In this document: in pieces, positions 1 through 50,089 of the stretch
Position numbering within the stretch: the first letter of the stretch is position 1
Layout of the letters: each line of letters begins with the position of its first letter
NCBI RefSeq assembly: GCF_000739655.1
Contig: NZ_BATR01000157.1
Coordinates: forward strand, 1 to 50,089
Source: Verrucomicrobium sp. BvORR106
GTDB lineage: Bacteria; Verrucomicrobiota; Verrucomicrobiia; Verrucomicrobiales; Verrucomicrobiaceae
Direction: 5' to 3'
DNA: 50,089 nt
Made by a program: the position numbers and the translations under genes
The notes under the pieces: model-generated
Told to the model about the DNA's origin: nothing
Seen by the model: the letters and a program-made list of their open reading frames with translations, nothing else
The model's database searches: none

Positions 1-72
1 ATCCCGTTCGACTTGCATGTCTTATCCACGCCGCCAGCGTTCGTTCTGAGCCAGAATCAAACTCTCCGAACA
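1..72 (-). rRNA. 16S ribosomal RNA, 5' end only
   Basis: Read on the minus strand, the first bases contain the universal 16S start (the 27F primer region AGAGTTTGATTCTGGCTCAG) followed by the conserved GAACGCTGGCGGCGTG stretch. By alignment to that landmark the mature 5' end lies near position 72, give or take a few bases. The rest of the gene is outside the window. Transcription runs leftward from a promoter at 334-361. Confidence 0.95.
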
Positions 73-146
73 TTTGTCATTCATCTCTGAATGACGGTTC
101 AATGTAAAACATTGAACTAAATTGACTGGTTGTTGTTTTGACAACC
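73..146 (-). other. rRNA leader with three consecutive hairpins before 16S
   Basis: Immediately upstream of the 16S 5' end the leader can fold into three perfect stems. They are 76-83 with 88-95 (8 bp, 4-base loop), 97-105 with 109-117 (9 bp, 3-base loop) and 128-133 with 141-146 (6 bp, 7-base loop). Such leader stems usually take part in pre-rRNA folding and RNase III processing; that role is inferred. I did not find a convincing boxA antitermination sequence on this strand. Confidence 0.6.
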
Positions 147-333
147 ACGCGCTGTTTCTCACACACGCGCAGTACACAACTTAGCTTTTTCTTGGTTCAA
201 ACTAAACTCCAACCCTTGCGGGCCGTTTAGTCTGATTAATGCTGCCAAAGATCGTTTTCTGATTCTCGAAGAGAACCGCAATTGCTTGCGTTGCTCTTTT
301 TGTCTCAGCCGCTCGTTTTCGGTGCGGGAGGAG

Positions 334-361
334 ATAGTACCTCACATCCTCATTTCGTCAA
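334..361 (-). promoter_or_regulatory. Probable sigma-70 promoter of the rRNA operon
   Basis: On the minus strand a TTGACG -35 element (361-356) and a TACTAT -10 element (339-334) are separated by 16 bases. This points transcription toward 16S and predicts a start near 327, giving a leader of about 255 bases. Upstream (lower strand, 365-390) is A-rich, as an UP element would be. Confidence 0.6.
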
Positions 362-990
362 CAACGTGAGGCTCTTTTTTTGAAGATTTTTCGCACTTTC
401 CTTCCCTCTTGCGGAGCTACGCAGGTAGTTATTCGATGCAGCACCCGCCAAGATCTCCAAATTCTGGGCAATTGGTTGAGTTTAAGGAAGATTCAGATCG
501 CTGAGCTCATCCGAAAATAGGGTCAAACGCCCCTTCTTGGCGCCAATTTTGCCTATCGAGACCGGTTGTTTCCCGCAAACGCCGGAGACAACAGCGACGC
601 ACACCATTGAGTGATGCTGAATGGCCACTCCAGAACGGCCATGGATCGCCAGCGCAGCTGTCGATACCAGCCTCTCCCCCATCGTCTCGCTTCCATCCGG
701 TCCGCAAACGCCAGCTCGCTCTCTACTCCCCCGTTTATCCCCTCTATATAGGAGCACCGCCCCCCTCCGGCTCGTCCGCCGGCCATTCTGACGTTGCCAC
801 GGGTGGCGACGCTTCCGCAACACTCGCAACAGCCGCAACACTTCTCCCCCCAAAAATCCAGGGCTCAGGGGACGTCGGTCTGGGGAAAAGTTGGGCTTTT
901 TTCAGATTGGGCCATCCAGATTGAAAAAGTCCCTTCTCACCCTCGTTTTCACCATCTCAGAATAAATATTCCATTCGAAACAAAAGAGGA
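362..990. other. About 630 bases with no credible gene
   Basis: This stretch lies between the rRNA promoter and the promoter of the first protein gene. The short open frames here overlap one another on both strands, show no family signature and lack ribosome-binding sites, so I do not call them. The only structure seen is a triple 9-base direct repeat at 816-842 (CGCAACACT, CGCAACAGC, CGCAACACT). Confidence 0.5.
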
Positions 991-1020
991 TTGACACGTT
1001 TCCGCATCCCTTCTTAGGCT
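991..1020 (+). promoter_or_regulatory. Probable promoter of the 1066 gene
   Basis: A perfect TTGACA -35 box at 991-996 is followed after 18 bases by a weak -10 candidate TAGGCT (1015-1020). A purine-rich GGGGGAA ribosome-binding site sits at about 1054-1060, before the ATG at 1066. The -35 and the Shine-Dalgarno sequence are convincing; the -10 is not strong. Confidence 0.45.
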
Positions 1021-1065
1021 CTTGGAAACGGGCATCCGTTACAAAAAACAATAGGGGGAACAAAA

Positions 1066-1374
1066 ATGCATGTGACCATCCGCCGCTATAGCATCCACCC
1101 GGGATCAACCCAGAGGTTGATCGATCTGATCAACGAGGAGTTCCTTCCCACGATCAGCCAGGCACCAAAATTCATCGCCTACTATGCGGTGGACGAGGGT
1201 GACGGAGACATCAGTGCCGTGAGCATCTTCGAGGACGAGCCAAGCGCTATTGCCTCGAACCATCTTGCGGCCACCTGGGTGATGAAGAATGTGGCCGCGC
1301 TGATCTCCCAGCCTCCCAAGATCATCTCCGGCGAGGTGGTGGCGATGGCGGAGTCCGGAATGGCTATTTCTTAG
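1066..1374 (+). CDS. Small dimeric alpha/beta-barrel-like protein, function unknown
   Basis: This is a 102-residue soluble protein with no signal peptide. It opens with a beta strand (HVTIRRYSIHPG), then a helix (TQRLIDLINEEFLPTI), a strand (FIAYYAVDEG) and a strand containing ISAVSIFED. This order is typical of the small dimeric alpha/beta-barrel (antibiotic-biosynthesis-monooxygenase-like) fold. That family includes heme-degrading and quinone-modifying oxygenases but also many proteins of unknown role, so the fold is inferred and the function is open. The start is supported by a GGGGGAA ribosome-binding site and an upstream TTGACA box. Its last 11 bases overlap the end of the convergent cyclase gene. 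Confidence 0.75.
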   Translation: MHVTIRRYSIHPGSTQRLIDLINEEFLPTISQAPKFIAYYAVDEGDGDISAVSIFEDEPSAIASNHLAATWVMKNVAALISQPPKIISGEVVAMAESGMAIS

Positions 1375-3577
1375 TCATCTCATACACGCCAGTCCAATTC
1401 TCCGGCGGGTTCTTGATCAGGTGTTCGCAGCGCTCCTGATAGACGTGAGTGAGGGTGTCCCCCAACCCCTCGTCTGCGGCCTGGTTAAACCGTCCCAATG
1501 CCTCGGTGAAGCGTCCGTCACGGTACGCTTTCACCCCGTCTTCATACGTCTCTAGTCCGGACGGGCGAGGCATGTCATTCTCGCCCAGAACGGCGAAGAC
1601 CGCGGTCGGAACCTTTTTGCCGACCACCTTCACCAAGTCGGCAGAGCGTAGCAAAAAGTTGCCACTCACTCGAGCGCAAACTGACTCGCTAATGACGAGA
1701 TCCACACCGTACCCCTTGGTCAGACTTTCAAGCCGGGATGCGAGATTGACTCCATCACCGATGACGGTGATGTCCATTTTTTCATTGGGGGAATCGCAGC
1801 CAATATTTCCTGCAACTACTTCGGCCTGGTGAATGCCAATGCCAATGTGAAACGGGGCGATACCGCGAGCCGCCCAGTCTTTGTTGAGCTCGGCAAGATA
1901 CCTTCTCATGTCCAGCCCAGAACGGACAGCGGACAGGGCATTCTCGTCGTCGCCGTCCGACTTGATCAACCCCCAGGTGGCCATCACCGCGTCACCAATA
2001 AACTTGTCCACAATGCCGCGATTTTGCACCACGGCTGCCACCATACGATTGAGGTACTCGTTCAGTTGTGAAACCATGGCCGAGGCTTCCATAGACTCCG
2101 ACATGGAGGTAAATCCCCGAACATCCGAAAATAGCACAGCCACCATTTGCTTCTGCCCCCGAAGGGTGGTGAAGAGACCTGCCCGGTCCCGCATCATTTC
2201 GCGCACCAGTTCAGGAGAAGTGTAGCGCGCGAGGAAACGCGAGAGTTTGCGCGACTCCCTCAATTTGAGATAGTAGTTTCCTGCCAACCCTGTCAGGCCG
2301 CAGAGGTTCAAAGCTAGACCAAAGGGCAGCGGGGACACTTCCCTGCCCAACTCGTCGAATGCCCAGGCGCATCCATAGTACGCCCCTACCGTCGCCAACC
2401 CCAACCCCAGAAGGCTGACCAGAGGTTGCTTCACGACCGCCATCAGCACCCAAGCCACAAACAACCCGACAAGGAGAGAGGCCACAATCCACCACCAGGG
2501 TGCGTCTTGAAGAAAGTCACCCGCCAGCAGGGCTGTGAGCGTGTGCGCATGCAACTTCACCCCTGCTGGATTTCCAAATGGCGTGCGCTGAAAGTCCTGC
2601 AAGTCAGCGGCTACAGCCCCCACCATGACGATCTTGTCCTTGAAGAACTCCCCTTTCCCAAAGTTACCCTCCCACATCGAATCCGGCCAAACGGTGTACA
2701 GAGGCACCTCAGGGTAGGCATCAGCCTTGCAAAATCGGATGGCGACTTCGTGGCCGAGATGAGCCGTACTGCCCGGTTTGACGGCCTCTGCCACCACCAC
2801 AGTGACGTGAGGCAGCGGCTTTTCCTCCGGGTTGCGCGGAGGATATTTCCCCACAATGAGCCCCTCTGCCTCATCTGAGGTCACGTAGGGCAACATCGTG
2901 CGGATGATGTCATCGCGAAACTGGAAGAAGTTGAGGATGCCAACTCTGTGTTTCATCAAACCACCGGGCCCTACCACCTCCTGCACCGGATCCGCCAGCC
3001 GAACCTGACGGCTACCTTGGGACATGTATTCGTCGAACTTGGCCCCCAGTATCAAACGGCCGGAATACTTCTCCACCGCCTCGCGTAGGAGGCGGTCGTC
3101 CTCGGGATCAACCGACGGCACATGGAAGGTAAGATCGAGGAAAACAGTCTTGGCACCCGCTGCAAACAGGCGGTCTGCCAGCATCGCCCAAACCCGGCGG
3201 GGATAGGGATAGTCTTTTTTCATGTGCTGGAGGGCAGGAGAAGCCTCCAGTTCCTCCGGCCACAGAGTGTCCAGGTTGCGGCTTGCATCATCTATCCCCA
3301 AGATGACAATGTCGTCACGAACAGGGGTTTTCCGCCCCTCACGGTGGTACTGATCGAGAACCACCCGGTCCCGGGAGTCCAGAGCCCCCCGCGTGGCCTC
3401 CAAACTGTAGGCAACGGCCAGAATCCCCGCCACTGCGAGCATGAGAGGAAGAATGAGCCACTGCGTCGAAGTTGTTGCTTCGCTAGAAAGGGTGTTCGGG
3501 CGACGTTGTTCGGACACGGAGAGTTTTGAGTGGGGTTGGCAACTGGTGTGGATCCTGCTTTCCGGCGTCCATTCCAT
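1364..3577 (-). CDS. CHASE2-domain adenylate cyclase, membrane bound
   Basis: The 737-residue product should make cAMP in response to a periplasmic signal. Order: a short cytoplasmic N-terminus, a membrane helix at about 40-58, a large extracytoplasmic CHASE2-type sensor (about 60-355), three clustered membrane helices (about 358-438), then a class III cyclase domain (about 475-670) and a short TPR-like tail. Catalytic features are present: metal-binding Asp485 in FSDVRGFT and Asp529 in FIGDAVMATWG. The purine-selecting pair Lys525 and Asp602 (MDITVIGD) favours ATP over GTP. The ATG at 3577 is chosen over an upstream in-frame TTG at 3592. It is divergent from the barrel and FecR genes, an arrangement suggesting a common envelope-signalling role. 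No cAMP receptor is seen nearby. Confidence 0.9.
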   Translation of the reverse strand: MEWTPESRIHTSCQPHSKLSVSEQRRPNTLSSEATTSTQWLILPLMLAVAGILAVAYSLEATRGALDSRDRVVLDQYHREGRKTPVRDDIVILGIDDASRNLDTLWPEELEASPALQHMKKDYPYPRRVWAMLADRLFAAGAKTVFLDLTFHVPSVDPEDDRLLREAVEKYSGRLILGAKFDEYMSQGSRQVRLADPVQEVVGPGGLMKHRVGILNFFQFRDDIIRTMLPYVTSDEAEGLIVGKYPPRNPEEKPLPHVTVVVAEAVKPGSTAHLGHEVAIRFCKADAYPEVPLYTVWPDSMWEGNFGKGEFFKDKIVMVGAVAADLQDFQRTPFGNPAGVKLHAHTLTALLAGDFLQDAPWWWIVASLLVGLFVAWVLMAVVKQPLVSLLGLGLATVGAYYGCAWAFDELGREVSPLPFGLALNLCGLTGLAGNYYLKLRESRKLSRFLARYTSPELVREMMRDRAGLFTTLRGQKQMVAVLFSDVRGFTSMSESMEASAMVSQLNEYLNRMVAAVVQNRGIVDKFIGDAVMATWGLIKSDGDDENALSAVRSGLDMRRYLAELNKDWAARGIAPFHIGIGIHQAEVVAGNIGCDSPNEKMDITVIGDGVNLASRLESLTKGYGVDLVISESVCARVSGNFLLRSADLVKVVGKKVPTAVFAVLGENDMPRPSGLETYEDGVKAYRDGRFTEALGRFNQAADEGLGDTLTHVYQERCEHLIKNPPENWTGVYEMTKK

Positions 3578-3669
3578 ACTGGACAACGCCAAAAAAGCTC
3601 TCTAGGTTTCAACTTGGCACATTTTGCGCATCTTCCGGTCCAATCGCAAATTTTCCTCACCACACGCAC

Positions 3670-4647
3670 ATGATCCCTGCTTTGCCTCGCCACCTTTCAC
3701 TTTTGACCCTAAGTCTCGGTTTCATTTGGGGGACCAGCGCCTCAGCTCAGACGTTTCTCGACCCGGCACGCGCCTCTTCTGCCGTCACCCCAGACCCCGC
3801 CAGCCAATCCCTGATCAAGAGTCAGGCCGCGGCGGCCTCCGCAGGGCTGGAGGAAGAGAACGCGTACGCCCCCGCCTCACCAGGGGACAGCGACCTGGGA
3901 GCACAGCTCATCCTGAAACGTCAGGAAAAGTCGTACCCCTTTCGTGCCTGGCTCGACTCCGGTGGCTACTGGACGGACAACGCCGCCAACGTGAGCGAAG
4001 GCAAAATTGACGACTGGTTCTTTGTTGGAGGCGTGAACCTCAGCTGGCAGCAACAGCTCCACGGCCGCTTCTACGGGGACGTGTATGCAGGGCAGCACAT
4101 CTACCGCTATGATCGCCTCAGTGAGCTGGACTACGAGGACGGAGAGGTCGCCGCAGGTTTCCTCGTCCTGATGCCGGAACTGGCCAACTCGATCCTGCAC
4201 GTCCACTACTACTACCAGCGCATCACCCAGGATATCGGTGATTCCGCCATCTACCAGACTCACAACATCAAGGCTGGCATTCAGAAGACCTTCCTGATTG
4301 ACCGCCTAAACAGCTTCAACGTCAACCTGACAGCCTCTCTGGCGCTCGACACCGAGCCGGACGTCCTGCAGCGCCACGAATACTCCGCCCAGTTCGGGTA
4401 CATCTACAAGATCACTCGCGAGTTGCAGTTGGGGGTCTCCTATCGTCTGGGCTACTACGACTATTTCAACCTCGACGGACGACAGGACTGGTACCACAAC
4501 TGGGGCGTCGGCCTGACCTGGCAGCCCTATGAGTGCCTGGACATCACGGCCAGTTACAACTTCAGCCTCAACGAAAGCAACCGCTCCGCTTTTGACTATG
4601 AATCCCAGCTGGCAGGCCCCTCCCTTGCCCTGAAGTTCAAGTTCTAG
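3670..4647 (+). CDS. Secreted outer-membrane beta-barrel protein
   Basis: The 325-residue protein starts with a signal peptide (MIPALPRHLSLLTLSLGFIW, then SASA-Q cleavage). From about residue 90 it has alternating amphipathic strands rich in Tyr and Trp (for example FYGDVYAGQHIYRYD and LQLGVSYRLGYYDY). It ends in LALKFKF, a terminal aromatic residue typical of outer-membrane barrels. I read it as a porin-like or surface barrel of unknown cargo. The frame stays open upstream to 3526, but the signal peptide fixes the start at 3670. It lies 92 bp out from the cyclase start on the opposite strand and 94 bp before the FecR protein, probably in one operon with it. Confidence 0.8.
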   Translation: MIPALPRHLSLLTLSLGFIWGTSASAQTFLDPARASSAVTPDPASQSLIKSQAAAASAGLEEENAYAPASPGDSDLGAQLILKRQEKSYPFRAWLDSGGYWTDNAANVSEGKIDDWFFVGGVNLSWQQQLHGRFYGDVYAGQHIYRYDRLSELDYEDGEVAAGFLVLMPELANSILHVHYYYQRITQDIGDSAIYQTHNIKAGIQKTFLIDRLNSFNVNLTASLALDTEPDVLQRHEYSAQFGYIYKITRELQLGVSYRLGYYDYFNLDGRQDWYHNWGVGLTWQPYECLDITASYNFSLNESNRSAFDYESQLAGPSLALKFKF

Positions 4648-4741
4648 ACGCAGTTCCTCACCTGCTTTTCCGCCAGTTTTTCCTCTATCCGCCTCGCTCA
4701 CCAGCTTTCCGCCCAGTCCGTTTCCGCCCTCCTCACCTGAC

Positions 4742-6985
4742 ATGAAAACGAAACCCTCCCTCTTGCTCCTGGCGCTCGCCGGGGTCACGCCGCTCCTGCC
4801 GGGCAGCCTCTCTGCGGCAGGCTACACCAAGGCGGAATTCACCCGGCTCTTCAAAGACGTCAAAGTGCTCAAGGAGAACATCGCCCCCAAGGATGCTGCC
4901 GTGGGGGGCGAGATCGACCCTGTGACCTCCGTGGCCACCGGCGAAGGATCCCGGGCGGAACTGAAGTTCCCCGACAACTCGCTGACCCGTCTGGGGGCCA
5001 ACTCCCGCTTCACGCTCCGCGGCGACCAGCGCACGCTGGACCTGAATGAGGGGGTCATGCTCCTGCAGGTGCCTAAGAAAATCGGCGGGGCCAAAGTCCG
5101 TACCGCAGCCGTCACCGCAGCAGTGACTGGCACCACCTGCCTCTTCGAGTACCTGCCGGGCGGGTTCGTCAAGCTGATCGTGATCGAGGGGTCCGTGGAC
5201 CTCATTGACAACTCCAACCCGGGCAACTTCAGGAGCGTCAATGCCGGGCAGATGCTCGTCATGAAGGTGGAGGACATCCAGGCTGGAAACATGAAGAAGG
5301 CCAAGATCGCGTTCCCCGAGCCGGTGGATATCGACCTCAAGCTGCTCCTCTCCACCTCCAATCTGATCAGCGGCAATGACTCCGGCATGCCGAACTTCCT
5401 GCAAGTCGCGCAGGCAGTGGAAGACCAGCAGAAGGAGATCAAGAAGGGCAAACTGGTCGCCACCAACTTCGTACTTCCGGGTCGCGGCACCTTGGTGGGC
5501 CTGACCAATGACACCCGCTTGAACCTGTTCAAGAACGTTCAGGTGCAGGACACCAGCCCTCCGCCCACTCCCAACAACCCGCCGAACAATAACAACAACA
5601 ATCCGCCTCCGACCCAGCCCACCCCTTTCCAGGGCTTCCTGCCGCTGATCTCCGGCACGACGGTGCTGAACAACAACTCTCTCATCCAGACCAACCCTCA
5701 CGTCACGGCGTATAACAGCGGCCCGAATGACACCATCACCTCTGAGGGCAGGATCTACGATGCCACAGTAGAGTCACCCTTTACCTACTTCGGGTTTGGC
5801 CGGACGCTGCCGGTGGATAACGCCAACTTCCAGCCCTACCTGGAGTCCAAGGGCGACGGGAAATGGGCGGCGTTCAAGTTCAGCAGCCTTCTCATCAACG
5901 GCACTCCGTATTTTGAGTTCCCTTCTTCGGATGACGACTACAGCACCTTTGGCTACGGCGGTTATCACGGCTCATCCGGCGTGAGAAATGTCATCCTCGC
6001 CGCGGACGGCGATATTCGCCTGGCCCGGGACAACAGCTACGGACCCGGAAACGACTCCGTCACCTATGAGCACGCTCTGAACCTCTGGTACAGCGGGCTG
6101 AAGAGCCTGGTGCTGTTCTCGAACCAGGGCAGCATCTCTCTGGAGAAGTGGTTCGCCATCTACGGCGGATGGGTGGACATCTCTATGGTGGCTGCGGGCC
6201 CCACCTCTGATGTGAACCTTCTCGGCGAAGTGGCCATCTGGGGCGACCTGTTGCTGAGCGCCGGCCAGGACGTGAAGATCGAGCACGACGTCACCGCCAA
6301 GAACATCAACATCGCCTCTGGACGCGACGTCAACATCAAGGGCAAGACCCAATCTGGCTACGGCTACGGTTACGGTTATGGCCATGGCCACGGCAACAAG
6401 AAGATCACCGCCAAAGAGAATCTGACGATCTCCGCCAAGCGCCACATCAACATCACGAACTCGTCCGAGCTCAAGGTGCTGAGTAACTGGTGGGATCACG
6501 ATGCCCTGCTGCGACTGGAATCCATCGGCGGCGACATCAGCGTGATTCAGTCCACCCTCGAAGCCCGGAACATCGAGATCGAGGCCCTGCAGGGCAACAT
6601 CACGCTCGACCGCTCCTACATCAATGCGGGCGATGTGCTGAAGATCAGTGCTCTGGGCCCGAATGGCGAACTCCGCATCGGCAACTCGTTCCTGAACGGT
6701 GACCAAGTCGTCCGCCTCTTTGCAGAAGGCGCCAACGGCCGGGTGTACTTCGTGGACAACTCCACCATCCAGGGCAAGTACATCAGCATCGCCGGGGCCA
6801 CCGTGGAAATCGCCACCGGCAAGGTGGTGACGCTGAAGCCGGGGTACAACAAGATCCCGAACGTCTACACGGACAATCCGAAGTTCAATGATCCAGGCAA
6901 CGCGTACGGAAAGTTCAAGCGCGGGTACAATACGACGACGCCGGTCACAGTGAAGCCCTTTGCCCAGCGGAACGGTTCACCCTAG
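4742..6985 (+). CDS. Secreted FecR-domain protein with beta-helix-like C-terminus
   Basis: The 747-residue product has a cleavable signal peptide (about 1-26). A FecR-type domain follows at about 40-170: VTSVATGEGSRAELKFPDNS, LTRLGANSRFTL, then VTGTTCLFEY and VIEGSVDLID. An Asn/Pro linker (about 278-300) leads to a long C-terminal part with repeated short strands such as NINIASGRDVNIKGK, LTISAKRHINITNSS and NIEIEALQGNITLD. These resemble filamentous-haemagglutinin or pectate-lyase-like beta-helix rungs. A Gly-Tyr/Gly-His tract sits near residue 540. FecR domains usually sense or bind at the periplasmic face; here there is no membrane anchor or FecI-type sigma partner. A terminator follows at 7055. 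Confidence 0.85.
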   Translation: MKTKPSLLLLALAGVTPLLPGSLSAAGYTKAEFTRLFKDVKVLKENIAPKDAAVGGEIDPVTSVATGEGSRAELKFPDNSLTRLGANSRFTLRGDQRTLDLNEGVMLLQVPKKIGGAKVRTAAVTAAVTGTTCLFEYLPGGFVKLIVIEGSVDLIDNSNPGNFRSVNAGQMLVMKVEDIQAGNMKKAKIAFPEPVDIDLKLLLSTSNLISGNDSGMPNFLQVAQAVEDQQKEIKKGKLVATNFVLPGRGTLVGLTNDTRLNLFKNVQVQDTSPPPTPNNPPNNNNNNPPPTQPTPFQGFLPLISGTTVLNNNSLIQTNPHVTAYNSGPNDTITSEGRIYDATVESPFTYFGFGRTLPVDNANFQPYLESKGDGKWAAFKFSSLLINGTPYFEFPSSDDDYSTFGYGGYHGSSGVRNVILAADGDIRLARDNSYGPGNDSVTYEHALNLWYSGLKSLVLFSNQGSISLEKWFAIYGGWVDISMVAAGPTSDVNLLGEVAIWGDLLLSAGQDVKIEHDVTAKNINIASGRDVNIKGKTQSGYGYGYGYGHGHGNKKITAKENLTISAKRHINITNSSELKVLSNWWDHDALLRLESIGGDISVIQSTLEARNIEIEALQGNITLDRSYINAGDVLKISALGPNGELRIGNSFLNGDQVVRLFAEGANGRVYFVDNSTIQGKYISIAGATVEIATGKVVTLKPGYNKIPNVYTDNPKFNDPGNAYGKFKRGYNTTTPVTVKPFAQRNGSP

Positions 6986-7054
6986 CGTGTAGAGCAGGGC
7001 GAAGCCCCTGCTGGTTTGGAGCCATCGCTCGGAAGACCGAAAACCAAACTTCAG

Positions 7055-7096
7055 AGACCAGGCATTCCCTAGGGAGTGCCTGGTCTTTTCCTTTTG
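7055..7096 (+). terminator. Rho-independent terminator after the FecR gene
   Basis: Ten-base arms AGACCAGGCA (7055-7064) and TGCCTGGTCT (7077-7086) are extended inward by CCC/GGG pairing and followed by TCTTTTCCTTTT. This closes the barrel-FecR transcription unit. A smaller GC hairpin lies just upstream at 6993-7012. Confidence 0.85.
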
Positions 7097-7202
7097 CGGT
7101 AGCGGCGACAGCGTCGCGGTCACTTGCTGGTCGATCCCGTTCTGCGATCTCACCAGCGCGGCGACTACGGCCCGCTTTGAAAGCCACACTCCCCTGCCAC
7201 AC

Positions 7203-10200
7203 TCACCTCACCCAAGGTTTGATCGCCTGTTGCAGCTTCTCGTTGTTTTCCACATTCAGGGAACGACCCACACGCAGCACGGCCTCCTCCCCGGAGGCAG
7301 TCATGATGCGAAGCTGGACCGGGGTTTCCCCAGGATGATCTGTGAGGATCTTGTGAATGGCATCCAGATCCTTGGGACCGTGCTTGAGCACGTCCATGTA
7401 GAGAGCCAGCGGCTTGGGCTTGCCGTTGAGTTTCTCTGGCTTGACCGGCTTCAGAGGCTTCACCTCCTGCACCGTCATACGGATGGTTTCCGAGCGGGAA
7501 TCCTTTTCACAACGCCCCTTCATGCCAATGACCCCGCCGTCCACGAGCAGGTCCTTGAACTTCTCATACCCCTCGCTCCAGGAGATCACTTCGACAGTGC
7601 CCGAGAAGTCTTCCAGGCCGAAGGTGGCGAAGGCGCGGTTGTCCTTCTTGGTGTACTTCACCTCCAGACGTTGGATCACCCCCGCCACGCGCAAGCTGAC
7701 CCGCTCTTCCTTGACCTCCTGCACGTCCGCAATACGCGTGATGTACTTGCTCTCATAGACGTGGCGGTAGTTATCGAGCGGGTGGCCGGAGACGAAGAAG
7801 CCGAGAAGCTCCTTCTCAAACGCCATGAGCTCTTCCTTCGTCCATGGCGTCGTGGTGACCGACTTCGGCAGGGAGTTCTTCGTAGCCCCCATGGTGTCAT
7901 CATCGAAGAGGCTGATCATGCCAGCCTTGCGTTCTTTCTGACGACTGGAGGCATTGGAGAGAACCTCATCCAAAACAAAGCACATGGAGGCGCGATCTTG
8001 CCCCGTCCAGTCAAAGCCCCCCACCTTGATGAGAGGCTCCATGAGGCGCTTGTTGATCATGCGGGAGTCCACCCGGGAGCAGAAATCTTCGAGGCTGGTG
8101 AAGGGCCCGCTCTTGGTGCGCTCTGCGATGGCCGCCGTCATCGCGGCCTCACCCACGTTCTTCACCGCCGCCAGTCCGTAGCGAATGGCATTAGGCTCCT
8201 CGCTGCCCTCAATGCACTCCGGGGCAAACTTGAGCGAGCTCTTGTTCACGTCCGGCGGCAAAATGGTGATGCCCATGCGCTGACACTCCGAGACAAAGCC
8301 TGCCAGCTTGTCCGTGCTGTTGACTTCATAGGAGAGCACGGCCGCCATGAACTCCACCGGGTAGTTCGCCTTCAAGTAGGCCGTCCGGTAGGTCACAATC
8401 CCGTAAGCCGCGGAGTGCGACTTGTTGAAGCCGTATCCTGCGAACTTCTCCAGCAAGTCGAAGATGTCGTTCGCCTTCTTCGCCGGGATCTGGTTGGTCT
8501 CGCCGCAGCCCTTCACGAAGATGGTGCGCTGCTTCTCCATTTCCTCCGGCTTCTTCTTACCCATGGCTCGGCGGAGCAAGTCAGCCGCACCCAGGGAGTA
8601 GCCTGCGAGCAAGTTGGCCGCCTTCTGCACCTGTTCCTGGTAGATGAGAATGCCGTAAGTTTCCTTGGAGACGTCCTCCAGCAGGGGGTGGAGGTATTCC
8701 ACACGCTGCTCCCCTTTCTTACGCTTGATGAAGTCCGGGATCAGGTCCATCGGGCCCGGACGGTATAGCGCCAGCAGAGCGATGATTTCCTCGATCTTGT
8801 CCGGCTCCAGCTGGCGGCAGGTGAGAGCCATACCGCCAGATTCCATCTGGAACACTGCGATCGTCTCGCCCTTCCTCAGCATCTCATAGGTCACCTTGTC
8901 ATCCAGGGGCACCGCATCCAGGTTGAAGTCCGGGAACCTCAGCCTGACGAAGTCCACGGCGTCCTTGATGACCGTGAGCGTCTTCAGCCCCAGGAAGTCC
9001 ATCTTCAACATGCCCACATCTGTGAGCGGGCCCATGGCAAACTGGGCCACAACTTCCCCTTCACTTCCCCGGGTCAGCGGGATGAAGTTGTCCAGCGGCT
9101 GGTCTCCAATAACGATGCCCGCCGCGTGAATGCCGGCGTTACGCGTCATGCCTTCCAGGAAGGTGGCGTACTGCCAGAGCTGCTGCGTGCTGCTTTCGTT
9201 CTCAATCGCCGCCTTGAGCTCGGGGTTCTTCTCGACCGCCGATTCGAGGTCGATGTTGAGCTCGGTCGGAATCATTTTGGAGAGCCGGTCGGCATCCCCG
9301 TAGCTCCAGCCCAGCACGCGGCCCACGTCACGCACCACGCTCTTGGCACCCATGGTGCCGAAGGTGATGATGTGGCTCACGGAACGCTCCCCGTAGTGCT
9401 GCCGCACGTACTCGATGACCTCGGGACGACGGGTCTGGCAGAAGTCGATGTCCACGTCAGGAGGCGACACACGTTCCGGGTTCAGGAAACGTTCGAAGAT
9501 CAATCCGAAGCGGATGGGACAAAGGTCAGTGATGCCCAGTGAGTAAGCTACCAGGGAACCGGCCGCGGAACCACGGCCCGGACCCACGGGGATGCCGTGA
9601 TCCCGTGCCCACTTGATGAAGTCCCACACGATAAGGAAGTAGGACGTGAAGTTCATCTTGTTGATGATCCCCAGTTCGTAGTCCAGACGCTCCCTGAGCA
9701 GGGCATCATTCCCGGCACGCTCCTCCCCATACCGGGAGACCATGCCCGCCTCGCACAGCTGTCGGAAATAGCCATCCCGCGTCATGCCCTCCGGCGGTGG
9801 GAACTGGGGGTACTTCTCAATGCTGGAGGCATCCAGCTTCAGCTTGATATTGCACTTCTCCGCAATCTCCAGAGTGGTGTCGCAGGCCTCCTCGAAGTCC
9901 TCAAAAAGCTCCCGCATCTGCTCCGCCGTCTTGAAGTACACCTCCGGCGAGTAGTGCAGCCGCTTCTCATCGTGCACGTTGGCGGCCGTGCCGATGCAGA
10001 TCATGACGTCATGCGCTTCGTGATCCTCCTTGTTCAGGAAGTGCACGTCATTGGCCGCCACCATCTTCAGACCGAACTCCCGGGAGAACTCACGCAGCTT
10101 CACCATACAGCGCTGCTGCTGGGCCATGCCGTGGTTGTGGAGTTCGAGGTAAAAATTATCCTTCCCGAAGATGTCGATGAACTCCTGGACGGTCTTGCGG

Positions 10201-10670
10201 GCCTCATCCTCCCGGTCAGTGAGAATGAACTCGTTGATCTCTCCGCTGATGCACCCGCTCAGGCAGATCAGCCCTTCGGAGTGCTTTTTCAGCGCCTCCT
10301 TGTCCACCCTCGGCTTGTGGTACATGCCGTCCAGGTGGGCCAGCGTCACCAGCTTCACCAGGTTGGCATACCCTTCATTGTTCGCGGCCAGGAGGGTGAG
10401 GTGGGAATTGCGCTTCCGTCCCGTGACGTCCTTCTTCTCCCACATGGATCCGGGGGAAAGGTAGATTTCGCACCCGATGATCGGCTTCACCCCGGCCTTG
10501 TTGGCCTCCTGATAGAACTCGATGGCCCCGAAAAGGTTCCCGTGGTCCGTCATCGCCACCGCTGGCATCCCCAGCGATTTGACCTTCTTCATCAGATCCG
10601 GAATCCTCACCGCTCCATCGAGCATCGAGTATTCCGTGTGCAGATGAAGATGGACGAAAGAGGCGGACAT
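7203..10670 (-). CDS. dnaE: DNA polymerase III subunit alpha
   Basis: This 1155-residue protein is the replicative polymerase catalytic subunit, close to the usual DnaE length. The N-terminal PHP domain begins HLHLHTEYSMLDGAV. The polymerase core has the catalytic aspartates in PDVDIDF (Asp405 and Asp407) and the conserved KMDFLGLKTL segment, plus GYGFNKSHSAAYG in the thumb/fingers region. A C-terminal OB fold (about 990-1075, beginning RVAGVIQRLEVKYTKK) follows. The tau-binding tail is short but present. The ATG at 10670 gives a normal DnaE N-terminus. The gene stands alone, with intergenic DNA on both sides and no obvious partner in an operon. Confidence 0.98.
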   Translation of the reverse strand: MSASFVHLHLHTEYSMLDGAVRIPDLMKKVKSLGMPAVAMTDHGNLFGAIEFYQEANKAGVKPIIGCEIYLSPGSMWEKKDVTGRKRNSHLTLLAANNEGYANLVKLVTLAHLDGMYHKPRVDKEALKKHSEGLICLSGCISGEINEFILTDREDEARKTVQEFIDIFGKDNFYLELHNHGMAQQQRCMVKLREFSREFGLKMVAANDVHFLNKEDHEAHDVMICIGTAANVHDEKRLHYSPEVYFKTAEQMRELFEDFEEACDTTLEIAEKCNIKLKLDASSIEKYPQFPPPEGMTRDGYFRQLCEAGMVSRYGEERAGNDALLRERLDYELGIINKMNFTSYFLIVWDFIKWARDHGIPVGPGRGSAAGSLVAYSLGITDLCPIRFGLIFERFLNPERVSPPDVDIDFCQTRRPEVIEYVRQHYGERSVSHIITFGTMGAKSVVRDVGRVLGWSYGDADRLSKMIPTELNIDLESAVEKNPELKAAIENESSTQQLWQYATFLEGMTRNAGIHAAGIVIGDQPLDNFIPLTRGSEGEVVAQFAMGPLTDVGMLKMDFLGLKTLTVIKDAVDFVRLRFPDFNLDAVPLDDKVTYEMLRKGETIAVFQMESGGMALTCRQLEPDKIEEIIALLALYRPGPMDLIPDFIKRKKGEQRVEYLHPLLEDVSKETYGILIYQEQVQKAANLLAGYSLGAADLLRRAMGKKKPEEMEKQRTIFVKGCGETNQIPAKKANDIFDLLEKFAGYGFNKSHSAAYGIVTYRTAYLKANYPVEFMAAVLSYEVNSTDKLAGFVSECQRMGITILPPDVNKSSLKFAPECIEGSEEPNAIRYGLAAVKNVGEAAMTAAIAERTKSGPFTSLEDFCSRVDSRMINKRLMEPLIKVGGFDWTGQDRASMCFVLDEVLSNASSRQKERKAGMISLFDDDTMGATKNSLPKSVTTTPWTKEELMAFEKELLGFFVSGHPLDNYRHVYESKYITRIADVQEVKEERVSLRVAGVIQRLEVKYTKKDNRAFATFGLEDFSGTVEVISWSEGYEKFKDLLVDGGVIGMKGRCEKDSRSETIRMTVQEVKPLKPVKPEKLNGKPKPLALYMDVLKHGPKDLDAIHKILTDHPGETPVQLRIMTASGEEAVLRVGRSLNVENNEKLQQAIKPWVR

Positions 10671-10805
10671 GTCCCTTTGAGATAGGGCAGAAAACGGGCC
10701 CGCGCAAGGGTCCCCGACCCGGAACTCAGCTCAACTTTTCAGCCCCTCGCCACCCCATCCACGGCAGCCCCCTTCCTCGTTTGCCTCCCTTCATCCACCG
10801 CACGC

Positions 10806-11141
10806 CTAGGCCATCTCAGCCTTGCCCAGAAACTCCCACTCCATCCCGTTCTTCCAGTCCGGGTTCCCTTGGGAAAAGGACGTGAACTTCCTCACGATCT
10901 CTCCCGCGCTAAAGTCACGCTTCGCCCGGAATTGCTGGGAGGTGGAATCCTGGTGCGCCAGCTCAAACCCCACATCCCGATCCCCGCTGGCCTGCAGAAA
11001 CGTCCGATCATCCAGCTGATCCAGGATCAGGAAAGCATCCCCCTCCCTCGAATCGAGCGCGAAGACGGCTTCTCTAATATCCTTCTCAGTAGGGTTCTCC
11101 ACACTGACTCCACCACAGATTCCCAACGTATATCGTTTCAT
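10806..11141 (-). CDS. Small conserved-looking protein of unknown function
   Basis: A 111-residue soluble protein. Visible features are a helix-forming PTEKDIREAVFALDSRE, strands DAFLILDQLDD and TFLQASGDRDVGFELAHQ, and a C-terminal segment ending NPDWKNGMEWEFL. I have seen this general pattern (helix, ILDQ-like strand, TFLQA, then a Trp-containing tail) in small uncharacterised bacterial proteins, some near toxin-immunity loci, but I cannot name a family with confidence. It is divergent from the TerD-nuclease gene across 269 bases, so a shared regulatory region is possible. Confidence 0.65.
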   Translation of the reverse strand: MKRYTLGICGGVSVENPTEKDIREAVFALDSREGDAFLILDQLDDRTFLQASGDRDVGFELAHQDSTSQQFRAKRDFSAGEIVRKFTSFSQGNPDWKNGMEWEFLGKAEMA

Positions 11142-11208
11142 ACCAGATCAGGGGTGAGATTATGCCTCCGCAGAGGCCGACGTCTTCAGTAAAACGATTA
11201 TGTCTGGA

Positions 11209-11224
11209 TTTTGTTGTGACAAAA
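11209..11224. repeat. Inverted repeat between two divergent genes
   Basis: TTTTGTTGTGACAAAA is a perfect 6-bp inverted repeat with a 4-base spacer. It lies in the AT-rich interval between the small unknown gene (leftward) and the TerD-nuclease gene (rightward). It is the right size and place for an operator, but no regulator is encoded nearby and no clear promoter could be fixed around it. Confidence 0.35.
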
Positions 11225-11410
11225 TAAACACAGATCCACAATTTTCTCAATTGCACATTATACATTTCTCAGTTCTGAAACGATTTTGGGACTGAGCAAC
11301 TCACCTTTACAACCGAGGCTAGCCTCAGGGATCCACCTATTGGTTACTTTTTTGCTTCGACAAACTAGCAAATTTCTCGAAAGAGCCACCGGACTGCGTA
11401 GGGTGCCGAC

Positions 11411-12847
11411 ATGCCAGTTATTCTACCCAAAGGTGGGAACATCTCTCTGTCATCCGAAGATCATTCAGATGGCAAACTCTCGGTGGCGCTCGGATTCAGC
11501 CCCTCTGCCAGCATTACCTCGCCCATTGATATGGACGCGAGCGCATTCCTGCTTGGGGAGGATGGGAAAGTTCGGCGGGGAGGCGACTTCATCTTCTACA
11601 ATCAACCCTGTGACGAAGAGAGCCGGTTTATCTGCCTCCTTGAGAACGCTTCCGACCCCGCCGCAAACGTCAAAGGGGCGGAGGATGGAGACCCTGACCA
11701 TGTTCGATTCTCCATCGATCTGGAAGCGATCCCCCCGGAGATTCAGCGGATCGTCTTCTGTCTGACGTTGCACGGTGCCGAAGAGAGGCGGCAGAATTTC
11801 GGATGCATCGAGAAGCTCTACCTCCGGGTCCTCAATCGAACCCAGAACCTCGAAACAGTCCGGTTTGAGGCGGTGGGAGAGTTCACGACGGAAACGGCTC
11901 TCCAGGTCAGCGAGCTCTACCGGCGGGGAAACGACTGGAAGTTCCGCGCCATCGGCCAGGGGTATTCCGGAGGTTTGGCGACGCTTGCTACCGGCTTTGG
12001 CGTGCATCTCGAAATGGCTGGAGACCCAGAGGAATCACCTTCACCAAAGCAGGATGAGGCAGATGAGACTGCAAATTTTGAGGTGGTCCCGCCGAGCATC
12101 AGCACCAGCAAAGCTCCGCCGGAACTGACAGACGGCTTCACTTCGCAGCTTCCTTCGCTATCCAAGAAGAAACGTAGGACCAGTTCGGAGATCCTGGCGT
12201 CGCAGACGGAGGAAATCGCGCGTGCGATGAAGCCGTTCCTGCCCCAGATAGGTCTTACCCTGAGAAATGCCGCGAACGAGAGCAGCACCCGCATCTTGCT
12301 GGATCGCATCCTGCAACAGGTGCTGGGCTACAGCCTCGAAGAGATCAAGGCGGAGCACAAGATACAGGGACGCACCGCTGACTATGTCCTCTCTCCTGGC
12401 GGAATCGATTCGGTGGTAATCGAGGTCAAGCGCATCGGCGCGCCTCTGAAGCAGAAGCAAATCTTCCAAGCCACCAGCTACGCCGCCTACTCCGGGATCA
12501 AGTGGGCACTGCTGACCAACCTCATCACTTGGAAACTCTACCGGGTGTCCACGACCGACAAGATCGAGCCGCATCTGGTCTTCACCATCGACCTGAACAA
12601 AGGCCTCTCTGAAGACGCCGCCCACTATCTGACGCTCATCTCGAAGAGTGGCATCGTCCGGAAAACACCGCTGGAGAGATTGTGGCAGATCCGACGATCC
12701 CTTTCCACCGAGAGCCTGATTGGGGCGATTCTTCACGATGACGTGCTCAGTCGAATTCGCACCCTCATTGCGCGAGACACTGGCATCAATCTCGCCACGG
12801 CGGACATCAAGGCCGCACTGGAGCAGGACATTCTAAAAATCGAATAG
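11411..12847 (+). CDS. TerD-like domain fused to HsdR_N-type PD-(D/E)XK nuclease
   Basis: The 478-residue protein joins two modules. Residues 1-200 read as a TerD/TerZ stress domain: MPVILPKGGNISL start, ASAFLLGEDGKV, FIFYNQP, and ELYRRGNDWKFRAIGQGYSG near 168. The usual GDNxTGxGxGDDE calcium motif is degenerate (GAEDGDPDHV, about 89-98). After a low-complexity linker (about 203-255), residues 285-390 resemble the N-terminal nuclease of type I restriction subunit HsdR. Asp324 (ADYVL), Glu338-Val-Lys340 (VVIEVKR) and Gln353 (QATSYAAY) fit the D-ExK-Q pattern, followed by ALLTNLITWKLYRV. A helical tail follows. There are no helicase motifs, specificity subunit or methylase beside it. A stress- or phage-responsive nuclease is my inference. 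The start fits the TerD family N-terminus although the ribosome-binding site is weak. Confidence 0.8.
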   Translation: MPVILPKGGNISLSSEDHSDGKLSVALGFSPSASITSPIDMDASAFLLGEDGKVRRGGDFIFYNQPCDEESRFICLLENASDPAANVKGAEDGDPDHVRFSIDLEAIPPEIQRIVFCLTLHGAEERRQNFGCIEKLYLRVLNRTQNLETVRFEAVGEFTTETALQVSELYRRGNDWKFRAIGQGYSGGLATLATGFGVHLEMAGDPEESPSPKQDEADETANFEVVPPSISTSKAPPELTDGFTSQLPSLSKKKRRTSSEILASQTEEIARAMKPFLPQIGLTLRNAANESSTRILLDRILQQVLGYSLEEIKAEHKIQGRTADYVLSPGGIDSVVIEVKRIGAPLKQKQIFQATSYAAYSGIKWALLTNLITWKLYRVSTTDKIEPHLVFTIDLNKGLSEDAAHYLTLISKSGIVRKTPLERLWQIRRSLSTESLIGAILHDDVLSRIRTLIARDTGINLATADIKAALEQDILKIE

Positions 12848-12871
12848 CCCTCAGCGGAGCCCCCAACCCCG

Positions 12872-12956
12872 CGATGCCAGTCTGAAAGGCACTGGCATCG
12901 CAAACACCAAGATGGAAGGGCCACGAGACACCTGATCTCGGGTGGCCCTCCTATTT
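12872..12956 (+). terminator. Two tandem hairpins, terminator between convergent genes
   Basis: The first hairpin has perfect 10-bp arms (CGATGCCAGT at 12872-12881 with ACTGGCATCG at 12891-12900). The second pairs AGGGCCAC (12917-12924) and GAGA with TCTC and GTGGCCCT (12942-12949), followed by CCTATTTTC. This can end the rightward TerD-nuclease transcript. The leftward operon ends at 12961, so the structure may serve both strands. Confidence 0.65.
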
Positions 12957-12960
12957 TCGA

Positions 12961-13572
12961 CTAGAGCTGCAAGGAGGCGATCTGCGCCATCAAGTCTTCA
13001 CTGATCTTCCGATACAGATCCTTGCCGGTTTCGTGATAGTTGGCGGGATCATAGTACCAGGGCTCCCCGACCACGAGCGTCACTTCTGAAGGCGCCGGCA
13101 TGGAGCCGCCACGCGGGAGGGCTTCACGAGTGCCGAAGAGACGAACCGGGATCACCGGGACATCGGACTTGGCAACGATGAGACCTACGCCAGGCTCACC
13201 GGGAAGCATCTTCCCATCCAGATTGCGGGAGCCCTCAGGGAAGATCAGCACTTTCTCTCCCAGCTTGAGCTGGCGGATCACGGCCTTCAAGCCACCCATA
13301 TCTGGCTTGTCCTGGTCCACAGGGATGCAGTTCCAGGCGCGGTAAATGGCGCGTGACACAGCATTGCTCATCAGCGACTTTCTCGCGAGGTAGTAGATCT
13401 CCTCGTCGAACGCGATCCCGACGGCCGGCGGGTCCACGAAGCTCGCGTGATTGGAGACGATCAAGGCACCGCCTTCGAGATTCAACCTCTCACCACCGAT
13501 GACCTGATAGTTGAAGAACCCCCGGGCGAGGGTTTTGAATGTATGATAGCCCAACCAGTAAGAGAGTTTCAT
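12961..13572 (-). CDS. plsC: 1-acyl-sn-glycerol-3-phosphate acyltransferase
   Basis: The 203-residue enzyme should transfer an acyl chain to lysophosphatidic acid, giving phosphatidic acid for membrane lipids. The catalytic HX4D motif is NHASFVD (His42, Asp47). The glycerol-phosphate binding motif is FPEGSRN at about 111, and a further block lies at VPVIPVRLFGT. It is the last gene of a leftward operon: its ATG overlaps the stop of the upstream kinase gene by four bases (ATGA), indicating translational coupling. Confidence 0.93.
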   Translation of the reverse strand: MKLSYWLGYHTFKTLARGFFNYQVIGGERLNLEGGALIVSNHASFVDPPAVGIAFDEEIYYLARKSLMSNAVSRAIYRAWNCIPVDQDKPDMGGLKAVIRQLKLGEKVLIFPEGSRNLDGKMLPGEPGVGLIVAKSDVPVIPVRLFGTREALPRGGSMPAPSEVTLVVGEPWYYDPANYHETGKDLYRKISEDLMAQIASLQL

Positions 13573-14276
13573 GCGGATGCTGCAGGAGCTTGGACCGGAC
13601 CCGTTTCAGGGAAACTGCGGGATGCCAGAAGGGCGCGCACGTGAGCGACCACTTCTGCGAGATTCATTTCTGAGCTGTCAACCACCACGGCATCCGCCGC
13701 AGCCATGAGGGGCGCGGTCTTACGCGTGGAATCCATCCTGTCGCGATCACGCACCGAGTCAGTCAGCCCCTGGAGACCGCGACGCTTCGCGCGGACTTCC
13801 TCAGAGGCATCGATGTAGAACTTCCAAGGGGCATCGGGGAAGATCACCGTGCCAATATCACGCCCTTCCATCACTGAGGGCTGCGAGCGCCCGATCCCTC
13901 GCTGCAGATCGAGCAGGATCGCCCGCACCTTGGGAATGCGAGCCACGTGGGAGACGGCTTTGTTCACCGGCTCGGAATTCAACTCCCCGTCCACATCCGC
14001 CCCATTGACCAGGATGACACTGCGGCCATCGCGAACCGGGCAGGTGAACTCCGTGCGGTCGATCACTTCCAGCACGGCGGATTCGTCTGTAGGGTCCGCA
14101 TCCGCCAGGATCACTGCCAGCGTGGCGGCGCGGTACATGTTGCCAGTGTTCACATAGGTCCAGCCCAGGTGGGCCGCCAGTTCACGGGCCACACTGCTCT
14201 TTCCAGAGGCAGCCGGCCCGTCAATGGCAATCACCAGAGGTGGCACCGCAGGAGTCGAGTCGTCGAGAGTCGTCAT
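13569..14276 (-). CDS. cmk: Cytidylate kinase
   Basis: The 235-residue enzyme phosphorylates CMP/dCMP with ATP. The P-loop is IDGPAASGKSSVAREL near the N-terminus. Family blocks YVNTGNMYRAATL, VMEGRDIGTVIFPDAPWKFY and RAKRRGLQGL (lid) are all present. The length is typical. It follows aroA by two bases and overlaps plsC by four, so it sits in a tight operon. In many bacteria rpsA follows cmk; here plsC does. Confidence 0.95.
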   Translation of the reverse strand: MTTLDDSTPAVPPLVIAIDGPAASGKSSVARELAAHLGWTYVNTGNMYRAATLAVILADADPTDESAVLEVIDRTEFTCPVRDGRSVILVNGADVDGELNSEPVNKAVSHVARIPKVRAILLDLQRGIGRSQPSVMEGRDIGTVIFPDAPWKFYIDASEEVRAKRRGLQGLTDSVRDRDRMDSTRKTAPLMAAADAVVVDSSEMNLAEVVAHVRALLASRSFPETGPVQAPAASA

Positions 14277-14278
14277 GT

Positions 14279-15718
14279 TCAGTCTTTGGCGAGGCGTTCA
14301 CTCACCTCAGAAGGAATGCTGCTGATGACGGGAATGGTTGCCTCGGGATCCAGCGGCTCACGCTGGAAGAGTTCGAGATGTTTCTCGAAGCCAGGGTACG
14401 AGGTGCTGATGCACTCCGTCTCATTGATGGTGGTGACGCCTTCCGCGAACAGACCCGCCACAGCGAAGGCCATGGCGATGCGATGATCACCGTAGCTTTC
14501 CAGCTCGGCTCCGTGCAGGTCCAGCCCCCCGGTAATCTCCATGCCATCGTCAAACTCCTCCACATGCACGCCCATCAGACGCAGGTTTCGCGCCACGGCC
14601 GCGATGCGATCCGTTTCTTTCACGCGCAGCTCCTTGGCATCACGGATCACTGTCACGCCGCGCGCCAGAGCGCCAGCCACAGCCAGGATAGGCAGTTCAT
14701 CGATCACGTTCGGGATCTCCGCCCCGCCGATCTCCGTGCCCACCAGGCTTCCGCCCTGCACTGTGATGTGACCACAAGGTTCGCCATCGCTCACCTCCAC
14801 CGTGTCGTTGAGACGGGCTCCCATGCGGATGAGCACATTCAGGATGCCGGTGCGGGTCGGGTTCAGCCCCACCTTCTTGATGGTCAGGCTGGCTCCAGGG
14901 CTGGCTGCCGCGGCCACAAGCCAGAAGGCGGCGCTAGAGATGTCCCCGGGGACAAACAAGTCCTTGGGCTGAGGCTTCTGCCCGCCATAGATGCTGATCG
15001 CGTGCCCATCCCGCACCACCTTCACGTCGAAGTGGGCCAGGAGACGCTCCGTATGATCCCGCGTGATCACGGGCTCCACCACCGTGGTCTTGCCAGGGGT
15101 ATTCCAGCCAGCCAGCAGCACCGCACTCTTCACCTGGGCGCTCGCCATAGGCAGCGTGTAGGTGATGGCTTCGAGTTCACCGCCATGGATGGTGATCGGG
15201 GGTGAAATCTTCTCCCCCTGCCCTTCCAGCCGTGCCCCCATCAAACCGAGCGGATCCGCCACCCGCTTCATGGGCCGCTTGGAAAGGCTGGGATCGCCCG
15301 CCATGGTGGCCGTGAAAGGCTGGGCCGCCAGGATGCCGGACATGAGCCGCATGGTGGTACCCGAATTTCCGCAGTCGATCGTCTCCGAGGGGGCCCTCAG
15401 GGTCATGCCATGGCCGGTGACGGTCAGCTTCACGGGCTTGCCGCGGCTGTCCGTCTGGAGCACCTCATACTCCGCCCCCATGGCCTTCATGGCGTTCAGG
15501 GAGCACAGGCAATCATCGCTGGAAAGGAAGTTCTCGATCAACGTCGTGCCCTCGCACAGGCCGGCAAACATGACCGCGCGATGGCTGATGCTTTTGTCTC
15601 CCGGCACCACGAGTTCGGTGGGGACATGTTTCAAAGAACGGACCTTGAGCTGGGACATGGAGGTATTGGCGTATGAAAAAAGAAGACTGACTGAACGGGC
15701 GACTTTCGCCGGATTCAC
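14279..15718 (-). CDS. aroA: 3-phosphoshikimate 1-carboxyvinyltransferase (EPSP synthase)
   Basis: This enzyme of the shikimate pathway joins shikimate-3-phosphate and phosphoenolpyruvate. Signatures: PGDKSISHRAVMFAGL, DCGNSGTTMRLMSGIL, LSKRPMKRV and the late motif RVKETDRIAAVARNLR, with GDHRIAMAFAVAG near the end. Start choice is uncertain. The GTG at 15718 overlaps the tyrA stop (GTGA) and has GGAG upstream, giving 479 residues. An ATG at 15658 (MSQLKVRSLKHV) gives 459 residues and a more usual N-terminus. It lies in the operon tyrA-aroA-cmk-plsC. Confidence 0.95.
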   Translation of the reverse strand: MNPAKVARSVSLLFSYANTSMSQLKVRSLKHVPTELVVPGDKSISHRAVMFAGLCEGTTLIENFLSSDDCLCSLNAMKAMGAEYEVLQTDSRGKPVKLTVTGHGMTLRAPSETIDCGNSGTTMRLMSGILAAQPFTATMAGDPSLSKRPMKRVADPLGLMGARLEGQGEKISPPITIHGGELEAITYTLPMASAQVKSAVLLAGWNTPGKTTVVEPVITRDHTERLLAHFDVKVVRDGHAISIYGGQKPQPKDLFVPGDISSAAFWLVAAAASPGASLTIKKVGLNPTRTGILNVLIRMGARLNDTVEVSDGEPCGHITVQGGSLVGTEIGGAEIPNVIDELPILAVAGALARGVTVIRDAKELRVKETDRIAAVARNLRLMGVHVEEFDDGMEITGGLDLHGAELESYGDHRIAMAFAVAGLFAEGVTTINETECISTSYPGFEKHLELFQREPLDPEATIPVISSIPSEVSERLAKD

Positions 15719-16584
15719 ACCACTCCATCACGGAGGGTTTTCGCGTTCTGGAGGAAGTGGCGCAATGCCCTGTCATCCACGTTGTCGAGGATCGCAAGCA
15801 GTTCATTGTAGAGGTCCCGGGCAGCCAGAATGGAGGCCCTGACCTCGTCCCGGTTTTCCAGGAGAATGCCCGTCCAGAGGGCAGGATCCCCTGCCGCCAC
15901 CCGGGTGGTATCGCGGAATCCGTTCCCGGCACAAGCCGCGGCAGAGGGATCCTCATGAAGCGCGGCCAGAGCCGTGACCGCCGCCGCGACGTGCGGCAGG
16001 TGGCTGATGCGCGCGACCTTGCGATCATGCTCCTCTGGCGACATCTCCAGCACCCGGCAGCCCAGCAGGGCCCAGAAGGCGCGAATGGTTGCCAGGGCTG
16101 TGTCCTCGGTGAACAAAGTAGGCGTGATCAGGCATGCGGCCCGCTGGAACAATTCCACCCGGGCAGCCTCCAGCCCGGCACGCTCTGAGCCGGCCATGGG
16201 GTGGCTCCCCACAAAGCGATAGGTGGATCGGGCAAAGGCATCTTCCAAGGCGGTTACGACCGTGGTTTTTACGCTGCCCACATCCGTGACCACACACCCC
16301 GGGGCCACCAGGCTCTGTAGCGTCACCAACTCTGCGGCAAGGGCGGGCATGGTCTCAACCGGCGTGCAAAGCACCACCAGGCCGACTCCAGGCAGGATCT
16401 CCTCCAATCGAGAGGACGCCAGGTCTGCGAATCCGCGCTCCATCAGCACCGCAGCCGCTTCCGGTCGCCGGGCCCAGGCCCGCAGGTGAACACCCGGCAG
16501 ACTGGCACGCAAGGCCATCAACATGGAGCCCCCCAGCAGACCGGGGCCCAGGATCGCGATGTGGAGTGGCAGCGAGGTATTCAA
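15715..16584 (-). CDS. tyrA: Prephenate dehydrogenase
   Basis: The 289-residue NAD-dependent enzyme converts prephenate to 4-hydroxyphenylpyruvate for tyrosine. The Rossmann motif is IAILGPGLLGGS at the N-terminus. Conserved blocks VVTDVGSVKTTV, FVGSHPMAGSERAG and ISHLPHVAAAVT follow. No ATG lies upstream of the Rossmann fold after the last in-frame stop, so translation probably begins at TTG 16584. It is the first gene of the operon and overlaps aroA by four bases. No ACT or chorismate mutase domain is fused to it. Confidence 0.93.
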   Translation of the reverse strand: MNTSLPLHIAILGPGLLGGSMLMALRASLPGVHLRAWARRPEAAAVLMERGFADLASSRLEEILPGVGLVVLCTPVETMPALAAELVTLQSLVAPGCVVTDVGSVKTTVVTALEDAFARSTYRFVGSHPMAGSERAGLEAARVELFQRAACLITPTLFTEDTALATIRAFWALLGCRVLEMSPEEHDRKVARISHLPHVAAAVTALAALHEDPSAAACAGNGFRDTTRVAAGDPALWTGILLENRDEVRASILAARDLYNELLAILDNVDDRALRHFLQNAKTLRDGVV

Positions 16585-16674
16585 CGAAACAATAAAGGTG
16601 CGTTCTTCAGGAAGGTCTGAGAGTCGTCAGGACTCATCCCGGTCACCCGTGCGTGACGGCAGCAGCGGTTGCCA

Positions 16675-16708
16675 GGGAAAGAAAAGGCGCGTTGGAACCC
16701 AACGCGCC
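16675..16708 (-). terminator. Rho-independent terminator after the lipoprotein gene
   Basis: On the minus strand the arms at 16699-16708 and 16686-16695 form a perfect 10-bp GC-rich stem (GGCGCGTTGG/CCAACGCGCC) with a 3-base loop, followed by CTTTTCTTTC. It ends the leftward transcript of the 16740-17255 gene before tyrA. Confidence 0.85.
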
Positions 16709-16739
16709 CTGTTCAAGTTCTGCTATCGCCCCAGGACGC

Positions 16740-17255
16740 TTACGGGACAAGGAAGATTTTGCCGGTGCGTGGGTCACGCACCTTCTGGCCGGGGGTGAAG
16801 TCACGCACATCCACCATGTTCTCCGGCTTAGCTTCCACGCCTGGAGGATACACGAAACCGGTCCGGCCGGGAACCATCTTGCCATAGGTAGGCGGACCAC
16901 CCGCAGCGGCACCCGTATTGGCGGCTGGGGAGGGCCCCGGCGGCGGCGGCACGGGAGGGGAAGGCGGAGCTGGCGGTGGGGAGTCCGGGACGGAAGGCGG
17001 CGTCACATCCGTGGAGGACGTCACCGTGGACTCCGTCGGCTGCATGTTGGGGTCAGAAGACTCCACCGTCGTGGTCGGCGCCCCAGTCTGGGTCACCGGG
17101 CTCGTCTGGTAGCGGGCCTGTCCTGAAGGAGGATCATCCAGCGAGTACCCGGTGTTCCGCTGGCGGATCGTTTGCTGAGAACTGGTGGTCTCACAGCTGG
17201 CAAGCACCAGAACGGCACCCGCGCTTAGCAAAGGCAAGAGGGTCGAGATCTTCAT
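16740..17255 (-). CDS. Lipoprotein with C-terminal DPxTGKxFxxP module
   Basis: The 171-residue protein has a lipoprotein signal peptide (lipobox LASC, Cys at about 21). A Thr/Ser/Pro-rich low-complexity middle (PPPAPPSPPVPPPPGPSP) follows. The last 25-45 residues contain YPPG and then DFTPGQKVRDPRTGKIFLVP to the very end. The same C-terminal module closes two other lipoproteins in this window (29920-30567 and 30645-31400). Function is unknown; the architecture suggests an envelope-tethered spacer with a terminal binding or recognition segment. It sits downstream of dnaN with its own terminator. Confidence 0.8.
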   Translation of the reverse strand: MKISTLLPLLSAGAVLVLASCETTSSQQTIRQRNTGYSLDDPPSGQARYQTSPVTQTGAPTTTVESSDPNMQPTESTVTSSTDVTPPSVPDSPPPAPPSPPVPPPPGPSPAANTGAAAGGPPTYGKMVPGRTGFVYPPGVEAKPENMVDVRDFTPGQKVRDPRTGKIFLVP

Positions 17256-17273
17256 CTTCAGGAGAAAGGAGTT

Positions 17274-18371
17274 TTATGAATTCACGCGCATCGGCATGAG
17301 CACGTAGAGGAAATTGGTCCCACTACGCAGCACGCCAGGGCTGATCTCGTCAATCAAATGAAGGTAAACTTCGTCGCTGACGAGATTGCGCAACGGAGCC
17401 ATGAAGAACTCCGGGTTGAAGGCGATGGTCATCTCCGGCCCCTTGTAGTTGATGGCGACGCTCTCGCGGGCCTCACCCACGTCGGGAGCATTGGCCACCA
17501 CCTCGAGATTGTCCTTCGTCAGGTGAAGCTTCACCGAGTTGGACTTGTCGCTGAGAAGAAGGGACGTACGGCCGAGAGTGCGCAGGAGGGGCTCGCGATC
17601 CAGCGCGATGCGCTCACGGGCCTCACCGGGGATCACCTGGCGGTAGTTCGGGTAGTTGCCTTCGATCAGCTTGCTGGCGAGGAAGAAGTCACCCAAGTCA
17701 AAGGCGATCTGGCCGGAGCCCACCTTGAGGGTCACTTCGCCTTCGTCTTCCAGGAGGCGCTGGATCTCATTCACCGCCTTGGTCGGGATGATGATGTCCA
17801 CCTCGTTGCTCTGGGGAAACTCCAGCTCCTGCTCCACCATCGCCAGACGGCGACCGTCGGTGGCCACCATCGTCAGCATGTTCTCCTTGAAGGAACACAG
17901 GATGCCGTTGAGCACGTAGCGGGTCTCGTCCGTGGAGATGGAGTAGGATGTCTTGCGCAGGCAGTCTTTCAGCACGCGCTGCTCCAGCTTGAACTCACGC
18001 GCCTCGCTGAAGGTCGGCAGCGGCGGGAACTCATCAGCCGCCAGACCCATGACCTTGAAAAAGCTCGGACCGCTGCGGATGTGCGCCACATTGCGCTCAT
18101 CCACCGTCACTTCTACCTCGTCCGCCGGCAGTTCCCGGATGATCGAGACCAGCTTGCGCGCCGGAAGGGTTGTGGCTCCAGCCTCCTCAACTTCCGCCGC
18201 CACCGTACCGCTGATACCCACGTCAAGGTCCGTCGTGACAAACTGCAACTGGCCGTTGCCTGCCTTGATCAGGACGTTCGAAAGGATGGGGAGCGTCGTC
18301 CGGGTGCTGACGACATGTTGCACTTGTTGGAGCGCGGTGAGGAAAGCTTCCTTGCTGATGGAGAATTTCAT
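17274..18371 (-). CDS. dnaN: DNA polymerase III sliding clamp (beta subunit)
   Basis: The 365-residue product forms the ring that tethers the polymerase to DNA. It starts MKFSISKEAFLTALQQVQHV and contains TLPILSNVLIKA, the mid-protein YVLNGILCSFKENMLTMVATDGRRLAMV and the C-terminal FLYVLMPMRVNS, all typical of beta clamps. The frame is open upstream to 18431, but the ATG at 18371 matches the family N-terminus and length. It follows dnaA on the same strand after 123 bases that hold a long imperfect hairpin. Confidence 0.97.
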   Translation of the reverse strand: MKFSISKEAFLTALQQVQHVVSTRTTLPILSNVLIKAGNGQLQFVTTDLDVGISGTVAAEVEEAGATTLPARKLVSIIRELPADEVEVTVDERNVAHIRSGPSFFKVMGLAADEFPPLPTFSEAREFKLEQRVLKDCLRKTSYSISTDETRYVLNGILCSFKENMLTMVATDGRRLAMVEQELEFPQSNEVDIIIPTKAVNEIQRLLEDEGEVTLKVGSGQIAFDLGDFFLASKLIEGNYPNYRQVIPGEARERIALDREPLLRTLGRTSLLLSDKSNSVKLHLTKDNLEVVANAPDVGEARESVAINYKGPEMTIAFNPEFFMAPLRNLVSDEVYLHLIDEISPGVLRSGTNFLYVLMPMRVNS

Positions 18372-18423
18372 GGTCAGGCTTGCGGCTTCTCTTAGCGAGA
18401 GGCAAAAATTAAGCAAGCATAAT

Positions 18424-18484
18424 GGGAGCAAAACCGGATGGTGTCGAAGGAAAAAAGTCCTTTCGTCTCACCCGTTTTGCTCCC
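18424..18484. repeat. Long-loop inverted repeat between dnaA and dnaN
   Basis: Perfect 11-base arms GGGAGCAAAAC (18424-18434) and GTTTTGCTCCC (18474-18484) enclose a 39-base loop. The loop itself holds a small AAGGA/TCCTT hairpin with A-rich centre. It occupies most of the space between the dnaA stop and the dnaN start. It could attenuate read-through into dnaN or bind a regulator; neither is shown. Confidence 0.6.
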
Positions 18485-18494
18485 GGCAATCTGA

Positions 18495-20120
<1,626 letters not shown>

Positions 20121-20416
20121 TTCACCGCACCCTTAACCCCGCCCTCGCCGCCTGGAAAGTTTTTAAAATTCATGCTCATGGTTTAGGACTCTTCACGACG
20201 TCAAACAAGGAAATCTTCACATAATTTTAGAAGCAGATTTTAGTTGTCAGCCAGCAATGCGGATTTTTAATTTTTATTTATAGTGTTTCAAGATTGGATC
20301 ATTTTTTCCATGACGTTCGTCTTGACGTTTTGCCATCCTCGAGAAATCAAGCCTTCACAAACTTTCCACCTGCCCGCATTTGCCATATGCGGCAAGCGGC
20401 ACCTATTTTGCCTGCG
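20121..20416. other. AT-rich intergenic region beside dnaA, candidate origin
   Basis: This 296-base interval separates dnaA (leftward) from a small rightward gene. Its centre (about 20210-20310) is far more AT-rich than its surroundings, including GGATTTTTAATTTTTATTTA at 20260-20279, which could unwind. A TTGCC/GGCAA hairpin lies at 20380-20395 and TGACGTT occurs twice near 20311 and 20323. I could not find a consensus DnaA box (TTATNCACA) on either strand, only 6-of-9 matches, so the origin call rests on position and AT content. Confidence 0.4.
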
Positions 20417-20674
20417 ATGTCTCTAGATTTTCCAACCCTCAAGGCCCTGTTGCAAAAGCGTCTCGCCGTCATCGGTGATCATGCGCTGCGCGATGCTGAT
20501 CCCGCCTCTCACCTGAAGGCGCTGCAGGAGGTTTCTGAGGCCCTGGAAGCCGAGCACCAGCGGCTGCGCGGCAGCCTTCCGGGGCGCTTGCGTCATTTCC
20601 TAGAACAAGCCAGCTACCAGAAAGCACTGGCCCTGCTGGAGGACGGCGGCGCCAGCATCGAGGGGCCGCACTAG
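20417..20674 (+). CDS. Small helical protein of unknown function
   Basis: The 85-residue protein starts MSLDFPTLKALLQKRLAVIG and is almost wholly helical and charged, with heptad-like Leu/Ala spacing (HLKALQEVSEALEAEHQRL). A coiled-coil or small adaptor is plausible. The frame is open upstream to 20294, but the upstream part reads into the AT-rich intergenic region and has no protein-like composition, so the ATG at 20417 is preferred. It is divergent from dnaA. I do not recognise a family. Confidence 0.6.
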   Translation: MSLDFPTLKALLQKRLAVIGDHALRDADPASHLKALQEVSEALEAEHQRLRGSLPGRLRHFLEQASYQKALALLEDGGASIEGPH

Positions 20675-20788
20675 TAGTTTCCTACACCCCTTCCGCCGGA
20701 GCCGCAGCCAGAGGGCGGCGCAGGCGGGACGGCAGGCCAAGAACTTCGCGTCCTGAAGCTCCCCGGCCTCCAGAGCTGCGCGAGCAGG

Positions 20789-21553
20789 CTATGGAGTGAC
20801 CAGGGCAAAGAGCTTCTCCAGCGCGCTGCGCGGAGCCCGGGTGGCAATGAAATAACACTGACCGCCATCGCTCCAGCGCGCGACGTTCCAGCCGTCCCTT
20901 TCCACGAACTCCGGACGATGCAGCGGAGGCGCTCCGGGGAGACCGCCCTGGGCATTGTTCACCACCACCAGGTGGGCTTCCTTGCCGGGCATGATTTCAA
21001 AGCAGACCACGGTCACCTGCCGGGGACCCACCTGGACCGATTTGCACCCCAGGCTGGCCATGGCTTCCACCCCTTTGGGCAGACCGGCCGGCACGGGCTG
21101 CTGCTGCTTCACCAGCCGACTCCGGATCTCATCCAGATTGCTGGAAAAATGATCCAGCTGCACCGAGCCGGAATCGATTTCCCGGACCAGGGCCAGTGAC
21201 TGCCGTTGCCACTCCGGCATGGAGCGCTTGCTGCTCACATCCTGCCACAGAACGACCGCGCCCACAACGACCACAGCCAGGGCGGCAATCGTGCTCAACC
21301 AGACGTCCAATCGACGCCTGGCGGCAGGCCTCTCCGAAGCAGCGTGCTCAAGCTTTTGCAACCTCGCCCGCAGATCATCCGGCACTGGCACGTCAGCCAT
21401 CGCGCTGGCTATCTGTTCATCAAACTGACGCCGCTTCCCTTCCCAGTTCCCCAACTCAATGTCGGAGCCCGCCAGGGCACGAGCCTCCTCCGCCGTGTCC
21501 TGGGGACGCAGCGTGGTGGCATCGAGATTCAGCCTGGCTTCTTCAGGGGTCAT
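20789..21553 (-). CDS. Probable membrane anti-sigma factor
   Basis: The 254-residue protein has a cytoplasmic N-terminus of about 78 residues, rich in acidic and Arg residues. One membrane helix follows (STIAALAVVVVGAVVLW, about 84-100), then an extracytoplasmic domain of about 150 residues ending SALEKLFALVTP. No zinc-binding HxxxCxxC motif is visible. It lies 49 bases downstream of an ECF sigma gene on the same strand, with the single-pass topology of membrane anti-sigma factors. The function is inferred from topology and neighbourhood only. Confidence 0.7.
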   Translation of the reverse strand: MTPEEARLNLDATTLRPQDTAEEARALAGSDIELGNWEGKRRQFDEQIASAMADVPVPDDLRARLQKLEHAASERPAARRRLDVWLSTIAALAVVVVGAVVLWQDVSSKRSMPEWQRQSLALVREIDSGSVQLDHFSSNLDEIRSRLVKQQQPVPAGLPKGVEAMASLGCKSVQVGPRQVTVVCFEIMPGKEAHLVVVNNAQGGLPGAPPLHRPEFVERDGWNVARWSDGGQCYFIATRAPRSALEKLFALVTP

Positions 21554-21602
21554 GGGATCGTTGGGATCATCATCGCATCAGACATGTCATGTTCAGTGAC
21601 GC

Positions 21603-22244
21603 TCACGCAGGCCTCCCTTCACGAGATGCATCAGCGTATCGTTCGAGGATCTTCCGGAGCGCGGACTTGCCCCGGGATAGGCGGGACATCACGGTGCCCA
21701 CCGGCACCTCCAGCACATCGGCAATCTCTTTATAGGACAGCTCCTTGAGGTAGAAGAGCACCACCGGAGCACGATAGGTGGCATCCATTTGCTCAAGGGC
21801 CAGCTGTAGCGTCGCACTGTCCACCACGGGCGGGTCGCCCTCGCTCTCCACCACCTCGCCATGGCGCTCCGCGTCGAACTCCACCTTCTCATGCCGCTGC
21901 TCCTTCCGGGCCATGCCCAGCCACTCTCGATACAAAGTCGTGAAGAGCCAGGTCTTGACCTTGGACTTGTCCCGGAGGGCCTCCCCTTTTCGAGCCCATT
22001 GCAGGAAGGTGTGCTGCACCAGATCCTGGGCCGTGGCCTGCTGGTGGCACATGCTCAGGGCAAAACGATAGAGCGGCGCATAGTGCGCATCCACGATCTG
22101 CTCGAAACTGGGCATCACCTCCCCCACCGTCCCAGCTAAGGTGGGGCTACGCTCACGGTCAATCGGGATCTCTCTTTCCGGAGGCTCCATCCAGCGGACC
22201 ACACTGCCCCACGTCACACCCGTGTTGGTCTGAAGGTGGTTCAT
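21603..22244 (-). CDS. ECF-type RNA polymerase sigma factor
   Basis: Region 2 begins FEQIVDAHYAPLYRFALSMC, with AQDLVQHTFLQWAR. Region 4 reads YRAPVVLFYLKELSYKEIADVLEVPVGTVMSRLSRGKSALRKIL, the helix-turn-helix for the -35 element. Together they make about 170 residues, the normal ECF size. Start choice is unclear: the frame is open to 22448, ATG 22244 gives 213 residues, and ATG 22115 (MPSFEQIV, preceded by a GGGGGAGG run) gives the minimal sigma factor. It is followed by the probable anti-sigma gene, so it is probably held at the membrane until a signal arrives. Confidence 0.9.
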   Translation of the reverse strand: MNHLQTNTGVTWGSVVRWMEPPEREIPIDRERSPTLAGTVGEVMPSFEQIVDAHYAPLYRFALSMCHQQATAQDLVQHTFLQWARKGEALRDKSKVKTWLFTTLYREWLGMARKEQRHEKVEFDAERHGEVVESEGDPPVVDSATLQLALEQMDATYRAPVVLFYLKELSYKEIADVLEVPVGTVMSRLSRGKSALRKILERYADASREGRPA

Positions 22245-22395
22245 GGGAGGTTCAGTTTTGCGTTGAGTTTGATGATGGCCATGAGTTCGGTCCTGACGCA
22301 TTGACCGGGACCCCATCTGCGGGTAGTCGGAGGTGAGAGCCGCCATCCTGGCCGGGTATTCCCGAAAAACAGATCCTTTTTGCCCTCTATCTGCT

Positions 22396-25300
22396 GTGAC
22401 TCCGCCCTCCACCTGGAAAATTGCCGCCGATACAGGCGGGACCTTCACGGATTGCCATGCGCTGACGCCATCCGGGGACGAGCGGCGGGTGAAAGTGCTT
22501 TCTTCGGGAGTGCTGCGCGGCCTTGCGGAATGGGCCGACGAACGCGCCGCTATCCTGGCTCAAACCTGGGATATGCCAGCGGGGTTCTTCGCTGGCTGGA
22601 CCTTACGCTCCGCCGTCGCCGGAGGAGTCGGCACCGTCGTCCGTGACTCATTCGTCCTGGACGGCAGATTACTGCTTCAGTTCGAAGAAACTTCCACCCC
22701 TGCCCTGCCCGGCACCCTGGTGGAGCTTAGCTCCGGCGAGGCCGCTCCGGTGCTGGGGGCGCGACTCCTGACCCGCACGGCGCTGGGTCACGCCTTTCCG
22801 CCCTTGCAGTTCCGCTTGGCCACAACGCGCGCCACCAATGCGCTGCTGGAGCGCAAGGGCACCCCGGTGGCGCTCTTCGTCACCCAGGGATTTGGGGACC
22901 TGCTGCGCATTGGGGATCAACGCCGCCCCCAGCTCTTTGCCCTGCACCACGTCCCGCGGGAGGTGCACTATGCGGAGGTCTGCGAGGTAAGGGAGCGTCT
23001 GGCAGCCGATGGCTCCGTGCTCACGCCTCTCGACGAAGCGGCACTGCGGGCACGCGCCCTGGAACTGGTGCAATCCGGATTGGTCACTGCCGCCGTCAGC
23101 CTGCTGCACAGTGACATCCAGCCTGCCCATGAGCTGGCGGTGGAAAAGATCCTGCGGGAATGCGGCTTCCAACATGTCTCCCTGAGCAGCCGCCTCGCCC
23201 CTTTCATCCGCATTCTTCCCCGGGCCCAGAGCGCCGTGGCCAATGCCTACCTAACGGGACCGGTCGAGCAATTCATCCGCGATGTGGCGACGCCCATCGC
23301 AGCGGGCCACGACACCGTGCCTTTGTCACTGATGACGAGCGCGGCAGCGCTGGAATCGTCCGCCACCATTCAGCCAAAGGATCTCCTTCTGAGCGGCCCC
23401 GCCGCTGGTGCTCTCGGGGCACTCCATGCGGCGCAGCGGTTGGGATTCAACCGCATCATCACCTTTGACATGGGCGGCACCAGCACGGACGTGGCGCGAT
23501 TGGACGGCGCGGTGGCCTACCGCTTCACCCAGACGGTGGGCGGCACCACGCTCCTGAGCCCCGGCGTGGCCATTGAAACCGCGGCCGCCGGCGGTGGCTC
23601 CATCTGCCACCTCACGCCACAAGGGCTCGCGGTGGGTCCGCAGAGCGCAGGATCCGACCCCGGCCCTGCCTGCTATGGCAAGGGAGGTCCGCTCGCGATC
23701 ACCGACGTGAATCTGCTGCTGGAACGCTTTGACCCCACCCGTGCTCCCATCCCGCTGAGTCTGGAGGCCGCGGAAGCCCGGCTCCAGGAACTGCTGGCCG
23801 CCACCAACGCCCAGAGACCGATCTCGCTCACCCGGGAGGAACTGCTGCACCAACTGCTGGCACTCGCCACTGAGCGCATGGCCGATGCCATTCGCAAGAT
23901 CTCCGTGCTGGAAGGTTATGACCCGGCAGAGTATGCCCTGCTCGCCTTTGGCGGGGCCGGCCCCCAGCACGCGTGCGATGTTGCCGCCCGGCTCGGCATG
24001 ACCACCGTGCTGGCACCGCACCATGCCGGCATCCTGAGCGCAGTGGGCCTTCAGGAAGCGCTGCCAGAGAAGTTCGCGGAAAAACAAGTGCTACAACCTC
24101 TGGAGAACGTCACCACCTCCCTGCCTGAGCTGCTGACAGACCTGGCGGCAGAGGCCCAGTCAGCTCTTCCTGCAGGTGGCCACGGAAGCACCATCCGCCA
24201 ACTGGCTGAACTGCGCCTGCGTGGTCAGGACACCCCGTTGCAACTGGAGTTTGTAGATTCCTCAAACCTGGCTCAAGACTTCGCCACCAAGTACACCCAT
24301 CTCTTTGGCTATGCTCCGCCCTCCACCAAGCCGGTGGAACTGGTGAGCGTGCGCGTCATTGCCACCAGCGCGGCCTCCGCTCCCGCCAAGGCGGCAGATA
24401 TTGCGAATCTCCCGGATCCGATCAAAGGGCCGAAGCTGGTGCAAGATGCCTTCAGCACCCTTCTGGTAGCCCCCGGTTGGACGGCCCAGGATCACCCGGC
24501 GCTGGGATGGGTGCTCAAGCAGGAGGAGGCTCCAGAAGGCAATGCTCCCGCATCCATTCCTTCGGACCTGTTCCGACATCGCTTCACCAGCATCGTGGAG
24601 GACATGGGCGCGCTGCTGCGCCGCACCGCGCTTTCCACGAACATTCGCGAGCGGCTCGACTACTCCTGCGCACTGCTCTCACCCGAGGGGCGCCTGGTGG
24701 TCAGTGCGCCCCATATCCCCGTCCATCTGGGCGCCTTGGGTGTTTGTGTGCGGGAGGTGCTAAAGGTCTGCCCCGTGCAACCCGGAGACACGATCATCAC
24801 GAACCACCCTGCCTACGGCGGTTCCCATCTGCCGGACGTGACACTCATCACACCGGTGTTTGATGTCTCCTCGAACCTCCTCGGCTTTGTGGCCAATCGT
24901 GCCCACCATGCCGAGATCGGCGGCCTGTCCCCGGGCTCCATGCCGGCCAATGCCCGCACGCTTCCCGAGGAGGGAGTGGTCATCTTCCCGCATTACCTGC
25001 GTCGGGGTGGCGAGGTCCAGTGGGAGGAGATTCGCAGCCTGCTGACGACTGCGCCTCATCCAACGCGCTCGGTGGAGGACAACCTGGCCGACCTGCAGGC
25101 CCAACTGGCCGCCAACCTGTTGGGGGCGGAGCGTCTCCTGGGCCTGATCCCTGAAGGTTCAGCCCCGGAAATCCTGCCGCAGCAGATGCAGTTCATTCTG
25201 GATCAGTCGAGCCACATCATGCGGGCATTTCTGGACCGCATTCCCGCAGGTGAGGCCGAGGAACCTCTGGATGACGGCCGCCTCATCCGCATCAGACTGG

Positions 25301-26085
25301 CTCAGGTGGATGGCCGACTCCGGCTGGACTTCAACGGTTCTGGCTCGCAGCATCCGGGCAATCTGAATGCCACCCCCGCCATTGTCAGCAGCGCCGTGCT
25401 CTACGTCCTGCGGCTCGTGCTCCAGGAGGATCTGCCGCTCAACGAAGGTCTGCTGGAAGATGTGGACATCCTCCTGCCTGAAGGGAGTTTCCTGAACCCT
25501 AACTTCAACCACACGCCACCACCAGCCGTGGTGGGAGGTAACACAGAGGTCAGCCAGCGGGTGGTGGACACCCTGCTCAAGGCCCTGGGCATCCAGGCCT
25601 GCAGCCAGGGCACCATGAACAACTTCCTCTTCGGGAACGCCCGCTTCGGCTACTATGAAACCCTCTGCGGCGGCACCGGAGCATCGGAGGGCCACGCAGG
25701 AGGCAGCGCCCTGCACAGTCACATGACGAACACCGCCATCACCGATGTGGAGGTGATTGAGCGCCGCTACCCCGTCCGGCTCCACCAGTTCGCCATCCGC
25801 AACGGCTCAGGTGGCCAGGGCATTCATCCCGGCGGAGACGGCGTGGTGCGGGAGTTTGAGTTCCTGGAACCCCTCACCGTCTCCGTCCTCACCCAGCACC
25901 GGGTGACAGCTCCCTATGGGCTGCGTGGAGGCGGGACGGGATCCTGCGGCCGCCAGACACTTGTGCCTGCCCATGGCGGAGCGCCCGAGGCACTCCCCTC
26001 CAGCGCCACCTTCACCGTCCAACCGGGTGATCGTACGATCATGGAGACGCCCGGCGGTGGCGGCTGGGGAGAAGGGACAAACTAA
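22396..26085 (+). CDS. 5-oxoprolinase / hydantoinase A-B fusion, ATP-dependent
   Basis: This protein of about 1,229 residues fuses HyuA- and HyuB-type subunits, as ATP-dependent 5-oxoprolinases do; these open 5-oxoproline to glutamate. The HyuA part has the phosphate-binding [15 protein letters not shown] at the start, then [28 protein letters not shown] and [14 protein letters not shown]. The HyuB part begins near residue 720 with [16 protein letters not shown] and contains [26 protein letters not shown], and ends in [14 protein letters not shown] and [11 protein letters not shown] hydantoinase or acetophenone-carboxylase-like substrate cannot be excluded. The start is GTG 22396 or GTG 22333. 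It is divergent from the ECF sigma gene. Confidence 0.92.
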
Positions 26086-26228
26086 GGGCCAACGGCCCGG
26101 CTTCATAGGAGCCTGGGGCATCGCTCCAGGTTGTCAGGACCAGGAGATGCTCAGGCCTGCAGGACCGATTCATTCAGGGAAACTTCCAAGGTAACCCAAC
26201 CGTGCCCGTGAAGCCCTAAAACGAAGTC

Positions 26229-26843
26229 ATGAAAGCCGCTTTCACCACCCTGGCCGCATTGGTCTGCGCCACTTGGCTGGCCCACGCCGCAGAGCCTGCG
26301 CCAACCAGCGCCATTGCCGTGACCCTTCATGATTCTCACGGCCTGTCCGCCGCATCTGTAGATGCGAGCCTCCTGGAAATCATTCTCTTCAAGCCGCACA
26401 CCCATTTCCACCTCAAGATCTCCAACACCACCCAGCAGGCATTGACGCTGTGGCGTCCCTATTGCCCAGAGGGCGATGATGCGATGTCGATCGAGTTCCG
26501 GGATGCCAGTGCTCCTGACAAGGTATTCCATGCTCACACGGGCTACAGCTACACCGGAGGCATGGGCATCCCCAAGGTGCTGACGCTGGCGGCCGGAGAT
26601 GACCTGCTCGTGAATGTGGACTTGCTCAACGAGTGGGTGCTGCCCTTTCCCATGCAAGCCGACGAAACGCGCTTGATGGAAATCAGGGCCGCCTATCGCT
26701 CCGCACCCCTGACAGATGAACGGCAGAAGAGCCTTTTTGGCGCCAAGGAGAAAGCCCCGGTCTGGACCGGCGAATCGACCTCCGACTGGCACAAGGTCCG
26801 GATCATCAATCGGACGGGATCAAAGATAGCCCCGAGGCACTGA
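26229..26843 (+). CDS. Secreted protein of unknown function
   Basis: The 204-residue protein carries a signal peptide (MKAAFTTLAALVCATWLAHA-A). The mature part reads as beta-sandwich-like strands (FHLKISNTTQQALTLWRPYC, MSIEFRDAS, DLLVNVDLLNEWVL), with a single Cys in YCPEG. Such short secreted sandwich proteins are frequent in this phylum, but I cannot assign a family or role. It is convergent with the stress protein gene, only 36 bases away. Confidence 0.7.
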   Translation: MKAAFTTLAALVCATWLAHAAEPAPTSAIAVTLHDSHGLSAASVDASLLEIILFKPHTHFHLKISNTTQQALTLWRPYCPEGDDAMSIEFRDASAPDKVFHAHTGYSYTGGMGIPKVLTLAAGDDLLVNVDLLNEWVLPFPMQADETRLMEIRAAYRSAPLTDERQKSLFGAKEKAPVWTGESTSDWHKVRIINRTGSKIAPRH

Positions 26844-26879
26844 CGACCCAAGACACGGGATCGAGACCCAACATCCCCC

Positions 26880-27329
26880 TTACCCATCTTTGGCCGTGGA
26901 GGGGACGATGAGCACTGGGCAAGGGGCTTTCTTCAGCACCTCCGTCGTGGCAGTGCCGACGAGGAAGTTGTACAACGCCCCGTGCCCGTGAGTTCCCATC
27001 AGGATGAGGTCGGCGTTGTGCTGCGAGGCCTCCGCCACGATGGACTCCACCGTAGCCCCGTGCAGTTGTTTGGTGCTGGTCTGCACGCCAAACTTGGTGA
27101 GGGATTCACCCAAAGCGTCCAGCTTCTCGCGGTCTGTTGCTATTTCCTCTTCCGTGGGTTCTCGCAGGATCGTGGGAGACGCCACCCCGATGCCCACCAC
27201 CGTCGATTCCTTGGGGACCACATGCACCACAATGACGTGACTGCCAAAGGCGTGCGCCAGTTTGTGAGCCTGCTTGAGGATCTTGAACGTCAGATCCGAG
27301 AAGTCCACGAGTGCGACGATGGTTTTCAT
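26880..27329 (-). CDS. Universal stress protein (UspA family)
   Basis: The 149-residue single-domain protein has the UspA N-terminus MKTIVALVDFSDLTFKIL. It also carries the ATP-binding signature G-2x-G-9x-G-T in MGTHGHGALYNFLVGTAT, followed by PCPVLIVPS, so it is of the nucleotide-binding type. Proteins of this family accumulate under starvation and other stress. It lies 82 bases downstream of the 27412-28575 gene on the same strand and may be co-transcribed. Confidence 0.93.
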   Translation of the reverse strand: MKTIVALVDFSDLTFKILKQAHKLAHAFGSHVIVVHVVPKESTVVGIGVASPTILREPTEEEIATDREKLDALGESLTKFGVQTSTKQLHGATVESIVAEASQHNADLILMGTHGHGALYNFLVGTATTEVLKKAPCPVLIVPSTAKDG

Positions 27330-27411
27330 AAAGTCTCTGACCGCCTGGAGATCCGGGCGTTTGTTTCATCCCTTGGTATTTTCAAGCCACGGGCGGCATC
27401 CCGCCCGCGTG

Positions 27412-28575
27412 TTATTTCTCTGCCACCGTCGTGGGGGCAGTACTCGCTGGCGCAGGCACAGCGGCAGGAACCGAACTCACCCGCCAGGCTGGCTTGCCAG
27501 AGATGCGCTCGGCTTCGATCTCACAGAGCTTCAACCGACGCTCAAAGGCCTCCTGAGAGGGATTGAACTGGAAGGCCTCCAACAAGCAAACGGTGGCCAT
27601 GAGACCTTCGTCATTGTCGGCAATTTCCGCGATCCACGGGTGGAAGGTCGTGAAGCGGGTGGACATGATCAGGCTGGTGTCATGCTCCTTTTGAGCCAGC
27701 ACCTTTTTGAACCACCCGGCGAAATGCACGTCCGATTTGCACGAGGCCCAGCTCACGATGTAGGGCTTGTCCTTGGATTTGGAAAGGGAGGATGACAGGG
27801 AGGCCAGCCCGGGACGCGTGTTCCGGTACGGCGTGTAGTCCACTCGGTGGAGGTACTTCACCCCATCCGGCTTGATCTCGGGCGGGAACGTATCCGGGCC
27901 GCCGCCTTCGCGGGAGTGCCCCACATAGAGCATCACCTCAGCCTCTGAGGCCGCCTTTTGCATAAACTTCAGCGCCTCCTCACTGTACTTCACCTGCTCC
28001 AGATACTCGGCCCCAATGTTGCGGGCAAAGCTGGTGGTCCGGGCGCTCCAGATCATGGCAATGTTGAGCCGACGTCCGTTGGTGCCGAGCCCCTCGAACA
28101 GACGCAGGTTCCGCGCATCAGCCGTCACGCCCAGTTGCTCACGCTTCTCCTCGGTCGGCTCCACCGGCTTATACCCCGCCTTCTTCAGGTAGTCCATGAA
28201 GTGCTCCGCACGGAAGGGGTCGTTCACGTGCCGGATGTCTGCCGAATTGTCGTAGCCGAAGACCACCCGGATGTCAGCCTCATTGTCGTTGGCAAACACG
28301 CGCTGCAGGTTGCGCTCAAATGGCGTGAGCGGAGCAGCCGGAACGGGAACGACGGCGGGCGTGGAGGCCGGGGCATCCGGCCGCAGAAGGGTGAGTGGCG
28401 GCGGCGTAGGCGGCACGGCGGACGACGCCATCACGCCGGTCGGTGCGGGGAGTTCCGCTGCGGCGAGTCCCGGCAGCACGACGCCGGCCAACCCGACCGC
28501 CGCGATCACGGAGCAACCTCTCCAACGCAGGAGGGTGCGGCAGCCTGATAGGAGATGCATGAAAGGGGGGGACAT
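27412..28575 (-). CDS. Secreted protein, possible caspase-like fold
   Basis: The 387-residue product has an N-terminal signal or anchor (about 12-40) and a Pro/Ala-rich linker (about 42-85). A globular domain then begins VVFGYDNSADIRHVNDP. A strand-loop VMLYVGHSREGGG (His220) and a later strand-loop YIVSWASCKSDVHF (Cys279) are spaced like the His/Cys dyads of caspase-fold peptidases (C14/C25). A long helix between them fits too. This is pattern recognition only; no family is certain. The frame is open upstream to 28731, but the signal sequence supports ATG 28575 (or 28560). Confidence 0.65.
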   Translation of the reverse strand: MSPPFMHLLSGCRTLLRWRGCSVIAAVGLAGVVLPGLAAAELPAPTGVMASSAVPPTPPPLTLLRPDAPASTPAVVPVPAAPLTPFERNLQRVFANDNEADIRVVFGYDNSADIRHVNDPFRAEHFMDYLKKAGYKPVEPTEEKREQLGVTADARNLRLFEGLGTNGRRLNIAMIWSARTTSFARNIGAEYLEQVKYSEEALKFMQKAASEAEVMLYVGHSREGGGPDTFPPEIKPDGVKYLHRVDYTPYRNTRPGLASLSSSLSKSKDKPYIVSWASCKSDVHFAGWFKKVLAQKEHDTSLIMSTRFTTFHPWIAEIADNDEGLMATVCLLEAFQFNPSQEAFERRLKLCEIEAERISGKPAWRVSSVPAAVPAPASTAPTTVAEK

Positions 28576-28818
28576 GCAAAGCCCGGGGTTTTCTGGGGCG
28601 GATGACTGGATTTTACCACAGGGGGCGCGGCGATCAAGATCTGACCGTTTCATCTTCAAGGGCATGCGGGGTTGTCTGAAGATCGCGCGACACCTGTGCG
28701 CTGGTGGCACGCCCACTGCGAAATCTCCCACTTCACTGATGGCAAAGGCGTAATCTGCTTCCAGAGTTCAAGCCCCCCGGGTGTTGCGCCACGCGCGACA
28801 CCCCGTCCAGCCTGCCCT

Positions 28819-29853
28819 ATGGATCCCCTCACCCACTCCTTTCTTGGCATGGCCACCGCCCTGGTGGTCGCACGTCGTGACACTCCCAAGGGCCAGGTGG
28901 CCCTGGCCGGGCTGGCGGCGGGGCTCCTGCCGGACACGGACGTCTTCCTGCGCAATGCCGCGGACCCGCTCTTTTTCATAGAGTACCATCGGCACTTCAC
29001 CCACAGCCTGGCATTTTCACCCGTGATCGCCGCGCTGGCGGCAGGCATCGCCTGGCTGATCTATCGAGTGATCGCCCGACGCAGCATCTCCCTGATCCCC
29101 CTCCTGATCCCCGCATGGCTGGCAGGACTCAGCCACATTTTTTGTGATCTCTGGACCAGCTATGGCACCCGGGTGTGGTGGCCCTTTTCCGACGCCCGCG
29201 TCTCGCTGGACTGGGTGGCGGTGGTGGATCCCCTGCTGACTCTGCCGCTCCTGGTACTGACGGTTCAAGCACTAACCACGCCCTCAGTGAAGAAGTACGC
29301 TGCCGTGGGACTGGTGTGGGTGAGCCTCTATCTGGGGCTGGCCATCATCCAGCAGCACCGGGCCATCGCAGCCGTCCAGCAATGGCTCGCACAGTCGGGG
29401 AATGCATCGGGTTCCCCGGTTCAGATCACCGTCAAGCCCTCCATCGCGAACACCATCGTGTGGCGGGCCCTGGTCCGGGATCCGGATGGTGTCAGGGTGC
29501 TGGCCGTCCGCACTGGTCTGGGTGCCGTGGAGATCCTCACGCCCTCCCCCACCCACTATCCCGCCTTCACCAACCCGGCCGCAGCGGCGGCAGCGTTCGG
29601 CCTGCAGCCAGACTCCGCCCAAGCCAAGGACATTGGGAGATTCTTCCATTTCTCAGACGATTGGGTCGGCGTGCATCCTCAGCACCCTGAGGTGCTGGGT
29701 GACCTCCGCTACGCATCTCTTCCCGACGACATCCGCCCCCTTTGGGGCATTCGCCTGCAACCAGGCCACCCCGAAGCCCGGGTGGAATGGCAACAGTTCA
29801 CAGAAATGGAACCTGGGGCCGTGAAGCGGCTGTGGGGGATGATTTGGAAATAG
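28819..29853 (+). CDS. YdjM-type membrane-bound metal-dependent hydrolase family protein
   Basis: The 344-residue protein begins MDPLTHSFLGMATALVVARR and has GLLPDTDVFL and YHRHFTHSLAF. These are the His/Asp-rich N-terminal signature of the YdjM/DUF457 family, often annotated as inner-membrane metal-dependent hydrolases. Membrane helices lie at about 70-90, 95-118, 138-158 and 164-181. The C-terminal 140 residues are soluble. In E. coli the family member is LexA-regulated; no LexA box was seen here. The substrate is not known. The frame is open upstream to 28672, but ATG 28819 matches the family start. Confidence 0.85.
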   Translation: MDPLTHSFLGMATALVVARRDTPKGQVALAGLAAGLLPDTDVFLRNAADPLFFIEYHRHFTHSLAFSPVIAALAAGIAWLIYRVIARRSISLIPLLIPAWLAGLSHIFCDLWTSYGTRVWWPFSDARVSLDWVAVVDPLLTLPLLVLTVQALTTPSVKKYAAVGLVWVSLYLGLAIIQQHRAIAAVQQWLAQSGNASGSPVQITVKPSIANTIVWRALVRDPDGVRVLAVRTGLGAVEILTPSPTHYPAFTNPAAAAAAFGLQPDSAQAKDIGRFFHFSDDWVGVHPQHPEVLGDLRYASLPDDIRPLWGIRLQPGHPEARVEWQQFTEMEPGAVKRLWGMIWK

Positions 29854-29861
29854 AGTTAGGG

Positions 29862-29910
29862 GTTAAGAGTTAGATGTTATGAGTCAGGAGAAGATCCCAT
29901 AACTCTTAAC
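29862..29910. terminator. Inverted repeat between convergent genes
   Basis: Perfect 11-base arms GTTAAGAGTTA (29862-29872) and TAACTCTTAAC (29900-29910) lie between the YdjM-type gene and a leftward lipoprotein gene. There is no strong T-tract, so it is a weak bidirectional terminator at best. A different role is possible. Confidence 0.4.
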
Positions 29911-29919
29911 TCTTCCCCC

Positions 29920-30567
29920 TCACGGAATCCTGAACACCTTCCCAGTCGTGGGATCCTTGGCCAGGGAGCCGGGATTGAGACCGGAGACGTCCAGTTCCGT
30001 GTAGGGAGGATAAGGACTCTTCACACGTCCAGGGGTCTTGGCCCGGGTGGCCGTCTTGATGTCTTTGGGGTCCGCCTTGGGCGTGCCCGTGTCCGGCTTG
30101 GGACCTGAGGGCACTACGTCATCCCTCAGCCTGGGCTGAGGCTGGGGCTCTGCCGGAGTCCGTTCCTGGGTTTCATCAGAGGAACGCTGGCGCTCATCAG
30201 CCTCGCTCCGTCGCTCGTCATCCCAATCCCCGTCCCGTTCGTCATTCAAGTACTCGTTCCGTCCTCCCTGACGTGGTCCACGTGGGCCATAGTTGTAGTA
30301 GTTATCCCGGCGTCGGGAGCTCCGGGGGGAGTGCTCATAGCGGTCCCCATACTGGTACCCTTCGTCATAATAACGGCGGGAGCCGTGCCGCGGCTGCTGG
30401 TTGTAGCGACTGGGAGGGGGGCCTCCCTGTGGCCCCGGATCCACCATGTACGATGGCGGCTCGTAGTAGCCGTAGTCGTAGGGATCGTAGACGCAGCCGA
30501 TCCCGGTCATCAGGAGCAGCGCTGACAGACCGGCGGCTTGCAAACTTTGCAGAGGGGGAAAATCCAT
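29920..30567 (-). CDS. Probable lipoprotein with C-terminal DPxTGKxFxxP module
   Basis: The 215-residue protein starts with a signal peptide (ALLLMTGIGC; the lipobox is imperfect). A Tyr/Pro/Arg/Asp-rich disordered middle has many Arg-Arg and Asp-Asp pairs. The C-terminal module reads DPKDIKTATRAKTPG, then VKSPYPPYTELDVSG, and ends NPGSLAKDPTTGKVFRIP. The tail matches the next gene (30645-31400) nearly residue for residue and the lipoprotein by dnaN more loosely. No enzyme domain is present. It is last in a leftward run of two lipoproteins and two alpha-2-macroglobulins. Confidence 0.75.
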   Translation of the reverse strand: MDFPPLQSLQAAGLSALLLMTGIGCVYDPYDYGYYEPPSYMVDPGPQGGPPPSRYNQQPRHGSRRYYDEGYQYGDRYEHSPRSSRRRDNYYNYGPRGPRQGGRNEYLNDERDGDWDDERRSEADERQRSSDETQERTPAEPQPQPRLRDDVVPSGPKPDTGTPKADPKDIKTATRAKTPGRVKSPYPPYTELDVSGLNPGSLAKDPTTGKVFRIP

Positions 30568-30644
30568 GGTTGAGAGGTTGGACGTAGCAGATCAAAAATA
30601 ACTCAATCTACCAGAGGATCGCAATTCGCCGCCTCCCCTGGTTT

Positions 30645-31400
30645 CTAAGGAATGCGGAAAACCTTGCCCGTAGCGGGATCTCTCGCCAGGGAACCGGGCA
30701 GCACACCGGAGGAGTCCAGCTCCAGGTAGGGAGGATATGGGCTGCGCACCCGCCCAAAGGTGGTGCTCCGGGTGCCGGTCTGGATGTCCTTGGGATCCAT
30801 GGGCACCGCGGCCGCCGGGGCGGGAGTGATGGGCGCAGCCGGCATCTGAGCACCCACCATCGCCCCATCCCGAGGGAGTGGCAGGGACTCATAGCCCGTT
30901 TGCGTCTGCCGGATGGGATATCCTGTCTTCTTGTCAAAATGCACGGGGTCCATCGGGGCCACCTCCTGCCTCAGCAGGGTCGTTGCCCCTTCGGTGATGG
31001 GCTGGCGGCGTGAACCCTGATCGTATTTAGGACGCTGAGGAATGCCGGGGGCATCCCCCTCATTGAGCTTCCCAAAGAAACCCGAGCCGCCCGAGTCTTG
31101 AGACGGACCGGATTGTGCCGCATATGCCCCTGCCCCAGCAGATCCAGGAGGGAGGGCTGGCTGACCAGGGAGAGGGGTGCCATCTGGACCGACGGCGACC
31201 TGGCCTGCCACGGCTCCGGTACCTCCCGCCTGAGCTTGCTCCTGCTGGGCCCGTTTTGCTTCCGAGTTGGCCTTCATGCGCGCTGCCCACTGCGGTCCTT
31301 GTCCACTGGGACTTTGCAGGCCAATGCAACTGGAGAGCCCTCCGGCCAAGGCCATGCCGTAAACGAAGGCGAGACGTGTAGGGCGGAGACGAAATTTCAT
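30645..31400 (-). CDS. Lipoprotein with C-terminal DPxTGKxFxxP module
   Basis: The 251-residue protein has a clear lipoprotein signal (VYGMALAGGLSSC, lipobox LSSC). A Gly/Ala/Gln/Pro-rich disordered region follows. The C-terminal module reads DPKDIQTGTRSTTFG, VRSPYPPYLELDSSG and PGSLARDPATGKVFRIP. An internal segment (DPVHFDKKTGYPIRQTQTGY) looks like a degenerate echo of the same idea (DKKTGYP). The frame is open upstream to 31469, but the signal peptide fixes ATG 31400. Function is unknown; it is probably surface or periplasm tethered and co-transcribed with the alpha-2-macroglobulin upstream. Confidence 0.8.
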   Translation of the reverse strand: MKFRLRPTRLAFVYGMALAGGLSSCIGLQSPSGQGPQWAARMKANSEAKRAQQEQAQAGGTGAVAGQVAVGPDGTPLPGQPALPPGSAGAGAYAAQSGPSQDSGGSGFFGKLNEGDAPGIPQRPKYDQGSRRQPITEGATTLLRQEVAPMDPVHFDKKTGYPIRQTQTGYESLPLPRDGAMVGAQMPAAPITPAPAAAVPMDPKDIQTGTRSTTFGRVRSPYPPYLELDSSGVLPGSLARDPATGKVFRIP

Positions 31401-31537
31401 GGGAGCGATGAGTGAGCGGACGGGAAAAGCCTTCGCTTTCTTTCGGCCCTCTTCATAGCTCTGGAACAAATTGGCGGCAATGAGATTCCGAACTTCACCG
31501 CATCAGGCAGGGTTCGAGCACCACCCCCAACGCCCCG

Positions 31538-34123
31538 CTACTCGATCATTGCCTGACCGAACTCCCCGCTATTGCCTCGCACCCACGCTCTCACGCGCAC
31601 TTTTTCATCTGGAAGATTCGCAGGGACACGCAAGGGCACCTGGAGCACCCCCTCCTCGGAAGTGGTCAGCGAGGTCTCCCAAAGATACTGACCAGCATCC
31701 TGGCCCCGGTCAGGCCACGGTATGGATTGCGCGAGCAACTTCTGGACGAACTCCTCCGGCATCCGATGGGGCTCATGAGCCCCGCAGGCGGTCGTATGCT
31801 TCCGGTAGTTCGCTTTCGTTTGGAGGGGTGACAACACTCTGTCGTAACCCCAGGGCTCCGGGTCCACATTGATTTCCCCGATGGAGTTCGGTGTCCAGGG
31901 GCGGTAGTCCACAGGAAGCGCGGAGACCAGGAACCTCCGAAAATCGTGCGCCGGTGGAGATGGCGGAGAGGGCTCCAAATCCGCCAGATAGGCACTCATC
32001 ACCACCCGGGCGGATGGCAGAGGCTGCCCGTCCGCACGCACGGCCTTCAAGGTGACGGCCCGCTCACCCGCAGGGCTCCTTGCAATACCCAGATCAACGA
32101 TCGCCAGTTCCCGCTCCGGGAGCACAGGGATGCGGACGAGCGAGGTGAAGCATCTGGAACGACGCACCCCTACGATCTCCACCATTCTTTCCGGCACATT
32201 CTCCTGTCTGACACTCACCAGGCAAGTGGTCCGGCCCCCGGCATCCACCTCCAGCAACTTCGCACGAGCATACCGCCCTCTTTCAATCCGGTCGTACAAC
32301 AGCAAGGGACCTCCCGGCAAGGTCTCGATCTTCAACTGGGCAACCTCCCCGGCTCGATAGTGCGGCTTGTCCATGGTCACCCGAATTCCCTCTTCCACCG
32401 TTATCTCCCTAGATACAAAGAGAGGCCCTTTGATCACCACCGTGGCCATCGTGACTACCTGCCCCTGGCGCACCGCATAAGCCGTCACTCGATAGTCTTT
32501 CTGCCCAAGCTCCGCCCGGGCCTGATACCAAGAGGCCAAGGCAAAGTCGAATGCGGCTTTCCCCTCCGCGTCCGTGGTCAACTGCCGTCGAGCCACGATG
32601 GTGGGATGCTCGTAGGAAGGCCATGGCCAGCCCAGGTCACTGAAGTGCTGCACACGATTCGTCAGATGATTTTTGCCGTAGAGCCAGTCCCAACCGGTGT
32701 TGTCGGCTATGACCTCGGAGGGCAGCATGTCCACCTGACACTCGATCACGGTGTCTATCCCCCGCTCCTGATGCGGATCCTCCAGCTGGAAGGTTAGAGG
32801 AAATGCCACCTCCGGGCCCACTACCTGGGTGGGGGCATGGATCTTGATCCTCGGGATCTCGTCAGCGGTGCGACCTTGGGCAATCATCAGCGGCACGCTG
32901 GCAAAACAGTCCGCTGAACTCAGGTGATATTCCCCTACTGCCAAACCCTGAGGCACGTCCAACGTCAGATGAGACATCCCATGCTCATTCATGGTCGTGA
33001 CCGCCCTCGCGATGGGTTGCGACCTGGCATTGTACAGCTTGACCTCAACTTCCTTGCCCGATTCACTTGGCGACCGGGACCAGACCGCCACTTGGACCTG
33101 ATCACCTGGCCGATAGCAGGAGCGATCAGAGGCGAGGAAATAGTCTCTTCGAGAGATCGGCTCGGGAACTTCAGGCCTGCACAAGCGATCCAACATCCAG
33201 TGCCCGCCTAACGTCATACGGCCATCGGGAGTCCAAGCCTCCAACATCAGCGAACTATCCTGCAAGTGCGTCAGTTCCAGTGGAAAGCTGCCATCCGCCC
33301 CCACCGGGAGGGGAAACTCCACCTGCCGATATGACTTGGCCGTCGCTCTGGCTTCCTCGGCATCGAGTTTACGGATGCCAGCCCATCGCACTTTCGCATC
33401 AGGCACGGGATGCCCTGTTCTTGCATCCAGGACATACCCATAGCCATAACCGCCCGCTGGATCCGCCGACATTTTCGCCAGGAGCACCAGTCCAGAGATG
33501 TCCACGATGCACTGGGTGACAGCACCATTGGCCAGCCTCCCTTTCAGAAAGTACACGCCGGGCTCCTTCAGCGGCGTTATTACCTCCATGCGGCGGCCCT
33601 CATAAGGCAGACCAGGGGGCAGCGATGTCTGCCATCTCACCGCGTTCCTTGGCAGATCGAGCAGCAGCTCGCCTTCCATGTTGGTCAGCCATGTCCGCCA
33701 TCCGGCTCTCCTTTGAAGGATCGCAGTCAGCGGATGACTAGTTTGAGATACGCCTGTCCGGTTATGTTCCGTTGCCGGGGGCAGGGTCGCCTTGTACCGG
33801 ACAAGGCTCGTCAGGTTCAGCATATCCACGCGTCTTGCCGTGAAGCTGATTTCTCCGGCATTCCGATAGCAGAGCCCTACCTTGGCAAATTCACCGTAGG
33901 GTTGCGCTTCATACGCATCCAAGAGCGCGGCTGGCTTTTCAGCCTCACGGAGAGGCAGCTCGATCTTTCGGATGATCTCCTGCAATTTCTCAAACTGCTT
34001 CGCCTGGGAGGGATCCGGCCCAGAGGGTTCCACAGCCCCCAGACTGGCAAGCCCCATCAACAGAAGCCCCAACCACCGACAAGTTCCGATGGGCAGGGAT
34101 GCACGACGTCCGTTGGAGCTCAT
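31538..34123 (-). CDS. Short alpha-2-macroglobulin-like protein lacking the thioester domain
   Basis: The 861-residue secreted protein (signal CRWLGLLLMGLASLGA) has the macroglobulin-like beta-sandwich domains of bacterial alpha-2-macroglobulins. Seen are FLKGRLANGAVTQCIVDISG, YVLDARTGHPVPDAKVRWAG and the MG2-like FLASDRSCYRPGDQVQVAVW. It ends LPDEKVRVRAWVRGNSGEFGQAMIE, inside the A2M family domain, just before the thioester, TED and receptor parts of a full protein would begin. It is a paralog of the adjacent 2,117-residue protein. It is either a genuine short form or a truncated copy; no downstream remnant in another frame is visible. The stop is followed after 137 bases by the lipoprotein. 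Confidence 0.85.
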   Translation of the reverse strand: MSSNGRRASLPIGTCRWLGLLLMGLASLGAVEPSGPDPSQAKQFEKLQEIIRKIELPLREAEKPAALLDAYEAQPYGEFAKVGLCYRNAGEISFTARRVDMLNLTSLVRYKATLPPATEHNRTGVSQTSHPLTAILQRRAGWRTWLTNMEGELLLDLPRNAVRWQTSLPPGLPYEGRRMEVITPLKEPGVYFLKGRLANGAVTQCIVDISGLVLLAKMSADPAGGYGYGYVLDARTGHPVPDAKVRWAGIRKLDAEEARATAKSYRQVEFPLPVGADGSFPLELTHLQDSSLMLEAWTPDGRMTLGGHWMLDRLCRPEVPEPISRRDYFLASDRSCYRPGDQVQVAVWSRSPSESGKEVEVKLYNARSQPIARAVTTMNEHGMSHLTLDVPQGLAVGEYHLSSADCFASVPLMIAQGRTADEIPRIKIHAPTQVVGPEVAFPLTFQLEDPHQERGIDTVIECQVDMLPSEVIADNTGWDWLYGKNHLTNRVQHFSDLGWPWPSYEHPTIVARRQLTTDAEGKAAFDFALASWYQARAELGQKDYRVTAYAVRQGQVVTMATVVIKGPLFVSREITVEEGIRVTMDKPHYRAGEVAQLKIETLPGGPLLLYDRIERGRYARAKLLEVDAGGRTTCLVSVRQENVPERMVEIVGVRRSRCFTSLVRIPVLPERELAIVDLGIARSPAGERAVTLKAVRADGQPLPSARVVMSAYLADLEPSPPSPPAHDFRRFLVSALPVDYRPWTPNSIGEINVDPEPWGYDRVLSPLQTKANYRKHTTACGAHEPHRMPEEFVQKLLAQSIPWPDRGQDAGQYLWETSLTTSEEGVLQVPLRVPANLPDEKVRVRAWVRGNSGEFGQAMIE

Positions 34124-34205
34124 GGATGGGGAAAGGTGAAAGTCCAATGAGCAGGACGGAGACCCGCCCTAATCCTTGGCATTTTTTTCAGCCTTTCACC
34201 CACTC

Positions 34206-34239
34206 GCCAGGAGCCAGCGATCCAGCGCTGACTCCTGGC
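34206..34239. repeat. Hairpin between the two alpha-2-macroglobulin genes
   Basis: Arms GCCAGGAG (34206-34213) and CTCCTGGC (34232-34239) with an inner CAGCG/CGCTG pairing form a stable stem in the 136-base gap between the two genes. There is no T-tract on the leftward strand, so it may stabilise or partly terminate the upstream message rather than end it. Confidence 0.5.
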
Positions 34240-34259
34240 AAACTGAGCGGTCGATCGCC

Positions 34260-37200
34260 TCAATCCTTCGTATCTTCTACCACCACACTCCGCTCTTCCG
34301 CATTCCCCTTCAGTTCCGGCGCATACATCCCCTCGATCACACTGGGGAGGGCGCTGAACTTCCCGGGGATTTCAGCACGGAGGCGGTAGGTCAGCGATTG
34401 CTTCCCGCGAGGCAACCTCTCCAGGTAGTGCGTCACCTTCTCATCGCGGAACTCGCGATAGGTGTTCAGCCCCTGGCTCCACACGTAGCCGCTCTGCAGA
34501 TCCACGGCCTCGCAGCCAGCGGGCTTGAAGTCCTCCAGCATGAGGTACTCGTAGTCGTTCTTGCTCTCCGTGATGAGTTCCACTTCCAGCAGGTCACCGC
34601 TTTTCACGGTGGCCTCCGGTCCCAGGGGTTCGCGGCGATAACGCGACCCCTGCTGCTTGAGAGCCTGGCCATGGGCGCCCGACACCAGATCCTGCGTTTT
34701 CTCCGGCACCAGCTTGTAGAGGTTCCGCTGCACCTTCACTTCCAGCCCGGCCGCCCGGAGGTGATCCTCCAGGGTGAAGCAGGCGAGGTAAGCGTTGGCG
34801 TACAACGGCCCCGCCCCTTTGCGACGGATCTCCAGCTGGTGTTTGCCTGCGGTGAGCGCCTCGCCCTCGATCACAAAGGCGTGGTCGAACGAGAACAGGT
34901 TGTCCTTGTTGATGGGGGCCTCTTTGACCTTCTTGCCATCCAGCCACAACTCCACCAGCAGATCAGGGGTGGTCTCGCCGGAGGCCTTGATGTACATGGC
35001 CAGGGCGCTGATGGCGGCCGCCGTGTCGCGGGTGCTCTTCCAGTAGTTCCCGTGCTTGCGGTTGTTCAGCAGGTACTTCACGAGACGGGAGGCCACCGGG
35101 TCCTTGCCGTCCTTGATGAGGCGCAGCTTGAGGTAGGCGGCGAGAGTCTCGGTCTCGTCATCATACCAGTACCACCAGCGATGGTCATTGCCGAAGTCCA
35201 GCCACGCGGTCTGGTTCTCCTCATCCTGCTTCTGGAACTGCTCCAGGTTGCGGATGATCATGTCCCGCCGCTCCGTCTCCTTGACGGTGGCGCAGGCCAG
35301 ACCCACGAGAGCCTGCATCGATTTCGAGAGCGTGAGACGGTCGTTGTAGAGATGCGTGCGCATGCCTTTGTTTCCGAGATCCCCGGCGACCAACGCAGCG
35401 TGCACGAGGGCGTCTTCATTGTCCGCCTGGGTCTTGTGATCCTCAGCCTTCTCCGGCAGGTTCAGGCGGCGCAGTTCCTCCTCCTCATGCCGCGCCAGCC
35501 AGTCCAGTCCGCGGCTCAGCATGCCAGCGGGCACATCGGCTCCCGCAGCCTGGGCCTGGAGCAGGCCATCCACGACCTGGGCGGTGAGGTGCACGGAACC
35601 CTGAGCCGCCCCGGGCCACCATCCCCACCCACCATCGTTGGCCTGCATGGACTCGAGCCGGTCAATGCCGGCCGCGGCCATCTTCTTGACGACTTTCTCG
35701 TCGAAGACCGGATCCTGATCGTTCTTGCGATAGCGCCGCCACTGCTGGGCGCGTTTGACGGGATCTCCCAGCTCCTGGGCATTCAGGTTCACACCCTTGT
35801 CCCGAATGGCTTTGAGATCCAGGCCCAGATCCAACAGCACCTTCTGGGTGATCACGGTGGGCACAAACCGGTTCAACGTCTGCTCCGTGCAACCATGCGG
35901 ATAGCTCACGAGGAACGGCAGGGCATCCACCATGGCGGCAGCCAGGCTGGGGCTGTAACGTACCTCGAACCGTGTCTGGGCGGGACGACGCTTGTCTGGC
36001 ACTTCAAAGGCAATGGTCCCCTGCCCCTGATCCGGGCGAATGGCCAGGCTCCAGGCGTCCTGCCGCAACATGCCGTGCACATAGACGGGGAACTTCTTCT
36101 CCACCGCATCGCTCTCGCCTGCGGCCAGAGCCTTCATGCGAACCGTGGCCTCGCCCTCGGCGATCACCTTGACGCGCCAGTCAAACCGGTGCTCGCCGCC
36201 AGGAGCGATCTCGAACCGCTGCTCGGTGGCCTGCCCCTCCAGCGGGGCGAGCGTCTTGCCGTCGAGTTCGAGGACCGCACGCACGTTCTGCTTATCCTTC
36301 AGATCATTGTGCACGATGCCGGAGAGCACCACCTCATCCCGCTCCACAAAGAAGCGCGGGGCCTGCATGCGCACGAGCAGGTCCTTGCGACTGATCACTT
36401 CCACCGAAGCCTCGCCCACTTCCGTATTTGGGCCCAGGACCCAAGCGCGGAGCTTCCAAGTGGTGAGATCGTCGGGGAAGTGCACCGGCAGAGAAACCTT
36501 GCCCTGGGAGTCCGTGGTCGCCGCAGCATGCCACACCAGCAGATCGGCAAAGTCCTGCCGGATCATGGGCGTGGCCTCTTCGGCTCCTGCCACCGATTGA
36601 TTGGAAGCCAGCAGCCCATCAATCGAGTCCGCGGTGATCGCCTTGGACTTGGCAGCCTCCATGGGCGCGGGCGCCGCTGCCGCCATGGGAGCCGCACCCG
36701 TAGACACCATGTCATAGTCCGCCCGGCCATTCCGCTTGATCTCATTCTTGAATCCCACCCCAGCTCCAAACCCTCCTCCGCTCCCTCCAACGGCAAAGTT
36801 CATCCGCGTGCTCATGCCAAGGTAGCGGTTCCCAAACACGCCCACCGGCTCCCAGTTGAGCCCTGGCAAGGAGATGCGGGAGTTCACGGTATTGAGGGAG
36901 CTCACCCCCGTCATAAAGTGACTCCGCTTCCAACCCCAGAAGAAGTCCCGGACGTTCGGCACGTTACTCCCGCCAGAGATGTACTCCAGCGCCTTGTCAT
37001 AGCCAGTCAGGATGACCGGCCCCTGCACCGGCGTGCCATCGGGATGCTTCACCTGGATCTGCACCGTGCCATCGGCCTGCGGCTTGTAAGTCTCCTGGGA
37101 AGGGGTGAGGTTCACGTCAGCAATCCGCTTGCTGGGCGGCACCGGCACCTGCACCACCTGGGTGTGGATCTTGGCTCCATGAACCGTCACCACCTCCAGA

Positions 37201-40200
37201 AAGAAATTGGGCTGGTCATTCGTACCGACGGGCAGGGTGATGCGGGTGGACTTGCCCTGGGCCAGCGTCACCACGCGGGGCTTGGGATAACCGCCATTCT
37301 GAGGACGCTCGAACACCAGGATGCTGCCGCCCTCCTGGGCGATGTTCACCACGAAGGCAGCGTCTTCGCCAGGGGCATACTCCGCCTTCTCCGCCACCAC
37401 CTCCAGATCCGGGAAGCGGAAGTCCTTGCCGTCAAAGTCCTTTCCTCGCACCGTGGTGTGCGCCGTGCCTTCCACCTTGTGCCCTGCGCCGTCGTCAAAC
37501 TCCACCGCCAGGCGATAGTGCCCCGTCTGGGGGAACTGAAGCACCTGCACAGCGGGGTTGCCATCGCGGGCCACCAGCTCGAACCGTGACTTCTCGATCT
37601 CCACCGGTGCGCCGCCTGGCTCATAGGTGACGGCTAGAACCTTTAGCACCGCCTTGCCATTCACGGGACTGCCATCCGGCGTACGGGCTTGCACCGAGAC
37701 ACGGGCCTCCGCACCGGCATCATAGAATCCACGATGCGTCCACACATACACCTGATAAGGCTGGCGCGGGGCCACGACCGACCCGGAGCCGGAGATCATG
37801 CGACGGGATGAGTCCGTCACCTCCGCGGTGATGTTGTACTTGTGATCCTGATCGCCATGCAGCTCCTTGGCCAGAGAGGTTTCGATAGGGATCTTCACCG
37901 TGCCATCCGGACCAATGTCCACCGTGGCCTCCGCCACGACTTCCGGCGGATCTGACCGCACACCCCACCAGGGCGGCCAGATGCGGATGCAGCTGGCGTA
38001 GCCTGGGAGCCAGGCGTAGTCATTGTTCCGCCACCAGTAGCCGGGGCCGTAGAGCCAGTCCCAGGGTGTGACGGGGAACCAGGAGGCATCATGACGCACG
38101 CGCTCCACTTTATAGTGCACCTTGGCCTCGCTCACCGCCCCGCCGAAGTAGTACTTGGCCTCCACCGTGGCGGTGAAGGGCTCGCCCAGTTGCACCGGCT
38201 TCTCCGGCGTTTTCACTTTGACCTCGAACTCGGGCTTCTTGTACTCCTCCACTTGGAAGAAGGCATGACCTGCAATCTGGGTGTGGTTGCTGAAGCTCAC
38301 TGAGTAGCGCCCCAACCCGGCAGTATCGGCCAGGGAAAGGTCCAGGCTCATGGCACCATTCGCATCCGCGACCACATGCTGCTCCAGCAACTTCTCCCCA
38401 CGGGGATCGTTGATGCGGACCACAAAGCGCTGGTTGGCGAACTCATTGCCATTCTTGCCCTCCTCATAGGTCGCCCGGCGGGCCCAGCCTGCCAGATAGA
38501 CTTTTTGTCCGGGGCGATAAGCGGGGCGATCCGTGGTGATGTAGAGCTTGAGCTGCTGGCCATCGGGATTCTGGCCCATGTAGTGCCGGTAGAACTGGTT
38601 GAAACCAATCACCGCCAAGCCGCCATCCGGAGACTCCACTCTCAAGAGCCAGTTGTAGCGATTCTCCTCATCCATGTTGAGCGGGAAGATTCCCTCCGCA
38701 CCGCTGGTGATGCGTTGTTCGCGGGTGAACCAGTACTCCTTGGACCGATTGCCCTCACTGCGGTACTCGTGGCGATATCCGAAGGCCAGCACTTTGGCCT
38801 TCGAGACCGGGCGTCCCGTGGTTGCATCCAACACAAAGCCATGAGCCCCCGCCCCGTTGAGGACGGGCTTGGTCAGCACCACCAGATCCGCCAGCTCCAC
38901 CATACAATGGGCCACACCGCCGCCCTCGAACGTGGCTTCGAGGAAATACACACCTGCCCGGCTCAGTGGCGTCTCCAGAGTGATGCGGCGGTCGGCGTGC
39001 TTCTCGCGGGGCTCCAGCGCCACCTCCCACGTAGCGGCAGGCTCTCCCAGATACTTCTCCACCTCAGACTGGCGGACCGGCACATTCCCGCTGAGCAAGG
39101 AGCCAAACGCCTGGTTCAGCCACGTCCACTGGCTCTGTTCCCGTTCTTTCTTCCCATTGGCCCGCGCCTTGTACTCTGCCTGCAGGGTATCGAGCAGCGC
39201 GTCCAGCTTCACAGGTCTGGCTGTGAGCTTCACCTGTTTGGCATTGCGGAACACGAGGTCCACCGTGGCCTTCTGCCCGGCTGGTAGGGTGTCCTTGCCT
39301 TCCAACTTGCCCAGATGACCCTCAATCTGGCTGAGCCGCCCTTCAGCCACTTCCTTGACCAGAGGGTCTTTGCCATGTCGCTCAATGACCTCTTTCCACA
39401 CTGCCGCTGCCAATTCGCGCTGCTGGCGGTTCTCGTGGATGAATGCGAGTTGTATCAAAGCCTGAGGAGCGCTCGCAGTGCTGCCCATTCCAAGCTCCCG
39501 CAGGATCGGTATGAACCGGTAGTCTTCAGGAAGTGTGTGCCGGCGAATCCCGGTCGCCAGCTTGGTGATGGTCTCCTCAGGCTTGAGCGTGGGGAGATCG
39601 ACAATGCCCTGGCGCAGATCACTCTCTTCTTTGCCGTCCTGTTCACTCCTTTTCACGATCAGCGGCCAGACGGCGGTCCGTTGCAGAGTATCCACATCCA
39701 GCCAGCTTTGGATCTCACTTGCAAAGGCGAACGTCGCCAGATGGGCTGAGGCCGGATCTGTCTCCGCAGCCAGTTTCAGGAGATAACGCCAGCGCTCGCC
39801 GTCACTGGTGGCCGCATCCCAGGAGGCGGGGATCTTGAAGTAAACAGGGTTGCCTGCGGCATCCACGGGATAGCCAGTGTCGTCTCCCGCATACCCCCAC
39901 GGCCCCCGACCTCGGCCTGGCCACATCATCTGGCCTCGTCCACCTTCATTGATCTCCACCTCTGGCAGTTTCTCCAGGTCAGTCAGGCTCTGGAGTTCCC
40001 AGGGGGCCTTGCCGGAGAGAAGCCCATTGGCCTCCGTCAAAAGTACGTTTACCCGCTCCGCTGCCGGTGCACCTGCATCCTGCAAGGCCAGGGTGGAAGC
40101 CTTGCGCAACCAGACGAGCCCCTGCACGCGGTCGCGATCTGTGCTGTCGGCTCTCTTGCCCGTCCAGTTCTGCCGCTGATACTTGCCATCTGTCACACTA

Positions 40201-40613
40201 CCTTGATGAGCACTGCGCTCCAGGATGCTGGCGGAAAGGGTCAACACCCGCCAGTTCTGGGGATGAGCCTTTTGCACGCCTTCCAGCAGCGCATCCAGCC
40301 CGGTGCCCGCCGTGCCCAGCCCCTGCTGAGCCAAAAACGCAAGCTCAAGGCCCTTACGCACCTGTTGATCGGTGGCACCGGATTCTTGGGGGGGGCTGTC
40401 CAACAGAGGCTGGAGCAGCTTCATCGCCTCCGCCCCATTGCCCTCACTCAGCAGTTTCTCGGCCCGCACCAGCAGCTTGGCTTGGTCGCCATCACTTTTG
40501 CCGCCAGCCCCCTGGCCCAGCAGGTCCAGAGAAAAGGCTGAGTACCACACCACCACCGGCACGAGTGCCGCGAGCGTGGCGAACCAGGGGAGTTTCAGGA
40601 AAGAGCGTTTCAT
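34260..40613 (-). CDS. Full-length bacterial alpha-2-macroglobulin with thioester
   Basis: This 2,117-residue envelope protein should trap attacking proteases, as bacterial alpha-2-macroglobulins do. Order: an N-terminal membrane anchor or signal (FATLAALVPVVVWYSAFS), a helical TPR-like region (about 40-400), MG domains with ITTDRPAYRPGQKVYLAGW, and the A2M domain LVWHAAATTDSQGKVSLP. The thioester YPHGCTEQTLN (Cys1575, Gln1578) follows, then the alpha/alpha toroid (NDGGWGWWPG) and C-terminal beta domains. The CxEQ thioester is intact. There is no lipobox Cys, so it is probably anchored by the N-terminal helix. No mrcB/pbpC-type partner, the usual neighbour in proteobacteria, is present; a short paralog and two lipoproteins follow. 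The frame is open to 40676. Confidence 0.93.
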   Translation of the reverse strand: MKRSFLKLPWFATLAALVPVVVWYSAFSLDLLGQGAGGKSDGDQAKLLVRAEKLLSEGNGAEAMKLLQPLLDSPPQESGATDQQVRKGLELAFLAQQGLGTAGTGLDALLEGVQKAHPQNWRVLTLSASILERSAHQGSVTDGKYQRQNWTGKRADSTDRDRVQGLVWLRKASTLALQDAGAPAAERVNVLLTEANGLLSGKAPWELQSLTDLEKLPEVEINEGGRGQMMWPGRGRGPWGYAGDDTGYPVDAAGNPVYFKIPASWDAATSDGERWRYLLKLAAETDPASAHLATFAFASEIQSWLDVDTLQRTAVWPLIVKRSEQDGKEESDLRQGIVDLPTLKPEETITKLATGIRRHTLPEDYRFIPILRELGMGSTASAPQALIQLAFIHENRQQRELAAAVWKEVIERHGKDPLVKEVAEGRLSQIEGHLGKLEGKDTLPAGQKATVDLVFRNAKQVKLTARPVKLDALLDTLQAEYKARANGKKEREQSQWTWLNQAFGSLLSGNVPVRQSEVEKYLGEPAATWEVALEPREKHADRRITLETPLSRAGVYFLEATFEGGGVAHCMVELADLVVLTKPVLNGAGAHGFVLDATTGRPVSKAKVLAFGYRHEYRSEGNRSKEYWFTREQRITSGAEGIFPLNMDEENRYNWLLRVESPDGGLAVIGFNQFYRHYMGQNPDGQQLKLYITTDRPAYRPGQKVYLAGWARRATYEEGKNGNEFANQRFVVRINDPRGEKLLEQHVVADANGAMSLDLSLADTAGLGRYSVSFSNHTQIAGHAFFQVEEYKKPEFEVKVKTPEKPVQLGEPFTATVEAKYYFGGAVSEAKVHYKVERVRHDASWFPVTPWDWLYGPGYWWRNNDYAWLPGYASCIRIWPPWWGVRSDPPEVVAEATVDIGPDGTVKIPIETSLAKELHGDQDHKYNITAEVTDSSRRMISGSGSVVAPRQPYQVYVWTHRGFYDAGAEARVSVQARTPDGSPVNGKAVLKVLAVTYEPGGAPVEIEKSRFELVARDGNPAVQVLQFPQTGHYRLAVEFDDGAGHKVEGTAHTTVRGKDFDGKDFRFPDLEVVAEKAEYAPGEDAAFVVNIAQEGGSILVFERPQNGGYPKPRVVTLAQGKSTRITLPVGTNDQPNFFLEVVTVHGAKIHTQVVQVPVPPSKRIADVNLTPSQETYKPQADGTVQIQVKHPDGTPVQGPVILTGYDKALEYISGGSNVPNVRDFFWGWKRSHFMTGVSSLNTVNSRISLPGLNWEPVGVFGNRYLGMSTRMNFAVGGSGGGFGAGVGFKNEIKRNGRADYDMVSTGAAPMAAAAPAPMEAAKSKAITADSIDGLLASNQSVAGAEEATPMIRQDFADLLVWHAAATTDSQGKVSLPVHFPDDLTTWKLRAWVLGPNTEVGEASVEVISRKDLLVRMQAPRFFVERDEVVLSGIVHNDLKDKQNVRAVLELDGKTLAPLEGQATEQRFEIAPGGEHRFDWRVKVIAEGEATVRMKALAAGESDAVEKKFPVYVHGMLRQDAWSLAIRPDQGQGTIAFEVPDKRRPAQTRFEVRYSPSLAAAMVDALPFLVSYPHGCTEQTLNRFVPTVITQKVLLDLGLDLKAIRDKGVNLNAQELGDPVKRAQQWRRYRKNDQDPVFDEKVVKKMAAAGIDRLESMQANDGGWGWWPGAAQGSVHLTAQVVDGLLQAQAAGADVPAGMLSRGLDWLARHEEEELRRLNLPEKAEDHKTQADNEDALVHAALVAGDLGNKGMRTHLYNDRLTLSKSMQALVGLACATVKETERRDMIIRNLEQFQKQDEENQTAWLDFGNDHRWWYWYDDETETLAAYLKLRLIKDGKDPVASRLVKYLLNNRKHGNYWKSTRDTAAAISALAMYIKASGETTPDLLVELWLDGKKVKEAPINKDNLFSFDHAFVIEGEALTAGKHQLEIRRKGAGPLYANAYLACFTLEDHLRAAGLEVKVQRNLYKLVPEKTQDLVSGAHGQALKQQGSRYRREPLGPEATVKSGDLLEVELITESKNDYEYLMLEDFKPAGCEAVDLQSGYVWSQGLNTYREFRDEKVTHYLERLPRGKQSLTYRLRAEIPGKFSALPSVIEGMYAPELKGNAEERSVVVEDTKD

Positions 40614-40932
40614 GAGCGAGCAGGGGGAAGTGCGAGGACGGAGCACCAGACGGCGAAAACGCCGCAGTGCGTTCATACTAGGCCTGACGGAGAAATCGTG
40701 GCAATCTTGGAAAATAGCCTGATCCTGCGAGAAGATTCCCGAATGGACCCGGGACAGTGAATTCGACGACCTCGTGCTGACGGGGCGAATGTGACGAAAA
40801 GTCCACTTTGGACTCAGGGAAGGTGCCCCACAGTGACAGGCTGGTGAGGTTGGGTTCAGTCGTCAGCGGGGCGAGTACGGACACCGGTCTCCACAGGCAT
40901 CCGCTTACCCCCAATCCCCACCGTTCGGTGAC

Positions 40933-41634
40933 ATGATCGATCCCTCCCAAGGACACATTTCCAGCCAGTTTAATCGGGACCTCGGCACCCTGCGGGACAA
41001 CGTCCTGATGATGTCTGCTCTCACGGAGCGCAGTCTGGCCAATGCCCAGGCGGGGCTGTTTCAGAGGGATGCGGAACGCTGCAATCGCGCCATCGCCGAT
41101 GATGACGAAATCGACACCCTGGAGCGCGAGCTGAGCGCCGAGGCCATGCGGGTGATCTTGCGCTTCCAACCCGTCGCTCTCGATTTGCGGGTCGTCGTGG
41201 CCACCATCAAGATCAGCGTGAACCTGGAACGGATCGCGGATCATGCCGTCAGCATTGCCCGCCGTGCCCGCAAGCTGCTGGACTGGGAGCCCATCCCCCA
41301 GATGCCCGCCCTGGCCGCCCTCTTCACGGATTGCTGCAAGTTTCATCACCAGGTGGTGGAGGCGTTTGTCACTCATCAAGCCCTGTCCCTGAACTTTCTG
41401 GAAATCGCCCACGCCGGCCTCATCCGCCGCGCCCAGGAGTACGGCGATACCGTGGCTGCCCGCATGCCCTACGAGCTGGATCAGGCCATCAACGCCTGCA
41501 TGGAGTTGGTGCACATCGCCAAGCTGCTGGAGCAGATCGTCGGCACCAGCCGCGACATCGGCACCGATACCCAGTTCGCGTTCAACCCGGAGTTCGTGGC
41601 CGTGCGTCGGCAGGGTGTTGAGGGAATGGAGTGA
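40933..41634 (+). CDS. phoU: Phosphate-signalling complex accessory protein PhoU
   Basis: The 233-residue all-helical protein has two PhoU repeats. The first holds LGTLRDNVLMMSALTERSL, DDEIDTLERELSAEAM and LRVVVATIKISVNLERIADHA, the metal-binding ExxxD motif. The second holds the shorter equivalents, with LVHIAKLLEQIVGTSRDI. PhoU damps the PhoR/PhoB response and affects Pst transport. None of pstSCAB or phoBR is beside it, so it is an orphan copy here. Its stop codon lies in a GGAGTGAG repeat that begins the downstream repeat mosaic. Confidence 0.93.
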   Translation: MIDPSQGHISSQFNRDLGTLRDNVLMMSALTERSLANAQAGLFQRDAERCNRAIADDDEIDTLERELSAEAMRVILRFQPVALDLRVVVATIKISVNLERIADHAVSIARRARKLLDWEPIPQMPALAALFTDCCKFHHQVVEAFVTHQALSLNFLEIAHAGLIRRAQEYGDTVAARMPYELDQAINACMELVHIAKLLEQIVGTSRDIGTDTQFAFNPEFVAVRRQGVEGME

Positions 41635-41710
41635 GCGAGCCCACTTCGCGGGAGACTCCAGACGAGAAGACACAAGACTCAAGACTTGAGCTCTCGCACA
41701 AGAGGTCGCC

Positions 41711-41742
41711 GCAGGCGTAGTCCGGTTGTGCCAACCGGCTCA
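41711..41742 (+). repeat. REP-like hairpin element, copy 1
   Basis: GCAGGCGTAG followed by the stem CCGGTT-GTGCC-AACCGG. The GTAG head before a GC-rich hairpin is the classic layout of REP sequences acted on by RAYT transposases. It is closely related to the elements around the RAYT gene at 49 kb. Confidence 0.7.
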
Positions 41743-41853
41743 CCAGCCAAGCGTCCCACGATTCCCTCTCCGCTCCGCCTACCCCACAGACCGCGGGGCC
41801 GGAGACTCCAGACTGCAATACACAAGACCCGAACTCTCGCATGAGAGGTCGCC

Positions 41854-41885
41854 ACAGGCGTAGTCCGGTTGTGCCAACCGGCTCA
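41854..41885 (+). repeat. REP-like hairpin element, copy 2
   Basis: Second direct copy, 143 bases after the first, with the same GGCGTAGT head and CCGGTT-GTGCC-AACCGG stem followed by CTCA. The surrounding 149-base unit is also duplicated but more diverged than the REP core. Confidence 0.7.
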
Positions 41886-42142
41886 GGCACCAACCGTCCC
41901 TTGATCCCCTTCCCACTCCGCCCACCCACAATACCGCGGGGCCGGAGACCCCGCCTCCTGTATTCCGCAGCCACCTGACCTTGAGGGTTGTTCACGGGTA
42001 CAGGAGGCGGGGGTTCCTAGCCCCGCTCAGGCGCACGTCCTATGGAGTGAGCCACAAGGGGCGCATAAAAATATGCGCCAGCATCAAGTCTGACGTCTGG
42101 TGTCTTCTTGTCTGGCGTCTCCCGCGCAGCGGGCCACCGCAC

Positions 42143-43060
42143 TCACTCCTCAAACAGAATTCGGTTCTCCCAGCACGACCTGCATTTCTTCCCCACCGGG
42201 AAGGAGGCGGGATTCACGCCGGGGATGACGTTGTTCCAATGGTAGGCCCGCACACCGTCGTGGCTGCAATGGCTGTCTTCGTTGAGAATGACGAAGGTAT
42301 CCGGATTGGCCCCAGCGATGAGCTTGCCATCCCAAAACACCTGCCGGGCATCGCGGGTGTACCAGCGGGTCATCACCTGGAAGGTGTTGGCATCCGCGCC
42401 GGGCACGGACTTGGTGAGCTGATAGACCCGACGGGCATCCCGACTGTAGGCATGGCTCAGCAGACGAAAGGTGGCCGGATCGGCTCCATCCACCTTGATC
42501 CCATTGGCCAGCACCTGCTGCCGGTCACGATGATAAGCCACCGCACCGGAGTGCCCGATGTAGCGGAAGTTCGGAGCATCCTCGGAAATGACGTGCCCGC
42601 ACCAATAGACGCGGCGACTGTCCTTGCCCGCGAGTTCGTCCAGGAGCTTGAAGTTGGCCGGATCCTTGGAGATGGCGTAGCCCTGGTAGTAGACCTGCTT
42701 CGCATCCAGCGCATAGGTGTTGCGCAGGCGGGTGAAGGAAGCAGGGTCCGCACCGGGGATGGGCTTCCCACAATAATAGACGGTGGCCTTGTCCCGGCCG
42801 TAGAACGAGGCGGGCTCGACATCGTCCAGTTTCTGGAAGGAGGCCCCATCGGCCCCGGCGATTTCCACCGGGCTGGAGATACCGAAGCCCCCATGGTAAT
42901 AGACCTTGGCCCCACGCACGTGATAGCCCGATGCCGAGAAGCCAGAGGGCTTGCCCTGGGCACAGCCGCCAGACACGACCAAGGTGACGGCGGAGGCAAG
43001 GGTGACGGTCAAAGCGGCGGCGGAACGCAGGAGCGGGAGTTTGAGCGTGCGAGGCGACAT
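42143..43060 (-). CDS. DKNYY-family lipoprotein
   Basis: The 305-residue protein has a lipoprotein-type signal (TLVVSGGC). About eight repeats of roughly 25-35 residues follow, of the DKNYY type: a D/K-rich turn, VYY or VFW, then G.xI.GADPxSF. Examples are GRDKATVYYCGKPIPGADPASF, TYALDAKQVYYQGYAI and TRDARQVFWDGKLIAGANPDTF. The repeat is thought to form a beta structure; its ligand is not known. A C-terminal KKCRSCW could form a disulfide or bind metal. It is convergent with phoU, and its stop codon lies in the repeat mosaic. Confidence 0.85.
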   Translation of the reverse strand: MSPRTLKLPLLRSAAALTVTLASAVTLVVSGGCAQGKPSGFSASGYHVRGAKVYYHGGFGISSPVEIAGADGASFQKLDDVEPASFYGRDKATVYYCGKPIPGADPASFTRLRNTYALDAKQVYYQGYAISKDPANFKLLDELAGKDSRRVYWCGHVISEDAPNFRYIGHSGAVAYHRDRQQVLANGIKVDGADPATFRLLSHAYSRDARRVYQLTKSVPGADANTFQVMTRWYTRDARQVFWDGKLIAGANPDTFVILNEDSHCSHDGVRAYHWNNVIPGVNPASFPVGKKCRSCWENRILFEE

Positions 43061-43421
43061 GTGGGGGCTGGGGTTGGGGTATTTGCAGATTTCATGTCAC
43101 TGGGAATTTCATTGTGACAGGAAATGGTTCGGTCGAGCGCGGGAGCGCTGGCGGCCTAAGGACAGCTCGCTCATGACCACCAGCTCCCCGCCTCCCAGCG
43201 GGAAAAGCCCCTCCAACCCTCAAGGTAATCCCACGTCCCTTCCGCGGCGCAAACAGGGTTGGAGTACCGCGTTTACGCGGCTCACTTCCCAAACCACCGA
43301 GGACTCACCAGTTCCCGACGACACCCTTCAAAGCACTGGGGAGCGCAGTCGGCTCGACTGCTGCGAGGGCGGCCCTCCGCGACCTAAAGCCAGGGTTATT
43401 ACATTCTTTTCGTGATTAAAA
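43061..43421. other. Non-coding interval with several short palindromes
   Basis: These 361 bases contain no gene I can support. An 11-base inverted pair (TTTCATGTCAC at 43090-43100 with GTGACAGGAAA at 43114-43124, one mismatch) lies 30 bases upstream of the DKNYY gene and could be its operator. Further on, hairpins CCGCG/CGCGG (about 43268-43281), GCAGTCG/CGACTGC (43345-43361) and GAGGG/CCCTC (43365-43377) resemble degenerate repeat elements rather than terminators. Confidence 0.4.
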
Positions 43422-43733
43422 CTAAACTGGATCCTCCGGCTTGCGCAGCTCTGCCGCCAAGGCATCCAGGCTGCGGTTCCAGAAGCGCTTCATATGAGCG
43501 AGCCAGACCTCGATCTAGCGGATGCCCGTGGGATCCAGTCCGTGAATCCGGCGCTGCCCTTCTGCGCGGACGGTCACGAGTTGAGCCAGCCGCAGCACCT
43601 TCAGGTGTTGAGAGATGGCCGGGGCGCTTATCTCAAAGCGGGAACAGATGGCTCCGGCTGTGAGCTCCCCTTCCGACAGGATCTCCACAATGCGGCGTCG
43701 GGTGGGGTCGGCCAAGGCTTCCATCGGGTTCAT
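43422..43733 (-). pseudogene. ArsR-family regulator split by an in-frame amber codon
   Basis: The frame starts MNPMEALADPTRRRIVEIL, has the winged-helix recognition part ISAPAISQHLKVLRLAQLV and RRIHGLDPTGIR, then a TAG at 43515-43517. Translating on in the same frame gives IEVWLAHMKRFWNRSLDA and LAAELRKPEDPV to a second TAG at 43422. That is just the C-terminal helix expected for ArsR regulators (WL...FW...LDAL), for a full length of about 103 residues. A single base change thus probably broke the gene. The truncated 72-residue product keeps the DNA-binding domain but lacks the last dimerisation helix. Sequencing error or read-through are alternatives. A palindrome upstream may be its own operator. 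Confidence 0.75.
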
Positions 43734-43739
43734 GACCCA

Positions 43740-43763
43740 TTAATGAAGTATTTACTTAATTAA
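43740..43763. promoter_or_regulatory. Probable ArsR operator
   Basis: A 24-base AT-rich palindrome with 12-base halves (TTAATGAAGTAT and TTACTTAATTAA) pairs at 10 of 12 positions. It lies seven bases upstream of the ArsR-family start, where autoregulatory sites of that family are normally found. It also lies in the region upstream of the divergent PQQ-propeller gene. Confidence 0.5.
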
Positions 43764-43869
43764 GCCAATGCCTAAATAAGCAAGTTCATCCACCTCTTCC
43801 AACAACCAGTCAGATCAAACTCGGGCTTCGTAGAAGCATTGGCTCCTCGAACATTCATTCATCACTTCC

Positions 43870-45210
43870 ATGCCCCCCTACTCTCACATCGCCCGCCGAA
43901 TAACAGCGGCCACCACCTTGGCCTGCGCGTGTTTCAGCCTCACCTCCCTCTCACTTGCCGATGACTGGCCGCAGTGGATGGGCCCCAAGCGTGACGGCCA
44001 CTGGCGTGAGAACGGCCTGCTGGAAAAGTTCCCTGAGGGCGGACCCAAGATCCTCTGGCGCGCTCCGATCAGCGGCGGCTACAGCGGCCCCTCCGTAGCG
44101 GGTGACAGCGTCTTCGTGATGGACTACGTCCGCAGCGACGGCGACCCGACACCCAGCGCCGGTGCCAGGCAGAACCTCTCCGGCAAAGAGCGCGTCCTCT
44201 GCTTCGACGCTGCTACCGGCAAACAGAAGTGGGTGGTCGAGTACGACTGCCCCTACTCGGTGAGCTATCCAGTGGGTCCGCGCTGCACGGTCACCGTCGA
44301 TGGCGACCGGGCTTACGCTCTGGGCGCAATGGGCCACTTCCATTGTATTCACGCAGAAACCGGGAAAATCATCTGGTCCAAGGACTTCGCCAAAGACTAC
44401 GGTGCCGAGGCTCCTTTCTGGGGATACTCCAGCCACCCGATGGTGGTGGATGACCTGGTGATCACCCTGCTGGGAACCCAGAAGGGCGTCGTTGTCGCCT
44501 TCGACAAGAAGACCGGGGCAGAGGTCTGGAGATCGCTCGACGCCTCCGCGCCGGGCTACTCACCGGTGAACTTGACCCAGGCCGGCGGGGTGGATCAGCT
44601 CATCGTGTGGCACGCCGATGCGCTCAACGGCATTAATCCAAAAACGGGAAAACCCTACTGGCAGGTCCCGCTCAAGCCGATGTACGCGATGAGCATCATG
44701 ATGCCACTTATTCACAACGACCTCGTTTTTGCAGGTGGCATCATGGGGATCAGTGCGACCGTCAAACTGGATGCTCACAGCCCCACCGCCACCCTGAACT
44801 GGGAGGGCAAACCGAACAATTCCCTGGGACCCAAGAACAGCACCCCAGTGGTTGTGGATAACTTGATGTACGGCTTCGACCGTGATGGCGACCTGCGTTG
44901 TGTGGACTTGCTCACAGGCCGCAGATTGTGGACAACTACCGATCCCGTCGGCGGAAGGAGCCAAAATAGCAGCACCGCCTTTCTCATAAAAACCAACAGT
45001 AATTTCATCATCTTCAATGAAATGGGTGAGTTAATTACCGCAAAACTGGATAGCGAAGGATATTCACAAATCTCCAAAGCGAAGATCCTAGAGCCAACCA
45101 CTCCTCACGCCAATCGGAAGGTGATCTGGAGCTGTCCCGCCTTCGCTCATCGCAGCGTCTATGTGCGTAACGATGAGGAATTGATCTGCGTTTCCCTCGC
45201 AGCAGAATAA
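43870..45210 (+). CDS. Secreted PQQ-like beta-propeller protein
   Basis: The 446-residue protein has a signal peptide (about 1-30, ending SLSLA-D) and propeller blades with the PQQ repeat pattern. Examples are GDSVFVMDYV, VLCFDAATGKQKWVVEY, GHFHCIHAETGKIIWSKDF, VVAFDKKTGAEVWRSLD and LRCVDLLTGRRLWTTTD. The opening DDWPQWMGPKRDGHW is typical of the many secreted propellers of Planctomycetes and Verrucomicrobia. No dehydrogenase active site is apparent, so a binding or structural role (BamB-like fold) is more likely than an enzyme. It is divergent from the broken ArsR gene. Confidence 0.88.
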   Translation: MPPYSHIARRITAATTLACACFSLTSLSLADDWPQWMGPKRDGHWRENGLLEKFPEGGPKILWRAPISGGYSGPSVAGDSVFVMDYVRSDGDPTPSAGARQNLSGKERVLCFDAATGKQKWVVEYDCPYSVSYPVGPRCTVTVDGDRAYALGAMGHFHCIHAETGKIIWSKDFAKDYGAEAPFWGYSSHPMVVDDLVITLLGTQKGVVVAFDKKTGAEVWRSLDASAPGYSPVNLTQAGGVDQLIVWHADALNGINPKTGKPYWQVPLKPMYAMSIMMPLIHNDLVFAGGIMGISATVKLDAHSPTATLNWEGKPNNSLGPKNSTPVVVDNLMYGFDRDGDLRCVDLLTGRRLWTTTDPVGGRSQNSSTAFLIKTNSNFIIFNEMGELITAKLDSEGYSQISKAKILEPTTPHANRKVIWSCPAFAHRSVYVRNDEELICVSLAAE

Positions 45211-45220
45211 CGCCTGCTAC

Positions 45221-45269
45221 GTAAAAAGACCCGGACCTTGGGGAGTTGCTCCCACAGGGTGCCGGGTCT
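45221..45269 (-). terminator. Terminator between PQQ-propeller gene and clpB
   Basis: Arms AGACCCGG (45228-45235) and CCGGGTCT (45262-45269), with additional inner CCT/AGG and GGAG/CTCC pairing, make a long stem. On the minus strand it is followed by CTTTTTAC, so it terminates clpB. On the plus strand the T-run is poor. Confidence 0.75.
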
Positions 45270-45293
45270 CTAGTTGCTCACTTATTCACATCT

Positions 45294-47870
45294 TCACTTT
45301 TTCACAAACTGGATCCTCGTGCCCTCCAGCCGGGCCTCGATGACATCGCCATCGACGAACTTCCCGTCCAGCATGTCGAGTGAGAGCGGGTCCAGAACCA
45401 GTCTCTGAATGGCCCTCTTGAGAGGGCGGGCTCCGAAGACGGGGTCGTAACCTTCGTCGGCAATCTTCCGCACCGCCTCGTCCGTGAGGACCAGGCCGAT
45501 GTTCTGCTTAGCCAGGCGGCCGACCACCCGCTGGAGCTGCACCTTGACGATCTCGCCCAGATCTCGGGCATCGAGCCGGTCGAAGATGATGACCTCATCG
45601 ATACGGTTGAGGAACTCCGGACGGAAGAACTGGCGCAACGCATCGCGGACCAGAGCCTCCCGTTGTTCGGGGTTGGACTCCTCCTGGATGGCATGACTGC
45701 CGATGTTGCTGGTCATGATGATGACCGTATTCCGGAAGTCCACGGTCCTCCCCTGCCCGTCCGTGATCCGCCCGTCATCCAGCACCTGGAGGAGGGAGTT
45801 GAACACATCCGGGTGGGCTTTCTCCACCTCGTCAAAGAGGATCACGCTGTACGGCCGACGGCGGACCGCCTCCGTGAGCTGACCACCCTCTTCATAGCCG
45901 ACGTATCCGGGAGGCGCCCCGATGAGTCGGGCCACGCTGTGCTTCTCCATGTACTCGCTCATGTCGATGCGGGTCATGGCGTTCTCATCGTCGAAGAGGA
46001 ACTCGGCCAGGGCCTTGCTCAATTCCGTCTTCCCCACCCCGGTGGGACCGAGGAAGAGGAAGCTGCCGATCGGGCGGTTCTCATCCTGAAGACCTGCCCG
46101 GGCACGCCGAACGGCATTCGAGACCGCCTTGATGGCACTCTTCTGCCCGATGACGCGATTGGCCAGACGGTCCTCCATGTGGGTGAGCTTGGACCGCTCC
46201 CCTTCCTGTAGACGGCTCACGGGAATGCCCGTCCATGTGGCGACCACCTTGGCGATGTCATCCTCCGTCACCTCCTCCCGCAGCAACTGCCCCTTGGCAG
46301 CCCCTTGGGCATGGGCCTGGGTCGCCTCCTGGAGTTTCTTCTCCAGATCGGGGATGAGGCCGTACTGGATCTCGCCGGCACGGGCGAAGTCACCACGTCG
46401 CTGCGCCTGCTCCTGCTCGGTGCGGAGGCGGTCGATTTCCTCCTTCACCTTGCGGCTGGCCTGCACGACTTCCTTCTCCTTCTGCCACTGGAGCTTCAGG
46501 CCGGACCCCTTCTCTTTGAGATCGGCGATTTCCTTCTCCAGCTTTTCCAGACGGGCGCGGCTGGCGGGGTCGGTCTCTTTCTTGAGGACCTGCCGCTCCA
46601 TCTCCCGCTGCATGACGTCACGCTCGATGACGTCGATCTCGGTGGGCATGGAGTCGAGCTCAATCTTCAGCCGGCTGGCGGCCTCGTCCACCAGGTCCAC
46701 TGCCTTGTCCGGCAGGAACCGGTCGCTGATGTACCGATGGCTCAGAGTGGCCGCCGCCACGATGGCGCTGTCTTGAATGCGTACACCATGGTGCACTTCA
46801 TAGCGCTCCTTCAGGCCGCGCAGGATGGCAATGGTGTCCTCCACGCTGGGCTCACCCACATACACGGGCTGGAAGCGCCGCTCCAGAGCGGCGTCCTTTT
46901 CAATGTACTTGCGGTACTCGTCCAGGGTGGTGGCCCCGACGCAGCGGAGTTCACCGCGGGCCAGTTGCGGCTTGAGCAGGTTGCTGGCATCCACCGCCCC
47001 CTCGCTCTTCCCGGCACCCACGATGGTGTGGAGCTCATCAATAAAGAGGATGATCTCGCCTTCGCTGGAAGTGACCTCCTTGAGGAAGGCCTTGAGGCGT
47101 TCTTCGAACTCACCGCGATACTTGGCCCCGGCGAGCATGCCGCCCAGGTCCATACTGATGACACGCTTGTTCTTCAAGGAATCGGGCACGTCACCCGCGA
47201 CAATACGGCGGGCGAGTCCCTCCACGATGGCAGTCTTGCCCACGCCGGGCTCGCCGATGAGGACGGGGTTGTTCTTGCTGCGGCGGGAGAGCACCTGCAT
47301 GACGCGGCGGATTTCATCGTCGCGACCAATCACGGGGTCGATCTTCCCTTGCCGCGCGCGGGCGGTGAGATCAGTGCCATATTTCTCCAGCGTCTGGTAC
47401 TTGCCTTCCGGATCTTGGTCGGTCACCCGCTGGGCACCGCGCACGGAAGTGAGAGCCTGCAGCAGAGTTTCATATCTCAGCCCAGCCTGCTTCAACACGC
47501 CTTCGATATCGGTGCGTGTCTTGAAGAGGGCGAGGAGGAAGTGCTCCACGCTGAGGTACTCATCCTTGAGGTGCTTCTGTTCCTTCTCGGCATTGGCCAG
47601 AGTTTCCCGGAGGTCGCCGGAAAGCCGGTCCGCCCCGCCGCCGCCAGAAATACGGGGCTGCTTGGCCAGGAAAGATTCCACACCGGAGACGAGGGCACCC
47701 GAGTTGGCCCCCACCTTGTCCACCAGCGGCTTGGTGATGCCGCCGTCCTGCTCCAGCAGGGCCAGCAGCATGTGGGAGGGTTTGACCTCCGCATGGCCAT
47801 AGCGGGTCGCGATGGACTGCGACGACGCCAGGGCTTCTTGAAGTTTAACAGTGATTCGTTCAGGGTTCAT
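45294..47870 (-). CDS. clpB: ATP-dependent disaggregase chaperone ClpB
   Basis: The 858-residue Hsp100 protein resolubilises aggregates with DnaK. Domains: the N domain (1-145, [17 protein letters not shown]), NBD1 with Walker A GEPGVGKT (206-213) and [15 protein letters not shown], the coiled-coil middle domain (about 410-525) that marks ClpB rather than ClpA/C, and NBD2 with GPTGVGKT (about 605). [20 protein letters not shown] and [17 protein letters not shown] follow. The length is normal. A possible heat-shock promoter lies at 47903-47931. It is a single-gene unit with a terminator at 45221. Confidence 0.98.
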
Positions 47871-47902
47871 AGATTGATTGAGGAGATAGCGAAAATCCTT
47901 TC

Positions 47903-47931
47903 AATAGGGAACACGCACAAACTGGCCCAAG
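47903..47931 (-). promoter_or_regulatory. Possible heat-shock promoter of clpB
   Basis: On the minus strand CTTGGGC (47931-47925) and CCCTATT (47909-47903) are 15 bases apart. They resemble the sigma-32 elements CTTGAAA and CCCCATNT, and end 33 bases before the clpB start. The match is partial and the organism's heat-shock sigma is unknown. Confidence 0.3.
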
Positions 47932-48181
47932 TCGCCGACGTGAACTTAATCCACAGAGCATGAGCACCATAACGCGCCAATGCGGGAGGGCAGCTTGCGG
48001 CAATATAGGGACAATACGTCTCATGAGGTTATTCTCGACTCAGATAATATTGCGCCATTTAGACACACTCGACTCCTAACCGAGGAGGAAGCACACTCCC
48101 TGACCAAAGAATTCGACACTCCTCCTCTGATTCGGCGAGTGAAAATACCAAAAAATCACGTTGTTGATCATCTTGAGCACC

Positions 48182-48991
48182 ATGTCGACGAGAACTCATC
48201 TCCTCCGCTACCCTCTCTGGGCGATTGCCTCGCTGATCATCGCCGGGGGCGGAGGAATGGCCCAAGGCGAGGAGATCAAAGACGTGGCGGGCTGGAAGGT
48301 TCATGTGCAACCGCGACTGGCGGAGCAGCACCCTGCCGAGACGGCCAAAGCCCTGAGACTGCTGGAGGTTCAATTGACGGAGATAGACCGGAAGCTGCCC
48401 GCCCCCGTGGTCAAGCGACTGCGCGAAGTGCCTCTCTGGTTTTCCGTCGGCTACCCCGGTGTGCCACCACGGGCCGAGTACCACCCGAATGCCGGGTGGC
48501 TGAAGGACAACGGTCGCGATGTCGCCATGGCCAAAGGCATTGAGTTTACCAACATCCCCCAGTTTGAAGAGGAACTGGATCGCATGCCCAACTTCGCCCT
48601 GCACGAGCTGGCGCATGCCTATCATGATCTGGTCCTGGGGTTCGATCAGCCAGAGATCCTGGCCGCCTTTGAGCGGGTCACGGCAGCGGGCCTGTACGAT
48701 CGGGTGGAGATGCGCCCCGGAAAGGATCGCCCCCGGGTCATCCGGAAGGCGTATGCGCTGACGAATCACAAGGAGTTCTTCGCCGAATGCAGCGAGGCGT
48801 ACTGGAGCCGGAATGACTTTTACCCGTATGACCGGAAGGAACTGGAGAAGTATGATCCAGAGACCGCGCGGCTGATGGAGAAATGGTGGGGGGGGTGGAG
48901 GAGTAAATGGGCGGAGCTGATTCGAAGGAATGCGGATGTGAAATTGCTCCGGCGACTGAGCCGGATGGCACATCCGGACTACGCCTGCTGA
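48182..48991 (+). CDS. Secreted zinc metallopeptidase-like protein (HExxH)
   Basis: The 269-residue protein has a signal peptide (about 1-29, PLWAIASLIIAGGGGMAQG). A gluzincin-like zinc site HELAHAYHD (His141, Glu142, His145) is followed 50 residues later by NHKEFFAECSEAYW, where Glu198 or Glu202 could be the third ligand, as in several secreted peptidase families. Substrate and exact family are unknown. ATG 48182 is preferred to TTG 48161 because of the signal peptide. Unusually, the last ten residues (SRMAHPDYAC) and the stop codon are encoded by a REP-like hairpin, suggesting that the repeat replaced the original C-terminus. Confidence 0.8.
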   Translation: MSTRTHLLRYPLWAIASLIIAGGGGMAQGEEIKDVAGWKVHVQPRLAEQHPAETAKALRLLEVQLTEIDRKLPAPVVKRLREVPLWFSVGYPGVPPRAEYHPNAGWLKDNGRDVAMAKGIEFTNIPQFEEELDRMPNFALHELAHAYHDLVLGFDQPEILAAFERVTAAGLYDRVEMRPGKDRPRVIRKAYALTNHKEFFAECSEAYWSRNDFYPYDRKELEKYDPETARLMEKWWGGWRSKWAELIRRNADVKLLRRLSRMAHPDYAC

Positions 48992-49003
48992 GACACTGTG
49001 GGG
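48956..49003 (-). repeat. Left inverted REP-like element flanking the RAYT gene
   Basis: Read on the minus strand, it begins CCCCACAGTGTCTCAG, continues with GGCGTAGT and the stem CCGGAT-GTGCC-ATCCGG, and ends CTCAG. It matches the right-hand element (49750-49797) at 47 of 48 bases in inverted orientation. Its outer part codes for the end of the metallopeptidase. Confidence 0.85.
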
Positions 49004-49009
49004 GTATTC

Positions 49010-49673
49010 AGGCCCATTTGCTCTGATAGAGAAGGTAGTGAGAGATCGGCAGGTTTGCTTTCGTCGGGTTCTCCTGGATGTAGCTTCGGTAGTGCTCAAA
49101 CTCAGTGGAATTTCGAACGATCCGGTCATACGATTCTCCCTGCCAGAAACTCCCGGAGCGGCCCAAGCTGGCGTTGATGCTTCTGGCGGAAAACCGCTTC
49201 CAAATCTGCACTTGGGACTTCATGGAAATTTCTGGATGCATCTGCACGAGCAAGTGAATGTGATTGGGCATCATCACATAGTCGCCGAGGAAATAGCGAC
49301 TTCCGTCCGAGTGGTGCAAGACTTCCTGTAGACGCTGCCGGACACAATCTTGTCGCAAAACACACTCTCCATGGCCTGCATCCAGCAGATGATGGAACTC
49401 CTGGGAAAACTCCTGCTGGTATTCTCTCAAATCATTGGGGTCCAGCTTGGATGTCAATTCGCGCCAACTGCAAGTGGCCGAGGCCCTCTCCACTCCCTTG
49501 GATCTGAGCCAGCGCAGCCGTTTCTCCCGGTACATCTCCGCTATGTGCTTGGGTAGAGAGTCGGCAGTTCGGAATGTGATGAAGTAGCAAACCGCCGACT
49601 GCTCCCAGTGCGGCAAGCGCCTGCGCGTGACTTCCGGCGCAACATCATATTGGAAGAACCGGAAGTACGACAT
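49010..49673 (-). CDS. REP-associated tyrosine transposase (RAYT)
   Basis: The 221-residue single-strand DNA transposase of the Y1/HUH family has the HUH motif in MPNHIHLLVQ (His138 and His140). The catalytic Tyr182 lies in FWQGESYDRIVRN, followed by FEHYRSYIQENPTKANL, a signature shared by RAYTs and not by typical IS200 TnpA. The start is placed at ATG 49673; the frame extends to a TTG at 49743, but the ATG gives the normal RAYT start YFRFFQYD. The stop codon falls in the 49008-49012 area. It is flanked by inverted REP-like elements on both sides, so gene and repeats form one unit. It appears intact. Confidence 0.9.
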
Positions 49674-49749
49674 TGGCCAAGGAAGATGATGAGCGGTCGA
49701 ACACTGTCTCCCGCCAAATGTGGCAATCAATCGAAAAAGATTCAAACTT

Positions 49750-49797
49750 CCCCACAGTGTCTCAGCAGGCGTAGTCCGGATGTGCCATCCGGTTCAG
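49750..49797 (+). repeat. Right inverted REP-like element flanking the RAYT gene
   Basis: Forward copy with CCCCACAGTGTCTCAG, GGCGTAGT, the stem CCGGAT-GTGCC-ATCCGG and TTCAG. It pairs with 48956-49003 at 47 of 48 positions. The GTAG tetranucleotide 5' of the hairpin is the hallmark recognised by RAYT enzymes. Confidence 0.85.
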
Positions 49798-49875
49798 GCA
49801 GCGAAGGATGGTCACACCTCCTAACCCAGACACGCTGACCGCCCACATCGTCCGCCCCACCCGCAGCGTCCCACT

Positions 49876-50089
49876 TCAATCTCCAGCGGGCACCGCAAAC
49901 ACACCTGCTGCCGCTTTTACGGAGATCTTCTGATTTCCCGCATAGGCCCGGGCGGCCGCAGCCTTCACTTCAGCACCGGACTTCCCATCGAAAACCGCCT
50001 CCAAAGCATCGCGCAAAATAAACGCCCCCGGATACATCAACTGGGTGGTGGTCAGGGCCACCGGCACTCCCAGTTTCGGGAAATACCTC
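49876..50089 (-). CDS. C-terminal part of an unidentified protein, runs off the window
   Basis: The reading frame is open from the window edge to a stop at 49876-49878 and encodes about 70 residues. They include FPKLGVPVALTTTQLMYPGA, FILRDALEAVFDG and an Ala/Lys-rich helix (GAEVKAAAARAYAGNQK) before a VFAVPAGD end. The start lies beyond the window; the GTG near 50067 is internal, because the frame continues upstream with RYFPKLG. I do not recognise the family from this fragment. Confidence 0.6.
   Translation of the reverse strand, partial: RYFPKLGVPVALTTTQLMYPGAFILRDALEAVFDGKSGAEVKAAAARAYAGNQKISVKAAAGVFAVPAGD

Follow-up and report, generated by a model that had tools for sequence, protein, structure and literature searches.

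A TerD domain joined to an HsdR_N-type PD-(D/E)XK nuclease in a single protein of Verrucomicrobium and on phage contigs

We identified a gene for a TerD-nuclease fusion protein of 478 amino acids at 11,411-12,847 (forward strand, ATG start) of the window (the whole stretch of DNA that was analysed, 50,089 nucleotides from Verrucomicrobium sp. BvORR106), defined by its open reading frame, Pfam matches and orthologues. Its N-terminal TerD domain (residues 1-196; 11,411-11,998, forward strand, as are all parts of the gene given below) matches Pfam PF02342 with an E-value of 1.3e-52 (178.4 bits, cut-off 25.3), and phmmer relates it to solved TerD structures (2kxt, E 7.7e-41; 3ibz, E 2.5e-36). Residues 201-256 (12,011-12,178) form a linker predicted to be disordered (pLDDT <50); they are followed by a PD-(D/E)XK nuclease domain of the HsdR_N type (residues 266-400; 12,206-12,610), assigned from Pfam, a structural model and fold matches (see below), and by a helical C-terminal part (residues 401-478; 12,611-12,844) that is seen in the model and is common to stand-alone relatives. 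For the nuclease domain, the HSDR_N_2 match (residues 290-383, E 7e-7, 29.7 bits) lies over its Pfam cut-off of 25, and the HSDR_N match (residues 311-383, E 0.0047, 17.3 bits) under its cut-off of 25.1. No other Pfam family was found in the protein at E-values up to 1, an NCBIfam search of the protein gave no match, and Rfam gave none within positions 10,000-14,000 of the window. The first-pass annotation had placed a TerD-type domain at about residues 1-200 and an HsdR_N-type module at 280-400, and both placements are borne out by these matches.

A full-length model of the fusion (13 sequences, pLDDT 74.9, pTM 0.45) predicts two ordered parts; it has low confidence in the linker (pLDDT <50) and does not fix the placement of the two halves. 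Orthologues of 477 amino acids, 87-89% identical overall and 72-74% identical over residues 201-265, are found in two further genomes of the genus; because they have the same start and near-equal length, the joint between TerD and nuclease is not an assembly or frame error. The architecture predicted from the sequence, an N-terminal TerD domain, a linker predicted to be disordered and an HsdR_N-type PD-(D/E)XK nuclease with a helical tail, is confirmed.

The TerD half has a loop at about residues 66-97 (11,606-11,701) that lacks the GDNxTGxGDGDDE stretch of canonical TerDs, as judged from alignments and pLDDT (below 50 for residues 78-93). We take this stretch to have a calcium role in canonical TerDs; it is present, exactly or closely, in the aligned canonical paralogues, and absent from all six fused TerDs, which keep IDxDxSxFL exactly or nearly (for example, IDIDVSAFL in phage locus L039 and ADIDASIFL in L116). 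In a tree of 49 TerD domains, with many inner forks open, the fused TerDs fall on a multi-domain side (split support 92/97) together with TerF, a 433-aa TerD protein and a 672-aa phage-contig protein. The first-pass annotation had read the degenerate calcium motif as a sign that sensing has changed; the stretch is truly gone, but its loss is common to the other multi-domain TerDs that group with the fused ones. Three changes are needed on the TerD tree to explain the origin of the fused TerDs. For these comparisons the mixed alignments A2 and A4, in which nuclease rows were misplaced on the TerD half, were set aside, and the TerD columns of A2 were used. The 672-aa protein (L136:5890-7908), with its N-terminal TerD, is another candidate for a TerD-effector fusion; beyond TerD, the only domain that Pfam reports in it, it resembles by eye a GHKL-type ATPase.

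In the nuclease half, we located Asp324 (the motif II aspartate; 12,380-12,382), Glu338-Val-Lys340 (the ExK motif; 12,422-12,430) and Gln353-xxx-Tyr357 (12,467-12,481), a QxxxY motif of the kind named for RecB-like nucleases. These five named residues and Glu290 are identical in all 80 aligned nuclease domains (81 rows less L085, whose match is too short or missing), and the earlier assignment of Asp324, Glu338, Lys340 and Gln353 to the active site is thereby strengthened. The first viral rows were picked by a pattern around Trp365-Trp374, so conservation there is by construction; the six residues lie outside it. In a model of residues 255-478 (11 sequences, mean pLDDT 88.8), two successive predicted strands (321-327 and 335-339) contain Asp324 and Glu338, respectively, and Lys340 directly follows the second, which fits the fold; whether the active-site residues cluster, a point on which the nuclease reading could have failed, was judged from these strand positions and the fold matches alone. 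Foldseek with this model gave one PDB match at E <0.001, BpuSI, and in a second fold comparison the modelled domain was closest to BpuSI (Z 12.7, 3.6 Å, 147 residues), DrdV (Z 12.4, 2.7 Å, 131 residues) and a Vibrio HsdR fragment (Z 12.1, 3.3 Å, 118 residues). Weaker matches of the model were EcoR124I HsdR (Z 9.4) and a mitoribosome chain (Z 8.5), and NucC (Z 6.7), a score at which the tool cautions that a match may reflect a common arrangement. Searching PDB sequences with the nuclease profile returned nothing credible (a single match, E 0.37); residues 266-477 match phrog_17239 (E 6e-36), and PADLOC gave type IIG matches alone, weak and in the nuclease part (E 4e-4 and 6e-3). Both the profile and the D...ExK...QxxxY layout of an HsdR_N-type PD-(D/E)XK nuclease are thus present, and nuclease activity is predicted.

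The two-domain architecture, which the first-pass annotation had proposed to seek in other genomes, was found in two further genomes of the genus and on three phage contigs (see below). Within Verrucomicrobium it is present in three of the four genomes searched: the window's own (G000), strain BvORR034 (evidently G001, which gives the same protein; locus L012, a full-length relative 88% identical) and G003; the fourth (G002, 2.5 Mb, 76% complete) gave no match. Nuclease matches occurred in 5 of 57 genomes, namely the three with the fusion and two with a stand-alone gene (279 and 268 aa); among the 32 genomes from other genera of the family, two have a stand-alone nuclease and none the fusion. 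In a phylum search with the whole protein (387 genomes without G003, at most four candidates scored per genome) 19 genomes matched, only G000 and G001 over residues 1-478; similarly, a class search with the nuclease profile matched 36 of 384 genomes, only G000 and G001 at full length with the fusion's open frame. The remaining matches, sorted by match range and frame length, are TerD-only, stand-alone nucleases and weaker HsdR_N-like hits, some in long frames. A scan of genome contigs by short exact peptides, which distant fusions in other phyla could escape, found one locus, and no place covering 80% of the fusion query was found in 72,556 plasmid or 50,697 phage records. A candidate second fusion in Embleya (H1, 67% coverage) was rejected, being TerD with vWA, that is, TerF. 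Separately, L034:4902-7775 and L035:4989-7934 encode proteins of 957 and 981 aa with an HsdR_N-like N-terminus and, by eye, also a P-loop NTPase.

The neighbours of the fusion gene are genes for a CHASE2-cyclase, a 373-aa ORF, a FecR protein, dnaE, a 111-aa ORF, a plsC-type acyltransferase, cmk, aroA, prephenate dehydrogenase, dnaN and dnaA. The plsC-cmk-aroA side is constant in all three genomes, and the dnaE side only in G000 and BvORR034. The G+C content of the fusion gene (0.53-0.59 in 500-base windows) is close to that of the flanks (0.58-0.65), except for an intergenic stretch before the gene that is richer in A+T. Pfam scans of these 11 neighbours revealed no helicase, methylase or specificity gene, in agreement with the earlier remark that these parts of a restriction system are missing, which also holds for the protein itself by Pfam. 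A place near defence islands, where the first-pass annotation had suggested looking, was not found: the fusion lies among core genes, and no repressor, phage or defence gene was recognised in the 11 neighbours (all by Pfam, three also by PADLOC). Neither the 373-aa nor the 111-aa ORF has a Pfam match; the latter (10,806-11,141, reverse strand), divergent from the fusion gene and with a dN/dS of 0.009 against BvORR034, has no PADLOC match either. Elsewhere in the window, two ORFs of 2138 and 869 aa (34,260-40,676 and 31,538-34,147, both reverse strand) appear by eye to be of the alpha-2-macroglobulin type, and a 245-aa ORF (49,008-49,745, reverse strand) resembles by eye a Y1/REP-associated transposase.

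We estimated dN/dS with our own Nei-Gojobori script; the ratios are rough because dS is near or above 1. Between the window and BvORR034 the TerD domain has a ratio of 0.09, the linker 0.086, residues 266-400 0.008 and residues 401-478 0.013; over the three pairs of genomes the nuclease with its tail ranges from 0.008 to 0.019 and TerD from 0.085 to 0.10. Among the neighbours the values are 0.031 (dnaE), 0.029 (plsC), 0.091 (cmk), 0.057 (aroA), 0.070 (prephenate dehydrogenase), 0.074 (FecR protein) and 0.046 (373-aa ORF), with the 111-aa ORF as given above. Purifying selection is very strong on the nuclease half, which is as constrained as any neighbour measured, and the low values in TerD and nuclease indicate that both halves are kept. 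Defence genes are usually fast-evolving and patchy; the core-gene place, plain G+C content, weak PADLOC matches and nuclease-half dN/dS of about 0.01 argue against a recent defence-type acquisition in Verrucomicrobium.

A scan of viral contigs with the nuclease alignment identified 78 loci; scanning again with the close clade gave six, adding only L116 to the set. TerD-nuclease fusions are encoded on three metagenomic phage contigs: L038 (418 aa), L039 (425 aa) and L116 (463 aa). Both Pfam domains are over cut-off in L039 and L116, and for L038 the assignment comes from tblastn, from PHROG and from a locally built TerD profile. Because L038 and L039 have flanking genes in common and carry neighbouring data-set numbers, the viral fusions are perhaps two independent finds. 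In L038 a separate canonical TerD gene ends 3 bases before the start of the fusion, and Rha-type regulator and terminase genes lie downstream; in L116 an HTH_3 repressor-type gene and an 87-aa ORF lie upstream. Three further phage proteins (L036, L037 and L040) belong to the fusion's nuclease clade and carry an N-terminus with paired cysteines instead of TerD; among them only L040 matches a zinc-ribbon profile, below cut-off. The nuclease tree unites the TerD and paired-cysteine members in a single clade (nine members, support 98/99), in which L116, a TerD fusion, is basal. DNA methylase genes lie downstream in L036 and L038, and the nuclease part of L038 has a match to the type IIG model of PADLOC (E 6e-8). 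Of the 23 loci from a third viral scan, three were the fusions already identified; the other 20 (L126-L145) are TerD loci, and a search of their DNA revealed no nuclease of the fusion's family. Among the nuclease loci examined (79 viral and 19 other) TerD was found only in the three viral-fusion loci, indicating that the nuclease does not need TerD. As a side observation, a FIST-FIST_C-GGDEF gene lies directly upstream of the TerD/TerD-nuclease genes (L038:1955-3745, L039:2514-4307; domains scanned in L038, the L039 copy near-identical by eye); its product is a probable diguanylate cyclase and could conceivably be a nucleotide-signal partner of the TerD-nuclease.

We also examined the genes next to the viral nucleases, in 67 loci that remained of the 78 after removal of copies at >=90% identity (L066, in which no nuclease gene was called, was left out of the counts). 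In 24 of the 67 loci at least one of the two nearest upstream genes is a repressor-type HTH gene, and none was seen at these positions in the other 43; of the 27 upstream HTH genes, 24 are co-directional with the nuclease. An XRE/CI-type HTH gene occupies 27 of 127 slots at positions -1 and -2, against 16 of 536 elsewhere within six genes (Fisher p 7e-11; 23 of 119 against 15 of 511, p 4e-9, without the four profile-seed loci), values that are only indicative, given greedy gene calling, a home-made HTH profile and related phages still in the set. PHROG confirmed the repressor-type genes for L036, L037 and L040. The Thermus phage Riverbug has the order LexA-like regulator, nuclease, one further gene and integrase. 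Unlike these 24 loci, the Verrucomicrobium fusion has no repressor-type gene upstream among the scanned neighbours. The earlier suggestion of a stress- or phage-triggered nuclease stands in part: the three phage-contig fusions and the relatives adjoining repressors give it a phage link, while triggering by TerD, cutting of DNA and action against phage are predictions.

What TerD contributes to resistance against tellurite, phages and colicins is a long-standing question, and Ter systems are reportedly coupled to McrBC-like restriction (a 2012 study by Anantharaman). G000, G001 and G003 have six TerD genes apiece, counting the fusion. The Ter cluster of G000 comprises genes for TerB, TerD proteins, an ATP-grasp protein, PRTase-TRSP, StiP-PELOTA, a C-C lyase, AIM24, a TerY-type vWA protein, PP2C, another vWA protein and TerC, with a kinase-like gene just under the Pfam cut-off. 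The fusion (contig C53) and this cluster (contig C117) are on different contigs, and the fusion is not a ter-cluster gene. No TerD was found in the two family genomes with a stand-alone nuclease; that the fusion occurs together with Ter genes in three related genomes does not prove a link. In published work, TerD is proposed to sense a nucleotide derivative (PMC7824862, PMC7159879), a coupling of TerD systems with McrBC-like restriction components in operons is described (PMC3710099), and TerD-domain proteins of gut genomes were scanned for other Pfam domains (PMC12363816). No TerD-nuclease fusion is described in the accessible parts of these papers or of PMC8115787, PMC7251935 and PMC11128244, nor in the open-licence literature as far as it was available; the likeliest source, the 2012 study, lies outside that coverage, and we claim no priority.

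The explanation we favour, at about even odds, is that the fusion is a phage-derived, domesticated nuclease, a two-part effector gated or positioned by TerD. The nuclease family, often carried by phages beside repressor genes, would most plausibly be expressed during lysogeny and protect against other phages or foreign DNA; one of its clades bears N-terminal modules, either TerD or a paired-cysteine, zinc-ribbon-like one. The TerD-nuclease fusion would then have been domesticated in the chromosome of Verrucomicrobium, a lineage that also carries Ter genes. Its TerD part may dock on Ter components, or sense their state or product, and this contact would release or place the nuclease, leading to a DNA cut during infection or stress. 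The fusion fits the published proposals of TerD sensing and restriction coupling, and the repressor-side locations fit an antiphage purpose of the nuclease family. The data establish the architecture, the invariance of the active-site residues, the predicted fold, purifying selection in both halves, the existence of relatives on phage contigs and the presence of Ter genes in the genomes with the fusion, whereas catalysis, substrate, gating by TerD, phage origin and antiphage purpose are inferred. Several observations run counter to it: the 11 scanned neighbours include no repressor, phage or defence gene, the fusion and the Ter cluster are on separate contigs, the gene is very conserved in the genus, unlike the usually fast-evolving and patchy defence genes, most nuclease loci lack TerD, and in 43 of the 67 viral loci no repressor-type gene was seen at -1 or -2.

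In Verrucomicrobium itself, a domesticated role accounts for the strong conservation and the core-gene setting no less well than an antiphage one, which makes a housekeeping function a serious rival, possible if somewhat unlikely: the nuclease would act in repair or in processing at replication stress, and TerD would tether it to a Ter complex or the membrane, with no sensing. The fixed place among core genes (the plsC side in 3/3 genomes, the dnaE side in two), a nuclease-half dN/dS of about 0.01, below that of dnaE, the native-like G+C content and the 56-residue linker, whose predicted disorder suits a tether, all favour it. A general repair enzyme would hardly be confined to one genus (0/32 genomes from other genera of the family), and the relatives adjoin phage repressors.

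An unprompted, restriction-like nuclease, cutting foreign DNA constitutively, e.g., by its modification state, with N-termini that add oligomerisation or DNA recognition, appears improbable to us. Most relatives found keep the active-site residues with neither N-terminal module, the modelled fold is nearest to type IIG and HsdR nuclease domains, the N-termini vary within one clade, and the type IIG match in L038 and the methylase genes downstream in L036 and L038 point the same way; but the protein and its 11 neighbours include no methylase, specificity subunit or helicase, so the cell would have to protect its own DNA in some other way, and TerD is kept under purifying selection. No activity data are known to us for any family member, which would suit a catalytically dead fold used for binding or regulation; with six motif residues invariant in 80/80 rows, outside the search pattern, we regard this as very improbable.

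Within the favoured reading of a TerD-gated or TerD-positioned effector, the fusion points to an ability of TerD to trigger or anchor DNA cutting. The proposed nucleoside-like product of the Ter pathway, or a Ter protein complex, might even be the direct activating ligand of the nuclease, in an arrangement used first by phages and kept by Verrucomicrobium; we hold this to be distinctly unlikely, but if true, TerD would bind a signal and thereby arm a DNA-cutting effector on the same chain, as a Ter-based analogue of the nucleases gated by SAVED or cA3. One chain that joins TerD to an enzyme with an expected measurable output, DNA cutting, makes TerD function assayable, and the question for such an assay is whether a TerD partner or Ter metabolite alters cleavage. 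In addition, a phage-borne nuclease family without known function in PHROGs, whose N-terminus varies within one clade, is now tied to the Ter network.

Among known systems, TerF/TerA-type multi-domain TerDs (TerD with vWA, and the 433-aa Ter-cluster protein) are alike in having an N-terminal TerD without GDNxTGxGDGDDE followed by more sequence, but the second domain of the fusion is a PD-(D/E)XK nuclease rather than vWA, and its gene lies outside the ter cluster. The stand-alone phrog_17239 nucleases, named 'type I restriction enzyme HsdR N-terminal domain-containing protein' in plasmid records, have the same nuclease and helical tail but lack TerD, and are mostly ~240-300 aa. HsdR has the same D...ExK...QxxxY layout, and the modelled nuclease fold is common to HsdR and the type IIG enzymes BpuSI and DrdV (Z 12.1-12.7), whereas the fusion lacks helicase, methylase and target-recognition parts by Pfam. 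It is not a type I restriction-modification system (no HsdR helicase, HsdM or HsdS in the protein or its 11 neighbours), nor a type IIG enzyme (no methylase or target-recognition domain by Pfam at E-values up to 1). A similar idea is seen in the CBASS effectors Cap4 and NucC, in which a restriction-type nuclease is turned on by a sensor or ligand. SAVED is represented in Pfam, but unlike Cap4 the fusion has no SAVED match (E up to 1), and no CD-NTase gene is among its 11 neighbours; in the fusion the part of the sensor would fall to TerD. In McrBC-coupled Ter systems, as far as the accessible text describes them, TerD and restriction are coupled in operons (PMC3710099). Coupling of TerD to restriction was known before; here it lies within one polypeptide chain.
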